Assembly: GCA_019694755.1 (NCBI GenBank) | Contig: JAIBBI010000024.1 | Coordinates: 1-47,626 of the forward strand | Direction of reading: 5' to 3' | DNA from: Gemmataceae bacterium | Lineage (GTDB): Bacteria; Planctomycetota; Planctomycetia; Gemmatales; Gemmataceae | Length of the DNA stretch: 47,626 nt | Shown: piece by piece, positions 1-47,626 of the stretch | How the letters are laid out: each line of letters begins with the position of its first letter | How positions within the stretch are numbered: position 1 is the first letter of the stretch | Made by a program: the position numbers and the translations under genes | The notes under the pieces: model-generated | The model's database searches: none | What the model saw: only the letters and a program-made list of their open reading frames with translations | What the model was told of the DNA's origin: nothing

Positions 1-3000
1 TTGTCGTCGTATTCACCCAATGCCAGGGTCAATGAATAGCGCGCGGTTGGCGTACGCTGCCACTCCTCGAAGACGCTTTGCGGATCGACGCGCAATTGTG
101 CGAGGGCCTTCGTCAGGCGAGTGCGGGCGTCGAGATCGACCACCCCGGCGGAAAGCATCGGGATCGCGGGGCCGGGGTCGCCGAATTTCCAAAGGAGAGC
201 GGCCGCATGCGCACGCTTCTTCGAATTGCCCGGCGTGACCGCTGCCTTGCGCAACAGCGCGATCAACTCGTCCGACTTTCGGGACATGAGGTCGGGCAAC
301 CGGATGAGTGCAGCCGGGGCCACAGTCAGAAGTGGTTCCTCGGCTGTCCAAAAGGACGGCTCGTCGGCGAGCAGCTGCAGTGCTGCTGAGTGATAGGCCG
401 CCTTGGTCGGATCGCTGAGATAACCGACCAAACTGGCGCGATCCGCTGAAATGAACTTGAAGTTGGCCCGAAATTCGGGGGGGATATCGGTGCGGGCGAG
501 CAGCGTTGCTGCCTTCGGACCGTATTGCCGCAACTCCCGGACGATCGGCCCCAGCAGCCCCGGGTCTGCAGCGAGTGCTTGTTTGAAGAGAGCCTCCGCG
601 CGAGCTTGATCGAGTTGCTCTCGCGTCGATTGGATTTGGTGAATCTGATAGACACTATACGCGCTAACGAACAGCATGATCGCAACCCCGGTCACGTACC
701 GTAGACCCGCCGTTCGCATCATCGCCCGCTGACCGGCGGTCCAGTCGCGCGATCGCGTCAACAGGCGGATGCGGGCCCATTCCAGGAGACTCGGCAGGTT
801 GCGTTGCATTGGCTTCGCGGTCCACAATTGTGCCCGTTCGTCGAGCAATAGCCGGGCACGGCCGCTTTTCGATGCTCGGTCGCGGCGGTCGAGCCAGGAC
901 CGCACGGCCGGCACCAGATAGTCGTGTGTCATCTGGTAGCCGACCGGGCCGTCGGCGCTGGTGGCCGGGGTGATCAGTCGTAGCTCCGTGTCGAGCAATC
1001 GGATGACATCCTGCCAAGTCGCCGGGTCGGCAGCCACGACTTTCTGAAGTTCGTCGGCCGAGCGCGGCGTGCCCCGGATCGGCGCGCCGGCCGGGGGAAG
1101 CAAGGCGGCAAGCACTTTCGCGGCCGGTGAGGTAAGCGATCGGCGGCTGGCCGGCGCGGCCGTTCCAAGCGACTCCTCCAGAAACGCCACGCCCACGCCG
1201 CCAGCCCCGCCGAGTTCCTTCAGTGTGGCCGAGGTCCACGGTTTGCTTTTGACCATTGCGGCGAACAGGCCGAGTCGCACGGCAACTACCCGTCCCCGCT
1301 CTGCCAGTTGCTCGACGGCGTCGCTGATGAACCGTTCCTGCTCGGACGTGAGCCGGTCTCCGACGGCGGAGTACGCCCCGCCGAAAGCGGCCAGCACCCT
1401 TCGCGCGTGCGGCGGGTCGAACAGATCAACCATCGCCGCATTGACGCCCTCGCGGAGCGGGACTTCGAGGGACTTGAGCAGGCGCGTGGCCGGCGTGATG
1501 AAATCATCGCGGACCAGCAGCACGGCCTGCACCCGCCCGCCATCGCACTGCCGCAGTGCGGCCGTGAGCGGTTCGCGATCCACGTCCGTGCGGGCAAACA
1601 GCCATTGCTCAAATTGGTCGAAGACGAGGACCACCTTGGGTCCGGCCGGTCTGCGACGGAGGAACGCCACGGCCGAGGGCGGGTCGGCAATCTCCGCGTG
1701 GTCGAAGACTTGCTTGCGGATGGCCCGCAGTAAACGGGCCTCGGTGTTGTCCGAACTTGCCTCGACGTAGATGGCCTGGACGCCGCGGTCGAGGCGGGGG
1801 ATCACGCCGGCCCTCACGAGTGACGACTTGCCGCAACCCGAGGGGCCGTACATCACACCCACCGGAAACGTCTCGTCGGAGTCCGTCTCCTCGAGCTTGG
1901 ACTTCCAGAAGCGGACGGCCGGGGGCAGGCCCTCGCGGTCGCGGGGGCCCGGCAGAAGCTCCAGATAGAAGTCGGCGTCTTTGGCGTCGTATGCCGCCAG
2001 CCCCTTCGGTACCACAAGCACCGGTCGGGGGTCGCTTCCGCGGGTGATCACCGGTGTCGGTGTCGGATTAGTACCGGCAGTTCCACTCGTTCCGGGTAGA
2101 AACTCGGCGGCGGCCGACGCGGAACCCGATCGTCCCTGCCACCGGCGGATGTCGTCGGCCAGGTCGGCAGCCGTGCTGTACCGCTCACTCGCCCGCTTCG
2201 CCAATGCCTTCAGACAGATCCGCTCCAGTTCGGGAGCGATGCCATCGGCGAGTTGTCTCGGTGGCGGCGTTTCGCGCGAATCGATCTGATCGAGAAGAGA
2301 CTTCAGGTCTTTTGCCGGAAATGGGACCTGCCCGGTGAGCATCTCGTAAAACACTACGCCGAGCGAGTAGATGTCGCTGCGGCCATCGACCCGGTGCCCC
2401 TCACCGCGGGCCTGCTCGGGGCTCATGTATCGGGGTGTGCCGGCGAAGCCGGAGCCCCGGCCAAAGTCCTGCTCCCGCAGCGCCAGCCCGAAGTCGGCGA
2501 GAAATGCCCGGCCGCGTTTGTCGATCAAAACGTTTGACGGCTTGACGTCACGGTGAACCACCCGCTTCTGGTGGGCGAATGCCAGCGCCTCGGCAATCGT
2601 CGCGGCGATCTCGGCGGCGTAATCGGGTGTCGGCCGATTGCGGGCAATGACCGCGGCCAGGTCCGAGCCTTCAATGAGCGGCGAGACGACGTACGGAACG
2701 CCGTCCGGCGTACGCCCGCAGAAAAACACCTTAACGATGGCCGGGTGATCGAGCGACGCGACCAACCGGGCTTCTGTGAGGTACGCCTCGACGCGATCTG
2801 GTGTGGTGACCCGGTCGGCCCGGGGGAGCTTAATAGCCAATGGCCGCTGCAACTCGTCGTCGTAGCCAAGGTAAACGGTGCCGTAGCCGCCCTCGCCAAG
2901 TATTCCGTTGATGCGGAAGGGGCCAATCGAATCGGGGACCCCTGTGGTCTTCGGCACACCGCCGGGGACGGCGGGCACCGGGTTGTCCGTCGTGAAATCG

Positions 3001-3170
3001 TCGGGCGGTGCCAGCCGCTTCCTCCGCTGGATACGGGCGATGAACTCCGACTGCAGGTCTGGATCGTCTTTGCAGAAATCGGCAAGGGACACGTCTCGCC
3101 CGGAATTGCAGGCATCATCCCACCTCGCGAGCAACTCGATCAGACGCTGGTGTCGTCGGCTTTCATTCAT
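1..3170 (-). CDS. Ser/Thr protein kinase fused to an nSTAND NTPase domain (partial, C-terminus beyond left edge)
   Basis: The reading frame is open from an ATG at 3170 to the window edge (1056 codons visible). A Hanks-type kinase occupies about residues 84-345: Gly-rich loop GEGGYG (92-97), AIK lysine (114), HRDVKPSN with catalytic Asp208, DFG at 226, and SPEQ in the activation segment. After a short linker comes a P-loop NTPase: Walker A GPSGCGKSS (442-450) and Walker B VVLVFDQFEQW (about 513-523), which is the novel-STAND arrangement. A transmembrane segment lies near residue 825, followed by a helical region. Kinase-nSTAND fusions are common in planctomycetes and are thought to act as signalling switches. 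Some continue into a formylglycine-generating-enzyme-like domain, but that part is not visible here. The gene lies 163 bases downstream of the pilin-fusion gene on the same strand. The kinase and P-loop calls are firm; the role is unknown. Confidence 0.93.
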   Translation of the reverse strand, partial: MNESRRHQRLIELLARWDDACNSGRDVSLADFCKDDPDLQSEFIARIQRRKRLAPPDDFTTDNPVPAVPGGVPKTTGVPDSIGPFRINGILGEGGYGTVYLGYDDELQRPLAIKLPRADRVTTPDRVEAYLTEARLVASLDHPAIVKVFFCGRTPDGVPYVVSPLIEGSDLAAVIARNRPTPDYAAEIAATIAEALAFAHQKRVVHRDVKPSNVLIDKRGRAFLADFGLALREQDFGRGSGFAGTPRYMSPEQARGEGHRVDGRSDIYSLGVVFYEMLTGQVPFPAKDLKSLLDQIDSRETPPPRQLADGIAPELERICLKALAKRASERYSTAADLADDIRRWQGRSGSASAAAEFLPGTSGTAGTNPTPTPVITRGSDPRPVLVVPKGLAAYDAKDADFYLELLPGPRDREGLPPAVRFWKSKLEETDSDETFPVGVMYGPSGCGKSSLVRAGVIPRLDRGVQAIYVEASSDNTEARLLRAIRKQVFDHAEIADPPSAVAFLRRRPAGPKVVLVFDQFEQWLFARTDVDREPLTAALRQCDGGRVQAVLLVRDDFITPATRLLKSLEVPLREGVNAAMVDLFDPPHARRVLAAFGGAYSAVGDRLTSEQERFISDAVEQLAERGRVVAVRLGLFAAMVKSKPWTSATLKELGGAGGVGVAFLEESLGTAAPASRRSLTSPAAKVLAALLPPAGAPIRGTPRSADELQKVVAADPATWQDVIRLLDTELRLITPATSADGPVGYQMTHDYLVPAVRSWLDRRDRASKSGRARLLLDERAQLWTAKPMQRNLPSLLEWARIRLLTRSRDWTAGQRAMMRTAGLRYVTGVAIMLFVSAYSVYQIHQIQSTREQLDQARAEALFKQALAADPGLLGPIVRELRQYGPKAATLLARTDIPPEFRANFKFISADRASLVGYLSDPTKAAYHSAALQLLADEPSFWTAEEPLLTVAPAALIRLPDLMSRKSDELIALLRKAAVTPGNSKKRAHAAALLWKFGDPGPAIPMLSAGVVDLDARTRLTKALAQLRVDPQSVFEEWQRTPTARYSLTLALGEYDD

Positions 3171-3333
3171 TGCCACGGGCTCGGAGCTGGGTGAGTCGAG
3201 GTCGAGTCACGAGTCATTAAACGACAATCGTGAATCGATAGCCATCGTTCGGAGCGGCCGTGGAAAAGTTCCGCCCGGCGATGGGAGTTCGTCGGGCGGG
3301 AGGTTGGTACGGGATCATTGACAGGATCGTCGC

Positions 3334-4395
3334 TCAATCAGGCGACGCGGCCTGACCTCCCCGCGCTGGTGACGGAGGAGATGGAGCGTACCCCTCGCGG
3401 TCCGATAACCAGTGACCAATCGATTCGCCGGCCAGTTTGCCGAGATCGGCCAAACCGATGACGACCATTGCACCGCCTGCAACGGCAATCGTGGCCGGGA
3501 CTGTGACGGGCGCGGTTGCTATCGCTCCTGCTAATGCAAAACCGCCCAAAGCCGCCGCACCAACTCCCGCCAACGTCCCGGTGCTGGCCACGACAACGCC
3601 GCGCGGGTCGTTTCGGTCGTAGCCCGCCTTGACAGCGCCTCCCCAGTTGAAGAGATCCAGCGGCGTGCCAATTCGACCGACGACCTTTCCGATCGTCCCG
3701 AGAGTTGAACCCAAGGAAGCGAGTCTGGTACCCGGCGCGCCCGGCAAGTCGAGCGCTGACTCGATCTTCCGAACGACGTCTGCCACGCCCCCGCGTGCGT
3801 TGTCGATTCGCGCGGTAGCTTCTTGCATTTGAAGAAGGGCACGTTCTTGCGCTAGCGCCTTTTCCGGGCCGTCGGGGAGTCTCATCGCGGCATGGTAGGC
3901 GTTGCGACCGGCCTCGAGATCGGCCATGCCTTTGACTGCTTCGTCGTTGATTTTTCCGGCGCTAGCCATGGCGTCATTGATGGCCACCTGGGCGGCATCG
4001 ACCTGTTTGCCTACCGAGGCCGCACCCGCTTTCACACCGCCATCGATCCCGCCGACCACTCCCTTGTCGTCGATCAAGGGCGAACCCGGCATTCTCGCCA
4101 CCTCATGCGGGCCGGCCGGATTCGGGACAGCGGGAACAACGCCCGGCGTTCCATTGTCGCCCGGGCCGCCGCGCGCCGGGACCGCATTATTGGCAACACT
4201 CTCACCGCCGCCGCCCGACGGACCACGGGCGTATTGCGGGTTCACGATGTTCTCCACCCCCGCGCGCACAGCGGGTTGGATCGAGTATCTCCACATAGCC
4301 TGCAAACCGAGTAGGATGCCGATCGTCACACCGATCAGCAGCACGGCTTGCAGTGCCTCCAGGCCGCGCTCGCGGCGAACAGCGAACCATGTCAT
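3334..4395 (-). CDS. Flp/Tad pilin-like N-terminus fused to a large helical and hydrophobic domain
   Basis: 353 aa from an ATG behind a very strong ribosome site (AGGAGGAGC). Residues 7-34 read RRERG then LEALQAVLL followed by a hydrophobic helix. This nearly copies the short pilin at 10223-10414 (KGLEALQAVLLVGV), so it looks like a class III prepilin signal cleaved after Gly11. A Gly/Pro-rich linker (57-105) leads to a long Ala-rich helical region (about 106-215). Next is a segment (222-330) with a Gly/Ala-rich hydrophobic hairpin (about 266-318) ending in ADLGKLAGESIGHWL. Such hairpins occur in pre-toxin or membrane-insertion regions of polymorphic toxins and in tape-measure-like proteins. 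That resemblance is by eye only. It is encoded downstream of the second CpaF-type ATPase, which suggests it is that ATPase's substrate. Ordinary Flp pilins are 50-80 aa, so this is far larger. Function unknown. Confidence 0.8.
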   Translation of the reverse strand: MTWFAVRRERGLEALQAVLLIGVTIGILLGLQAMWRYSIQPAVRAGVENIVNPQYARGPSGGGGESVANNAVPARGGPGDNGTPGVVPAVPNPAGPHEVARMPGSPLIDDKGVVGGIDGGVKAGAASVGKQVDAAQVAINDAMASAGKINDEAVKGMADLEAGRNAYHAAMRLPDGPEKALAQERALLQMQEATARIDNARGGVADVVRKIESALDLPGAPGTRLASLGSTLGTIGKVVGRIGTPLDLFNWGGAVKAGYDRNDPRGVVVASTGTLAGVGAAALGGFALAGAIATAPVTVPATIAVAGGAMVVIGLADLGKLAGESIGHWLSDREGYAPSPPSPARGGQAASPD

Positions 4396-4509
4396 GAATG
4401 CTCCTCCTAGTGCGTCAGGGGTTTGACAGTCGTTATGTGGCGGGATCGCGGCTCGATAAGAGCGACTCGATCAGCACCTGTAGTTGACCGGCGTTGTTTT
4501 GCTGGCCCT

Positions 4510-4537
4510 TGCAGCTCGAAAGCTAGATGATTCGGAC
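4510..4537 (-). promoter_or_regulatory. Weaker copy of the GTCC-GAA / N13 / GGCTG promoter-like motif
   Basis: Read on the minus strand, GTCCGAAT (4537-4530) is followed after exactly 13 bases by AGCTGCA (4516-4510). The spacing matches the strong copies elsewhere in the window, and the downstream box differs at its first base and its end. It lies 114 bases upstream of the pilin-fusion start at 4395 and inside the 3' part of no gene except the tail-side spacer of the small membrane protein. It may give the fusion gene its own promoter. Confidence 0.5.
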
Positions 4538-4583
4538 CGGATCATCTCGCCGGGAAACGTACGAGGGCGAGGTTGGCCGTTGA

Positions 4584-4799
4584 TCAGGTTGTCGCCAGGG
4601 GAGGGGCCGGAGTTTCCGCGGGAGACACGGGCACGCCCCGATGTATTGGCATGCACGCACACGGGAGACGGTTCGAGTCCTTCTTTTTGGACTGAAGTTC
4701 CCAGTGTGAACGCAAGAAAAGTGCCGCGAATACTATGCAGGTCAGCGACAGCAGGTAGTAACGGCCGACGGACAATTGGGATCTACGAGAGTCATTCAT
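4584..4799 (-). CDS. Small single-pass membrane protein, 71 aa, in the second CpaF cluster
   Basis: The ATG at 4799 lies 25 bases after the stop of the upstream ATPase gene, behind a purine-rich GAGG-type site. A longer frame exists, but it would run back into the ATPase gene, so the short start is preferred. The protein has a short basic N-terminus, one hydrophobic segment (about residues 14-29, YYLLSLTCIVFAALFL), then a polar stretch with a KKK cluster and two cysteines (CAC), and a Pro-rich tail. I do not recognise a family. Its position between an assembly ATPase and a pilin-like substrate suggests a minor pilin or platform subunit, but no prepilin cleavage motif is visible. Confidence 0.6.
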   Translation of the reverse strand: MNDSRRSQLSVGRYYLLSLTCIVFAALFLRSHWELQSKKKDSNRLPCACMPIHRGVPVSPAETPAPPLATT

Positions 4800-4824
4800 T
4801 TGGCACCTCAGGGAAAGTGATTCG

Positions 4825-5934
4825 TCAGGCCGGTAGGGTCCGGGCTGACTCTTCGAACACGTCTCTTGTTTCGCGCACCCGGTGGGCATGCTCGGAGGCG
4901 AGGATTTCGCGAGCAAACCGGGAGCGTTTCCCGGTCGGTTGTAGCCCCGCGGCGGATGAATGCTCGAAGATCGGGCGAATGCGATACCGCTCACCCTTGC
5001 CCAAGCCCGCCACCTCGCTGATTGCAATCACCCGCCGGGAGCCGTCGCTCAGGCGGCTCACTTGCGCTACGACGTGAATCGCCGAGGCGACTTGCGTCCG
5101 CGCGACGTACACCGGCAGAGCGACATCGTTGATCAGGCTTAATGTCTCGAGGCGCACGAGCGCGAGCAGTGGCGAACTGGCGTGCACCGTGCTCAGCGCG
5201 CCGTCGTGTCCGCTGAGCATCGACTGGATCAGATCCAGCGCCTCGCCGCGCCGCACTTCGCCTACGAGGATGCGGTCCGGCCGCATGCGCAACGAATCCA
5301 CGAACAAGTCGCGGATGGTTACGCCGCCTTTCCCATCGGCGTCGGCCGGCTTGGCCTCCAGGTACACCGTGTGTGGCTGCTGCAGTCGCAACTCCGAGGA
5401 GTCTTCGATCACCACCACCCGCTCGTTATCGGGGATCTCGCCCGAGAGTGCGTTGAGCAGCGAGGTCTTGCCCGATCCGGTCCCGCCGGAGACGATCAGG
5501 TTGCGATGCGTCTTGACCATTAGCGCCAAGTACTCGGCCGCGACCGGCGTCGACGAGCCGATCGATTGCAGCCAGTCGAGCGTAACCGTCGACTTGCGGA
5601 ACTTCCGGATGGACACGCACACGCCGACTCGGCTCGTCGGGGGCAGGATCACATGCACGCGGAACTGCTCCGGCTCCGGTAGCCGGGCGTCCATGCTGTG
5701 GCGATCGTCGAAGTCCCGCCCCACATACTCGGCGAGGTTCCGCACGGCCGCCATCAGCACCTGCTCATCCGCGAACCGCCGATCGACTGGCTCCAGTTTG
5801 CCGCGGCGCTCGCAATACACCTGGTTGGCCCCATTGATCAACACCTCGGTCACCGACTCGTCGTCGTAGAGCAGGTCCGCGACCGGGGCGAAGAAATACC
5901 GCAGGGTAGAGCGATAAACATCGGCGCGGGTCAT
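4825..5934 (-). CDS. CpaF/TadA-family secretion ATPase (second, short copy)
   Basis: 369 aa. This is a VirB11/CpaF-type hexameric ATPase that would power pilin or substrate movement at the inner membrane. The N-terminal domain (about 10-125) leads into Walker A GGTGSGKTS (150-158), an Asp box (VVVIEDSSEL), Walker B RILVGEVRRGEA (221-232) and a His box (GHDGALSTVHASSP, about 242-255). It lacks the roughly 270-residue N-terminal extension found on the Tad-locus copy at 14866-16800. Its start codon overlaps the stop of the upstream zinc-ribbon gene as ATGA, which implies translational coupling. No TadB/TadC platform genes sit beside it, so it may borrow the platform encoded in the main Tad locus or serve a reduced system. 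Confidence 0.93.
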   Translation of the reverse strand: MTRADVYRSTLRYFFAPVADLLYDDESVTEVLINGANQVYCERRGKLEPVDRRFADEQVLMAAVRNLAEYVGRDFDDRHSMDARLPEPEQFRVHVILPPTSRVGVCVSIRKFRKSTVTLDWLQSIGSSTPVAAEYLALMVKTHRNLIVSGGTGSGKTSLLNALSGEIPDNERVVVIEDSSELRLQQPHTVYLEAKPADADGKGGVTIRDLFVDSLRMRPDRILVGEVRRGEALDLIQSMLSGHDGALSTVHASSPLLALVRLETLSLINDVALPVYVARTQVASAIHVVAQVSRLSDGSRRVIAISEVAGLGKGERYRIRPIFEHSSAAGLQPTGKRSRFAREILASEHAHRVRETRDVFEESARTLPA

Positions 5935-6413
5935 GGTCGGGCCTCCGCACGGGCAGGTCGTACCGGCTCGCCTTGTTCAGCACTGGGCCAGCATAAGGCG
6001 ATAGTCACGGTGATTGCAGCCGCGATCCAGGTCGCTCGATGCGCCACCGGAATCTGCTTCCACCGGCCAAACATCCCGGTGCCTGCGCGAGGAGTCGCGT
6101 CAAGCCGCATCGGAGCGAACGGCACGTCGATCGGCGGCGCAGATTTCACGTCGACGAGTGGTCGGAATGGTAATTCGACGGGCGAGGGTGGTGGTGCCGG
6201 AGGAGGCAACGACTCGACAGGAACCGGATCGCCCGACGGCACGACCCGCGGCAGCCGCGTGGCCAGGAGCGATACCGCGATCTCGCCGCCGCATTCCGGG
6301 CACGCCGTTTCGATGGCGAGCCGAAACGCCAGTTCGGAGACCACCGATTCCGGCAGTCGGACCCGGCGGTGGCAGCGTTTGCAGTTCACGCGAGCCGTGA
6401 TCGGCTTGACCAT
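5931..6413 (-). CDS. Zinc-ribbon, Pro-rich, single-pass membrane protein
   Basis: 160 aa from an ATG at 6413. The frame stays open much further upstream, but that extension overlaps the divergent kinase and the shared promoter region, so I reject it. A promoter-like motif at 6471-6444 fits the 6413 start. Residues 11-41 form a CxxC...CxxC zinc-ribbon pattern (CKRC and CPEC). A Pro-rich linker (about 59-80) leads to a hydrophobic segment near 128-146 and a short basic tail. Zinc-ribbon/TM proteins are frequent in bacterial envelope and secretion clusters, but no specific family is recognised. It is the first gene of a minus-strand operon with the ATPase, and its stop overlaps the ATPase start by 4 bases. 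Confidence 0.72.
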   Translation of the reverse strand: MVKPITARVNCKRCHRRVRLPESVVSELAFRLAIETACPECGGEIAVSLLATRLPRVVPSGDPVPVESLPPPAPPPSPVELPFRPLVDVKSAPPIDVPFAPMRLDATPRAGTGMFGRWKQIPVAHRATWIAAAITVTIALCWPSAEQGEPVRPARAEARP

Positions 6414-6443
6414 GAGTTCGTCCCCGGTGGGCGGTGCTCCCAT

Positions 6444-6471
6444 CCCAGCCGAGCCGACGCGGGCTTCGGAC
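6444..6471 (-). promoter_or_regulatory. Promoter-like motif GTCCGAAG-N13-GGCTGGG (minus strand)
   Basis: GTCCGAAG (6471-6464) and GGCTGGG (6450-6444) are separated by exactly 13 bases and lie 30 bases before the zinc-ribbon gene start. Together with the copy at 6484-6511 on the other strand it forms a divergent pair in the 114-base gap between the kinase and the CpaF2 operon. Confidence 0.7.
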
Positions 6472-6483
6472 GAGATTTCTTTC

Positions 6484-6511
6484 GTCCGGACTCGTCTCAT
6501 GCTCGGCTGGG
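6484..6511 (+). promoter_or_regulatory. Promoter-like motif GTCCGGAC-N13-GGCTGGG (plus strand)
   Basis: GTCCGGAC (6484-6491) is followed by 13 bases and GGCTGGG (6505-6511), ending 16 bases before the kinase ATG at 6528. If the second box is a -10 element, the transcript would have a very short leader that still carries the GAGGAGG ribosome site. Confidence 0.7.
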
Positions 6512-6527
6512 GTTCGAGGAGGTATGC

Positions 6528-7880
6528 ATGATCGTCGCCGCGCCACTTCGCGACTTGCTGATCCGGCTCGACGCCGTTTCGCCCGCACAATGGGACTCGG
6601 CTGCCGAATTGGCGGGCGACGACCACACGGCCACGCTGCGGATCATCGCGGCCCGGCGGGCCTGGTGGGCACCCGATGGCGTCGACTTCCCTGGCCTCAC
6701 CGCCTGGCAACTGCAGCAACTCGACAAACCCGATGCGGAACGCCGACTCCGCTGGGGTTCGTTGCTGGTGCTCGATCGCATCGGCGAAGGCGGCATGGGA
6801 GTCGTCTACCGCGGCTGGGATCTCGCCGAGCGCAGATGGGTCGCCATCAAGCGTCTGCGCAGCGACAGTAAAGAGAAGCGGGTTCGTTTCCGTCGCGAGG
6901 CCGACTTGCTCAGCCGCCTCGATCATCCGTCCATCGCCCGCTGCTTCGGACTTGTCCGCGTCGACGGGTTCGACGCGATTGTCATGGAGTACGTCCCGGG
7001 GCAGACGCTCTATTCGAAAGTCATGCGGTTGAAGAAAGCCGGGAAAGGCCTCGGTTGGCGACAGGTGGCCCGATGGGCCCTTGACGCCGTCGACGCTCTT
7101 GAACACCTGCATTCCCGCGAGATCGTTCACCGCGACGTCAAACCCGGCAACATCATGATTCGCCCTGACGGCCGGCTCAAGTTACTTGATCTCGGCCTCG
7201 CCAAGCTCACCCGGATCGACGACCCGATGGCACGCGGGGTCACGGTCCAGGGCCAGGTGCTGGGCACCTGCGACTACATGCCGCTCGAGCAATGGGACGA
7301 TGGCCGGGCCGTCACGGCCGCGGCCGACCTCTACGCCCTCGGGGCGACGCTGCATTTCGCGTTCACCGGCGAGCCGCCCCACCGCGCCGTGACTGGATAC
7401 CAGCTTCTGCAATCGCTGGGCCGCGGCGACACACCCACAGTCCGAGACCGCCGGCCCGACGTTTCCGCCGCATTCGACGAGCTATTGCAAACGCTCCTTG
7501 CCCGCGAGCCTTCTGAGCGCGGAACGGCCCGCGATCTGAAATGGCGGATCGGGCGTTTGCTCAACGAATCTTCGATATCGATCACGGCGAAGGGCGATGC
7601 ACCGACGGCCACACTGGCGGCGAAGCCGACGCAGTGCGACCAGAGTCCGCGGTGGATTGATCGGCTGGCCGACGGGCTGAGGCGGGCGGGGCGGGCATGG
7701 GACGATTGGCTGAGCCCCGCCAGCCCCGCAACTCGTGTCGCCCGCCGCGAGCGTTTCATCGTGCGCTGTCGACGGGGTGCGGATCACGTTCGCCGGTTGC
7801 CCTGGCGCGATGTCGGCCGGTGGCTCACAACCGGCGCGGCCCTTACGGCCGCCACCGTGGCCTGCCTGACTCGACTTTAG
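6528..7880 (+). CDS. Membrane-anchored Ser/Thr protein kinase next to the second CpaF cluster
   Basis: 450 aa. The ATG at 6528 follows GAGGAGGT and a promoter-like motif; upstream in-frame extension is unlikely. A roughly 75-residue N-terminal region precedes a complete kinase domain: GEGGMG loop (86-91), VAIK Lys108, HRDVKPGN with Asp203, and DLG (221-223) in place of DFG, a conservative change that keeps the metal-binding Asp. The activation segment has MPLEQ where planctomycete kinases usually have APEQ. A basic stretch and one C-terminal hydrophobic helix (about 430-450, LTTGAALTAATVACL) should anchor the kinase domain in the cytoplasm. It diverges from the zinc-ribbon/CpaF2 operon with a matching promoter motif, which suggests it phosphorylates components of that system or of the Tad proteins that carry FHA domains. 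Catalytic residues look intact. Confidence 0.95.
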   Translation: MIVAAPLRDLLIRLDAVSPAQWDSAAELAGDDHTATLRIIAARRAWWAPDGVDFPGLTAWQLQQLDKPDAERRLRWGSLLVLDRIGEGGMGVVYRGWDLAERRWVAIKRLRSDSKEKRVRFRREADLLSRLDHPSIARCFGLVRVDGFDAIVMEYVPGQTLYSKVMRLKKAGKGLGWRQVARWALDAVDALEHLHSREIVHRDVKPGNIMIRPDGRLKLLDLGLAKLTRIDDPMARGVTVQGQVLGTCDYMPLEQWDDGRAVTAAADLYALGATLHFAFTGEPPHRAVTGYQLLQSLGRGDTPTVRDRRPDVSAAFDELLQTLLAREPSERGTARDLKWRIGRLLNESSISITAKGDAPTATLAAKPTQCDQSPRWIDRLADGLRRAGRAWDDWLSPASPATRVARRERFIVRCRRGADHVRRLPWRDVGRWLTTGAALTAATVACLTRL

Positions 7881-7903
7881 TCTCTCAGGGATTCGAGGAC
7901 GTC

Positions 7904-8119
7904 ATGGACAACGCGAACCGGTACCGCCACGATCGCCTGCTCCTGATGCTGTCCTGGTGGCAGGCCTGGTATGACCTCGGCGACGACATCCGAGTCGAGG
8001 AGCTATACTTCGACCCGACCGATCAGGAGTTGGCTCATGAGTTGGATCGCTGTGTCGCCCGACGCCGCCGACTCGCCCTGCTTCTGGTCACTTCTCGAGC
8101 GGCTCGATCGTGTCGTTGA
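7904..8119 (+). CDS. Small hypothetical protein, 71 aa, convergent with the ECF sigma gene
   Basis: The ATG at 7904 is 24 bases after the kinase stop, with GAGGA upstream. The protein is polar, with a Trp/Tyr-rich N-terminal half (LSWWQAWYDLGDD), an acidic middle and an Arg-rich C-terminus. Its last 32 bases overlap the 3' end of the convergent sigma gene. No family is recognised. The ribosome site and operon-like spacing favour a real gene, but the overlap and short length leave doubt. Confidence 0.5.
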   Translation: MDNANRYRHDRLLLMLSWWQAWYDLGDDIRVEELYFDPTDQELAHELDRCVARRRRLALLLVTSRAARSCR

Positions 8120-8708
8120 ACTTCTCCAGGGCGGAGTTCCACAACCGGCTGATGGGTTTGGGCTCCTTGCCGAGCATCTCGGCAATCTCGGCGTTGGTGT
8201 GGCCGCCGTAGAACCGCAACTCGAACACTTGATACTCTTCGGGCGTGAGCAACTGCTCCACCTTCTCGTGAAACTCGGTCCAACTCAACAACTGGGCGGG
8301 CGACATCGTCCTGGCGACGGCCAACTCTTCGAGGATGACGCTGTCGCCGTTGTCCTCGACACCGCGGAGCTTGTCGCGGCGTGCCCGTCCGGCCAAGTCC
8401 CGCAGCATCATCCGAGTCTTGAAGGCGACGAAGCCGAAGAAGTCCTTCGGCGTGGTGGGGCGGACGCCACTGTTCCACGCTACCAGCAGCTTTTCGTAGA
8501 GTCGGTTCGCGATACTGGTCACGCCGTGACGGTTTTTCAGGCTGGGAAAGTCGTAGCCGAGGATCTTGGAGATGCGGTCGCGAATGGCGTCGTATGCCAG
8601 TGCGAAGACCTGATCCCAAGCCTCCCGGTCGCCCTGCCGGGCTTTCGCGAGCAATGCGGTGAGTTCGAAATTTTGCGAAATCGAAGTCGGCGGGGCGGGC
8701 TTCGGCAT
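8088..8708 (-). CDS. ECF-type RNA polymerase sigma factor at the head of the Tad locus
   Basis: 206 aa. Region 2 (about residues 15-110) includes WDQVFALAYDAIRDRI and FFGFVAFKTRMMLRDLAGRARR. Region 4 (about 145-200) has the helix-turn-helix LLTPEEYQVFELRFYGGHTNAEIAEMLG split as usual for planctomycete ECF factors. A charged linker separates the regions. No anti-sigma gene with a transmembrane segment lies next to it. It is transcribed divergently from the Tad operon, with 88 bases between the starts, and a copy of the conserved bipartite motif (8731-8758) faces the Tad side. It is therefore a candidate regulator of that motif, but nothing in the sequence proves it. Confidence 0.9.
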   Translation of the reverse strand: MPKPAPPTSISQNFELTALLAKARQGDREAWDQVFALAYDAIRDRISKILGYDFPSLKNRHGVTSIANRLYEKLLVAWNSGVRPTTPKDFFGFVAFKTRMMLRDLAGRARRDKLRGVEDNGDSVILEELAVARTMSPAQLLSWTEFHEKVEQLLTPEEYQVFELRFYGGHTNAEIAEMLGKEPKPISRLWNSALEKFNDTIEPLEK

Positions 8709-8730
8709 GACAGCTCTCCCGAATTGCCCG

Positions 8731-8758
8731 GTCCGAACAGCGGGAACGGCGGGCTGAG
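8731..8758 (+). promoter_or_regulatory. Promoter-like motif GTCCGAAC-N13-GGCTGAG
   Basis: GTCCGAAC (8731-8738) and GGCTGAG (8752-8758) with a 13-base spacer, 38 bases before the start at 8797. It is one of seven strong copies in the window that share the same spacing and orientation toward the downstream gene. Confidence 0.75.
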
Positions 8759-8796
8759 ACTATGGGTCATTCGCCATTGTACTGCCGGAGGTCATC

Positions 8797-10011
8797 ATGT
8801 CCGATTCACGGAATTCCGTTGCGGAATCTGCCATTCCTGCGCTGCCGGTGGTCCTGATCGGGGCGGCCATTTGCCTGATCGTATTCAAGTCGATTGATCT
8901 GGGGATCGCGGGCCCGCCGGTCCGACCGGCCGAGCCGGCACGGCAGACGGGCCAAGCGCCCGACGTTACTACGGCTACAGCCTCTTCGAGGCTAGCAGAA
9001 AATGGGCGCTCGACCTCGGCTGCGCCAACCACGACTCCCCAGTTTGAGACCAAACCGACAACGCCACGCGGGTCTTCCGGCGCTAGGGATCCAGGTCCGC
9101 CGAAGTTGGGCGAATCGAGTGGGAGCCCGACGCCAACGGAGAATGGCGGGAGTTTCGGCGATGGGCCAGCGCCGAAGGTCGAAGGGACCTCTGAATCATC
9201 GAAGTCGAAGGGCAATACAGTGCCGGAGACCAAGGTGGACAGTGCAATCTCCGGATCTTCTTCCGAATCGGCAGGATCATCTACGCTGAACGGTCAACTA
9301 CCGCCGCCCGGAAGGTCTGGTGGCGAATCGGATGAGAAAAAGGAACCGGTTCTTGTGACCATGCCCAGTCGGTGTTGGGTGCCAGTGCCCGGGGAGTCTT
9401 TGCAGGTTTGGACGGATCGCGGTCTGTACGGCAATTTCCGCCTCGTTTCGGTGTCGCCCGCCGAACTGGCCGGCACATGCGACGCCGGCGTCGAGAAGTT
9501 GCTGCGACTTCCGATCAGCCAGGTTTGGGGCGTGGCATCGCGAGGTAGACTCTTCGTGCCACGCGGCGATTCGTTCGTGGACGCGGTGACGGTGTACAAG
9601 TTCGACACGGGACGCCGGAAGTTTGAGCGGGCGGACCGAGCGCCCGAGGCCGGCCGGCCGGCCGTTTTCGAGAGTGGTTTCTCCCGACTGCCCGGTCGGG
9701 TCGTTTACGATCCAAAGTCGAAGGACCTATGGATAGTCGTCTTGCTGCGAGACATACCCCAGCAGATCGACCCCGAAGACGTCGGCACGATACGCACGGC
9801 TCACCTGACTTTCACTTACGATCATGTCGCTGGGCAGTATGGCGCCGAGTCAGAGCAGCAACGGGCGGATCGCCGGCACAAAGTGCAGTCGGAGTTCCGA
9901 TCTCGGCAGTATTTCGAGCAGCTCTACCGCCAGGGCCGAAATGTGCCCTTCGATCTGTTCCTGCCTTCCGGTGTTCAGCCGCCTGCGCCGAAGGCGAACA
10001 AGGCGAACTGA
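8797..10011 (+). CDS. Membrane-anchored protein with low-complexity linker, first gene of the Tad region
   Basis: 404 aa. The ATG follows a CCGGAGGTC ribosome site. A single hydrophobic segment near residues 13-33 is followed by a long Ser/Thr/Pro/Gly-rich linker (about 38-165). The C-terminal domain (about 170-390) is of mixed character, with several Arg/Phe-rich strands and an Arg/Gln-rich helix, and the tail is KANKAN. This suggests an anchored protein whose C-terminal domain sits outside the inner membrane. I do not recognise the domain. It carries its own promoter-like motif and is separated from the pilin gene by a strong terminator hairpin, so it may be transcribed apart from the rest of the locus. 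Confidence 0.85.
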   Translation: MSDSRNSVAESAIPALPVVLIGAAICLIVFKSIDLGIAGPPVRPAEPARQTGQAPDVTTATASSRLAENGRSTSAAPTTTPQFETKPTTPRGSSGARDPGPPKLGESSGSPTPTENGGSFGDGPAPKVEGTSESSKSKGNTVPETKVDSAISGSSSESAGSSTLNGQLPPPGRSGGESDEKKEPVLVTMPSRCWVPVPGESLQVWTDRGLYGNFRLVSVSPAELAGTCDAGVEKLLRLPISQVWGVASRGRLFVPRGDSFVDAVTVYKFDTGRRKFERADRAPEAGRPAVFESGFSRLPGRVVYDPKSKDLWIVVLLRDIPQQIDPEDVGTIRTAHLTFTYDHVAGQYGAESEQQRADRRHKVQSEFRSRQYFEQLYRQGRNVPFDLFLPSGVQPPAPKANKAN

Positions 10012-10031
10012 GTCAGGTCGATGGCGTGTAA

Positions 10032-10080
10032 CAATCCAACCCTGGGCGGATCGACCATCGGTCCACCCAGGGTTGGGTTG
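10032..10080 (+). terminator. Strong terminator hairpin after the 8797-10011 gene
   Basis: The arms 10032-10050 and 10062-10080 pair over 19 bases with one G-U and one mismatch. The inner bases 10051-10054 and 10058-10061 extend the stem, leaving a 3-base loop. A TTGTTT stretch follows. It lies 20 bases after the stop codon and separates this gene from the pilin transcript. Confidence 0.8.
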
Positions 10081-10110
10081 TTGTTTGGGGAACAGGCGAC
10101 GCCTTTTTTG

Positions 10111-10138
10111 GTCCGAACGCCGGAACCGCGCGGCTGGT
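10111..10138 (+). promoter_or_regulatory. Promoter-like motif GTCCGAAC-N13-GGCTGGT
   Basis: GTCCGAAC (10111-10118) and GGCTGGT (10132-10138) with a 13-base spacer, 84 bases before the pilin start. It lies directly after the terminator at 10032-10080, as expected for a new transcription unit. Confidence 0.75.
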
Positions 10139-10222
10139 CAAGGTAGTTCGCGACGAAGACTGACAGCCGCGAAACGAGACACCCCCGTCAGTCACACACG
10201 GTTCCGCAAGGGAGATCGAAAC

Positions 10223-10414
10223 ATGACCACGACCATCCGCAAGTTCGCCCGCCGCAGCAAGGGCCTCGAAGCCCTCCAGGCCGTCCTCCTCGTCGGCGTC
10301 GCGTTCCTCATCTGCACCGGCTTGACCGCCGTGTGGAACAAGAGCAAGGCTGACGTCCAAAAGGGAGTCGACGATCTCCTTAAGAATGGTGCGGCCACGT
10401 CCCCCGCTCAGTGA
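10223..10414 (+). CDS. Flp-like type IVb pilin, major pilin candidate
   Basis: 63 aa, the usual Flp size. The ATG at 10223 follows AAGGGAGAT. A basic leader (residues 1-13) ends at Gly14, then comes LEALQAVLLVGVAFLICTGL, a hydrophobic helix, and a short charged tail. A Gly followed by a Glu-containing hydrophobic helix fits a class III prepilin signal processed by CpaA, encoded next door. The Glu is at +2 from the Gly, whereas canonical Flp pilins have it at +5, so the cleavage site is unusual. The same signal is used by the 353-aa fusion at 3334-4395. It would form the pilus fibre after export through the CpaF/TadB/TadC machine. Confidence 0.85.
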   Translation: MTTTIRKFARRSKGLEALQAVLLVGVAFLICTGLTAVWNKSKADVQKGVDDLLKNGAATSPAQ

Positions 10415-10497
10415 CCGTCGTTCGGAGGAATGAGACGCCTCGTCGCAATGATCGGCGGGGCGTCCCTTTCGACTTCACTGCTCTGGGAGACATCGCC

Positions 10498-11067
10498 ATG
10501 AACATACTCGACGCTGACACGCTCCGCGGTATGTATCGCCGGATGCTGGCCGTCCCCGCGAGTCGTCGCTGGGCGTTCGGACTGCTGATGCCGGGCTTTG
10601 CCGTCGCCATCGCCCTGCTTTGTGACGCCGACGACTCCCTGACGATGCGGTGCGTGTTGCTGCCGATGCTGACGATCGTCACGCTGACCGATCTCGCCTG
10701 GCGGCGGATTCCCAACTGGATCGTGGTGCCGTCAATGGCGTGGTCGGTCGGCATCGCAGCGGTTGCCGGGGTGCTGCCATCCGCACTTACCGGCGGCGCG
10801 ATCTGCTTTGCCGCCATGCTCGGGTTGCACCTGCTCTTCCGCGGCGGCGAGGGCGACGTGAAGCTCTTTGCCGTTATCGGAGCCGCGCTCGGCGGCTCGG
10901 CCGGGCTCGAAGCGATGCTCGCGGGCTACCTGCTGGCGGCGGCCTTCGCTGTCCTCCTGATCGCCGGCCGGCTAACGCGCCGTTCCACCGGCCCCGTGCT
11001 CGCGGGCCATTTGCCGATGGCGCCGTTCTTCAGCCTGGCAGTGCTGCTTACTGCGAGCGGAAACTGA
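10498..11067 (+). CDS. cpaA: Prepilin peptidase, CpaA/TadV family
   Basis: 189 aa, a multi-pass membrane aspartyl protease that removes pilin leader peptides. The two catalytic motifs are visible: TLTDLAWRRIPNW (first Asp in loop 1) and GGEGDVKL, the GxGD motif. At least five hydrophobic segments surround them. It lacks the N-methylation domain of PilD, which is normal for Tad systems. The ATG at 10498 follows GGGAGACATC. It is the third gene of the locus, and its substrates should be the short pilin, the TadE/TadG-like pseudopilins and possibly the 353-aa pilin fusion. Confidence 0.92.
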   Translation: MNILDADTLRGMYRRMLAVPASRRWAFGLLMPGFAVAIALLCDADDSLTMRCVLLPMLTIVTLTDLAWRRIPNWIVVPSMAWSVGIAAVAGVLPSALTGGAICFAAMLGLHLLFRGGEGDVKLFAVIGAALGGSAGLEAMLAGYLLAAAFAVLLIAGRLTRRSTGPVLAGHLPMAPFFSLAVLLTASGN

Positions 11068-11080
11068 GGGAGTCATACCA

Positions 11081-11242
11081 ATGAACCGCCGACCTGTTCG
11101 TCGCGCTCATGCGTCGTTCGACATGGTGCTCTGCACCGCGGCCCTGCTGCCGATCGCCGCCGGACTGTACGCCATCGTGAAGTCATGCCTGGCCGGCTAC
11201 TTTCAGATCCTTGGCGCCACCATCGGTTGGCCGCTGATGTGA
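11081..11242 (+). CDS. Very small membrane protein, 53 aa, in the Tad operon
   Basis: The ATG at 11081 has GAGGGAG upstream and sits 13 bases after the cpaA stop. The TGA at 11242 lies 17 bases before the next gene. The protein has a basic N-terminus (NRRPVRRAHAS) and then a hydrophobic stretch covering about residues 14-31, with a second hydrophobic C-terminal patch. The tight spacing on both sides and a good ribosome site argue for a real gene. It may be a minor pilin or an inner-membrane accessory; no family is recognised. Confidence 0.65.
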   Translation: MNRRPVRRAHASFDMVLCTAALLPIAAGLYAIVKSCLAGYFQILGATIGWPLM

Positions 11243-11259
11243 CTTACCGGAGGTATCCC

Positions 11260-11919
11260 ATGCGCCGCTATTTTCACTGGTCTGCCGAGCGAGGCGTTTC
11301 CTACTCGCTGCCGTTCGCGATGATCATTCCGTTCTACCTCACCTTCATGGCGATGACGGTGGAGATCGCGTTTCTACTGCAGGCGAAGCTCGGGGCGATG
11401 GCGGCGGCGCAGTCGGCCGTGCGGGCCGCTAAGGTCTGGCAGTCGGCGCAGCCGGCCACGCTCGCCGAGGCGCGGATTCGCCAGGCCGCATTCACGACAC
11501 TTGCGGCGTTCGTCGGCGGGCGGCAGAGCGAAATCAACGCCGCCGGGCCCATTCCTTCCGACGCCGAGGCGGGGGCAGACGACTACGCCGCCGCCAGCAA
11601 CCTCGCGCTGCAATCCCGCGCGGTGGACGCGGAGTTTCTCCGCCGCAAGTACCGCCACGGCGCGGCGCGGACGGAGCTGCAACTGGAAATGCCGAAGTCC
11701 GACCCGCGCGGAATGATCACAGTCACAATCAAGTTCCGCGCACCGCTGTACGTACCCCTGGCGTCGCGGTTTCTGGATCCCGACAGGCGGGCGCCCTTCG
11801 AGTATCCGCTGACGGCGTCGGCCACGCTGCCCGCCGACGGTCCGGTGAGCCGGGATGGCAAGCTGGGAATTGACTACGGATCCGACTTACTAGAGCGCTC
11901 ACGGGAGACCTCGCCATGA
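11260..11919 (+). CDS. TadE-like pseudopilin
   Basis: 219 aa. The ATG at 11260 follows CCGGAGGT. The N-terminus has a short basic leader and a hydrophobic helix (YSLPFAMIIPFYLTFMAMTVEI, about residues 15-36 in two runs), then an amphipathic helix rich in Ala/Gln. This matches TadE/TadF pseudopilins, with ERG just before the helix as a possible CpaA site. The remainder is a mixed extracytoplasmic domain. It overlaps the next gene by 4 bases (ATGA), so the two are translationally coupled. The family assignment rests on the N-terminal pattern and locus position. Confidence 0.75.
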   Translation: MRRYFHWSAERGVSYSLPFAMIIPFYLTFMAMTVEIAFLLQAKLGAMAAAQSAVRAAKVWQSAQPATLAEARIRQAAFTTLAAFVGGRQSEINAAGPIPSDAEAGADDYAAASNLALQSRAVDAEFLRRKYRHGAARTELQLEMPKSDPRGMITVTIKFRAPLYVPLASRFLDPDRRAPFEYPLTASATLPADGPVSRDGKLGIDYGSDLLERSRETSP

Positions 11920-13442
11920 TCCTTCAATCACCTCGACGATCGGGCAACATTCTGCTGATCTCGATCTTTCCATTTTTGGCGCTGCTCATGCTGATCGCGT
12001 TGCAGGTCAACACGGCTCGCCTGGTTACCAGCCGGGTCATGGCGCAACACGCGGCCGACGCCGCCGCCCATGCAGCCGCACTGGAGATGGCCCGGGCCAT
12101 GAACGCCATCACGGCGTTGCAGCACTTAATTGGCCAGCTCAATGCCCTGGGCGCGTTGGTCATGAGCTTCGGCGGGGTAGAGCTGGAAGAAGGCAAGATC
12201 TTCCCTCTCAACAACGGCTCCCTTCGACGTGCCTACGCCGACGCGCTCAGGTATGGCACGACCGTCCACCCGGTTGTCGGCTACGAGCTCCTCAGAGAAT
12301 CGAAAAGCGCGTCCGGCGCATCGATCGGCCGGTCGCGGCGCCGACTGCAAGAGGTCATGACCTGGGCCTACCGGGTCCACGCGGCCGGGGGCGTGCTCGC
12401 GACCGAGCCCGTGCTTTACAAGTTCCGCGGAGTCGGGATCCGCCTGGTCAATGCCGCCGTCACCATAGAGAAAAACGTCGTCTTCGAGTGGAAGGTGCTC
12501 GCGACGATGGAACAATTGGCCAAGCACGTGTTCCTGCCCCTCAAGCACATCAGCAACCCGACGATCATACCGTACCTGCACGACTACTCGATCCGATGGG
12601 CGGAGGACGCGCCGGTACGGGCGGCGGCCGCCGCCCGCGAAGTCGCTCGGACGTACGGTGATATCGACAGCACCCTTTTCCCGGCGGTCGACGGTCGGCC
12701 CGCGCTGCGGTTGCCGATCGAACACGAGCCGCAGCTTTTTCACAACAGCCCCTACCTGGAGCAGTCGCAGATGGTCCGGGCGACGACGCCCTGGGTGCAA
12801 TACTATCGACCGCCCATCCTCAGCTTCAGTCGCCAGATTCTGCCGCTCTCGCGGTTTGCCCGGTTCTATCACGAGGAATCAAACGGGTTCACGCTGAAGA
12901 TGGCCGTCTGGAAGTCGAAGGAACTGAACCTCAAAAATGTGATCCCCGGCGGCAGGCCGACCCGGTTGTTCCGACTGATCGGCACCGACCCCGGAGTCGC
13001 CGACAAGGGCAGGGAGATATGGAACGTCCAGGCCGGCTCGGCCCGGGCCGACGAACTGTTCTGCATCCTTGGCTTCGCCCGGCACGCGCCGGTCAGCGTG
13101 ATGGGGTATCCGGCCTTCCCGCAGACACAACCGGACGGCATCGCCGGCTCGGCTCAGGCCATGATCTACAACGCCAATCCGCAAAATGGCGCGACACGGA
13201 GCCGCTGGCAGCCCGTCGCGGGCTGGGACACGCTCAACTGGGAAAATGAGGTCCCGGAATTCCAATGGGGCAAGGACTACGGCAAGAACGAGAACGTGCC
13301 GCAGCCGCGAGTCTTCCTCAACTGGCAGGTGAAACTCGTGCCGATGACCCGACTGAAGGACGCGGCCGGTACGCAGAGCAGTCAGCTCAACCGCATCCTG
13401 GGGCGGACGATCGCCGACCGCGGCATTGCCAACCTGCACTGA
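11916..13442 (+). CDS. TadG-like pilus assembly protein
   Basis: 508 aa. The N-terminus (RRSGNILLISIFPFLALLMLIALQVNTARL) and the following Ala-rich helix (HAADAAAHAAALEMARAMNA) are typical of the TadG/Flp assembly N-terminal region, where the long helix follows the membrane anchor. The remaining roughly 420 residues are extracytoplasmic and unassigned; no von Willebrand factor A MIDAS motif of the kind some TadG proteins have is visible. It starts inside the stop of the TadE-like gene. It is inferred to act as a minor pilin or priming component. Confidence 0.75.
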   Translation: MILQSPRRSGNILLISIFPFLALLMLIALQVNTARLVTSRVMAQHAADAAAHAAALEMARAMNAITALQHLIGQLNALGALVMSFGGVELEEGKIFPLNNGSLRRAYADALRYGTTVHPVVGYELLRESKSASGASIGRSRRRLQEVMTWAYRVHAAGGVLATEPVLYKFRGVGIRLVNAAVTIEKNVVFEWKVLATMEQLAKHVFLPLKHISNPTIIPYLHDYSIRWAEDAPVRAAAAAREVARTYGDIDSTLFPAVDGRPALRLPIEHEPQLFHNSPYLEQSQMVRATTPWVQYYRPPILSFSRQILPLSRFARFYHEESNGFTLKMAVWKSKELNLKNVIPGGRPTRLFRLIGTDPGVADKGREIWNVQAGSARADELFCILGFARHAPVSVMGYPAFPQTQPDGIAGSAQAMIYNANPQNGATRSRWQPVAGWDTLNWENEVPEFQWGKDYGKNENVPQPRVFLNWQVKLVPMTRLKDAAGTQSSQLNRILGRTIADRGIANLH

Positions 13443-13458
13443 TAACGGAGGCCCTTCC

Positions 13459-14178
13459 ATGTTAATACGACAGCAACCACCGCGCCGGGCCGCCGCCGCC
13501 CTCGAGTTTGTTCTCGTGTTCCCACTACTGATGACCTTGACCGTCACCGGATGGTGGGCCGCGCATCTCGGCTTCGTAAAACTCGGCACACTCATCGACG
13601 CGCAATCCCAGGCGTGGACAAACCGAGTGCAGGCGGAGCCCGGAACGCCCTTCGACATCCGACAGCCGTCGCTCGACAGCCAGGTGAAAGTCGAGATCCG
13701 CAGGGAATCAACCATTGCCCCGCCGTTCAAGCTCGTGGGGCCGATGGTGGCTGTCACCGAGGAAATCAACTGCGAAAGGACCTGGGACGCGACCGATTTT
13801 CCATTTCCCCGACTGCCTGAGCGGATCCACCCGCACACCCTTCAGCTCGTGGCCTTCGCGGAGTTGATCCCGGTGATTGCGAGGTTCGCCCCAGGCATGG
13901 CAGGGTACGCGGCATTGGACCCGTGGAGTAATCCCGAGCTGGTCCGCTACGTGCCGGAGGGACTCATTTTCCTGGTTGGAAGGGTCCAGGCCCTCGTCAC
14001 AATCGCAGGATCGACGCCCGCGCTCGCGGCCGCCATTGGCCCACTTGCGGCGGCCGAGGCAAAGGCGATTGCTTCGCTCAACTTCGGGCTGGCCGCCCAT
14101 TACGCCGACGAGATCCGTGTCGTCGTCACGGCATTGCGCGCCGTCCCCGACCTCATCCGGGCCGGCAGGCCGGAATAG
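13459..14178 (+). CDS. TadE-family pseudopilin
   Basis: 239 aa. The ATG at 13459 follows AACGGAGG, 16 bases after the upstream stop. Residues 9-30 read RRAAAALEFVLVFPLLMTLTVT, the classical TadE motif: Arg-rich leader, Ala/Ala cleavage context, then a Glu-Phe-containing hydrophobic helix ending in FPLL. The rest is a mixed domain with an Ala-rich helical C-terminus. It is the last gene before a new promoter-like motif at 14208. Confidence 0.85.
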   Translation: MLIRQQPPRRAAAALEFVLVFPLLMTLTVTGWWAAHLGFVKLGTLIDAQSQAWTNRVQAEPGTPFDIRQPSLDSQVKVEIRRESTIAPPFKLVGPMVAVTEEINCERTWDATDFPFPRLPERIHPHTLQLVAFAELIPVIARFAPGMAGYAALDPWSNPELVRYVPEGLIFLVGRVQALVTIAGSTPALAAAIGPLAAAEAKAIASLNFGLAAHYADEIRVVVTALRAVPDLIRAGRPE

Positions 14179-14207
14179 GTACCCGGCGAGTTGTCGTCCT
14201 TCTTACT

Positions 14208-14235
14208 GTCCGAACGTCCGTGACTCACGGCTGGG
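14208..14235 (+). promoter_or_regulatory. Promoter-like motif GTCCGAAC-N13-GGCTGGG
   Basis: GTCCGAAC (14208-14215) and GGCTGGG (14229-14235) with a 13-base spacer, 29 bases before the GTG start of the CpaB gene. It divides the Tad locus into a pilin/pseudopilin unit and a machinery unit. Confidence 0.75.
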
Positions 14236-14264
14236 ATTCTCGTGAACCACGAGGAGGCCGGATC

Positions 14265-14855
14265 GTGAATGCGTATCGCTGGTTAATTCCGTTGGGACTC
14301 GGACTCGTTGCGGGCGTATCGCACTACTTCGTCCTCAAAGGCGCGACCCGCACCGTTGCCGTGCTCGTGGCAGCCGACAACCTCAAGCCCGGCGAGTTGC
14401 TCACCGAAGATCGCGCGACCATTATCACGATTCGGCTCGACGGACCGCCTCAATACCTCGATTCGCACATCCCGGTCGATGGCCGCCACTCCTTTTTTGA
14501 ATTTCCACTTCGACGGGCGATCGGCAAAGGCGAGCCAATTCTGCGGGCGGATGTTGCTGTCACCGCTCAGCGCATCGACCTGCGCGACGGTGAGTCGCCG
14601 GTCCGGCTTGCCGTGGGACACAGCAGCAGGCTGCCGGAGAAACTTGATGTCGGCATGTCGCTGAAGCTACGGCACTCCCACTCCGGCGTTCATGGTCCGT
14701 ATCGTCTTCTCGGCATCACGGGGTCGGAGGTTGCCTGTACCGTGATCCTCGCCGTGCCGGACGGCGACCCGCTCGTCACCAAGTTGCCCGACGAGCGAAA
14801 GCAGTTCGCCGCCGGCATTGCCTCCGTCGAAATCGCGAAACCTCGTCAGCGCTAG
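14265..14855 (+). CDS. cpaB: CpaB/RcpC-like SAF-domain protein
   Basis: 196 aa from a GTG at 14265, chosen because GAGGAGGCCG sits 8 bases upstream and the promoter-like motif ends 29 bases before it. An N-terminal transmembrane helix (about residues 5-25) is followed by a SAF domain (about 30-100): VAVLVAADNLKPGELLTEDRA and a later RRAIGKGEPILRADV, the typical pattern of CpaB. The C-terminal part is a beta-rich domain. CpaB works in the periplasm with the secretin, which is not encoded in this window. Confidence 0.85.
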   Translation: MNAYRWLIPLGLGLVAGVSHYFVLKGATRTVAVLVAADNLKPGELLTEDRATIITIRLDGPPQYLDSHIPVDGRHSFFEFPLRRAIGKGEPILRADVAVTAQRIDLRDGESPVRLAVGHSSRLPEKLDVGMSLKLRHSHSGVHGPYRLLGITGSEVACTVILAVPDGDPLVTKLPDERKQFAAGIASVEIAKPRQR

Positions 14856-14865
14856 GAGCGCTTCC

Positions 14866-16800
14866 ATGCGACTGGAATACGTCAACACGATCACGGGCAA
14901 GTCCGGCGCACGCGATCTGCCACCGATGCTCAACCCCGTATGGATCGGCAACCATCCCGGCAGCCATCTGGTCCTCGACAGTCCCTACCTGGGGCCCGAG
15001 ACCGGCGTCTTCGACAACGACGTATCCGGGGGCGACGGCTGGCGATTCTGGAATCGCAACGGCAAGCCGATCAAGGTCGGCGACGCCCTGCTGACAGACC
15101 GCGATCAGTTCGTTCGGCTGACGCAGCCCCGGGTGCAGATCGAGTGCTGGCCGTACGTCGTCACCGCCCTGCTGACTCCCGAGGAATGGGTCACGGAGGC
15201 CGACGGCGCGCGCCGACTGGACCGGGCCTGCGCGGATGTCGTGCGACAGGTTCACCGCGAGTTGGTCGAGCTGCACCCCAATGATCCGGCCGACCGCAAC
15301 GAGTGGCTTAAGGACGGATACATTCACGACCTCGAGAGCCAGATCCTGGAGTTGGTAGCCCGTCGACCGGACTTCCCGGGCGACGATTTGGGTCACACGG
15401 AGCTTGGCGACCATCTCGCCGGGGTAGCGGTGCGTTCCGCACTGGTCCGGCAACTGCTCGCACGGACGGAAACGGGCACGGCGGCACTTCGGGCGACCGA
15501 CTCCTGGGGCCGGATGCGGATCGCCCTCCCGGAAGCCGAGGCCGACCTAGACCGGCTGGCGGCCGACGCGGCGCGAGCCCTGGGGCTCGACTCGCACGCC
15601 GACATCTCCCGCCAAATGACAAGCGTCGACGACGAGTTCTGGGCGTACTGGAATACGCTGCTCACCCGCCGCGAGTCACTGCCTCCTCAACTGTGCCGGT
15701 ATCTTGCACTGCGGCGTGTGAAGGAGGAGATCAAGGACATATGGTTTGGCTTCGGTCCGCTCGAAGAGTTGCTGAAGGACCCGTGCGTCAATGAGATCAT
15801 GATCGTCGATGCGGACCACATTTTTGTTGAGAAGTCCGGGCACATCGAGAACTCCGGCCGGCGGTTCCTCACCGATCCGCTCACTGTCATCCAGCGGATC
15901 ATGGCCCGGGCGAATCGGCAGATCAACACCGCCCAACCGATGGCCGATGCGCGGATGCCCGACGGTAGTCGGGTCAACGCCGTTATCGAGCCACTCGCCC
16001 TGAAAGGGCCTTGCCTGACCATTCGCCGGTTCCCGACGCACCGCGTCACGATCGAGGATCTGGTGCAACGGCTCGACTCGCTCACGCCGGCGGCGAGCGA
16101 GTTTCTCCGCGTCGCGGTTGCCAACCGGCGGAACATCATCATCGCTGGCGGGACCGGCACAGGCAAGACGACGATGCTCAACTGCCTAAGCGCGTTCATC
16201 CCCGATAAGGAGCGAATCGTCACCATCGAGGACACGGCCGAATTGCAGATCCAGAAAGAGCACGTCGTCACGCTGCAGGGCCGGCAGAGCAACTCGGAGG
16301 GGGCCGGCGCGGTCAGCATCCGGGATCTCGTGAAGAACGCACTCCGCATGCGGCCGGACCGGATCGTCGTCGGCGAGTGTCGCGGCGGCGAGGCGATCGA
16401 CATGCTCCAGGCGATGAACACCGGCCACGACGGTTCGATGACCACGCTGCACGCCAACACGCCCGCGGGTGTGATCCGCCGGCTCGAAGTACTCGTGCAG
16501 CAGAACACGGACAGCACGCTCCCGGTAGAGTCGATCCATGCCCAGATCGCCTCAGCTGTGGATTTGGTTGTCCAACTGGGCATCGTCCTCGGCTCAGGAA
16601 CGAAACGGAAGGTGGTGACGGAGATCACCGAGGTCGGTGTCACCGGCACGGGGCGGCTGCGGCTCGTGCCGCTGTTTCGCCGGGACGAGGGCGAGCCGCT
16701 TCGCCCGACCGGCTGCCTGCCGTCGTTCCTGCCCGAACTGATCGCCACCGGGCTGGTACGCGATGCGGTCGACTTCGTCCGCGCTGTCGAAGAGACGTGA
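14866..16800 (+). CDS. cpaF: CpaF/TadA ATPase with an N-terminal FHA-like domain
   Basis: 644 aa, much longer than the 370-450 aa typical of CpaF. About residues 20-95 resemble a forkhead-associated fold: WIGNHPGSHLVL, then RFWNRNGKPIKVGDALLT. A helical region (100-290) leads to the VirB11-type ATPase core: Walker A GGTGTGKTT (428-436), Asp box IVTIEDTAEL, Walker B RIVVGECRGGEA (from 499), and His box GHDGSMTTLHANTP. It energises pilus assembly through TadB and TadC, encoded just downstream. The FHA-like segment lacks a clear SxxH pair, so binding of phosphothreonine is uncertain; the ATPase call is firm. Confidence 0.95.
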   Translation: MRLEYVNTITGKSGARDLPPMLNPVWIGNHPGSHLVLDSPYLGPETGVFDNDVSGGDGWRFWNRNGKPIKVGDALLTDRDQFVRLTQPRVQIECWPYVVTALLTPEEWVTEADGARRLDRACADVVRQVHRELVELHPNDPADRNEWLKDGYIHDLESQILELVARRPDFPGDDLGHTELGDHLAGVAVRSALVRQLLARTETGTAALRATDSWGRMRIALPEAEADLDRLAADAARALGLDSHADISRQMTSVDDEFWAYWNTLLTRRESLPPQLCRYLALRRVKEEIKDIWFGFGPLEELLKDPCVNEIMIVDADHIFVEKSGHIENSGRRFLTDPLTVIQRIMARANRQINTAQPMADARMPDGSRVNAVIEPLALKGPCLTIRRFPTHRVTIEDLVQRLDSLTPAASEFLRVAVANRRNIIIAGGTGTGKTTMLNCLSAFIPDKERIVTIEDTAELQIQKEHVVTLQGRQSNSEGAGAVSIRDLVKNALRMRPDRIVVGECRGGEAIDMLQAMNTGHDGSMTTLHANTPAGVIRRLEVLVQQNTDSTLPVESIHAQIASAVDLVVQLGIVLGSGTKRKVVTEITEVGVTGTGRLRLVPLFRRDEGEPLRPTGCLPSFLPELIATGLVRDAVDFVRAVEET

Positions 16801-16807
16801 GGATACC

Positions 16808-17659
16808 ATGGCGGATCAAATGCTCCTGAGCCTCGGATCGGCAGCGACGGCGGGCGCGGTGGCGGCCGGGTACGAACGGGTCGCCGACCTAACCGATTGG
16901 CTCAATCGGCGGACCGGCGACGGAATCGCCAGGCGAATGAAGTCCGTCGGAATGGACGTAACCGTGCTACCGGCCTGGCTGCGGTTGTGGCGCGGGCTGA
17001 CGCTGGCGACATTTCTCGGGTGGTGGTTCTTTGCCCAGTCGCCGCCCCTGGCGGTGAGTCTCGCGTTTCTCGTCCAGCAACTCGGGCCGCTCTGGTTCGA
17101 CGTGCGCGTGGAAGCCCGGCGGAAGCTCGTCAACGAGCAGACCGCCAACGCGGCCCGCAAGCTCGCCGGCCAGGTCCGCGTCGGTATGCCGTTCGGCGAA
17201 GCATTGCAAGCCGTGGCCGCCGAATCACCCGCGCCTCTGGGACTATCGCTCCGCCGGGCGACGCAACAACTCGACCAGGGCAAGTCGGTCCGCGACGCCC
17301 TCGCCGACCTGCGGCAGAATCTGCGGACGGATGCGATCGCCCTGCTGACCTCCGCATTACTCGTCGCTTCCGAGAGCGGCGGCAAGCTGGCGGATCTGCT
17401 CGACAAGATCAGCCTCAGCCTCGACGAGTTTCAGCGGGTGCAACGCAAGCGCGAGTCGGACACGGCATCGGGTCGGCTCATGGTGCGGATCATGGCCGTG
17501 TTTCCCGTGGGGTTCTTCGCCTTCTTTTACGGCACCGCACCGGACCAGTTCGACAAGGTGCTCACCACACTCCCGGGGCAACTGGTGCTCGCGACTGCCA
17601 TCGTACTCACTTACGTGAGCATCCGGTGGGCCCGCCACATCCTGGCGCGCAAGGGGTGA
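16808..17659 (+). CDS. tadB: TadB inner-membrane platform protein
   Basis: 283 aa. The ATG at 16808 is 7 bases after the cpaF stop, with GTGAGG upstream. It contains a T2SS-F domain (about 105-250) with ARKLAGQVRVGMPFGEALQAVA and the paired helices LTSALLVASESGGKLADLLDKIS. Hydrophobic segments lie near 55-85 and at the C-terminus (ILTYVSIRWARHIL). TadB and TadC form the inner-membrane platform that CpaF rotates or drives. Gene order cpaF-tadB-tadC is canonical. Confidence 0.92.
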   Translation: MADQMLLSLGSAATAGAVAAGYERVADLTDWLNRRTGDGIARRMKSVGMDVTVLPAWLRLWRGLTLATFLGWWFFAQSPPLAVSLAFLVQQLGPLWFDVRVEARRKLVNEQTANAARKLAGQVRVGMPFGEALQAVAAESPAPLGLSLRRATQQLDQGKSVRDALADLRQNLRTDAIALLTSALLVASESGGKLADLLDKISLSLDEFQRVQRKRESDTASGRLMVRIMAVFPVGFFAFFYGTAPDQFDKVLTTLPGQLVLATAIVLTYVSIRWARHILARKG

Positions 17660-17665
17660 ACCGTC

Positions 17666-18556
17666 ATGCACGACCAATTGCTACTGATGACAGGCTTGAC
17701 CACGGCCGCGAGCCTCGGGTCGGCAGCGTGGCAGGTGATCGGCCCCGAGCGATTGCCGGCCGGGCTCACAGATTCGGAACGTCGACGCCGGACCGCGCTG
17801 GCAGACGAGTCGTTCGTATTCCGCTGGATGGGAGAGCCGGCCCGCTGGCTCGCCGCGCTGGCACCGCGCGTCGCCTCGCCGGCCGCTTTCACTCGCCTCT
17901 CGCACGACCTCGAGTTGCTCGAGATCCGGCACTGGCGCGGTGACGAGTTTGCGGCCGTCAAATCCCTCGAGGCCATCCCCGTGGTCGGGATGATCGCGCT
18001 GTTGGTCGGGTACTTCGCGGGGCCAACGGTCACGGCCATCGCCATCGGCCTGGGGATCGTCGCCGTGCCGTTCGTGCTGATGCATGATCTCCGCTCGCGG
18101 GCCGGCACTTATGTCGCGAATGTCCGCCTCCGACTGCCGTACGTCCTGGACCTGATGACGTTGGTGCTTGAAGCCGGGGCGGGCACACTGCCGGCCTGCC
18201 TCGAGCGGGCAGCCGAGGAATGTGAGGATCATCCGCTGGGTCTGGAACTGCAACGGGTGCTGACAGGATTGAAGCAGGGAGCCTCGCAGGCAGACATGCT
18301 TCGCGAGATGGATCGTCGACTGGCCGACCCGGATGTCCGCGAACTGGTATCAACGCTGACCACGGCCGAGGAGCGAGGCATCCCGCTGAAGGAGGCATTG
18401 CGAAGTCAGGCCGACCGCATGCGCCGCCGGGAAGTGCAGTGGCTGGAGAAGTCGGCCGAGGAAGCCAAGGTCCACATTACTTGGCCCGCCCTGCTGGTGA
18501 TGGTGGCGTGCCTGCTTATCATCGCCGCGCCGTGGGTGATCATTCTGGTGGTGTGA
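17666..18556 (+). CDS. tadC: TadC inner-membrane platform protein
   Basis: 296 aa, starting 6 bases after tadB. It has a T2SS-F domain with LRLPYVLDLMTLVLEAGAGTLPACLERAAE and ELVSTLTTAEERGIPLKEALRSQADRMR, the standard TadC signature. Hydrophobic pairs lie near 105-140 and at the C-terminal end (LLVMVACLLIIAAPWVIILVV). It partners TadB. Confidence 0.92.
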   Translation: MHDQLLLMTGLTTAASLGSAAWQVIGPERLPAGLTDSERRRRTALADESFVFRWMGEPARWLAALAPRVASPAAFTRLSHDLELLEIRHWRGDEFAAVKSLEAIPVVGMIALLVGYFAGPTVTAIAIGLGIVAVPFVLMHDLRSRAGTYVANVRLRLPYVLDLMTLVLEAGAGTLPACLERAAEECEDHPLGLELQRVLTGLKQGASQADMLREMDRRLADPDVRELVSTLTTAEERGIPLKEALRSQADRMRRREVQWLEKSAEEAKVHITWPALLVMVACLLIIAAPWVIILVV

Positions 18557-18572
18557 TCGAAGGAGAAGTGAC

Positions 18573-19313
18573 ATGGCGGCCTGTATCGAGATTGTTCGCG
18601 GACCGGATGCCGGGTGGAAGTACCGCATGACGGGCGGCGACGTCCGCATCGGCCGGGGCGCGGGGCACGCGATCCGCATCCCCGATCCCGCGTGGCCCAC
18701 GGGATCGCTCCACATTCAACACCGGCAGGGCGGGTACGTGGTCACCAATCACCTGCCTCACCCGGTCTATCTCGACGAGCGTCCACTCGCACCGGAGCAG
18801 CAGCAGACGTGGTACGCCGGGGGGCTGCTGCAACCCACGGCGTCGACTCTGTTGCGACTAGTGGTGTCGGAGGGGGAGGCGGAATCGAGCACGGCGTCAG
18901 GTCCGGTGGTGGCCGAGGGGCCTACCGTGAAGCGGTCGTCGATCGCGCTCAACGCAGTGCTCGCCGGTTTGATACTCCTGGGGCTACCGCTCGTCTGGTG
19001 GGCGATGCAACCGGGCCCGAAGGTCGATCCGGTCGCGCGGATGCACCGGGCAGTCGTGGCCCTCGATCAGGCCATCGCCGGCCACCCGGCCGACTCGCCG
19101 CAGTACCGGCTCGTGAAAATCCTGCGCGAAGCCGTGCTCGCCGAGTCTCAACGCGACTCGGCAACGGCTTATGCACTGTATGAGCAGGCCCGGCAGCAGG
19201 TCCGCCTGGCCCGCACTGGCGGCGGAATCGTCGACCAGTTCTGGGATCAACTGACCAATGAAATCGCCCGGCGGTGCCAGGTGCTCGCCCCACCGGCCAG
19301 GCGACAGGAGTAA
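18573..19313 (+). CDS. FHA-domain membrane protein of the Tad operon
   Basis: 246 aa; GAAGGAGAAG precedes the ATG. An FHA domain spans about residues 1-97: DVRIGRGAGHAIRIPD, then GSLHIQHRQGGYVVTNHLPHPVYLDERPL. The usual SxxH is replaced by SLHIQH, so phosphopeptide binding may be altered. A transmembrane helix (about 124-145) follows, then a charged helical region (about 150-245) with a TPR-like look (RLVKILREAVLAESQRDSAT). FHA domains bind phosphothreonine, so the cytoplasmic N-terminus probably reads kinase output on the pilus machine. It sits between TadC and the double pseudokinase. Confidence 0.85.
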   Translation: MAACIEIVRGPDAGWKYRMTGGDVRIGRGAGHAIRIPDPAWPTGSLHIQHRQGGYVVTNHLPHPVYLDERPLAPEQQQTWYAGGLLQPTASTLLRLVVSEGEAESSTASGPVVAEGPTVKRSSIALNAVLAGLILLGLPLVWWAMQPGPKVDPVARMHRAVVALDQAIAGHPADSPQYRLVKILREAVLAESQRDSATAYALYEQARQQVRLARTGGGIVDQFWDQLTNEIARRCQVLAPPARRQE

Positions 19314-19320
19314 CTCCACC

Positions 19321-21360
19321 ATGCCCCTTCTCAAGCGATACGACATCCGCACCAGTGGCGACTGGTCCGTCTGGCGGGCCCAGGATGACGTCACCCGGCA
19401 GTATCACCTCGTCAAGCAAGTGGCCGAAGGTTCGCCGTATCGCGCGCAACTGCTCCGCCGGCTCGAGCACGAGACGGCATTCCTCGGCCAATTCACGCAT
19501 GCTCATCTGCTGCGGCCGGTGCGGATCGAGCCGACCGAGCATCGTGCGATTTTCGAAGACGTTCAGTGCTCGTTGGCCCAGTATGTCCGTGGCCAGGGTC
19601 CGCTCACGCCGGCCCAAGTCGGCCAGGTACTGCTCCAGGCGTCCGAGGCGTTGTCCGCGCTGCATGCTCGCAAGAAGGGGCACGGGTGCGTCAACCTGCA
19701 CTCGCTCTTCGTCGGGCCTGAGGGTGACGTGAAATTCGCCGACTTCCTGGGCTACGAGTTTGACACCTCGCCGCAGATCCCCGTGCCCGACCCGGAACTT
19801 GTATATCAGGCTCCCGAGGTGATCGACTCGGGGCTAGGCCGGATCGGGCCGTCGGCGGATCTTTACTGCCTCGGCTATGCCACGCTCGAACTGCTCCTGG
19901 GCGATCGCTTCGAGCAACTCTTCGACTTGCCGCCGGGCGTGAACTGGCTGGCTTGGCATGCCGACCCGCGTAAGCAACTCGTCGACTGGAAGGCGTCACT
20001 CGGGCATGTCTCGGCCGGGCTTGTCGATCTGATCGAGGGCTTGATCGTCAAGGCGCCCGGCGAGCGGGCGTATCACACGGCCGCGGAGTTCACGGCCGCG
20101 CTGAAACGCTCGCGACTGGCGCAGTCGCTCGCACTGCCGTTCTACCGGCATGTCGAGCCCGCGAGCAAGCCGCAGCCGCGCTATCGCCCGGGCCCGGTGA
20201 AGCCGCGCCGCCCCGGCGGACGCGGGCCGTACCTGACGCTGACTCCGCTGGACTCCAGCCTGCCCACGCGGTCGTTCTCGCCCGGCAAGGCGGTCCTCGT
20301 GGGCCGGGCGGACAGTTGCCAACTCATTCCGCACGGCCCCGGGGTCTCGGCCAAGCACGCACTTCTCAATTGTCACGACGACGGCATCTGGCGGGCCTAC
20401 GATCTCGCCTCCACGAGCGGCCTCTTTGTCAACGGCGTGCCCCGTCCCAGGACCCGCCTGCGACCCGGACACGTGCTCGGATTCGGAGGCGTCGGCTATC
20501 GTGTCAGCCTGCGAACCACATCGCGCCGTGGAGTCAGCAAGTTTCAAATCCGCGAGTTACTCCACGAGGGCGCCAATGGCCGGCTGTTTCGCGCCGATTG
20601 GGTCGCCCACGACGGTCGGGCCGTCGCCCTCCGCTTCCTGCCCATTGCGTTCGAAAACGACGAAGTCGAGATGCGGCGATTCCTTCGCGGCATCCCGGCC
20701 GCATCGACCCTCCGCCATCCCAACCTCGTCCGCCTGTACCGCGCGGGCGTCAGCCGGATGGGAGCCGAGCGGGTGTGGTATCTCGCCATGGAGTACTGTC
20801 CCGGCCGAAGCTTGCGCGACCGAATGCAGACGCACGAACCACTACCTGTGAGCGATCTCGTCCGCCTGGCCCGCGACCTGGCGTCCGCGATCACCGCGCT
20901 GGGCGCGAACGGGTGGGTGCATCGGAACATCAACCCGTCGTGCGTACTGCTCGCCGAAGACGGTACGGCGAAGCTCGGCGACTTCGGCGCGTATCGTCCG
21001 TCCGTCGCGGAAACCGATCGCGCGGTGACTGTGGTCGCGGGGCCCCGCGGCGATCTGGTGTATCAGGCGCCCGAGTGCGTGGCCGGCGAGGGCGAGCCGA
21101 CCGCCGCGGCCGATGTCTACAGCCTCGGGGCGACACTCTTCGAGGCGGCGACCGGCCAGCCGTCGTTCGACAAACGACTGAGTTACCCGGAGTTGTGCAA
21201 GGCTGTGTGCGAGAGCCCGACGCCAGATCCGAAAGCCCTTCGGCCCGACCTGCCGACCCCCATGCGCGATGTGATCATGACGGCAATGGCTCGGCTGCCG
21301 ATGCAGCGATTCGCGACGGCCAACGCGCTGCTCGATGCCGTGAGGAGTTGCGAAATGTGA
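19321..21360 (+). CDS. Pseudokinase-FHA-pseudokinase scaffold protein of the Tad operon
   Basis: 679 aa, ATG at 19321. Three domains are visible. The first kinase fold (about 5-265) keeps a candidate Lys32 (VKQV) and an APE motif (164-166), but HRD is replaced by HGC (121-123) and DFG by DFL (141-143). The FHA domain (about 322-398) has VLVGR, SAKH (Ser343, His346) and VNG (Asn371), the residues that bind phosphothreonine. The second kinase fold (about 405-675) has the VAIK Lys replaced by Arg438 (VALRF), HRD by HRN (Asn536), intact DFG (554-556) and APE (583-585). Neither lobe should phosphorylate efficiently, so it is probably a scaffold or allosteric adaptor that docks on a phosphorylated partner via FHA. 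No transmembrane segment is seen. The catalytic losses are read directly; the role is inferred. Confidence 0.9.
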   Translation: MPLLKRYDIRTSGDWSVWRAQDDVTRQYHLVKQVAEGSPYRAQLLRRLEHETAFLGQFTHAHLLRPVRIEPTEHRAIFEDVQCSLAQYVRGQGPLTPAQVGQVLLQASEALSALHARKKGHGCVNLHSLFVGPEGDVKFADFLGYEFDTSPQIPVPDPELVYQAPEVIDSGLGRIGPSADLYCLGYATLELLLGDRFEQLFDLPPGVNWLAWHADPRKQLVDWKASLGHVSAGLVDLIEGLIVKAPGERAYHTAAEFTAALKRSRLAQSLALPFYRHVEPASKPQPRYRPGPVKPRRPGGRGPYLTLTPLDSSLPTRSFSPGKAVLVGRADSCQLIPHGPGVSAKHALLNCHDDGIWRAYDLASTSGLFVNGVPRPRTRLRPGHVLGFGGVGYRVSLRTTSRRGVSKFQIRELLHEGANGRLFRADWVAHDGRAVALRFLPIAFENDEVEMRRFLRGIPAASTLRHPNLVRLYRAGVSRMGAERVWYLAMEYCPGRSLRDRMQTHEPLPVSDLVRLARDLASAITALGANGWVHRNINPSCVLLAEDGTAKLGDFGAYRPSVAETDRAVTVVAGPRGDLVYQAPECVAGEGEPTAAADVYSLGATLFEAATGQPSFDKRLSYPELCKAVCESPTPDPKALRPDLPTPMRDVIMTAMARLPMQRFATANALLDAVRSCEM

Positions 21361-21465
21361 CACAGTTGGGCGACGCGATCTGGCCGGAGAAAACTGAATT
21401 CTCGCTTGTTCATCGATTTTCGGGCGAGTAAGGTAATGGGACTCATCCGACTCGGAGTCCGTCCT

Positions 21466-24400
21466 ATGCCCTATCGCACGCTCCCGCTTCGACTGCGCGA
21501 ACTGGAACACCGCATCGCCCCTGCGATCCTGTCGCGCGGCGACCGTCATTTCACCGATTCTGAGATCCTCGTCAAACTCGTCAGCCCCGACCCGTTGTTC
21601 CACCTGACGGGAAGGGTAGTGGCCGACCGAATCACCGACATTGACTTGTCCGGGAGCGAGTTGCTCTACCGCCGGGAATCGGAGACCACCGGTGTGGTGC
21701 TGGCGAAGCTGCGCGCGGGGGCGGACCCGGAGGCGGTGGCCGCCCAATTTCGGGGCCGGCCCGGCGTCGAATTTGCCGAGGTGAATCACGTCGCCCTCGG
21801 CGACCCTCGTGAGTGGGTGCCGAACGATCCGCTGTATGCCACCCCGGGCCAATGGCACATCGGCAAGATGCAGGTCGACAAAGCCTGGGACATCACCAAG
21901 GGCAGCCCCGGCGTGACCGTGGCCGTGTTGGATGATGGGCTGCCGACATCTTTCGAACACAAGGACTTGATCGACAATCGTTGGACTAACCCGTTCGAAA
22001 TCGAAGGCGACGACATCGATAACGACGGAAACGGGTTCAAAGACGATGTCTTTGGCTGGGATTTTCCCTCGAACGACAGCAACCCCAGCCCAGTCGGGGC
22101 GTCCACCCACGGCACCCAGATCGCGGGAATAATTGGGGCAACGAGCAATAACGCGCTCGGCGTGACCGGAATAGCGGGTGGAGATGGTACAGTCGGTGGT
22201 GCGCGATTGATGAGCGTGCGCATCGTCAGTACTCTGCTCTTGGAATCCAATGTCATAGGTGGAATCACATACGCGGCAAACTCTGGTGCCAAGATCATCA
22301 ACTTGAGTTGGAACACAGATTCAATCGCCCAGTCCACGACTGTTCAGGACGCCTTGGACTTCGCATACACTGATCGCAAGGCGCTGATGTTCTTCTCGGC
22401 CGGAAACAACAACACCAACATCGCGGCCCGGTCTTCACTCAATCATGTCATCTTTGTTGCAAACACGACGCCGACCGACGGTCGGTTCGACGATGTGAGT
22501 TACGGAAGCAACTACGGCCCTTGGGTCGATATTAGCGCGCCTGGTACAGCCATCGTCACGACATCGACTGGCAACAGCGGTGGGAGCAAAAACACGGAGG
22601 ATTACGCGAGCAACACGAACACCACCACGCTGAATACCGGTACCAGTTTCGCGGCACCGAATGCCGCAGCCGTTGCCGCCTTAATCTGGAGCAAGAATCC
22701 GACCTGGACGCGGGACCAAGTCGCCGCGCAACTGCTCGGCACGGCCGACAGTATCGACAACATCGGCCCCAACGGCGTCGGCCAGATGGGCACCGGGCGG
22801 GTCAACGCGTGGCGAGCGTTGACGGAGACGCTGAAGGCACCGACGATCGATGGAATAGTGGAACTTCCCGACGGGGTTGGCTTTGTCAGCGAACTCAAGT
22901 CGCTGACCATTCGGGCATCAGACCGGTTTCTATCGAGTAGCGTTACGTCAGCAGCCTTCGAACTTCGCGGCGACGGCCCGGACGGCGTGTTCGATACTGC
23001 CGACGATCGCCTCGTCGTGCTGACGCCCGCTCCTTACCGTGTTGGCAGCAACAGCATCGTTTTCGCAGTCGATGGCATGCCCCTCGATCGTTACCGGTTC
23101 ACTGTTCGATCGGGCGCATACGGTTTGCGGGATCCGTTCGGAGTCTCCCTCGACGGCGACGCAAATGGCGCTGCGGGCGGCGACTGGGTGCGCACGTTCT
23201 TTGCGTCGGGCTCGAATCTCGTCACCGATGAGTTCCCGGTCAACACCTACACTACAAGCGATCAGTCCGAGTCTTCCGTCGCCATGGATGACGCCGGTAA
23301 TGCAGTCGTTGTCTGGTCGAGCTTCGGCCAAGACGGCAGCGGATACGGCATCTTCGGCCAGCGATTCGACGACAGCGGCGCCCCGGTAGGGGGTGAGTTT
23401 CAAGTCAACTCTTATGTGAACAACCACCAGCGCTACCCGGCGGTTGCGAGTTATGGGCTCGGTGGCTTCCTCGTCGTGTGGGATAGTGAGAACGCTACGA
23501 TCCGAGGTCAGCGATTCGATGCCACCGGCACGAAAATCGGAGGTGATTTCGCAGTAAGTGAGTATACCGGCAATCACCTTTACAGCGCTCCCTCCGTGAC
23601 GATTGCGGGAGACGGCACGACCACCGTCGTGTATCAGAGGTATGTTTCGGGCGTCAACACCTGGGACGTTTTCGGAAAACGGTATGACGCCAACGGCGTT
23701 GCGCTCAGCGGGCAGTTCGCGATCAATGGACACATCTCTGGATCCCAAACGAACCCCGTCGTAGCATCCGACGCCGATGGTGATTTTGTGGTCTTTTGGG
23801 AGAGTGACGACCCTTACTACCTTCAGAATGGCCTCTTTTATCAACGCTACAACTCAGCAGGAAGTTACGTCAGCGGACCGCATCAATTGCATGCTGCCGG
23901 CAACTACAATCCGGCAATCGCGAGGTCACCCTCAGGAGTCGGCCTGGTCGTGTGGCAAAATGTTAATGACGGCAGCGGCACTGGTATCATGGGCCGTTGG
24001 CTAGACTCCAACGGATTCCCAACAGGAACGTCCAAGGATTTGAATACGTTCAAAACTGGCGACCAGGCGAGTCCTTCCGTCGCAATGGATGCGGATGGCT
24101 ATTCCTTGGTTGTCTGGCATAGCGATGTACAGGATGCCCTCGGCACGAGAAGCGTGTATGGACAACGGTTCGATCCCAATGGCAACGCGTTGGGCGGCGA
24201 GTTCCTAGTGAACACTACTCTTGCGGGGGCACAGAGCCTACCATCTGTGGCAATGAATCAACAGGGTGGGACTTTCGTCGCATGGCAAGACGACCAACTC
24301 GACGGTAATAGCAATGGGGTCTTCGGTCGACGCTATGGTGCGGGCGCGTCCGCGCCCGTGCGAGTCGCTCAAATTCGGACCGCTGCTGGTGAGTGGATTG

Positions 24401-27400
24401 AGGACGGCGAAGCCCTTCTCTTGTCGCCTACGGCCCTGGTCGCCGGCTTTGACCTGCCGGTGAATGTGGCCTCGGCGACGAACGTCGCCAACTGGCAATT
24501 GACTCGCAATGGTACGGTACACGGCATCAGTGGCCTGGCGTTTGCGTTCAATCCCGCGACCAAGCTCAATGAAGTGACTTTGACGCCTGCCAGTCCATTG
24601 TCCGCGGGCGACTATATTCTGACGGCCAAACAAACCATCCGTGACACCATTGGCAATCCCATCGATGGCGACGGTGACGGCGTGCCGGGCGGGGACTTCG
24701 TGCGCACCTTCTCGGTCGTCACGCTCGTGCCACTCGGACCGGAGTTTCCCGTCAACGCGACGACGACTGACCACCAGCGCCGACCGCGCCTCGGCGTAGC
24801 GGCCGACGGAACGGCCGTGGTGTCCTGGCATAGCGCATCCGCCGACGGCTCCAGTCAGGGGGTCGTCGCCCAGCGTCTGAACGCTGCCGGTAATGCGATC
24901 GGTGGCGAGATTCCGGTCAACAGCTACACAACGGACGCCCAACAGAATCTCGCTATTGCGGTCGCGGCCAACGGTGACTTTGTTGTGACCTGGGAGAGCA
25001 ACGGCCAAGATGGCAGCGGCTACGGCGTCTTCGCCCAGCGGTTCGCTGCGAATGGGTCAAAGATCGGGAGCGAGTTTGCAGTAAACACGGAAACGTTGGG
25101 GAATCAGACTTCGGCCGAAATTGCCATGGATCAGGATGGCGACTTCGTCATCACCTGGGTCGGACTCGACTCTAGTGGTTATGGCGTGTTTGCCCAACGA
25201 TTCGCCAGCACTGGCTCCAAGATCGGGCCGGAGTTTCCTGTCAACACGTCGACGATTGACCGGCAGGACGGCCCCAGCATCGCCATGGATTCTGACGGCG
25301 ATTTCGTGATCGCCTGGCAGACCAATCAAACTGATGGCGGCGCGGATTGGGGGATTCACGCGCAACGATTCAGCGCGGTAGGTGCCAAGGTCGGCACAGA
25401 GTTTCAGGTCCACACCTTTACCACCGATCATCAGCGATTTCCGTCCGTTGCAATGCATGGTGATGGGCAATTCGTCGTCAGTTGGCGGAGTTCGGGCCAA
25501 GACGGGTCAGGGTATGGCGTATTCGGTCAGCGGTTTGCCAGCGATGGCACGAAGAGCGGGGCGGAGTTTCGCGTCAACTCCATCACGACCAATGATCAGT
25601 CAAGCCCGTCCATGGCCCTTGACGCCGGTGGAAATCTGCTCGTAACTTGGGTCTCGATGGAACAAGACGGCTCCGGAGGCGGCATCTATGGCCAGTGGTT
25701 CCTGCCGGACGGCGTGAAACACGGCACGGAGTTTCGCGTCAACACATTCACTGCCAACAACCAGTACGCGGCAAGCGTTGCCCATGGTGCCGATGGCTCC
25801 ACGCTCGTTGCCTGGGAGAGCTTCAACCAAGATGGCTCCGGCTACGGTATCTACGCCCAGCGCTTCGGTCCCAACCCCGCCCCAGCCGTGGTGGCCGTCA
25901 CGCCGGTCACGTTCTTTGAAGAAAAGATCGGCGAAGGCAACATCTTCGACATCTTCCACGACCCAAACCAGGCCGACGATAAGCTTACCTACACCCTCGG
26001 AATCGTCAGCCCGCCGGGCCTGGTTGATTCCGTCTCCGTCGTCAACGGGAATCTTTCGATCACGCCGACCGTCAATGCTTTTGGATCCGGGACGGTCAAG
26101 ATCAAGGCCACCGATTCCTACGGACTGTGGGCCGAGGCAACAGTTCCGATCAGCATTCTGCCCGTTAACGATCGGCCGACCTTCACACGCGGCAAGGACA
26201 TCACCGTCCCGGTGAATTTCGTCGAGCAAGTCTACACCAACTGGGCGACCGCCATCAGCCCCGGAGCGAGTAACGAATCCTCACAGTCTGTCACGTTCGA
26301 GATTGTCGGGAACACCCGGCCCGACCTGTTCACCAACCTGCAATTGCTGCCCAATGGGACTCTGCTCGTTGATCCCACGGACGAGTTGTACGGCGCGGCG
26401 GTCGTACAAGTCCGGGCGAAAGACGACGGCGGGACGGCGAACAGTGGCGTCGACATCTCACTGGTCCAGACTTTCACTGTTACCATTGTGCCCGACTTCC
26501 CGTTCGGCTTTGCCGGCAAGGAGATTCGGGCCAACTTTACGCAGACTGGCTCGCAAGGCGATTCGGCCGTCGCCCTCGACGGCTCCGGCAATGTTGTGGT
26601 CGTGTGGGCCGGCAACGGGTCCGGCGACACGGACGGCATCTTCGGACAACGCTACGACCGGCAGGGCAATAAAGTCGGCGTCGAGTTCCCGATCAACACG
26701 ACCGTCGTGGGCGTTCAATCGAATCCGGCGATCTCCGCTTCTGCGGACGGCCGATTTGTCGTCACCTGGCAGGGCAACGGGGCCGGCGACTCGGGCGGCA
26801 TCTTCTTCCAGCGGTTCCTCGCCGACGGGGCGCCGGTCGGCGGAGAGACGCTGGTCAACGCCGCGGTAACGGCCGGCGTCCAGGAACTGCCGGCCATCGC
26901 CCTCAACGATGCCGGCGCTTTCATTGTCACCTGGAATGACCGCAACGGCGTGAGTGATGCCGTCATCACCGCCCGTACGTTCGACTTTGCGACCGGCATC
27001 GGTGGGAGCGAGTACGCCCACCAGCCGACCAATTCGACCGTCTTCGCCCCCGCCCGCGTCGCCTACATCGTCGACGGATCCGATGTCAGCAATTCGAAGG
27101 CCGTGATCGCCTGGCAGGCGGGAGCGACCGGGCAAGACGTGCGTTTCGCGACATATGGCGCAAACAACACTGGCGGCACAGTGATCGCAAATGCGACGAC
27201 GGCCGGCGACCAGTTCCTCGGCAGCGTCGACATGGATGCCGACGGTGATATCGTGATCGCCTTTTCAGGCCCAGCCAACTCTGGCGACATCTACTTCCGC
27301 AGGTTCAATTTCAACGGTACGCCCAAAGACATCGCGGACGTACCAGTTAACACCACTACCACCGGCACACAGTCGAGCCCGCGCGTCACCATCGATGTCG

Positions 27401-29076
27401 ACGGCGACTTCGCCATAGCCTGGACAGGGTATGGCTCGTCGGACCCCGCGGGCGTGTACGTCCGCAGGTTTTTCGCCGACGGCACCTCGCCCGACGCCAA
27501 AGGCCTCAGGGCCAACAGTTACGTCACCGGCATCCAGAACAGCCCAGCCATCAGCATGGACCATGACGGCGAGTTCGTCGTCTCGTGGACCTCAGCGAGC
27601 CAGGACGGCGACGGTGCGGGCGTGTACTGGCAACGCGTCGGCTACCCGCTCCCGCCCCTGCAAACCAAGGCCCTCGAACATCCACCCGTCGACGAGGATG
27701 CGGCCGACACCACCTACGACCTCTTCCAATACTTCTCGAGTTCCACGGGCAAATCGGAGGCGATGGAGTACACGGTCTTCGCAGTTTCCAACCCCGCACT
27801 ATTTGCACCCGGCTACCCGCAGCTCAACCCGCTCACGGGCCGGCTGACGATTCGGTACGCGCCGAACAAATCGGGCAATTCGTCCGTGGATGTCCGGGTC
27901 CGCGACACGACCGAGGTGCCCACGCTCACGCGGATCAACGTCATCGTCCGTTCCGTTAACGACCGGCCGGAGTTGGCGCCGATCGGCAACTTCACAATTG
28001 CTGAAGGAGCACTTTTATCGTTCACGGCCCTGGGCAGCGATCCGAAAGACGACCCGGCCAACGTGCTCACTTATTCGCTCGATGCTGGCGCGCCGGTCGG
28101 GGCATCCATTCATCCGACCACCGGGCAATTCACCTGGACACCCTCGGACAGTTTACCCGGCCCCGCCTTGATCACGGTGCGGGTTACTGACGACGGCGGC
28201 ACGGCCAACGGAGGCGTCAACACGACCACACGCAGCTTCTCGGTGACTGTGAACAACATCGCCCCCTCGGCGGCGGGACTCAGCGGGCCGGCTTCCACGC
28301 CCGCGAACACGCCGGCACAGTTTACCCTGCTCGGCGTGAATGATGCGCCGGGGGACCTATCCACTCTGAAGTACAGCTTCGATTGGACGGCGGACGGCGT
28401 CTATGACCTGGTCGATGCCGACAACCCGACGCAATCCAACACCTACACAATCCCCGGTACTTACCTTGTCCGCGCCCGCGTCTCCGACAAAGACGGCGGA
28501 GCAGCAGAGTACACGACTAACATCACGATTACCTCTAGCGCGCCGGCAGGACCCAAGGTCCAGGGCGTCACCGTCAACGACGGGTCCGACCAGCGCTCGC
28601 GGGTCACGAGCCTCACGGTCGTATTCAACTCGGCGGTGGACTTCGCCGGCAACCCGGCCGACGCGTTTGAGCTCGCCCGCCAAGGTGGCGGCAATGTCAC
28701 CATCGCCGGCGTCGAAGTCAGCGGTGCCACCGCGAAGCTGACCTTCTCCGGCCCGACGACGCAGTTTGACTCACTGATCGACGGAAGATACACGCTGACG
28801 ATTCTCGCCGGCAACGTCTCGGCCGGCGGCACCCCGCTCGACGGCAACGGCGACGGCACAGCAGGCGACGATTACTCCCTCGTCGGCGACACCACCAACA
28901 AGCTCTTCCGCCTCTACGGCGATGCCGACGGCGACGGGCAGGTCACCTCCAGCGACTTCCTCGCCTTCCGACTCGCATTCCTGAGCCCGAGCCTGGCCTT
29001 CGACTACAACGGGAGCGGAACGGTCGACAGCAGCGACTTCCTGCAGTTCCGGTTGCGGTTTCTGCAAGTCGTTTGA
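21466..29076 (+). CDS. Giant subtilisin-family surface protein with three seven-repeat propeller blocks and a dockerin-like C-terminus
   Basis: 2536 aa from the ATG at 21466, preceded by CGGAGTCCG (the same leader as the surface protein at 38042). An N-terminal LRELEHRIAPA motif is followed by an inhibitor-like propeptide. Then comes an S8 peptidase domain with the complete triad: Asp156 (VAVLDDG), His215 (THGTQIAG), Ser394 (GTSFAAP), and an AGNNN oxyanion region. Ig-like segments follow, and three blocks of 7 repeats each (about 54 aa; EFxVNTxT..Q..P.VAMD.DGdFVVxW.S...DGSGYGIFGQRF) at 23230-24366, 24742-25890 and 26521-27657. Cadherin- and PKD-like domains come next (ITVRVTDDGGTANGG), then a C-terminal Ca-binding pair (DADGDGQVTSSDF and DYNGSGTVDSSDF). 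It is probably secreted and surface-bound. It follows the Tad locus on the same strand. Confidence 0.93.
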   Translation: MPYRTLPLRLRELEHRIAPAILSRGDRHFTDSEILVKLVSPDPLFHLTGRVVADRITDIDLSGSELLYRRESETTGVVLAKLRAGADPEAVAAQFRGRPGVEFAEVNHVALGDPREWVPNDPLYATPGQWHIGKMQVDKAWDITKGSPGVTVAVLDDGLPTSFEHKDLIDNRWTNPFEIEGDDIDNDGNGFKDDVFGWDFPSNDSNPSPVGASTHGTQIAGIIGATSNNALGVTGIAGGDGTVGGARLMSVRIVSTLLLESNVIGGITYAANSGAKIINLSWNTDSIAQSTTVQDALDFAYTDRKALMFFSAGNNNTNIAARSSLNHVIFVANTTPTDGRFDDVSYGSNYGPWVDISAPGTAIVTTSTGNSGGSKNTEDYASNTNTTTLNTGTSFAAPNAAAVAALIWSKNPTWTRDQVAAQLLGTADSIDNIGPNGVGQMGTGRVNAWRALTETLKAPTIDGIVELPDGVGFVSELKSLTIRASDRFLSSSVTSAAFELRGDGPDGVFDTADDRLVVLTPAPYRVGSNSIVFAVDGMPLDRYRFTVRSGAYGLRDPFGVSLDGDANGAAGGDWVRTFFASGSNLVTDEFPVNTYTTSDQSESSVAMDDAGNAVVVWSSFGQDGSGYGIFGQRFDDSGAPVGGEFQVNSYVNNHQRYPAVASYGLGGFLVVWDSENATIRGQRFDATGTKIGGDFAVSEYTGNHLYSAPSVTIAGDGTTTVVYQRYVSGVNTWDVFGKRYDANGVALSGQFAINGHISGSQTNPVVASDADGDFVVFWESDDPYYLQNGLFYQRYNSAGSYVSGPHQLHAAGNYNPAIARSPSGVGLVVWQNVNDGSGTGIMGRWLDSNGFPTGTSKDLNTFKTGDQASPSVAMDADGYSLVVWHSDVQDALGTRSVYGQRFDPNGNALGGEFLVNTTLAGAQSLPSVAMNQQGGTFVAWQDDQLDGNSNGVFGRRYGAGASAPVRVAQIRTAAGEWIEDGEALLLSPTALVAGFDLPVNVASATNVANWQLTRNGTVHGISGLAFAFNPATKLNEVTLTPASPLSAGDYILTAKQTIRDTIGNPIDGDGDGVPGGDFVRTFSVVTLVPLGPEFPVNATTTDHQRRPRLGVAADGTAVVSWHSASADGSSQGVVAQRLNAAGNAIGGEIPVNSYTTDAQQNLAIAVAANGDFVVTWESNGQDGSGYGVFAQRFAANGSKIGSEFAVNTETLGNQTSAEIAMDQDGDFVITWVGLDSSGYGVFAQRFASTGSKIGPEFPVNTSTIDRQDGPSIAMDSDGDFVIAWQTNQTDGGADWGIHAQRFSAVGAKVGTEFQVHTFTTDHQRFPSVAMHGDGQFVVSWRSSGQDGSGYGVFGQRFASDGTKSGAEFRVNSITTNDQSSPSMALDAGGNLLVTWVSMEQDGSGGGIYGQWFLPDGVKHGTEFRVNTFTANNQYAASVAHGADGSTLVAWESFNQDGSGYGIYAQRFGPNPAPAVVAVTPVTFFEEKIGEGNIFDIFHDPNQADDKLTYTLGIVSPPGLVDSVSVVNGNLSITPTVNAFGSGTVKIKATDSYGLWAEATVPISILPVNDRPTFTRGKDITVPVNFVEQVYTNWATAISPGASNESSQSVTFEIVGNTRPDLFTNLQLLPNGTLLVDPTDELYGAAVVQVRAKDDGGTANSGVDISLVQTFTVTIVPDFPFGFAGKEIRANFTQTGSQGDSAVALDGSGNVVVVWAGNGSGDTDGIFGQRYDRQGNKVGVEFPINTTVVGVQSNPAISASADGRFVVTWQGNGAGDSGGIFFQRFLADGAPVGGETLVNAAVTAGVQELPAIALNDAGAFIVTWNDRNGVSDAVITARTFDFATGIGGSEYAHQPTNSTVFAPARVAYIVDGSDVSNSKAVIAWQAGATGQDVRFATYGANNTGGTVIANATTAGDQFLGSVDMDADGDIVIAFSGPANSGDIYFRRFNFNGTPKDIADVPVNTTTTGTQSSPRVTIDVDGDFAIAWTGYGSSDPAGVYVRRFFADGTSPDAKGLRANSYVTGIQNSPAISMDHDGEFVVSWTSASQDGDGAGVYWQRVGYPLPPLQTKALEHPPVDEDAADTTYDLFQYFSSSTGKSEAMEYTVFAVSNPALFAPGYPQLNPLTGRLTIRYAPNKSGNSSVDVRVRDTTEVPTLTRINVIVRSVNDRPELAPIGNFTIAEGALLSFTALGSDPKDDPANVLTYSLDAGAPVGASIHPTTGQFTWTPSDSLPGPALITVRVTDDGGTANGGVNTTTRSFSVTVNNIAPSAAGLSGPASTPANTPAQFTLLGVNDAPGDLSTLKYSFDWTADGVYDLVDADNPTQSNTYTIPGTYLVRARVSDKDGGAAEYTTNITITSSAPAGPKVQGVTVNDGSDQRSRVTSLTVVFNSAVDFAGNPADAFELARQGGGNVTIAGVEVSGATAKLTFSGPTTQFDSLIDGRYTLTILAGNVSAGGTPLDGNGDGTAGDDYSLVGDTTNKLFRLYGDADGDGQVTSSDFLAFRLAFLSPSLAFDYNGSGTVDSSDFLQFRLRFLQVV
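23230..24366 (+). repeat. Propeller block 1: seven tandem ~54-residue repeats
   Basis: Seven consecutive units, each with a VVxW-type strand (for example VVVWSS, LVVWDS, TVVYQR, VVFWES, LVVWQN, LVVWHS, FVAWQD) and a GQRFD-type strand end. Units are diverged at the DNA level. Seven units of about 54 residues fit one seven-bladed beta-propeller. Confidence 0.8.
24742..25890 (+). repeat. Propeller block 2: seven tandem ~54-residue repeats
   Basis: Seven units with VVSWHS, VVTWES, VITWVG, VIAWQT, VVSWRS, LVTWVS and LVAWES. They are more alike than in block 1, with DGSGYGVFAQRF recurring. The block is preceded by an Ig-like segment ending in GDGDGVPGGDFVRTF. Confidence 0.8.
26521..27657 (+). repeat. 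Propeller block 3: seven tandem ~54-residue repeats
   Basis: Seven units with VVVWAG, VVTWQG, IVTWND, VIAWQA, VIAFSG, AIAWTG and VVSWTS. This is the most diverged block. It is separated from block 2 by cadherin-like sequence containing VNDRPTF. Confidence 0.75.
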
Positions 29077-29174
29077 TCGATATCTGAGTAAATGTGTAGT
29101 TGCGGCGAACGAGGGAGAATGAGCCGGTTTGTAATCCCTCGCCGCCGCGTGTCACGTCCCGAAAGTGGCGTGAC
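29077..29174. other. Convergent intergenic spacer with imperfect hairpins
   Basis: The spacer between the 3' ends of the subtilase and RTX genes contains an imperfect GCGGCG...CCGCCGC pairing (about 29103-29150) and a short GTCACG/CGTGAC pair (29151-29174). Either could serve as a bidirectional terminator, but neither has a T-run. Confidence 0.35.
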
Positions 29175-29849
29175 CTAGTAGTTCACGAGGAACTCAACGA
29201 AGTACTTCTTGTCGTGAGCCGTGGAGAAAAAGGCCAACGAGTCAGACCCTTTGCCGCCGTCGATCGTGTCGTTGCCGGTGCCACCGTTGAGGTAGTCGTT
29301 GCCGTCGCCGCCGTAGAGTTTGTCTTGGCCTCCGTCACCATAGAGCTTGTCGTTTCCTCCGTTGCCGTCGATGGTGTCGTTGCCCTCACCACCGAACAGA
29401 AGGTCGGCATACCCGCTGCCGTTGATGACGTCGTGCCCGCCGTTGCCGTAGATCTTGATCTTGTTGTCGAGGTTGGCCAAACCCGGCGTTCGCGTCAGGA
29501 GCGTGACGCCCAGGTTGTTGTTACTGGCGGACCCTTGAATCGTGACTGATTTGAGGTTCTGGGTCCGGATGAGCTGACCGTTGCTGCGCGTGAGGGGACT
29601 GTTGTTGATCGTGATCGGGTTGTTGGGCCCGTTCGGGTTGGCGAATACGGCCACGTTAGCGCCGGACAGTTCTCCGACCTTGGCGGCCCGGTCCTCGACC
29701 TTGATGGACAGGTGGCCGGAGTTGGCGTCGAATGACCACATCACGGCCGGGGTCTCACGGGCCTCGAGCCGGACCAGACCCAGGCTGGCCTTGTTGCGTC
29801 GGCGGTTGGGCCGCAGACGCACGATTCCTTTGACGAGTTTTTCGAACAT
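29175..29849 (-). CDS. Small RTX (hemolysin-type calcium-binding repeat) protein
   Basis: 224 aa. Arg/Lys-rich N-terminus with [11 protein letters not shown] at about 25-35, the same LExRxxPA-type motif as in the two large surface proteins. The middle (about 40-140) has beta-rich repeats. Residues about 145-205 hold five to six RTX nonapeptides ([40 protein letters not shown]), which form a Ca-loaded parallel beta-roll. The C-terminal [18 protein letters not shown] may be the capping or export tail seen after RTX repeats. No type I secretion genes are nearby. A variant of the conserved promoter-like motif lies 84 bases upstream. It is probably exported; the ligand is unknown. Confidence 0.88.
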
Positions 29850-29933
29850 GACTCCACTCCTGAACGCGCGGAACGCGCCCGACTGCCTCCGGACCGCCCG
29901 GAGGATTACGTCGGCATTCGCGTCGCTACTGTT

Positions 29934-29961
29934 CCAAGCGGGATTCGACTCGCTTTCGGAC
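29934..29961 (-). promoter_or_regulatory. Variant of the promoter-like motif, GTCCGAAA-N13-CGCTTGG
   Basis: On the minus strand GTCCGAAA (29961-29954) is followed after 13 bases by CGCTTGG (29940-29934), 84 bases before the RTX start. The upstream box and spacing match the strong copies; the downstream box keeps only GCT of GGCTG in register. Confidence 0.5.
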
Positions 29962-30080
29962 AGGCGCGACGCAGGGTTTTAGAGATGACGCGGTTGTGCA
30001 TCGGTCGGGTCGGCTGCCGGGCGATAAGGGGTTGGTAGACTACTGGTAGCAATTTCACGCATGAACTGAGCGACCGCCCC

Positions 30081-33000
30081 ATGACCGAGCATCAGGATTC
30101 CCTGGAAGTTCTTGCCGAAGATTTTCTTGCCCGGATCCGGGCAGGCGAGTCGGTGTCGATCGAGCAGTATGCACTCGCCAACCCGGCGCGGGCCGATGAG
30201 ATCCGCAAGCAGTTCGCCGCTTTGCTGAAGATGGAGGGGTTGCGGGTCGCGGAGCCACCGGTGCCACTGCCGATTCCGGAGCGACTTGGAGAGTACCGCA
30301 TCCTCCGGGAGATCGGCCGGGGCGGCATGGGCGTGGTGTACGAGGCCGTGCAGGAGACGCTCGTCCGGCACTTCGCGCTGAAGGTGCTGCCGCCGGAAAT
30401 GGCCCCTGATGCCCAGCGACTCGAGCGGTTCCGACGGGAGGCGCGGGCGGCCGCACGGCTCCACCACACCAACATCATTCCGGTGTTCGGCGTTGGCTCG
30501 GACGGCGGTCTTCACTACTTCGCCATGCAGTTCATCCGGGGCGAACCGCTCGACCGAATCATCCGGGAATTGAAACGCATTCGGACCGGAGAGCCGGTCG
30601 CGCCGGACCACATTGCCAGCCTCGTCGCCCAGCAACTGGTCACTTCGTCGGTTCGTACCGGGCTGCCAGATCAAGCGACTTCTGATGCCCGCCCTGCGGA
30701 GAGGGATTCACCGAGCGCGACATCCGGCTTTCTGCGAACGGGCGAAGCCCACTATTATCGGCAGGTGGCCCAGATCGGCCGGCAGGTCGCCGACGCGCTG
30801 GCTTACGCACACGACCAGGGAGTTCTGCACCGCGACATCAAGCCCTCGAACGTGGTACTCGACCTGCAGGGGATTGCCTGGGTTGCCGACTTCGGCTTGG
30901 CCCGGACCGACGACGATGCAATTCTCTCCGTGTCGGGAGGCTTTCTGGGGACCTATCGCTATGCTCCGCCCGAGCGGCTCGACGGCGTAAGTGATGCGAA
31001 AGGTGACGTGTATTCGCTGGGGGTAACGCTCTATGAGTTGCTTACAACCGAGCCGGCTTTCGCAGCCCGGGACACGCCGCAACTGGTCGATCAACTCCGG
31101 AACAGCAGCGTGCCGGCCGCCCGCACAGTGGACCGAAGGATCCCGCCCGACCTCGACACAATTGTTCGAAAGGCGACCGCCCGCGAGCCGCGCGATCGGT
31201 ACGCCACCGCTCGCGAAATGGCCGACGACCTCGAGCGGTTTCTGAGTGGGGAGCCGATCCTCGCCCGGCGGCAAAACGCATTCGAGCTGGCGTGGAGTTG
31301 GGCCAAACGCCGGCCGGCGGCGGCGGTGTTGGGTCTGGTTCTCGGGCTGCTTCCCTTCGTTGCCCTTCTGGCGACACTCAGCGTCAACGCCCGGCTCAAC
31401 GAAAAACAGGGCAAGATCGATGTGGCGAACCAGGAGTTAACCGTCGCATCGAACAAGCTTATCGAAGTTCAACGCGAGTTAGACAACCGTGGACGCCAGA
31501 TCACCGTAGCGGAACAAAGGATTGGACAGCTTTCGACCGAGACAACAAAGGCCAACGAAGAGGCCGTGACGAATCGCTCCAAGTCACAATTTGTCCTTGC
31601 CAACGCCTACTGGCAGGATGGCCGAGTTGTCGATGCCCGGGATCAACTGAGTCGGATTCCAACAAGACACCGACATTGGGAGTGGCACTATTGTAACCGG
31701 CTTTTCGACGGAGGATACGCTACCCTTCGCGGACATTCCGCAGCAGCAATTTGCGTGGCATTCCATCCGGATGGCACGCGGCTTGCGACCGGCTCACTCG
31801 ACGGTACGGTCAGGATCTGGGACGCGAGGACCGGCGCGGAGTTGTTAACTCTACAGGACCCGCTTGTCGAGTACTTCACATGTCTTGCGTTCAGTCCGGA
31901 CGGCACGCGGCTCGCCACTGGCTCAAACGACAGCATGGTCAGAGTCTGGGATGCCCGATCCGGCGAAGTGGTTCTTGCATTCCTCGGCCATAGAGCCAGC
32001 GTCACCAGTGTGGCATTCAGCCCCGACGGCACAACATTGGCAACGGGTTCCGAAGATCGGACTGCCAGGCTTTGGGATCTCAGATCCGGCAAGGAGCGTT
32101 ACTGCCTCCGCGGACACTCCGAACGTGTCAGCAGCATTGCATTCAGCCCCGACGGTTCACTATTGGCGACAGCCTCATTCGACAAAACTACCGTGGTCTG
32201 GAGCCTGCGGACCGGTACCAAACAGTTCGGCATTCGCGGACATGCTGATCGGGTCAACAGTGTGGCTTATAGCCCCGATGGTACGCGACTGGCCACAAGC
32301 TCGAATGACCAGACGGTCAAGGTCTGGGATTCCGGGAACGGCACTGGCTTGCTCACGCTCCGTGGACATGCCGATTCCGTATTCAGCGTGGCATTCAGTC
32401 CGGACGGGACCCGGTTGGCGTCGGGTTCGTTCGACAGGATGGCAAAGCTTTGGGACACGGGGACAGGTGAAGCGGTTTTGACCTTCCGCGGACATTCTGA
32501 CGCAGTCTTCGGCCTATCGTTTAGCCCAGATGGGAATCGGTTGGCCACAGTCTCGCTCGACCGTACCGCAAAATTCTGGGACCTCCGGGCGGGCACCGAG
32601 CAAGGTACACTCCGCGGACATGCGGATCGAATCTCCAGCGTGGCGAACAGCCCCGATGGTACGCGAGTGGTCAGTGGTTCAGACGACCAAACGGTCAAGA
32701 TCTGGAACGTGCGGACCCAAACTGAACTCTTCTCCATTCGCGGACATACCGGTAACGTCAACAGCGTGGCTTACAGTCCTGACGGGAAACATCTGGCCTC
32801 GGCCTCTGATGATGGGACGGCAAGACTCTGGGATAATCTGACCGGCTCGGAGCAGACCTCCTTCCGTGGACACACTGGTGGCATCAACTGTGTCGCTTTC
32901 GGTCCAGATGGCCTGTCACTCGCCACGGCATCGGCCGACAGAACGGTCAAGATCTGGGACACCCGGACTGCTACAGAACGGCAGACCCTCCGCGGACATT

Positions 33001-34043
33001 CGGATGTCGCATATTGTGTCGCTTACAGCCCCGACGGTCTTTCACTCGCCACGGCATCAGCCGACAATACGGTCAAAATCTGGGACACGCGATCCGGGAA
33101 AGAAAAGCTGACTCTCCGTGGACACATTGATGGTGTTACTAGCGTGGCGTACCATCCGGCCGGTACTCAACTTGCCACGGGCTCACTCGACAGCACAGCG
33201 AAGCTCTGGGATGCGCAGTCCGGCGCGGAACTCAAGACTCTTCTCGGACACACCGATCGAATCACTTCCGTAGCGTTTAGTCCCGACGGCACCCGGCTCG
33301 CTACAGCTTCATTGGACAAGACGGCAAAGCTCTGGGATCCGAAGACTGGCACGGAATGGCTCACTTTTCGCGGCCATGCTGACATGGTGTTTCAGGCGAT
33401 CTTCAGTCCGGACGGCACGCGTCTTATCACTGGAGCACTCGATCGAGCTGTTAAGTTCTGGGACGCCCGGGTCGGTCAGGAACTGATCACTTTTCGTGGA
33501 CATTCCGACATCGTCCTGTGCGCAGCGTTCAGTAGTAATCACTCTCAACTCGCTACATGCTCGAACGACGGGTTGGTCAAACTCTGGGACGCTCGGACAG
33601 GCGCGGAACTTTTCACTCTTCGCGGCAATTCGGAGCGAGTGGTTGCTGTGGCATACAGCCCCGATGGCAGACTCGTTGCGGGTCGGACAAAGGCCGGTGA
33701 GGTTCTGGTGTGGAACGCCCAATCGGGGCAACTCGTGCCTTTCCAAGCTCCGCCGGCCTGGTTGAAGCCAGGGCATCGGAATAATCCGCCGGCAGGTACA
33801 TTTGTGGAATTCACATCGACCGGGACGTTTTTCCTCGTCCGGCCCACCCCCCTCGACGAGTGGGAACTCGGGCTGCGAGAGGCCAAGGCCCGGCCGGACC
33901 CGTGGTGGCATCTCGATCAGTTCAAGGCGGCCGCGGAACGGAACGACACCTTTGCAGCGAGGTTTCACTATCGGCATCTTGTGACGAGTGTCGGCATGGG
34001 ATTCGCACCGGCTGGGCCAATCGGCCTGCCGCTGATTCCCTGA
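30081..34043 (+). CDS. Ser/Thr protein kinase with transmembrane helix and C-terminal WD40 repeats
   Basis: 1320 aa. A short N-terminal helical region precedes the kinase domain (about 71-395): GRGGMG loop, FALK lysine, HRDIKPSN with Asp252, DFGLA (270), and APPE. A 60-70 residue insert before the HRD helix is rich in Ser/Pro/Arg (about 165-230). A transmembrane helix (about 412-436, AAAVLGLVLGLLPFVALLATL) is followed by a coiled-coil (about 440-500, ISTETT/ANEEA region). Then come sixteen WD40 repeats (RGH..V.SVAFSPDGTRLATGS.D.T.KLWD) and an approximately 120-residue tail. The catalytic residues are intact. A cytoplasmic kinase with an extracytoplasmic propeller sensor is a common planctomycete arrangement. 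The sensed ligand is unknown. Confidence 0.95.
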   Translation: MTEHQDSLEVLAEDFLARIRAGESVSIEQYALANPARADEIRKQFAALLKMEGLRVAEPPVPLPIPERLGEYRILREIGRGGMGVVYEAVQETLVRHFALKVLPPEMAPDAQRLERFRREARAAARLHHTNIIPVFGVGSDGGLHYFAMQFIRGEPLDRIIRELKRIRTGEPVAPDHIASLVAQQLVTSSVRTGLPDQATSDARPAERDSPSATSGFLRTGEAHYYRQVAQIGRQVADALAYAHDQGVLHRDIKPSNVVLDLQGIAWVADFGLARTDDDAILSVSGGFLGTYRYAPPERLDGVSDAKGDVYSLGVTLYELLTTEPAFAARDTPQLVDQLRNSSVPAARTVDRRIPPDLDTIVRKATAREPRDRYATAREMADDLERFLSGEPILARRQNAFELAWSWAKRRPAAAVLGLVLGLLPFVALLATLSVNARLNEKQGKIDVANQELTVASNKLIEVQRELDNRGRQITVAEQRIGQLSTETTKANEEAVTNRSKSQFVLANAYWQDGRVVDARDQLSRIPTRHRHWEWHYCNRLFDGGYATLRGHSAAAICVAFHPDGTRLATGSLDGTVRIWDARTGAELLTLQDPLVEYFTCLAFSPDGTRLATGSNDSMVRVWDARSGEVVLAFLGHRASVTSVAFSPDGTTLATGSEDRTARLWDLRSGKERYCLRGHSERVSSIAFSPDGSLLATASFDKTTVVWSLRTGTKQFGIRGHADRVNSVAYSPDGTRLATSSNDQTVKVWDSGNGTGLLTLRGHADSVFSVAFSPDGTRLASGSFDRMAKLWDTGTGEAVLTFRGHSDAVFGLSFSPDGNRLATVSLDRTAKFWDLRAGTEQGTLRGHADRISSVANSPDGTRVVSGSDDQTVKIWNVRTQTELFSIRGHTGNVNSVAYSPDGKHLASASDDGTARLWDNLTGSEQTSFRGHTGGINCVAFGPDGLSLATASADRTVKIWDTRTATERQTLRGHSDVAYCVAYSPDGLSLATASADNTVKIWDTRSGKEKLTLRGHIDGVTSVAYHPAGTQLATGSLDSTAKLWDAQSGAELKTLLGHTDRITSVAFSPDGTRLATASLDKTAKLWDPKTGTEWLTFRGHADMVFQAIFSPDGTRLITGALDRAVKFWDARVGQELITFRGHSDIVLCAAFSSNHSQLATCSNDGLVKLWDARTGAELFTLRGNSERVVAVAYSPDGRLVAGRTKAGEVLVWNAQSGQLVPFQAPPAWLKPGHRNNPPAGTFVEFTSTGTFFLVRPTPLDEWELGLREAKARPDPWWHLDQFKAAAERNDTFAARFHYRHLVTSVGMGFAPAGPIGLPLIP
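31720..33726 (+). repeat. Sixteen tandem WD40-coding repeats
   Basis: Sixteen units of about 42 codons, many near-identical in GGACAT...GTGGC and CCCGACGGCAC stretches. Sixteen fits two eight-bladed propellers, or two seven-bladed propellers with two extra units. The second unit lacks the RGH start and unit 16 has RGN. Confidence 0.85.
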
Positions 34044-34135
34044 GTTGAAGCTTCCATCGTCCGTCTTGCGATCACCGGCCGGCCTCTCACATCTCGACCG
34101 GCCCGGTACTTCTTGAGGAAAAACGTGCATTCAGT

Positions 34136-34163
34136 GTCCGCCGCAGTATCGATTGCGGCTATT
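34136..34163 (+). promoter_or_regulatory. Weak variant of the promoter-like motif, GTCCGCCG-N13-GGCTATT
   Basis: GTCCGCCG (34136-34143) and GGCTATT (34157-34163) with the exact 13-base spacer, 76 bases before the small gene at 34240. The upstream box keeps only GTCCG. Confidence 0.35.
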
Positions 34164-34239
34164 ACCTGTATCGCCGGACGACTTGCCGAGGGCAGGGCGG
34201 GCCGACGAGACTCGGGGTCATGTCTGGAGGAATCATGCC

Positions 34240-34428
34240 ATGAGCATGGCACTTCTCAACCGGAGGGTGGCGTCCGCCAGGATCACTGCGTCGTCGTTCG
34301 GGACGGCCGGGTCGGCCCCCGCTGCGACGACGGCCTCGAACCAACAACCGTGTGATGCCGCGGCCCGACCGCTGTGGCACCGACTCGTCGTGGCGATCCT
34401 CGACGGGTTTCGCGTCCCCACCGCTTGA
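34240..34428 (+). CDS. Small hypothetical protein, 62 aa
   Basis: The ATG at 34240 follows TGGAGGAATC. The protein is Ala/Ser/Thr-rich in its first half and ends in a short hydrophobic/aromatic patch (PLWHRLVVAILDGFRVPTA). No family is recognised. It lies 36 bases upstream of the PDZ gene and probably shares its transcript. Confidence 0.5.
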   Translation: MSMALLNRRVASARITASSFGTAGSAPAATTASNQQPCDAAARPLWHRLVVAILDGFRVPTA

Positions 34429-34464
34429 ATACTTGTCCCGGCCCGGCCGGGAAGGAAGGTCACC

Positions 34465-34827
34465 GTGTTGAACACCACTCGTATCCGCGGTTTGTCCGCC
34501 AATTGGGGCACCGACGGCCTGGAAATCCGCAAGGTCTCGCCCGGAAGTGCGGGCGAGGCGGCAGGCATCGAAGCAGGCGACTGCATCGTCGATCTGTTCG
34601 GAATGCCGTTCAACACCGCGCTGCGGGACGAGCTGATCGATCGGCTCGAAGGCCGGGTGCGCGTGGGTATCCGCGACGGGCGAACGCGGTGCGTGACCCA
34701 CCGGTGGATCGACCTGGGAACGGCCGGCGATGAACTGCTCGCCGAGCCGATTGTCGACACTTGTCCGGTCGATGTTCCGCGAGTGCGGTCCGAATCTGCG
34801 ATCGAGCCCGGTTACGCCTGGTGTTGA
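34465..34827 (+). CDS. Small PDZ-domain protein
   Basis: 120 aa from a GTG at 34465; GGAAGGAAGG precedes it. Residues about 14-75 have the PDZ pattern: LEIRKVSPGSAGEAAGIEAGD, then a hydrophobic strand CIVDLFGMPF and VRVGIRDG. No signal peptide is visible, so it is probably cytoplasmic. PDZ domains bind C-terminal peptides; it may tether a partner. A 19-bp perfect terminator hairpin lies 178 bases downstream. Confidence 0.75.
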   Translation: MLNTTRIRGLSANWGTDGLEIRKVSPGSAGEAAGIEAGDCIVDLFGMPFNTALRDELIDRLEGRVRVGIRDGRTRCVTHRWIDLGTAGDELLAEPIVDTCPVDVPRVRSESAIEPGYAWC

Positions 34828-35005
34828 CGCGCCCTCGTTCGTTGTGCCACGAAGTGGCGCACTGCAACGACCATGGGTCTATTTGCTCAGGCCCTTCTCG
34901 ATTCCAGGACTCGTTCGGGACAACTCTCCGGTTCTTTCTGCGATCAGAATGTTTGTGGCGAGAACGCTTACTTATCAAACAGACCCTCCGGGGTTAACCC
35001 GCCAT

Positions 35006-35056
35006 CGAACGCCGCCAGGATGAGCCGAGTCTCATCCTGGCGGCGTTCGTGTTTTT
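35006..35056 (+). terminator. Strong intrinsic terminator after the PDZ gene
   Basis: A perfect 19-bp inverted repeat (35006-35024 with 35031-35049, 6-base loop CCGAGT) is followed by TGTTTTTGG. It lies 178 bases downstream of the PDZ stop. The 34828-35005 interval contains no convincing gene and would be a long 3' untranslated region or a separate small RNA. Confidence 0.85.
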
Positions 35057-35289
35057 GGCGACAGGCGTCACTGCTGGTAGTTTTCCGACCGAGCGAACTC
35101 CGCACCGACCACGACAAAGAACAGTAACCCGGGGTTCGCAGCCCGCGGCTACCGACTCCCGGCTCAGATCTCGACGAGCTCAAAGACCGCCGACTCGTCG
35201 CTGGGCATGAGTGGGTTTTGCGGTGAAGCTGCAGGGTTCTGCCAGTGCCCGGGCCTGCGTGCTTCAAACATATCAATCCGGTTCGAACC

Positions 35290-35330
35290 AAAATAAAGGC
35301 CGGTCACGGGCGGGACTGCCCGTGACCGGC
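35290..35330 (-). terminator. Intrinsic terminator of the propeller surface protein gene
   Basis: A perfect 13-bp inverted repeat (35299-35311 with 35318-35330, loop GGGACT on plus). On the minus strand the stem is followed by TTTATTTT (35297-35290). It starts about 30 bases after the stop at 35361. Confidence 0.85.
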
Positions 35331-35360
35331 AGTTGGAAACTGCCACAACCTGCCGGTTGC

Positions 35361-38042
35361 TCAAACCGATTGCAGGAATCTCACCCGGAACCGGAGGAAG
35401 TCGTCGGCATCGACGGTTCCGTTGCCATCAAAGTCGAACATCGGGGAGTTGGTGAGGAAGGCGTTCCGGAAGGCGAGGAAGTCGACCGCATCCACGCGGC
35501 CGTTGCCGTCCTGATCGCCGAAGAGGCGGAACAGTTTCGGCGCGGTCGTGGGACTGCCGACAAGCACGTAGTCGCCGCCCGACAGACCATTGAAGTCCCC
35601 GTCGAGGTTGCCGCCCTCGCCAGCGACGGAACCGGCCAGCACCGTGAGTGTGTAGCGGCCGTCGGCCAGCGAACCGTGATCGACCGCGCCACCGACGAAC
35701 GCCAGGTGGACCGTGCTGCCCGATACCGTCACCGACACATTTACTGCCTGCTGGTCGCTGTTGCGGCGCAACACGAAGGCGTTAGCCGGGTCGGGCGGCA
35801 AGACTACGGGTTCGGTAAACGTGATCGACATGCCGGTCACCCGCGAGCGTTGCGTTGCCCCGCCATTGACCACCACCTGGCTGACCTGCGGCGGCGCGAC
35901 CGAACGCAGTGCGAAGTCCTGCCCGAGGAAAACCTCGCCGGCAGTGTTCGCTACCGTCCGGCTGGGCCACACGCTTGAGTTCACCAGGAGCGGCGCGACG
36001 CGGAGGGTGCTGTATGCCGGCGGCAGACCGGCGAAGACGTAGTTGCCGTTCGCGTCGGTCGTGGTCCAGGTTTCCCCGGCGTTCATGGCTCCGTCGTTAT
36101 TCGCATCGCGGAAGACAGCGACGCCGGGGAACGGCGGCTCGCCCAGGTCGCGGACACTGTTGCCGTTGAGATCGTCGAAGACCAAGCCGCGTGCCTCGGC
36201 CAGTTCTGGCATGAAGGTGATTCTTGAGATGTCGAGGTCCATGGCGAAGTAATCGAATCCGTTGCTGTACGCAGAATAGACGAAGTCGATCCGTGCCATC
36301 CCCCCGGGAAGTGAATCAACGATATGGCCGAGACCGTCGCTCAGGATACCACCCCAGTCGGACTTGCGACCCGTCCCGGTGGGCAGGTCGCCCAGGGAGC
36401 CCGCCTGTTGCGACAGCAAAGGGCTGGATGGCAGAGGATAGATGAACGTGGGCGGGTAGTTCGGATCGGGATCGAACGGTGAGTAGACCACGTTCGGTTT
36501 GAGCGTGTTGACGTTGACATGGGCGAGGAAGTACCGGCGGTAGGTCGGACTCCACTTGATGTCTTCAGCGTAAGGTGCGAATTGGGTCAGCGACGGATTG
36601 CCGGGGGCCCGGGCAGCAGCCCAGGCGGCCGGGCTTTCGATCTGCCCGATCGGAATGCGGACCCGGCAGGCGGTCAGGGGATAATCCGTAACCGTGTCTT
36701 TGAAATACAGTTCGAGGAATCCGTCGCGCTCGAGTGCGGCGGGCTGACCGCTGCCGTAGCCGAATTCGTTCAGGTTCCATCGCCGCTGCGTCCAGTTCGA
36801 CGGGACATCCGGCCCGTTGGGGTCAATCAGACAAGCGTCGTGAGGGTACTGGCCCGACATAGCCTTGGTGACATCGTAGCCCCGCCAGGCGCTGAGTTCG
36901 TACTGGGGAGTGATCACCGCGCCGCCGCGGGCCGGCCCCTGAAAGCGCACCCAGTTCACGCCGTCCGTCGACTTCGCCATCATCACGCGATTCTGCATCG
37001 AGCCAATGGCATCGGGCCCGGCGAGCTGGTTTTTCGCGATGGCATACCCGATCAGGTTAGAGGCGGGCAATACGGCACCAGATACGTCGACCGCGTTGGG
37101 GTCATTGCTGGCGACCGTGTCAAAGATGGGGTTTTGGCCCGTCCCGGGCACCCAAAACTGGTAGACCGGCACCCGGCCGGGTGCGTAATCGTCGTAGAGC
37201 CAGAACAACGGCTGCGGAACGAATTGGCCGTTGATGTACTCGTCGTTCAGACTGCGGCGAATCTCGCCATTCTGCGGTGTCGTCCAATCCTGGGGCGGAT
37301 TCAGCGTCAGTTGCCGGTTGGTTTTCGGACCATTCGGCAAGTAATAGGTGGTCTCCATGCCATAAATGGGATGCGTGCCGGCCTTGCGCAACTGCGGAGC
37401 CCAGCCGAGGATGTCGGACTTGCCGCCATTGCGCGGGACGTACGAGGAGTCATAGTCCGGAGTAGCCACATTGGCATTAGGGCCGTTGAGGAAACCGTTC
37501 GACTGTTGATACTGCACCCACGTGTTGGTGACCCAGGCGTCCTTCTTTGCGGCACTGTTGAAGTGATTGAGCGGAGTCAACCAGTTCGCCATGGACTCGT
37601 AGAACATGTAGTATGTGTTGCCGACCTTCATGACGCTCGGCGAACCCACGAGGTGGTCGTCGCCGTCGATGGCTCCGTTCGTACCCCCGGATCCTTTGAG
37701 GACCACCTGCGGCGCGCTCCAGTTGACGCCGTTCTCGCTGTAGCGATGGTAGATTCGGTCGTCGGTATCCAGGTCGCTCGGCGCCAGGTCGACATCGGGC
37801 GGCATGTACCGACCGCTCCACCACATCTTGTACAGACGGTCGGGGATGCCGTTGGAATTCAGGTCGAGCGTGTCGGAGGGGTCGTGGAGGACTGTCGGCT
37901 GATAGTCGTAGGCCGAGTTGCCGCCCCGGGGCAGCGAGGTGATATATTGTGTTGTCAACTGGGTGAACGGGCTTCCTGTCGGTGTCAGGCGGCATTCCAG
38001 CGCCTCGACGGCGAAGCGAAAGAAACGTTTCGTGCTCGGCAT
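35361..38042 (-). CDS. Propeller-type surface protein with SdrD/Cna-B-like domain and dockerin-like C-terminus
   Basis: 893 aa from the ATG at 38042, preceded by CCGGAGTCCG, which matches the subtilase leader. The N-terminal motif FAVEALECRLTPTG is of LExRxxPA type. About 25-630 resembles the five-bladed propeller glycoside-hydrolase clan (KMWWSGRYMPPDVD, HRYSENGVNWSAPQVVLKG, TYYMFYESMANW). An SdrD-B-like domain (about 635-700) has ARGLVFDDLNGNSVRDLGEPPFPGV. The C-terminal 180 residues match the subtilase C-terminus: VNGGATQRSRVTGMSITF, DGRYTLTVLAGSV, and two Ca loops DQDGNGRVDAVDF and DFDGNGTVDADDF. A strong promoter-like motif lies 126 bases upstream. Substrate unknown; the hydrolase call is by fold resemblance only. 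Confidence 0.85.
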   Translation of the reverse strand: MPSTKRFFRFAVEALECRLTPTGSPFTQLTTQYITSLPRGGNSAYDYQPTVLHDPSDTLDLNSNGIPDRLYKMWWSGRYMPPDVDLAPSDLDTDDRIYHRYSENGVNWSAPQVVLKGSGGTNGAIDGDDHLVGSPSVMKVGNTYYMFYESMANWLTPLNHFNSAAKKDAWVTNTWVQYQQSNGFLNGPNANVATPDYDSSYVPRNGGKSDILGWAPQLRKAGTHPIYGMETTYYLPNGPKTNRQLTLNPPQDWTTPQNGEIRRSLNDEYINGQFVPQPLFWLYDDYAPGRVPVYQFWVPGTGQNPIFDTVASNDPNAVDVSGAVLPASNLIGYAIAKNQLAGPDAIGSMQNRVMMAKSTDGVNWVRFQGPARGGAVITPQYELSAWRGYDVTKAMSGQYPHDACLIDPNGPDVPSNWTQRRWNLNEFGYGSGQPAALERDGFLELYFKDTVTDYPLTACRVRIPIGQIESPAAWAAARAPGNPSLTQFAPYAEDIKWSPTYRRYFLAHVNVNTLKPNVVYSPFDPDPNYPPTFIYPLPSSPLLSQQAGSLGDLPTGTGRKSDWGGILSDGLGHIVDSLPGGMARIDFVYSAYSNGFDYFAMDLDISRITFMPELAEARGLVFDDLNGNSVRDLGEPPFPGVAVFRDANNDGAMNAGETWTTTDANGNYVFAGLPPAYSTLRVAPLLVNSSVWPSRTVANTAGEVFLGQDFALRSVAPPQVSQVVVNGGATQRSRVTGMSITFTEPVVLPPDPANAFVLRRNSDQQAVNVSVTVSGSTVHLAFVGGAVDHGSLADGRYTLTVLAGSVAGEGGNLDGDFNGLSGGDYVLVGSPTTAPKLFRLFGDQDGNGRVDAVDFLAFRNAFLTNSPMFDFDGNGTVDADDFLRFRVRFLQSV

Positions 38043-38168
38043 GATCGGACTCCGGATGGAAAATGTGAGCAAACCCCGGGAGGGCTTTTAAGGGCGATGA
38101 GGTACGATGTACCGCCGCAAGAGGGCATCCGCGGCATCATCGGTGTTCCCCATCGAGCCACCTACTAG

Positions 38169-38196
38169 ACCAGCCGGGCCGGTCGTCGATTCGGAC
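38169..38196 (-). promoter_or_regulatory. Promoter-like motif GTCCGAAT-N13-GGCTGGT
   Basis: On the minus strand GTCCGAAT (38196-38189) and GGCTGGT (38175-38169) have the 13-base spacer, 126 bases before the surface protein start at 38042. Confidence 0.7.
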
Positions 38197-38269
38197 AGGA
38201 AATTGCCCCCGCCGGCGGTCATTGATCCGTTGACTCTGGGGATGACCAGGAGTTTTCGGCAAACACCAT

Positions 38270-38297
38270 GTCCGAATTGCTGCGTCGCCCGCTATTC
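38270..38297 (+). promoter_or_regulatory. Weak variant of the motif before an ECF sigma gene
   Basis: GTCCGAAT (38270-38277) is followed by 12-13 bases and CGCTATT, with the GCT out of register by one base compared with the strong copies. It lies about 56 bases before the start at 38353. Confidence 0.35.
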
Positions 38298-38352
38298 CAG
38301 ATGGGGGACGTGTCGCGACCGAAACTGGAACAACCGCTGGGGAGATTCCGAG

Positions 38353-38970
38353 ATGAACACGAGCACGCAGAGCAAGGTGGACTTTGCCGGGATTTTCGAA
38401 GGGATCCGCAAGGGCGAACGGGCGGCCCGCGACGATCTGTTTCATCGGCTCTACGACCGGATTCAGCGGCTGACAGCCGTCATGATGCGGTCGTTCCCCG
38501 TGGTTCGACAGCGGCGCGAAGTCGCGAGCGTCTCGAACGACCTTGTGCTCAAGCTCATGACGATGCTGGAAAGTCCCAACCTGCAAATCACCACCGAGGG
38601 TGATTTTCTCCGACTCACCGCCCACAAGCTGCGGCACCTTCTCATCGACGAAGCGGAGAAACAGCGGAAACGCAGCCAACGGATGATTACCGGGTTGGGC
38701 GGCCCGGCCGGTAACTCATCGGCCGGCGGCTTGCCGGAACCGGCCGATACGGATTCGTGCAGCCCGGCCGACATGGAGGAATGGGCCCGGTTCCATGCTC
38801 AGGTGGCCGCACTGCTCGAGGATGAGCTGATGATCTTCGAGATGCACTTTTTCATGGACATCCCGCAGGCGGAGATCGCCCGGGCCCTCGGCTGGCCGCC
38901 AAAACAGGTCAGCCGCAAGTACCTCGCTGCCGGACTGAAACTGGCCGACTACCTGCCGACAATCAAGTAA
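38353..38970 (+). CDS. ECF-type RNA polymerase sigma factor
   Basis: 205 aa, ATG at 38353 with GGGGAGATT upstream. Region 2 (about 10-95) has LFHRLYDRIQRLTAVMMRSF and FLRLTAHKLRHLLIDEAEKQRKR. Region 4 (about 145-200) has the helix-turn-helix FFMDIPQAEIARALGWPPKQVSRKYLAAG. It is diverged from the 8088 and 41447 factors. It has no adjacent anti-sigma gene and stands alone downstream of the surface protein promoter region. Confidence 0.9.
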   Translation: MNTSTQSKVDFAGIFEGIRKGERAARDDLFHRLYDRIQRLTAVMMRSFPVVRQRREVASVSNDLVLKLMTMLESPNLQITTEGDFLRLTAHKLRHLLIDEAEKQRKRSQRMITGLGGPAGNSSAGGLPEPADTDSCSPADMEEWARFHAQVAALLEDELMIFEMHFFMDIPQAEIARALGWPPKQVSRKYLAAGLKLADYLPTIK

Positions 38971-38974
38971 CCGC

Positions 38975-39002
38975 ACCCCTCGCGGAGTAAGCGTCGAGGG
39001 GT
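38975..39002 (+). terminator. Hairpin downstream of the ECF sigma gene
   Basis: ACCCCTCG (38975-38982) pairs with CGAGGGGT (38995-39002), and the next CG/CG can also pair. It lies directly after the stop codon. There is no T-run, so it could be factor-assisted. Confidence 0.45.
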
Positions 39003-39356
39003 CCAGAGCGCGATGTGCCGGATAGGCTCATGGAGGGAACAAAGCGGAGAACCACAGCTGTTGGTGGCGATGCTAAAATCCCGATAGCGAACTGGGATGA
39101 ACTGCATATCAGTGGCACGCGGACACCTTGCGAGGACCGCCGGATGTCCCAGGCGGCCCAACATGGCACCGTTGCGGGAACAGTCGAAGAGGGACTATTC
39201 GCCGCCGAGTCCATATGGGCAAAATCTGCCAGAGGACTCCATTCTGTCGTTCACCACGGAAGCCGACCGTGCGACTTCCAGTGTGTAAAGCCGGCGTTCG
39301 GAATCAAGTCACCGCACATACCGATTCACTGCTTCAGTTGACCGGGTTTCCCCTGC
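39003..39356. other. Non-coding stretch, nothing recognised
   Basis: About 350 bases between the sigma gene hairpin and the IS66 remnant. The frames present have no ribosome site or protein pattern that I can support. It may be the decayed rest of the same insertion element. Confidence 0.4.
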
Positions 39357-39777
39357 TTATTTGGGTGCCTTGCCCTCCAGTTCTTTGACCAACGAATTGA
39401 ACTCGTCTCGCCCTCGCAGCGGTGCAAGGTCGGTTCCCGCCAGCAGGGCGTCACAGCCGTCGCAGCGTAGTGGCCGGCAGTCGAGGACTTCATTGACCAG
39501 ATCCGGCGGGTCCAGCGACCGCTCGTGCCACCGGTGTCCGGGCTGCCCGCCCCCGCGATCGAACGCTCTTGGACACCAGTGGCTCAGGCTTGCGGATTGG
39601 CGGATCCGACGACGGCGGCTTCTAGGAGTTCGACGAATCCAGCCCCAGCCGCACCCTCAACTCGTGATTCTCGGCTTCGAGCCTTTCAATGCAGTCGAGT
39701 AGCTGCACCAGCAGCCGAGTGACTTCCGGCAGCGTCCGCTCCAAGACATCGCCACTTAACGGCAGACCCGCAACCAT
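39357..39777 (-). pseudogene. Remnant of an IS66-family transposase N-terminus
   Basis: Read from the ATG at 39777, the frame gives ERLEAENHELRVRLGLDSSNS then an in-frame stop. It continues as KPPSSDPP in the same frame. After a frameshift near the middle the frame reads GGGQPGHRWHERSLDPPDLV then a C-x2-C pair (CRPLRCDGCDALL). This order (leucine-zipper-like start, DSSNSSKPPSSD, QPGH, CxxC) is the IS66 TnpC N-terminus, which is normally about 500 aa. Only about 140 codons survive and no terminal inverted repeats were found. It marks an old transposition next to the kinase/ECF pair. Confidence 0.75.
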
Positions 39778-39837
39778 ACCCCGACTTGTTCTAAAGCCCC
39801 CATTCCGTCAAGCCGAGCCGTGAATGGTGCAAAATAG

Positions 39838-41427
39838 CTACTTGGGGGCCAAAATCGCTTCGTTCCATTTTGCCTTTCTGAGCACGTTTGGATAAACAGC
39901 GATTGCAAACGTGAGCGAAACAGCAGCGAATACAAGTGCGAACCGAATGCTACGGTACAGGACAGGTTGTGGACTCGGACTTGCTTTGTTCCAACTGATC
40001 GAGCTCGAGATTCCACCAGCAAAAGCACCGAGGATCGTTGCTAACGTGCAAAACCCTAGTAAGCTCCCCAAGTATTCTGCCCATTCTTCTGAGATCGCCA
40101 AAATTCCATGTTGGTATGAGAATCGCCCTGCCGAGCGCGCTACGAGGTAGGTCACGAGCCCGATGAGTGTAGCCTCGGCTGGTTGTCTCCTTACCCAGCG
40201 GTGAAGTCGCTCTATCCGCGACAGCGGAAGCACGCTAACTGACCCAATTGTTAGCCATTGCTCGACATCGGCACCCAGCGACTTGGCCGACGGGTAGCGG
40301 TCGGCAGGCCGAAAGGCCATCGCTTTTTGGCAAACCGCTTCAAGCGCCTTTGGGACGCTAGAATTTGACCGGCGGGGTGGGTCGACGGTGCCCCTTTCGG
40401 CATTTGCCAGCACACTCACGATTGCATGTCCCGCGTTGGGCGACCTACCGGTGAGTAAGTGGTACAGCGTTGCCCCGAGGCTGTAGATGTCGCTCGTCGG
40501 GCCGACATCCTCAATTCGCCCAGCCGCCTGCTCCGGGCTCATGTAAGCCGGGGTGCCGATCGCACCCATCGACAGAGTTGCATCGGTGTCCATGACGTCC
40601 GGCGAAGCAACGGTCGGCTCATTCAGCCGCTTGGCGAGGCCCCAGTCCACGACTTGAGTTTCCCCATACTGACCGAGCATGATATTGGCCGGCTTCAGAT
40701 CGCGGTGTATGACGCCCTTGTCGTGGGCATAAGCCATCGCCTCGCAGACGGCGATGAAACGGGTGAGCAGTTGCCGGAACTCCAGCGAATCGAATCGACT
40801 GTTGTCAGCATGAAAGCGCTGAATGGCATCGGCGAGGGTTTCGCCACCCACGAATCGCATGGCATAATACGGCTGGCCGTTTTCGTGTTCACCGAAGGCA
40901 TAGACCGGGACAATGCCGGGGTGCTCAAGTTGGCCGGCAACGCACGCTTCACGGATGAACCGGGCCTTCAGGTCGTGGCGGTGCTGTTTGTCCGGGCGGA
41001 TTTCCTTGAGCGCGACCTCGCGGCCCAACCGTTCATCGATGGCCACCGACACCCGTCCCAGCCCGCCCTGGGCGTGCTCCCGGACAACCCGAAACTGGCC
41101 CGCCACGCGGTGTTCGGCGTCGGGAATCGTTGCGGTCTCGGCCGGGCTCGGAGTGCTATTGGCAGTGACGTCGGTGTCTTCCATGGGTTCCCAGCCGAGT
41201 CCGGTGGTGGACCGGCGGGAACTCAGCAACTGCTCGTGTGCCAGCGAGCCGAGCAGGTCGACGTCGGCGGCCGACAGCAACCGCGCACCGGCAAGGCGTT
41301 GTAAGAATGGTTCGTTCGGGTTGGCGAGCCAAACGGCGAACAGCGGCCAGACTTCGTCGCGGCTCGCGAATCCGCGGGAGACGGCCAGGTCGGCAACGAG
41401 AAAATCAGGAGTGTCGGTGGTGGGCAT
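39838..41427 (-). CDS. Ser/Thr protein kinase with C-terminal membrane segments, paired with an ECF sigma factor
   Basis: 529 aa from the ATG at 41427; a GTG at 41472 is possible but would overlap the sigma gene. N-terminal helical region (about 1-110), then the kinase domain (about 112-395): HAQGGLG loop (118-124), VALKEI Lys141, HRDLKPAN with Asp243, DWG (261-263) in place of DFG, and SPEQ. DWG is common in planctomycete kinases. Three or more hydrophobic segments follow (about 425-529). It is the second gene of an operon with the ECF factor at 41447-42040, 20 bases apart. Genomic pairing of ECF factors with kinases is known in planctomycetes, where the kinase may replace an anti-sigma factor. 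Confidence 0.93.
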   Translation of the reverse strand: MPTTDTPDFLVADLAVSRGFASRDEVWPLFAVWLANPNEPFLQRLAGARLLSAADVDLLGSLAHEQLLSSRRSTTGLGWEPMEDTDVTANSTPSPAETATIPDAEHRVAGQFRVVREHAQGGLGRVSVAIDERLGREVALKEIRPDKQHRHDLKARFIREACVAGQLEHPGIVPVYAFGEHENGQPYYAMRFVGGETLADAIQRFHADNSRFDSLEFRQLLTRFIAVCEAMAYAHDKGVIHRDLKPANIMLGQYGETQVVDWGLAKRLNEPTVASPDVMDTDATLSMGAIGTPAYMSPEQAAGRIEDVGPTSDIYSLGATLYHLLTGRSPNAGHAIVSVLANAERGTVDPPRRSNSSVPKALEAVCQKAMAFRPADRYPSAKSLGADVEQWLTIGSVSVLPLSRIERLHRWVRRQPAEATLIGLVTYLVARSAGRFSYQHGILAISEEWAEYLGSLLGFCTLATILGAFAGGISSSISWNKASPSPQPVLYRSIRFALVFAAVSLTFAIAVYPNVLRKAKWNEAILAPK

Positions 41428-41446
41428 GAGCGGGAATTTCCGTCGG

Positions 41447-42040
41447 TCAGAGGTACTTGCGGAGTTTGTCACGTGCCCGCAGCCAGGTGCGGGAGACCTG
41501 TTTGGCCGGCAGGTTCAACTGCTCGGCGATATCGGCCTGGGGTAGGTCGCAATAATAGTGCAACTCGACGACGAGCCGCTCGTCATCGGGCAGCGCCGAT
41601 ACTGCGTTATGGAACTCCGTCCACGCGGTGAGTTTGACCGGGTCGACAGTGGATTGGCCCGGATCGTATCCCGCCGTGCTCGACGAGTCGCCGCCAAAAC
41701 CTGTTTGTACGTGGGCGTGCTGCCGGCGCAATTCGGTCGCCATGTTGAGCAACATGAAACGGATCTTGGTGCCGAGCCACTTCAGAACGAACTCCGGCTC
41801 GCGGACTTCCGCCCGATCAAACATCTCCATCAGACTTATCCAGGCGTTGTGAACGACACTGTCGAGTTCGTGATGGGCGGCGACGAGGGGAAAATCACGG
41901 GCAAGTTTGAGCTGGCAGAGTCGGGACAAACGGCGGTGCAGATGCTCGCCGAGCTGAGTCCGCGCTGCGGCGTCTCCGGCCGAGGCCCGCTTCAGCAGGT
42001 CGATAAACTCGCTTGATTGTGGATCCGCATGCATGGGCAT
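41447..42040 (-). CDS. ECF-type RNA polymerase sigma factor upstream of a kinase
   Basis: 197 aa from the ATG at 42040, with GGAGAAGTG upstream; an alternative GTG lies 3 bases earlier. Region 2 (about 10-100) has HHELDSVVHNAWISLMEMF and FVLKWLGTKIRFMLLNMATELRR. Region 4 (about 140-195) has PDDERLVVELHYYCDLPQADIAEQLNLPAKQVSRTW. It forms an operon with the kinase that follows it, which is the likely regulator of its activity. Confidence 0.92.
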   Translation of the reverse strand: MPMHADPQSSEFIDLLKRASAGDAAARTQLGEHLHRRLSRLCQLKLARDFPLVAAHHELDSVVHNAWISLMEMFDRAEVREPEFVLKWLGTKIRFMLLNMATELRRQHAHVQTGFGGDSSSTAGYDPGQSTVDPVKLTAWTEFHNAVSALPDDERLVVELHYYCDLPQADIAEQLNLPAKQVSRTWLRARDKLRKYL

Positions 42041-42169
42041 CACTTCTCCGGCCCGTTCCTCAAATTCTATGGCCGGAACGGGGGCACGCTAAGGGAAATG
42101 CCGACGTCGGAGATCATAACGGCTGAGCCGGGATCGAGGCTCGGCCACGGAAAATCTCAGATCATTCTG

Positions 42170-42197
42170 GTCCGAACTGTGCGTACGATCGGCTGAG
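42170..42197 (+). promoter_or_regulatory. Promoter-like motif GTCCGAAC-N13-GGCTGAG
   Basis: GTCCGAAC (42170-42177) and GGCTGAG (42191-42197) with the 13-base spacer, 104 bases before the PDZ/WD-like gene at 42302. Confidence 0.75.
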
Positions 42198-42301
42198 TAC
42201 CGTGTCCATCGCTGCGATCAGTCGTGCAGACCGGCGAATTGGAAGTTGGTTCCACGATGAGACGGGGACGAACTCACGTGTCACTCCACCGGGGGGGAAA
42301 C

Positions 42302-43078
42302 ATGAACAGCCGGATCTCTCAAAGTCGACGGCCCGCCGTCACTGGACTCGCGGCTGTCGTGTTTCACCTTGCGTGGGCCGCCATGGTACCCGCCAACGAA
42401 CTCGAGGTGAATTGCGGTCCTCCGAAATACACGATTCGCTTTTTCAATCCGCAACACAAACCGGAAAGCGCTCGCACTATGACATTCAGTCCGGACGGCA
42501 TTGAGATGGCCGTCGCGACCACGAACGGCGTGACCACGATTGTCCGCGTCGCCGACGGGAAGGAACTCGGTACGATCACGGCGTCGCCGACGAAAATTCT
42601 CTTTTCCGCGGACCGGCAAATTGTCACGCTTTTGGGGCCGGACGGCACCCTTCGGCACAACCGAACTACCCAAACCACGACTACTGTCGCTGGGGCCGCC
42701 CTCGCTCCGGGCGTAATCGGTGTTACTTTCCGACGGGAAAACGGCAAGCTCCTGGTGGACGCGCTCGCGCCAGGCGGCCCAGCGGAGGAGTCGAGGAAGG
42801 TCCGCACCGGTGATGAACTCCTCGCTGTTGCCCCCAGGTCAGGCGGCCGTCTGGAATCAGTCCTCGGAAGTTCGGTGGAAACCGCCGTTCAGGAGATCGC
42901 AGGCAGCGCGGGCAGTCATGTCGATTTGAAACTCCAACGCGCCGGTGCTGCCAGCCTGGCTGTCGTCACCCTTCAGCGAAAGGCCGGACGACAAATCAAC
43001 ATCCAACAGGGATTTGCAGTCCCAGGGGGCGGGCCGGCCACCGAGTCGTTTGCCTTGGTCGCGAGACAGGGCCGTTAA
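42302..43078 (+). CDS. Exported PDZ/WD-like protein, N-terminal part (ends at an in-frame TAA)
   Basis: 258 aa. The ATG at 42302 follows a GGGGGGGAAA site. A signal peptide covers about residues 1-33 (basic start, GLAAVVFHLAWAAM, then PANE). WD-like strands follow (MTFSPDGIEMAVATTNG), and a PDZ domain (about 140-235) with GVIGVTFRRENGKLLVDALAPGGPAEESRKVRTGDEL. The frame ends at TAA 43076-43078 but remains open beyond it: the next codons read ELVTARTGDIVSAV and run into the 43085-44281 frame with WD-like SPNG units. The gene is probably one 660-codon unit broken by a single base change, or by a sequencing error. Confidence 0.7.
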   Translation: MNSRISQSRRPAVTGLAAVVFHLAWAAMVPANELEVNCGPPKYTIRFFNPQHKPESARTMTFSPDGIEMAVATTNGVTTIVRVADGKELGTITASPTKILFSADRQIVTLLGPDGTLRHNRTTQTTTTVAGAALAPGVIGVTFRRENGKLLVDALAPGGPAEESRKVRTGDELLAVAPRSGGRLESVLGSSVETAVQEIAGSAGSHVDLKLQRAGAASLAVVTLQRKAGRQINIQQGFAVPGGGPATESFALVARQGR

Positions 43079-43084
43079 GAACTG

Positions 43085-44281
43085 GTGACGGCAAGAACCG
43101 GTGACATAGTTAGTGCGGTCTGGCCCCGGTACATGCGATCGGATAGCGCGGCGGCCGTATCCCCGAACGGCAAACTGGTCATGGTGGCCGGCACCGTCGA
43201 TTCGACTCGCGCTGCGGCCGAGATCCACGATGTTGCCAATGGAACCGTCGGCCCCGCCATTCATCTGCCAATCGACCGCATTGAAAGTGTGACGTTCGCG
43301 CCGGACGGTGATTCAGTCTATTTCCTGAGCGCTACCCGGGTGGTCAGACTCGACATGGCGGCCCTCCGGCCCAACTTGGCATTTAACAGAGAAGGCCCGA
43401 TCGACATGGCCACTCACCCAGAGTTGTGGGTCGTAGACGGCAATCTGATCGGCTTGGAGTTCGATATCCGCCAGTTCGGCGGCGGGTTCCGCTGGAGGAT
43501 CGTCTACAACAACCCCCGTAGTAAAGTGGCCGACGTCTTCGGCGGTATCCGCTCGCTCCGAGCACTGTCCGTCAGTCCGAAGGGGCTGCTGGCTCTTGGG
43601 ACTAACAAGAACGAAGTTCACATCCTCGACGCCGCGACGTGTGCGCCTCTCTTCCAGGTTGGCACTTGGGCCGACTCCGCGGTCGAAGAAGTCGCCCTAT
43701 CGCCGGACGGCAAATGCCTGGCCTATTTCGCAGGCGGGACACTTTCGGTCGTTGAACTGACCACCGCGATCGAACAAGCCAAGAAGCGAAACTTGATCGA
43801 CGATATCACCCTCGACAAGGCGCGCAAGGTCTTCCATCTGACGTCGGCAAGCGGACGGTTCCGGGCGGAGTTCCCCGCCAAGCCACAGTTCGACGCGCGC
43901 CAACGGCGATATTCGGCCCAACTCGGCAAGGCGGGACAACGGCTGGAGGTCGGCTGGATAGATTTGGGAGACATGCGAGCCAGAAAGGCTACGCGAGATA
44001 GTCAGTTGCTCGACATATATGACGAGATCGCGAAGTCCCTCGCAAAACACACGAACGGTGAACTTGGCGAAATGACCGATACAAGAACCGCCCACGGCCT
44101 GCAACGCCGCCTCGATTGGAATTTCATCCAAGACGGTGTTGCGATGTCCGGTCGTGCCCAACTCAGTCACCGTGACGGTCGAATGTACTCTGTGACGATC
44201 ACCCACTTCGACTCAGATCCGGTCGCCGCGGCCGAAGTCGAGTCTTGGTTTGCGGCCTTCGCAATGACCGGCCGACCATGA
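43085..44281 (+). CDS. C-terminal part of the interrupted PDZ/WD-like protein
   Basis: 398 aa if started at the GTG at 43085, which has no convincing ribosome site. It is in the same frame as the 42302 gene and separated from it only by TAA and two codons. It contains WD-like units (AAAVSPNGKLVMVAG, VTFAPDGDSVYFLS, VALSPDGKCLAYFAGG) and a roughly 150-residue C-terminal domain (RFRAEFPAKPQFD...). Without read-through or reversion this part would be mislocalised because it lacks a signal peptide. If the stop is an error, the whole is one exported protein. Confidence 0.6.
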   Translation: MTARTGDIVSAVWPRYMRSDSAAAVSPNGKLVMVAGTVDSTRAAAEIHDVANGTVGPAIHLPIDRIESVTFAPDGDSVYFLSATRVVRLDMAALRPNLAFNREGPIDMATHPELWVVDGNLIGLEFDIRQFGGGFRWRIVYNNPRSKVADVFGGIRSLRALSVSPKGLLALGTNKNEVHILDAATCAPLFQVGTWADSAVEEVALSPDGKCLAYFAGGTLSVVELTTAIEQAKKRNLIDDITLDKARKVFHLTSASGRFRAEFPAKPQFDARQRRYSAQLGKAGQRLEVGWIDLGDMRARKATRDSQLLDIYDEIAKSLAKHTNGELGEMTDTRTAHGLQRRLDWNFIQDGVAMSGRAQLSHRDGRMYSVTITHFDSDPVAAAEVESWFAAFAMTGRP

Positions 44282-44321
44282 GCCTGCCGGTTCCCGTAGT
44301 CCTTAATGAAGGAGTTCAGAC

Positions 44322-45692
44322 ATGCGTGGAAATCTGTGCTGGTTTGCCGCCGCTGCCGTCGGCATCGGACTGCTCACCGCTGACGCCCATGGACAGTCAG
44401 TGGTCGGAGTTCGGTTCGAGGATTCGGGATTCGGTGCCAAGGTCGAATCCGTCGTGGCCGGTTCGCCCGCGGCAAAAGTCGGGGTCAAGCCGGGTGATAC
44501 AATCAATGCAATCAACGGCCGCGAGATAAGCGGCCCCAACGGTGTCCGGGCCGTCCTGGGCCAATCCAAGCCCGGCGACCAGATCACCTTGACCGTTGAC
44601 CGCGACGGCAAGAGTTTCCAATTCACACTCACGACAGTGTCGGCCCAGCAACTCGCCGCAGGGGCGGCGCTCGTCGATCCGAGACAGGAAGCCGTCGCCG
44701 AACTCCGGGCGGTATACGCCGACCTCATTGATCCGCGCCGCATCAACCGCGTCGCCGAATTTATCAGTAAAGACAGGAAACGCGTCGAGCCGGCAACGAT
44801 GGCCGGGGAAATTCGCGGCATCGTCGTCGACGCCGACCGTATCACCGACAAGACGTTTCAGTTCATGGCCGCTTGTCCGAATCTGGAACTGATCGTCGTG
44901 CGCGACCGCATTCGAGACCCCCAAAAGTTCACGGGATCGGGCCTTGCAGCGCTGCAGGGGCACAAGAATCTGAAGTCGCTGTGGTTCGATGCGGTCAACG
45001 TCGGCGAGGAGCACGTCCGACAGGCGGGTCGGCTGACGCAACTCACGTCCCTCGCTCTCGACGGAGCACCCCTCCAACTCGATTGGATGGAACACCTCAA
45101 ATCGCTCGACAAACTTGAATCACTCTGGCTGCGGAAATCGTCGATCGGTGACGAGCACCTCGACGTGCTCGCAAACCATCCGCGACTGAAGAAACTCGAC
45201 CTGAACTACACCGGCATCCGCGGGCCGGGCTTGGCGGCGGTCGGGAAGTTGAAGCACCTGGAATACCTCGACCTCGAAGGCACAGGCATCGGCGACGACG
45301 GCCTGAAGCACCTCGAGGCGTGCGGGGAGCTGCTGATACTGGACGTGTCCCGGACCCGCTTCACAGCGGCGGGACTGTCTGCAGTGAACAAACTCACCAA
45401 ATTGCGAGAACTCGCCTTAGACTATTGTGCGGACGAAATCGGCGGTACCGGCGGAATTGCCGCGGTGCCGCTCCAGGCAGCGGCGGCAGCAAACGGGATC
45501 GACCTGACCAAACGCAAGGCCCGGTTTACCGCGGCACAACTTGTAGACCAGCTTTCGGGACTCACACAACTCACAGAGTTGTCGTTAAGGGGAATCAAGT
45601 ACTCACCGGACGAGGTTCGCGCCTTGTCTCGGAAGTGGCCCACCGCGACAATCCGGTTGGCGAACAACGAGACAGTGCGGCCGGCCCAGTAA
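44322..45692 (+). CDS. Exported PDZ and leucine-rich-repeat protein
   Basis: 456 aa; AAGGAGTTC precedes the ATG. A signal peptide covers about 1-24 (WFAAAAVGIGLLTADAHG). A PDZ domain (about 27-105) has VESVVAGSPAAKVGVKPGD and REISGPNGVRAVLG. A linker leads to about eight leucine-rich repeats (about 185-440): LKSLWFDAVNVGEEHV, LESLWLRKSSIGDEHL, LKKLDLNYTGIRGPGL, LEYLDLEGTGIGDDGL. It is secreted or periplasmic. PDZ plus LRR is a common planctomycete protein-protein interaction combination. It lies 40 bases downstream of the interrupted PDZ gene and is probably cotranscribed with it. Confidence 0.92.
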   Translation: MRGNLCWFAAAAVGIGLLTADAHGQSVVGVRFEDSGFGAKVESVVAGSPAAKVGVKPGDTINAINGREISGPNGVRAVLGQSKPGDQITLTVDRDGKSFQFTLTTVSAQQLAAGAALVDPRQEAVAELRAVYADLIDPRRINRVAEFISKDRKRVEPATMAGEIRGIVVDADRITDKTFQFMAACPNLELIVVRDRIRDPQKFTGSGLAALQGHKNLKSLWFDAVNVGEEHVRQAGRLTQLTSLALDGAPLQLDWMEHLKSLDKLESLWLRKSSIGDEHLDVLANHPRLKKLDLNYTGIRGPGLAAVGKLKHLEYLDLEGTGIGDDGLKHLEACGELLILDVSRTRFTAAGLSAVNKLTKLRELALDYCADEIGGTGGIAAVPLQAAAAANGIDLTKRKARFTAAQLVDQLSGLTQLTELSLRGIKYSPDEVRALSRKWPTATIRLANNETVRPAQ

Positions 45693-46105
45693 ACTCCGGC
45701 TCATCCGGCGGAAGCGTCCGGAGGTCATCCACCCGTTCGCTTCGCCGGTCTTACCTTGATGCCAGACCGCCTCTGGGTAAACAACATGGGTGTTGATCGG
45801 TGAAATCGCAGCAGGCGACTCAAATCTGAAGTGTTCTCGTTAGCTGCGAAAGAACGCCGTTCGAAAGCGAGAAAGGTAAGTTGCAAGCCACGCGTCGAAA
45901 TCACCTGCGTTTCGCCGGTCAGGCATTCTCAAATCCTGGCAACGCCACTACGCAGGACTGATACTGGTAACCCGTGATCAACCTATGAATACTGCTTGTT
46001 CGATGTCGGCGGGGTCCCATCGTTCCCCACCAGTCTGGATTCCGTCAGATGACTGCCTGACCGCTAAAAAAACTCGGCCCCGCCGGCCCGACAGAAGAAC
46101 ACAAG
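45693..46105. other. Intergenic stretch, nothing recognised
   Basis: About 410 bases between the PDZ-LRR gene and the terminator of the accessory operon. It was read on both strands for tRNA, repeats and short genes. Some short frames exist but none has a good ribosome site or a recognisable product. No direct repeat that could mark an attachment site was found. Confidence 0.4.
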
Positions 46106-46160
46106 CACCGCTCCCGACCCGTCGGCAACCATGGAGGTTGTCGGCAGATCGGGGGCGGTG
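46106..46160 (-). terminator. Long imperfect hairpin after the accessory operon
   Basis: The arms 46106-46130 and 46136-46160 pair over 25 bases with five mismatches or G-U pairs and a 5-base loop (ATGGA). It lies 8 bases after the stop at 46168 on the minus strand and has a CTTGTGTTCTTCT stretch downstream. Confidence 0.65.
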
Positions 46161-46167
46161 TTCGACT

Positions 46168-46362
46168 TCATCGGCTGACGACGAAGCGGACGGGGGACAG
46201 CGCGGGAGCGGTGGCCTGCAGGGTCAGCAGGGCCTGCCACAGTTGTTGACGAAACGCCCGGCTCCGCAGGACGCGGCGGACCTCTTGGACATCCTTGTCC
46301 GGCAGCCGGGCGTGGATTTTTATCGTGACGTGGAACTCGTCGAGAACGACAAGTCGAGACAT
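46168..46362 (-). CDS. Small accessory-operon protein, 64 aa
   Basis: The ATG at 46362 follows CCGGAGA, 20 bases after the upstream gene. It has a beta strand start (RLVVLDEFHVTIKIHARLP), an Arg-rich helix and a short tail ending in VRFVVSR. It resembles short conserved proteins of mobile-element operons by eye, but no specific family is named. It is the last gene of the operon, followed by a hairpin. Confidence 0.6.
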   Translation of the reverse strand: MSRLVVLDEFHVTIKIHARLPDKDVQEVRRVLRSRAFRQQLWQALLTLQATAPALSPVRFVVSR

Positions 46363-46382
46363 GCGGTTCTCCGGTGGGTGGT

Positions 46383-46850
46383 TCAGGCGGCGCGTAACGC
46401 CCGCAGGTCGTCGATGGCCCGACTGGCCTGCCGGAGCAAGAGGTCGTCGGCGCGGAAGACCTGGAAGCGGTCGCGGAGGAAGTCGGTCAGGTCGATGCCG
46501 TGCTGTCGGGCGATGGCGTGCAGGGCCTTGATCTGGCTCGGCGTGGCCCGGCGCTGTCCGGAGTCGCTGCGCCGCGGCTCGCGGGAAGGGTTGGTCGTGT
46601 CCGCGGCCTCTGGGGTCGGCCCGGACGGGGATGGCAGGGCCGGGGAGTCGACGACGTCGGGGCCGTGACGCAACTCCTCGGTGAGCGAAGTGCGGGCTAG
46701 GCCGAACAGTTGGCGGATCCTGTCGCGCAGCCGGTCGGGGTCCCCGGCGAGTGAAGTATCGAGTTCCAGTTCCAGGTTGATGGAGGCTCCGCGGGAGCCG
46801 TAGTTGTTGTCGGTCACCTTGCGGCTGGCGCCGACGTTGAGCTTGAGCAT
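46383..46850 (-). CDS. Conserved-looking accessory protein, 155 aa, in the sliding-clamp-like operon
   Basis: The ATG at 46850 follows CTCGGAGAC. The N-terminal half has a beta-rich start (MLKLNVGASRKV, NLELELD) followed by a helix (PDRLRDRIRQLFGLARTSL). A low-complexity linker (about 65-95) leads to a C-terminal domain (about 100-150) with ATPSQIKALHAIARQHGIDL and LRQASRAIDDL. That C-terminal pattern is seen as a tail on some phage or mobile-element DNA-metabolism proteins. The function is not recognised. It lies 24 bases after the clamp-like gene. Confidence 0.65.
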   Translation of the reverse strand: MLKLNVGASRKVTDNNYGSRGASINLELELDTSLAGDPDRLRDRIRQLFGLARTSLTEELRHGPDVVDSPALPSPSGPTPEAADTTNPSREPRRSDSGQRRATPSQIKALHAIARQHGIDLTDFLRDRFQVFRADDLLLRQASRAIDDLRALRAA

Positions 46851-46874
46851 GAGATGTCTCCGAGAGGAAGAGGA

Positions 46875-47626
46875 TCAGGCGGCGACGGCCCGACGGGCCG
46901 CCGGCCGGGGTGACGGTGCGTGCTGCTCGATGGCGGCGATGAGCTGATTGATGCGGTCGCCGGCGTCGCGGGCGAAGTCGAGCAGGGCCGTCAACTCGGG
47001 CAGTCGCGGAGTCGCGGGAGTATCAGAAATCCGCCTGGGTCGACCCCGAGCCGGGTTCGTCGACTGCATGGCCGAATCGATCCGGGTCGTGTTCGCGCCC
47101 GCTTCGACACACTGGCTCGAGGAGTTCGGCATCATCAGGAAGGTCCGCGGACCGTTCCGACAGACGACCGGCCGGTCGGCGTCGGCCATGCTGATGTTGC
47201 GAAGACCCCGCCGCAGCGCGTTGGTCAGGTGATCCCGCCGCAGACAAACCCGCACCGGCGTGCCGGAAACCCGCGACCGGGTCAGGGCCAACTCGGTAAT
47301 CTCCTGCGACGACTCCCCCTTGGCCCGGAGCACCACGCCGGCGTTCAAGTCAAGCGTGACGCTGGGGCACTCGTCGTCCCGGCCCGGCAGTTTCGGCAGG
47401 CTTTTCAGTGCGAACTCGACGTCGGCGGGGTGCAGTTCGCAGGAACTCTTCATCTGGTACGGCCGGGGGATGACGTCGGCGTACGGCGGGAACCGGCCAA
47501 CGGTGTCGATGGCGAGCCAGACACTCCAGGCCCCGGACCGGACCACCAGGTGCGTCGCCGTCCGGCCCAACTCGACCTCATCGGCCTCCAATTCCTCGCA
47601 CCCGAAGGCGCCACAGCGGGCGACGA
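46875..47626 (-). CDS. Divergent DNA polymerase III beta-subunit (DnaN)-like protein, partial
   Basis: The frame is open to the right window edge, so the N-terminal part is missing; 249 codons plus the stop are visible. The visible part matches the C-terminal two-thirds of bacterial sliding clamps in order. There is a strand pair before GRFPPYADVIP (clamps have GRFPDYxxVLP), then LHPADVEFALK and SVTLDLNAGVVLRAKGE. PVRVCLRRDHLTNALRRG (clamps have a strand, then YLxDAL) follows, and finally PRTFLMMP, where clamps end in MPxRL. An approximately 85-residue tail follows, rich in Pro/Arg, then a helix. The housekeeping DnaN ends at the MP motif, so this looks like an accessory paralogue. The likeness is by eye and not tested by alignment. 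Confidence 0.7.
   Translation of the reverse strand, partial: VARCGAFGCEELEADEVELGRTATHLVVRSGAWSVWLAIDTVGRFPPYADVIPRPYQMKSSCELHPADVEFALKSLPKLPGRDDECPSVTLDLNAGVVLRAKGESSQEITELALTRSRVSGTPVRVCLRRDHLTNALRRGLRNISMADADRPVVCRNGPRTFLMMPNSSSQCVEAGANTTRIDSAMQSTNPARGRPRRISDTPATPRLPELTALLDFARDAGDRINQLIAAIEQHAPSPRPAARRAVAA

What the first reader, a model, noticed from the sequence alone, without database searches (positions are those of the whole stretch)
3334..6413. Reduced CpaF system with a pilin-tethered hydrophobic domain: a possible undescribed export or contact system
A zinc-ribbon membrane protein, a CpaF-type ATPase, a 71-aa membrane protein and a 353-aa protein with a pilin leader form a compact minus-strand cluster. 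The pilin leader is fused to a Pro-rich linker, a long helical region and a Gly/Ala hydrophobic hairpin like those in membrane-inserting or pre-toxin regions. No TadB/TadC, secretin or pseudopilins are encoded beside it. It could use the main Tad platform to display a membrane-active cargo on a pilus-like stalk.
Basis: partly seen in the sequence, partly recalled or inferred. Interest (0 to 1): 0.86.

Follow-up and report, generated by a model that had tools for sequence, protein, structure and literature searches.

The report
Pilin-leader polymorphic toxins in Tad loci
In this planctomycete and its relatives, the gene cluster that builds a Tad pilus also carries proteins in which a pilin start is joined by a flexible linker to interchangeable end-domains, two of them shared with known bacterial weapon proteins, which suggests that a pilus may carry or deliver toxins.

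Summary
The four-gene block is real. It is not a separate 'reduced' system. Its short CpaF belongs to a subfamily found in 76 of 397 planctomycete genomes, often as the first gene of the Tad operon, and the window's own Tad operon lies 4-12 kb away. The 353-aa protein is a modular Flp-type prepilin: its leader resembles the locus's Flp pilin (45% identity) and is followed by a Gly/Pro-rich linker, a helical hairpin and a 48-residue hydrophobic hairpin. Five more such fusions were found in four other planctomycete loci. Their leaders are homologous; their C-terminal parts are pairwise unrelated. One tandem pair has 91%-identical leader DNA and unrelated C-termini. Two of these C-termini are polymorphic-toxin domains: one matches the tip of a PAAR-like/RHS protein, the other (DUF6973) follows an RHS core and occurs in a solved Bacteroides T6SS effector. 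So relatives carry toxin-type cargo on a Tad pilin leader, a trafficking mode not found in the literature searched. The window's own C-terminus has no relatives; membrane activity is inferred from hydropathy alone. Tad-dependent export and toxicity are untested; no clear immunity gene was seen.

The parts
5931..6413 (-). zinc-ribbon, Pro-rich, single-TM protein (160 aa) overlapping the short CpaF start
   Evidence: CxxC-x(23)-CxxC and C-terminal TM in the translation; same pair upstream of short CpaF in G077, G105, G024, G088 and, with a CxxxxC variant, G204; no BLAST-level relatives
4825..5934 (-). short CpaF-type ATPase (369 aa), second Tad motor
   Evidence: T2SSE 2.2e-50, TIGR03819 1.5e-76; own subfamily, 76/397 class genomes; 30/30 in one clade, weak basal support 0.53
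4584..4799 (-). 71-aa ORF with one TM; doubtful gene, possibly small accessory or immunity protein
   Evidence: GAGG upstream of ATG, but third-position GC 0.64 and no counterpart in relatives
3334..4395 (-). modular Flp-type prepilin with cargo (353 aa)
   Evidence: leader homologous to local Flp and to the five other fusions; C-terminal part unrelated to any
4363..4395 (-). prepilin leader peptide, residues 1-11, ending RRERG
   Evidence: sequence; matches Flp leader ARRSKG
4288..4362 (-). pilin hydrophobic helix, residues 12-36 (Q at mature position 5)
   Evidence: hydropathy 2.11; predicted helix 3-51
4066..4242 (-). Gly/Pro-rich linker, residues 52-110
   Evidence: composition; disordered in the model
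3751..4068 (-). long helical hairpin, residues 110-215
   Evidence: helices 110-171 and 177-215, pLDDT up to 96
3433..3576 (-). 48-residue Gly/Ala/Val hydrophobic hairpin, residues 274-321
   Evidence: Kyte-Doolittle maximum 2.04, one uninterrupted stretch
6528..7880 (+). Ser/Thr protein kinase with C-terminal TM, between cargo block and Tad operon
   Evidence: kinase motifs in the translation
8088..8708 (-). ECF sigma factor
   Evidence: PF07638 1.7e-13
8797..10011 (+). 404-aa TM protein with Ser/Gly/Pro-rich linker, unknown
   Evidence: no Pfam or NCBIfam family
10223..10414 (+). Flp major pilin (63 aa)
   Evidence: leader match
10498..11067 (+). prepilin peptidase (TadV type)
   Evidence: PF01478 1.1e-10
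11081..11242 (+). 53-aa TadE-like small pilin
   Evidence: position and sequence; equivalents in L070, L074, L239
11260..11919 (+). TadE-like minor pilin
   Evidence: PF07811 0.0014, below gathering
11916..13442 (+). TadG-like minor pilin
   Evidence: PF13400 2.4e-5
13459..14178 (+). TadE-like minor pilin
   Evidence: PF07811 0.0022, below gathering
14265..14855 (+). CpaB/RcpC-like protein
   Evidence: SAF domain 2.8e-4
14866..16800 (+). N-extended CpaF (644 aa), main motor; FHA type in relatives
   Evidence: T2SSE 3.2e-57; clade 18/18, support 0.93; FHA domain detected in relatives
16808..17659 (+). TadB platform protein
   Evidence: T2SSF 4.4e-19
17666..18556 (+). TadC platform protein
   Evidence: T2SSF 1e-13

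Best explanation
The 353-aa protein is a modular Flp-type prepilin of the Tad pilus encoded in the same window, and one of a family of pilin-leader polymorphic effectors. Steps: (1) TadV cuts after RRERG, as for Flp. (2) The mature N-helix enters the Tad filament or sits at its tip, assembled on TadB/TadC by one or both CpaF motors. (3) The Gly/Pro linker lets the C-terminal cargo hang outside. (4) On contact the cargo acts on, or is passed to, a neighbouring cell. In relatives the cargo includes RHS/T6SS-type toxin domains. In this genome it is most likely a membrane-active helical domain ending in a hydrophobic hairpin. Shown by sequence: homologous leaders, unrelated C-termini, location in Tad or short-CpaF loci, and two C-termini shared with RHS proteins. 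Inferred: processing, filament incorporation, delivery, toxicity.
For: Leader 45% identical to the window's Flp. Five more leader-linker-cargo proteins in four genomes: G085 378 aa, G077 310 and 359 aa in tandem, casp150-mb.69 241 aa (all starting directly after short CpaF), and G255 472 aa (just upstream of Flp-TadV). BLAST between N-termini is significant for 14 of 15 pairs (E 5e-4 to 1e-31); no C-terminal pair reaches E 0.1. The G077 tandem pair has 91.5% identical leader DNA over 141 bp, then unrelated sequence, the usual mark of C-terminal exchange. The G085 C-terminus is homologous to the C-terminal tip of a 1340-aa PAAR-like/RHS protein (5e-8; 48.5 bits against at most 25.8 for 500 shuffles). 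The G077 310-aa C-terminus is DUF6973 (5.6e-9), which follows an RHS core in G052 (4e-10) and matches PDB 9uu0, a Bacteroides fragilis T6SS effector (3.5e-4). At the same site G088 has two proteins with a shared N-terminus and different ends, one a T4-type lysozyme (2.5e-7).
Against: The window's own C-terminus matches nothing and its predicted fold is unreliable. No immunity gene was identified beside any fusion. Leaders carry Gln, not Glu, at mature position 5, as the local Flp does. The G088 pair lacks a pilin leader. No secretin lies in the window. No experiment bears on export or toxicity. Only six fusions are known, mostly in MAGs.
Confidence: 0.6

Rival explanations
1. Modular adhesin or sensor pilin: the C-terminal parts bind surfaces or matrix, as vWA or lectin modules do on other type IV pilins, and are not toxins.
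For: Modular pilins with adhesive modules are common (PMC8179133); Kil Tips expose variable domains proposed to interact with prey (PMC12075869); no immunity genes were found; the window, L140 and L233 C-termini have no toxin match.
Against: Two of six C-termini are domains found at RHS toxin tips, one also in a T6SS effector; exchange of C-termini behind near-identical leaders.
Confidence: 0.22
2. Inner-membrane accessory of the Tad machine: the 48-residue hydrophobic stretch makes the window's protein a three-TM membrane protein, anchored and never exported; a divergent assembly factor.
For: The hydrophobic stretch 274-321 is strong enough to be a TM hairpin; the gene lies with a motor ATPase.
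Against: Three relatives checked (P0005-P0007) have no C-terminal hydrophobic stretch; an assembly factor should be conserved, but the C-terminus has no relatives in 248 genomes.
Confidence: 0.13
3. Displaced or decaying cassette: the block is a relic of the Tad 5' end in which the fusion has lost a former toxin domain.
For: The block is inverted relative to the Tad operon; third-position GC of the fusion is lower (0.68 against 0.82).
Against: Intact frame of 353 codons, good ribosome site, CpaF with intact Walker A motif, conserved zinc-ribbon partner.
Confidence: 0.05

Closest known systems
Myxococcus Kil system (Tad-like) with interchangeable Tips, PMC8460266 and PMC12075869
   Same: Tad machine; FHA-type CpaF in related loci; variable domains carried on pilin subunits; a contact role is proposed for both
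   Different: Kil Tips are TadE/F/G-like beta-fold minor pilins; the extra domain of KilN4 matches no solved structure. Here the carrier is an Flp-type leader with a flexible linker, two cargos are RHS/T6SS toxin domains, and there are two CpaF motors. Kil was reported in Myxococcales, Bdellovibrionales and Bradymonadales; planctomycetes are not mentioned in the 2025 paper
Modular type IV pilins (S. sanguinis PilB/PilC; 264 architectures), PMC8179133
   Same: functional module grafted behind a pilin N-terminus by a linker
   Different: that survey used the IPR012902 pilin signature; the 15 commonest modules listed are adhesive, peptidase or unknown, none a polymorphic toxin
Polymorphic toxin systems (RHS/PAAR, T5SS, T6SS, T7SS), PMC3482391
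   Same: conserved trafficking N-terminus, exchangeable C-terminal toxin domain; two domains shared directly with RHS proteins
   Different: the 2012 survey text has no hit for prepilin, pilus or pili; no clear immunity gene here
Canonical Tad pilus (Caulobacter cpa, Aggregatibacter flp-tad)
   Same: Flp, TadV, CpaF, TadB, TadC, TadE/G-like, CpaB-like
   Different: canonical systems use one bifunctional CpaF (PMC12019362 abstract); here two; no secretin gene in the window

Membership tests
Tad (type IVc) pilus locus | Flp pilin, prepilin peptidase, CpaF ATPase, TadB and TadC, TadE/TadG minor pilins | tested here: met
   TadE hits below gathering score
Tad (type IVc) pilus locus | outer-membrane secretin in the locus | tested here: not met
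   none on contig C28; three PF00263 proteins on other contigs; whether one serves this Tad is unknown
Flp/class III prepilin | short basic leader ending in Gly, then about 20 hydrophobic residues | tested here: met
Flp/class III prepilin | Glu at mature position 5 | tested here: not met
   Gln5, but the locus's own Flp also has Gln5
Modular pilin | pilin N-terminus plus linker plus a module not specific to pilus biology | tested here: met
   for relatives by domain match; for the window's protein only by the lack of any pilin match in the C-terminal part
Polymorphic toxin | homologous N-termini with unrelated C-termini | tested here: met
Polymorphic toxin | C-terminal domain shared with other toxin systems | tested here: inconclusive
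   met for P0005 and P0006; not met for the window's P0001
Polymorphic toxin | immunity gene next to the toxin | tested here: inconclusive
   only small single-TM ORFs near the cargo genes; 71-aa ORF doubtful
Kil system | CpaF with N-terminal FHA domain | tested here: inconclusive
   detected in relatives G047, G052 and a myxococcal MAG; window's CpaF is N-extended and in the same clade but has no FHA hit
Kil system | needleless T3SS and prey killing | not tested
   no search for T3SS genes was made; killing needs experiment

The most novel reading that the evidence does not exclude
A new trafficking class of polymorphic toxins: Tad pili of planctomycetes carry exchangeable toxin modules on Flp-type pilin subunits, possibly with a dedicated second CpaF motor, and deliver them to neighbouring cells on contact.
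Probability: 0.45. Interest if true: 0.92.

Novelty: new variant of a known kind. Interest (0 to 1): 0.8.

Why it matters
Whether Tad-like machines such as Kil deliver toxins is stated as open by the Kil authors (PMC8460266). Here the link is written in the genes: RHS/T6SS-type domains joined to a Tad pilin leader, in Tad loci. That makes the question directly testable with one protein, and would add a pilus to the known ways by which polymorphic toxins are carried. It would also suggest contact weapons in planctomycetes.

Tried and rejected
(1) Separate reduced secretion system: rejected, since short CpaF heads the Tad operon in relatives. (2) The G007 match to the C-terminus runs antisense through a cytochrome-type gene: chance. 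The G016 match has three stops: chance. (3) The G045 match of P0007 lies among ClpP-like and glucosidase-like genes: chance. (4) AlphaFold of P0001 and of the P0007 C-terminus without alignments: mean pLDDT 51-52, not used for fold claims; Foldseek best E 0.23, long helical hairpins only (colicin hairpins among them), not evidence. (5) Plasmid, phage and viral-contig searches for the C-termini: nothing. (6) Defence-system and PHROG libraries: nothing useful for P0001. (7) P0008 as M15 peptidase: motif impression only, no family hit. (8) Promoter and terminator scan at chance level. (10) TadE-type long pilins were separated from Flp-type fusions by leader sequence.
Full report
WHAT IS THERE. 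The window is contig C28 of a planctomycete genome assembly (G000; 5.6 Mb in 335 contigs). Genomes placed in the same family include one recorded as Fimbriiglobus sp. (G085 = JALHQU010000267.1) and ones recorded as Gemmataceae bacterium, so the host is probably Gemmataceae. The four reading frames are as described. The 71-aa ORF is weakly supported. The other three are solid.

IT IS PART OF THE TAD LOCUS. The window's Tad operon runs from Flp (10223) to TadC (18556) on the plus strand, with prepilin peptidase, TadE/TadG-like pilins, a CpaB-like protein, an N-extended CpaF, TadB and TadC. The 369-aa CpaF is a different subfamily from other planctomycete CpaFs: its relatives share 57-71% identity and everything else is at or below 48%; wider sampling extends the subfamily to 50-77%. 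It occurs in 76 of 397 class genomes. Among 97 distinct loci, at least 29 have a prepilin peptidase within 8 kb downstream, mostly within 2.6 kb, usually with Flp between (G047, G333 and others were missed by that pattern but read the same way). In several Gemmataceae and in G204 a zinc-ribbon/Pro-rich/TM protein precedes it. In 59 genomes, all six with the short CpaF also have a CpaF frame of at least 600 codons, as against one of the other 53 (counted). In the tree the N-extended CpaFs form one clade (18/18, support 0.93) and the short ones another (30/30, basal support only 0.53). So the window's block is best read as the inverted or displaced 5' end of its Tad locus. A second CpaF beside the main motor is itself a departure from the single bifunctional CpaF described for the Tad pilus (PMC12019362 abstract).

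THE 353-AA PROTEIN AND ITS RELATIVES. The leader and first helix match the local Flp (45% identity). A leader profile finds convincing equivalents on long frames, within the family's 95 genomes, only in G000, G085 and G077. Further ones are in casp150-mb.69 (L140) and G255 (L233). Positions: G085, 31 bp after short CpaF; G077, two tandem copies, the first overlapping it; L140, overlapping by 4 bp; G255, between the short CpaF and Flp-TadV but not next to the ATPase; window, about 430 bp after it. N-terminal regions are significantly similar in 14 of 15 pairs; C-terminal regions are not similar in any pair. In the G077 tandem pair, 141 bp of leader DNA is 91.5% identical and the rest unrelated.

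THE CARGO. G085: residues 210-336 match the C-terminal tip of P0012, a 1340-aa protein of G097 with a weak PAAR-like match, DUF6531 and eleven RHS repeats. BLAST E is 5e-8; the score is 48.5 bits with the best of 500 shuffles at 25.8. P0012 is followed 12 bp later by a 180-aa gene, a candidate immunity gene; no gene of that kind lies between the G085 fusion and its Flp. G077 first copy: DUF6973 (5.6e-9). The same domain follows a fragment of RHS core in G052 (the core part matches Tse5, Tre23 and TccC) and matches 9uu0, deposited as a Bacteroides fragilis T6SS effector (3.5e-4). G077 second copy has an HH motif but no match. G088 carries at the same site two proteins that share an N-terminal segment (69% over 55 residues) and differ behind it; one is a T4-type lysozyme (2.5e-7). 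They lack a pilin leader, so they are analogues in place, not members.

THE WINDOW'S CARGO. Residues 110-215 are predicted as a long helical hairpin with good confidence; the rest is low. Residues 274-321 are one hydrophobic stretch. No relatives were found in 248 class genomes, plasmids, phages, Pfam, NCBIfam or PDB. A membrane-active domain is a reasonable inference from hydropathy, no more.

MECHANISM. Cleavage by TadV, assembly by TadB/TadC and CpaF, and display outside the cell follow from the family roles of these proteins. That the cargo is delivered and toxic is inferred from the RHS/T6SS relationship. The flexible linker allows a place either at the tip or along the filament.

KNOWN SYSTEMS. 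Kil pili of Myxococcus expose variable domains on TadE/F/G-like Tips and kill prey (PMC12075869); the 2021 authors call it unclear whether Kil secretes toxins (PMC8460266). Modular pilins are widespread, with adhesive or peptidase modules (PMC8179133). A search of the open-access library for papers holding both 'prepilin' and 'polymorphic toxin' returned only the 2021 Kil paper, and the 2012 polymorphic toxin survey does not mention pili. Most subscription papers and preprints are not held, so novelty is provisional.

LIMITS. Six fusions; mostly MAG contigs, though five separate assemblies show the linkage. No immunity gene established. No secretin on the window's contig. No experiment.

Noticed in passing
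window 4825-5934 and 14866-16800; L194, L198: Two CpaF-type motors in one Tad locus, an N-extended (FHA) one and a short one, in planctomycetes and in a MAG labelled Myxococcales (a second, labelled Polyangiaceae, has the short one with FHA-type neighbours); in L194 the FHA-CpaF frame also carries a TadB-type domain (871 aa).
   Followed up: partly
L082, 1.3-3.7 kb downstream of the short CpaF (G265:C51): Six tandem, similar Flp genes between short CpaF and TadV.
   Followed up: no
L076 6497-8191 (G088:C200): Two proteins sharing a hydrophobic plus 55-residue N-terminal segment, one with a T4-lysozyme domain, the other with M15-like motifs, between short CpaF and three Flp genes.
   Followed up: partly
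L070 4746-4898; L071 8405-8492: Small single-TM ORF downstream of the cargo gene with similar sequence in two genomes; possible immunity or accessory protein.
   Followed up: partly
L259 (G052:C1:4356000-4364000): Array of RHS C-terminal cassettes (repeated GRWLSEDPIGF...NLYRY ends with different tails), one of them DUF6973.
   Followed up: no
L233 7168-8586: Pilin-leader protein with a linker of about 200 residues of Gly-Ser-Gly/Asp repeats.
   Followed up: no
window 21466-29076 and 35361-38042: Very large ORF (2536 aa) beginning with a subtilisin-like domain and ending in a dockerin-like tail; an 893-aa protein on the other strand has a similar tail.
   Followed up: no
window 6528-10011: Ser/Thr kinase, ECF sigma factor and a 404-aa TM protein separate the cargo block from the Tad operon; Tad loci of relatives also have kinases and FHA-like proteins nearby.
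   Followed up: no

Follow-up and report, generated by a model that had tools for sequence, protein, structure and literature searches.

The usual role of the FHA fold is the recognition of phosphate marks, and an arginine, a serine and an asparagine form the phosphopeptide pocket of the FHA domains that bind phosphothreonine. Tad pilus motors perform both extension and retraction with a single ATPase. An N-terminal FHA domain on the Tad motor has been described in the class III CpaF proteins (FHA-IDR-3HB-NTD-CAD), for example in Achromobacter xylosoxidans; these proteins are mostly betaproteobacterial, and their FHA domain is described as phosphothreonine-binding (PMC12019362). The Tad-like locus of the Myxococcus Kil system likewise encodes KilF, an FHA-ATPase fusion, together with further FHA proteins, for which a signalling role has been proposed; the main text of that report does not use the word "kinase", and its available parts describe neither a string of genes with a pseudokinase nor a loss of the pocket (PMC8460266). 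FHA-bearing CpaF proteins are already known, and an FHA domain on this motor is no novelty among Tad systems; a first-pass annotation of the present locus had placed phospho-control of the pilus motor outside classical Tad systems.

A comparable set of parts is found in type VIIb secretion, in which EssC/YukB and EssB/YukC likewise combine a motor FHA that lacks the pocket with a pseudokinase (PMC9600267, PMC4925161). The YukB FHA is reported to lack the phospho-binding residues, and the YukB FHA region copurifies with the pseudokinase domain of YukC, a contact seen in E. coli, in which, according to that report, no typical eukaryotic-like kinase is known (PMC9600267); the EssC FHA lacks these residues as well (PMC4925161). 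Point mutants of the PrgH FHA show normal secretion (PMC3635987). Type VIIb differs in its FtsK-like membrane ATPase, its tandem FHA domains and its transmembrane pseudokinase, and it is an unrelated secretion system; the comparison made here covers the parts list and the pocket loss alone. Searches of open-licence papers, together with passages of PMC2754498 and PMC11032199, yielded no account of a kinase/FHA module at the Tad loci of Planctomycetota.

The window, the whole stretch of 47,626 nucleotides analysed here, contains a Tad locus, which is assigned as such because of the proteins encoded at 10223..14855. The features are as follows.

4825..5934, minus strand: second CpaF-like ATPase (CpaF2), T2SSE 16-293, without an FHA domain
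6522..7880, plus strand: Ser/Thr kinase with intact catalytic residues (K, HRD, N, DLG)
10223..14855, plus strand: pilin-like, prepilin peptidase and TadE/TadG-like genes and a CpaB-like SAF protein
14866..16800, plus strand: CpaF/TadA-type motor ATPase, 644 aa (FHA fold 1-106, helical part 110-267, T2SSE core 296-571)
14866..15183, plus strand: FHA-fold domain of the ATPase, residues 1-106 (model comparison; Pfam FHA through the family)
16808..17659, plus strand: TadB-like platform protein (T2SSF, Pfam 8.4e-19)
17666..18556, plus strand: TadC-like platform protein (T2SSF, Pfam 1e-13)
18573..19313, plus strand: FHA-TM protein (FHA fold 1-102, hydrophobic helix approximately 123-144, helical C-terminal part 153-238)
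19321..21360, plus strand: double pseudokinase with a central FHA domain (Pfam, alignment, tree)

The motor ATPase starts with the ATG at 14866, which is preceded by TAGGAG, and its gene stands in tandem on one strand with those of TadB (16808), TadC (17666) and the FHA-TM protein (18573). The core matches PF00437 in Pfam (3.2e-57) and carries the Walker A motif GGTGTGKT, which identifies the protein as a CpaF/TadA motor; the closest solved structures to its model among the matches listed are CpaF 8rjf/8rkd/9e24, and the score against TIGR03819 in NCBIfam is 295.5 bits, below the cut-off of 373. An N-terminal extension of approximately 270 residues had been proposed for this ATPase. The FHA region is indeed additional; however, model residues 120-638 align to residues 80-498 of 8rkd, and thus only residues 1 to approximately 119 are extra relative to the ordered part of Caulobacter CpaF, whereas the remainder of the claimed extension takes in the normal CpaF helical bundle, somewhat enlarged. 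A search for tandem repeats led nowhere.

The FHA-like segment itself is real: the profiles built from the family, a profile match in the PDB and the model comparison all agree. The ATPase of the window has no match to Pfam FHA even at E<=10; PF00498 matches 3 of 10 close homologues and 23 of the 27 members of a wider family set, and the family profile matches the EmbR FHA in the PDB with an E value of 0.0014. In the AlphaFold model, residues 1-106 adopt the FHA beta-sandwich fold (10-residue block means of approximately 87-94, except at 51-60, where the mean falls to 64, and at 101-110, where it is 73) and match solved FHA domains with Z scores of 11.4-13.0 and rmsd values of 2.2-3.3 Å, among them MDC1 3umz (Z 13.0, 2.7 Å/99), EmbR 2fez (Z 12.7) and Chk2 1gxc (Z 11.5). 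The first-pass annotation had named the absence of any FHA match in profile or structure searches as grounds for abandoning its reading; a clear structural match was obtained. Despite the failed single-sequence Pfam search, these concordant results rule out an assignment by chance. The best 50 Foldseek matches of the ATPase are only ATPases with no FHA chain, a plasmid search with its N-terminus gave no match, and a weak match in genome G040 is an unrelated open reading frame without an ATPase.

In the model, helix 111-136 begins within a few residues of the FHA domain, and runs with pLDDT<50 ahead of the core occur only at 54-56 and 204-210. In class III CpaF, the FHA domain is joined through an intrinsically disordered region (PMC12019362), whereas the window ATPase has no long disordered linker; it also differs in the loss of the pocket and in the kinase-like gene that follows.

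In the alignment, N29, G43 and T46 of the ATPase occupy the positions of R, S and H/Q in canonical relatives, and G43 and E45 lie in the former phosphate loop; with a two-residue shift of the alignment, the pocket asparagine may be kept as N65-G66. The arginine, serine and histidine of the phosphothreonine pocket are lost in this alignment, and the domain does not qualify by residue content as a phosphothreonine binder. The window ATPase and the five relatives closest to it have G[NHQ] in place of GR, G in place of S and A/T in place of H. Among other planctomycete CpaF proteins, the pocket is complete in most: R, S and N are all present in 83 of 119 distinct FHA-CpaF copies, counted after removal of 41 duplicate proteins, with 81 copies aligned after the truncated L138 and the second open reading frame of L124 were left out. 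The third position of the former phosphate loop is Glu in 17 of the 36 incomplete pockets versus 1 of the 83 complete ones. By the tree and the residue states, a whole clade of the ATPase lacks the pocket residues. The complete pocket would be the ancestral form; because the CpaF tree is unrooted, we infer this direction (loss, not gain).

The gene after tadC encodes, as had been proposed, an FHA-TM protein, with an FHA domain, one membrane helix and a helical domain supported by profiles and the model. In Pfam, the window protein matches only Yop-YscD_cpl (E 0.045), and its 18-member family matches Yop-YscD_cpl in 17 and FHA in 9 cases; profile matches include the FHA domains of GarA and EmbR (approximately 1e-7 to 1e-5) and an Arabidopsis FHA (1.8e-8). 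The model has a pLDDT of 88, its FHA domain gives matches with Z scores up to 14.9, and its C-terminal part (153-244) consists only of helices. The pocket arginine is kept (R28), whereas the serine column holds P (with T/G/S close by) and the asparagine column H/P; S and N occur together in none of 37 aligned FHA-TM proteins (L134, L137 and L138 were left out of this count). By alignment, this domain lacks the pocket S and N and, like the motor FHA, falls short of a phosphothreonine-binding site.

In the double pseudokinase, the motifs are K, HGC and DFL in the first domain and R, HRN and DFG in the second, and the catalytic Asp is replaced by C and N, respectively. The first domain groups in the tree with the operon kinases (support 100) as a diverged member of their clade; the sister clade has catalytically complete versions of this family. 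Its central FHA has a complete pocket in the alignment (GR, S, H, N), the only one among the three FHA domains of the window, and the expectation that three Tad-operon proteins could bind phosphothreonine is reduced to this single candidate.

An intact kinase had also been placed approximately 1.3 kb from the start of the Tad operon. The kinase at 6522 does contain all residues of an active Ser/Thr kinase (VAIK Lys, HRD Asp, Asn and DFG Asp; its motifs are K, HRDVKPGN and DLG), but the distance is wrong: its start lies 0.6 kb from the second ATPase (5934), and its stop codon is separated by 0.9 kb from the rightward gene that follows (8797) and by 2.3 kb from the pilin gene (10223). At each of the five window-type loci with a visible flank, an active-looking orthologue adjoins the Tad locus, which indicates that the linkage is conserved here. 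Outside the window genome, orthologues adjoin the second ATPase in four genomes, and we rejected the kinase as an accidental neighbour because an order-wide search placed its orthologues beside CpaF2. The second ATPase, which lacks an FHA domain, is conserved at the edge of window-type loci. In a sixth clade member (G035, L233), no Tad gene was detected in the 12.3 kb contig.

The string FHA-CpaF, TadB, TadC, FHA-TM and kinase-like protein recurs in the class. In the sister clade, 33 of the 83 complete-pocket CpaF copies adjoin a kinase with all catalytic residues, and three copies without the serine (GKQQ) keep an intact kinase. The AEEA-type loci L054, L055, L057 and L058 encode a pocket-less FHA-CpaF and an FHA-TM protein with no kinase-like gene thereafter, which counts against the docking explanation given below; three of the four, those with retrieved flanks, have kinase-like genes beside CpaF2 (L243, L254, L248). 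In the count of kinase states, a copy was scored as lacking a kinase if its own strand had none in the 5.5 kb downstream, and several of these loci have a kinase-like gene near CpaF2. The split of pocket states against kinase states was rejected as proof, because it traces to a single change in the tree and independent pairs gave no support.

The explanation that we favor, to which we give about an even chance, is a planctomycetal Tad locus with a built-in kinase/FHA module, in a lineage whose motor FHA has changed from reading phosphothreonine to docking. Because the phosphate-holding residues are lost, both the motor and FHA-TM domains more likely dock partners such as the adjacent dead kinase, and the motor FHA of this lineage probably docks independently of phosphorylation, as it does in type VIIb secretion; the docking is argued from likeness to an unrelated ATPase family, and the pocket assignment from the alignment. 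Without phosphate, the FHA domains of CpaF and FHA-TM would bind either the pseudokinase or one another, and this docking could keep the hexameric motor at the TadB/TadC platform or gate it there. Any input from the 6522 kinase would enter through the pseudokinase FHA or through residues outside the motor FHA.

Some phospho-dependence is possible, because the pseudokinase pocket of the window is complete and active kinases are linked. A mixed control, in which the motor and membrane FHA domains are scaffolds and a phospho-switch operates through the pseudokinase FHA and the 6522 kinase, would accommodate both observations and the adjoining kinase at five of five visible loci. However, the pseudokinase pocket lacks R or S in all six relatives, including G025, G044, G047 and G204, which have a linked kinase, and this explanation appears unlikely. 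The original proposal, that all three FHA domains read phosphothreonine from the linked kinase and thereby switch the pilus motor, is consistent with the confirmed FHA folds on CpaF and FHA-TM, the intact kinase kept beside five loci, the complete pseudokinase pocket of the window and the 33 sister-clade loci that pair a full pocket with an intact kinase. It is nevertheless improbable given the residues missing from the ATPase (R, S, H) and FHA-TM (S, N) and the broken pseudokinase pockets of the relatives; moreover, the genome has 108 Pkinase matches, approximately one per 52 kb, so kinases lie near many genes. H30, R60 and R64 of the ATPase FHA are invariant in the six-member window clade and might bind a phospho-residue or another anion non-canonically, but the former phosphate loop has lost R, S and H and gained the invariant Glu45, which makes such binding very doubtful. 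That the motor FHA is a functionless relic would agree with the pocket loss in the whole clade but is scarcely credible, because its mean identity among the six ATPases is 59.8%, above the 45.5% of the following helical part (core, 75.2%), and 35 of its 106 positions are invariant, including G43 and E45.

We tentatively suggest, as a possibility well short of an even chance, that Tad loci throughout Planctomycetota have a built-in kinase/FHA control module and that its phosphothreonine-competent FHA moves between components. One clade would have this FHA on CpaF, together with an intact operon kinase; lineages elsewhere in the phylum would have it on FHA-TM, together with an intact HRD kinase; and the window would have it on the pseudokinase alone. 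A phospho-dependent kinase-reader pair would then have become a phosphorylation-independent FHA-pseudokinase dock on the motor within one operon family, which, if true, provides an evolutionary series for the origin of such docks as in type VIIb secretion. The locus bears on Tad motor regulation in that kinases and FHA domains form part of the Tad locus in a large phylum; natural variants that have lost the phosphate pocket and kinase catalysis offer a direct test of whether a pilus-motor FHA is a switch or a scaffold, in parallel to the FHA-pseudokinase contact shown experimentally in another secretion system.

The FHA-TM protein, with its predicted topology, also resembles the SctD proteins of type III secretion (YscD/PrgH/PscD), which have a degenerate cytoplasmic FHA and a single transmembrane helix. 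SctD proteins contain periplasmic ring-building domains, whereas the FHA-TM model has a helical C-terminal part in their place and none of these domains. PscD 6uid matches the FHA-TM model with a Z score of 12.2.

The window comes from a Gemmataceae planctomycete, and the region contains four tandem genes, as follows.

14866-16800, CpaF/TadA-type ATPase, first gene
16808-17659, TadB, second gene
17666-18556, TadC, third gene
18573-19313, short FHA protein with a membrane helix (FHA-TM), fourth gene

Genes for pilin-like, prepilin peptidase, TadE/TadG-like and CpaB-like proteins lie upstream of the ATPase gene, and a double kinase-like protein (the double pseudokinase, 19321-21360, +) is encoded downstream of FHA-TM; together with the four-gene string, these genes identify the region as a Tad locus. 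Directly 3' of the pseudokinase, a 2556-residue subtilase with Ig-like, PKD and dockerin domains (21406-29076, +) may be a product of the locus that is secreted or surface-located. A 353-residue protein with a Flp-pilin-like N-terminus and no Pfam match (3334-4395, -) adjoins CpaF2, a second CpaF-like ATPase that lacks an FHA domain. A gene that we take to be sigma-factor-like is present in the Tad neighbourhoods of the window (8088-8708, -) and of genomes G025 and G044 (L020 16637-17305 and L021 8441-9082).

The first-pass annotation had proposed an FHA-like segment within a ~270-residue N-terminal extension of the ATPase. The N-terminus of the window protein alone has no Pfam FHA match even at E≤10, but PF00498 is matched by 3 of 10 homologues and by 23 of 27 members of a second family set. 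Among 102 genomes from the order, 10 encode homologues of the N-terminal 266 residues, a count that includes the window's genome (11 listed matches, one excluded as an unrelated ORF). A profile built from ten sequences of this region (A2) has matches at E≤0.001 in 101 of the 397 genomes from the class; the weakest of these span only profile positions ~10-125 and fall mostly in other ORFs, as would be the case for a profile that also recognises other FHA domains. The AlphaFold model of residues 1-106 has ten strands, mostly at high confidence, and aligns to the FHA domains of MDC1, Rad53, EmbR, GarA and Chk2 with Z of 11.4-13.0. The indirect evidence of family matches and model clearly predicts an FHA domain, as had been proposed. 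The extension is real but shorter than supposed: residues 120-638 of the model align to residues 80-498 of Caulobacter CpaF, so the addition amounts to only about 119 N-terminal residues.

The proposed FHA-TM protein after tadC is borne out by its model, in which residues 1-102 form an FHA fold and are followed by a single hydrophobic helix and a C-terminal region of helices. FHA domains match this model at Z up to 14.9; among the matching structures is the type III secretion (T3SS) protein PscD (Z 12.2). In this family, the T3SS YscD cytoplasmic model is matched by 17 of 18 members and FHA by 9 of 18. In the SRRH clade (L103:11846-13159, L071, L092, L108, L112 and L116), a zinc-ribbon-like CxxC domain replaces the FHA domain, and both a membrane helix and a similar C-terminal region are retained.

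Known FHA domains hold phosphothreonine through R, S and N, in agreement with the canonical copies in the present sequence alignments, from which pocket residues were assigned. In the window ATPase, GR is replaced by G-N29, S by G43 and H by T46, and the Asn assignment is ambiguous (its alignment column has K67, with N65-G66 immediately preceding); R, S and H are also absent from all five nearest relatives. FHA-TM retains R28 and has lost S and N, which occur together in none of 37 aligned proteins. The pocket of the pseudokinase FHA is complete in the window, and R or S is absent in six of six relatives. Binding of phosphothreonine by three Tad proteins had been suggested; judged by these residues, the pseudokinase FHA is the one candidate reader of the three, and not a conserved one, whereas the ATPase and FHA-TM pockets are incomplete.

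The pocketless ATPase FHA is still maintained. Among six window-clade members, its mean identity is 59.8%, compared with 45.5% over the 164 residues that follow it; 35 of its 106 positions are invariant, and G43 and E45 are fixed in the former phosphate loop. Glu occupies the third loop position in 17 of 36 copies without a complete pocket versus 1 of 83 with one. This pattern looks like conversion of the domain rather than decay.

In the wider family, 119 distinct FHA-CpaF copies remain after removal of duplicates from 160. The FHA domain is shared with CpaF proteins of other planctomycetes, but the pocket that the window copy has lost is complete (R, S and N) in 83 of the 119. In a tree of 81 copies, every R+S+N copy falls within one 54-row clade (support 100), which also includes some copies that have lost Ser. 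A profile search with this clade left 80 of 91 loci, and almost every named contig among them bears the label of Planctomycetota or of one of its families; one is labelled Nealsonbacteria and one only "bacterium". Four genomes (G204, G265, G304 and G382) carry one copy inside and one outside the clade, so their Tad systems are paralogous or separately acquired. The string FHA-CpaF, TadB, TadC, FHA-TM and kinase-like protein is frequent both inside and outside the clade.

Downstream kinases were scored within 5.5 kb of each copy for four catalytic residues. All four are present in the kinase of 33 of the 83 complete-pocket copies; 24 have no kinase within this distance, 25 are truncated at contig ends, and in one the contig stops within a kinase, leaving a fragment. 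For the 17 copies that lack R, or have R but neither S nor N, a kinase-like gene follows in nine, each of which lacks catalytic residues (six have none, two are cut). Of the 19 copies that retain R and N and lack S, 3 have an intact kinase, 12 have none and 4 are cut. Since one evolutionary change accounts for the split, the apparent relation between pocket and kinase state is a correlation without independent repeats. In the kinase tree, domain 1 of the window pseudokinase lies in the operon-kinase clade (support 100), and domain 2 falls among ordinary kinases. One canonical-clade operon kinase (L103:13163-16633) carries a caspase-like domain (Peptidase_C14, 5.5e-7) after the kinase domain.

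An intact kinase near the Tad operon (6522-7880, +) had also been noted. The window genome (5.64 Mb) has 108 Pkinase matches, so a neighbouring kinase alone is a weak argument, and what counts is orthology across genomes rather than proximity; the same genome has 18 FHA matches and only 4 PP2C matches. Orthologues of this kinase (support 99) adjoin CpaF2 in G025, G044, G047 and G204, which places it beside all five window-type loci with a visible flank, the window included (the clade has eight rows; the flanks of G076, G078 and G079 are cut), and K, HRD, N and D are present in all five. The contig of the sixth kinase-clade member, G035, contains no Tad gene. A second intact HRD kinase (3-3206, -), fused to an nSTAND NTPase and cut by the contig end, has relatives (support 99) in the Tad neighbourhoods L252, L070 and L130.

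The evidence best supports a reading in which planctomycetal Tad loci have an integral kinase/FHA module and the motor FHA and FHA-TM of the window have turned into docks; we infer by analogy that docking would take place within the Tad locus itself. Type VIIb secretion has the same parts, a pocketless motor FHA and a pseudokinase: PMC9600267 describes co-purification of the YukC pseudokinase domain with the pocketless FHA region of the YukB ATPase, a contact that the authors conclude from E. coli tests to be phosphorylation-independent. In the T3SS, FHA point mutants of PrgH show normal secretion, according to PMC3635987. FHA on CpaF-type ATPases is already described, as class III CpaF in PMC12019362 and as KilF in PMC8460266. 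As far as the literature searched shows, three features are new: the motor FHA has lost its pocket, a kinase or pseudokinase partner recurs, and the competent pocket shifts between components.

Elsewhere in the phylum, a search of 294 genomes gives matches in 26 at E≤1e-10, some over the FHA part only. All seven loci fetched from outside the class contain an FHA-CpaF, and six have an HRD kinase in the fetched stretch. The CpaF FHA of these loci retains R and H, but six of the seven no longer have Ser, and an FHA protein with a complete pocket directly follows TadC in three.
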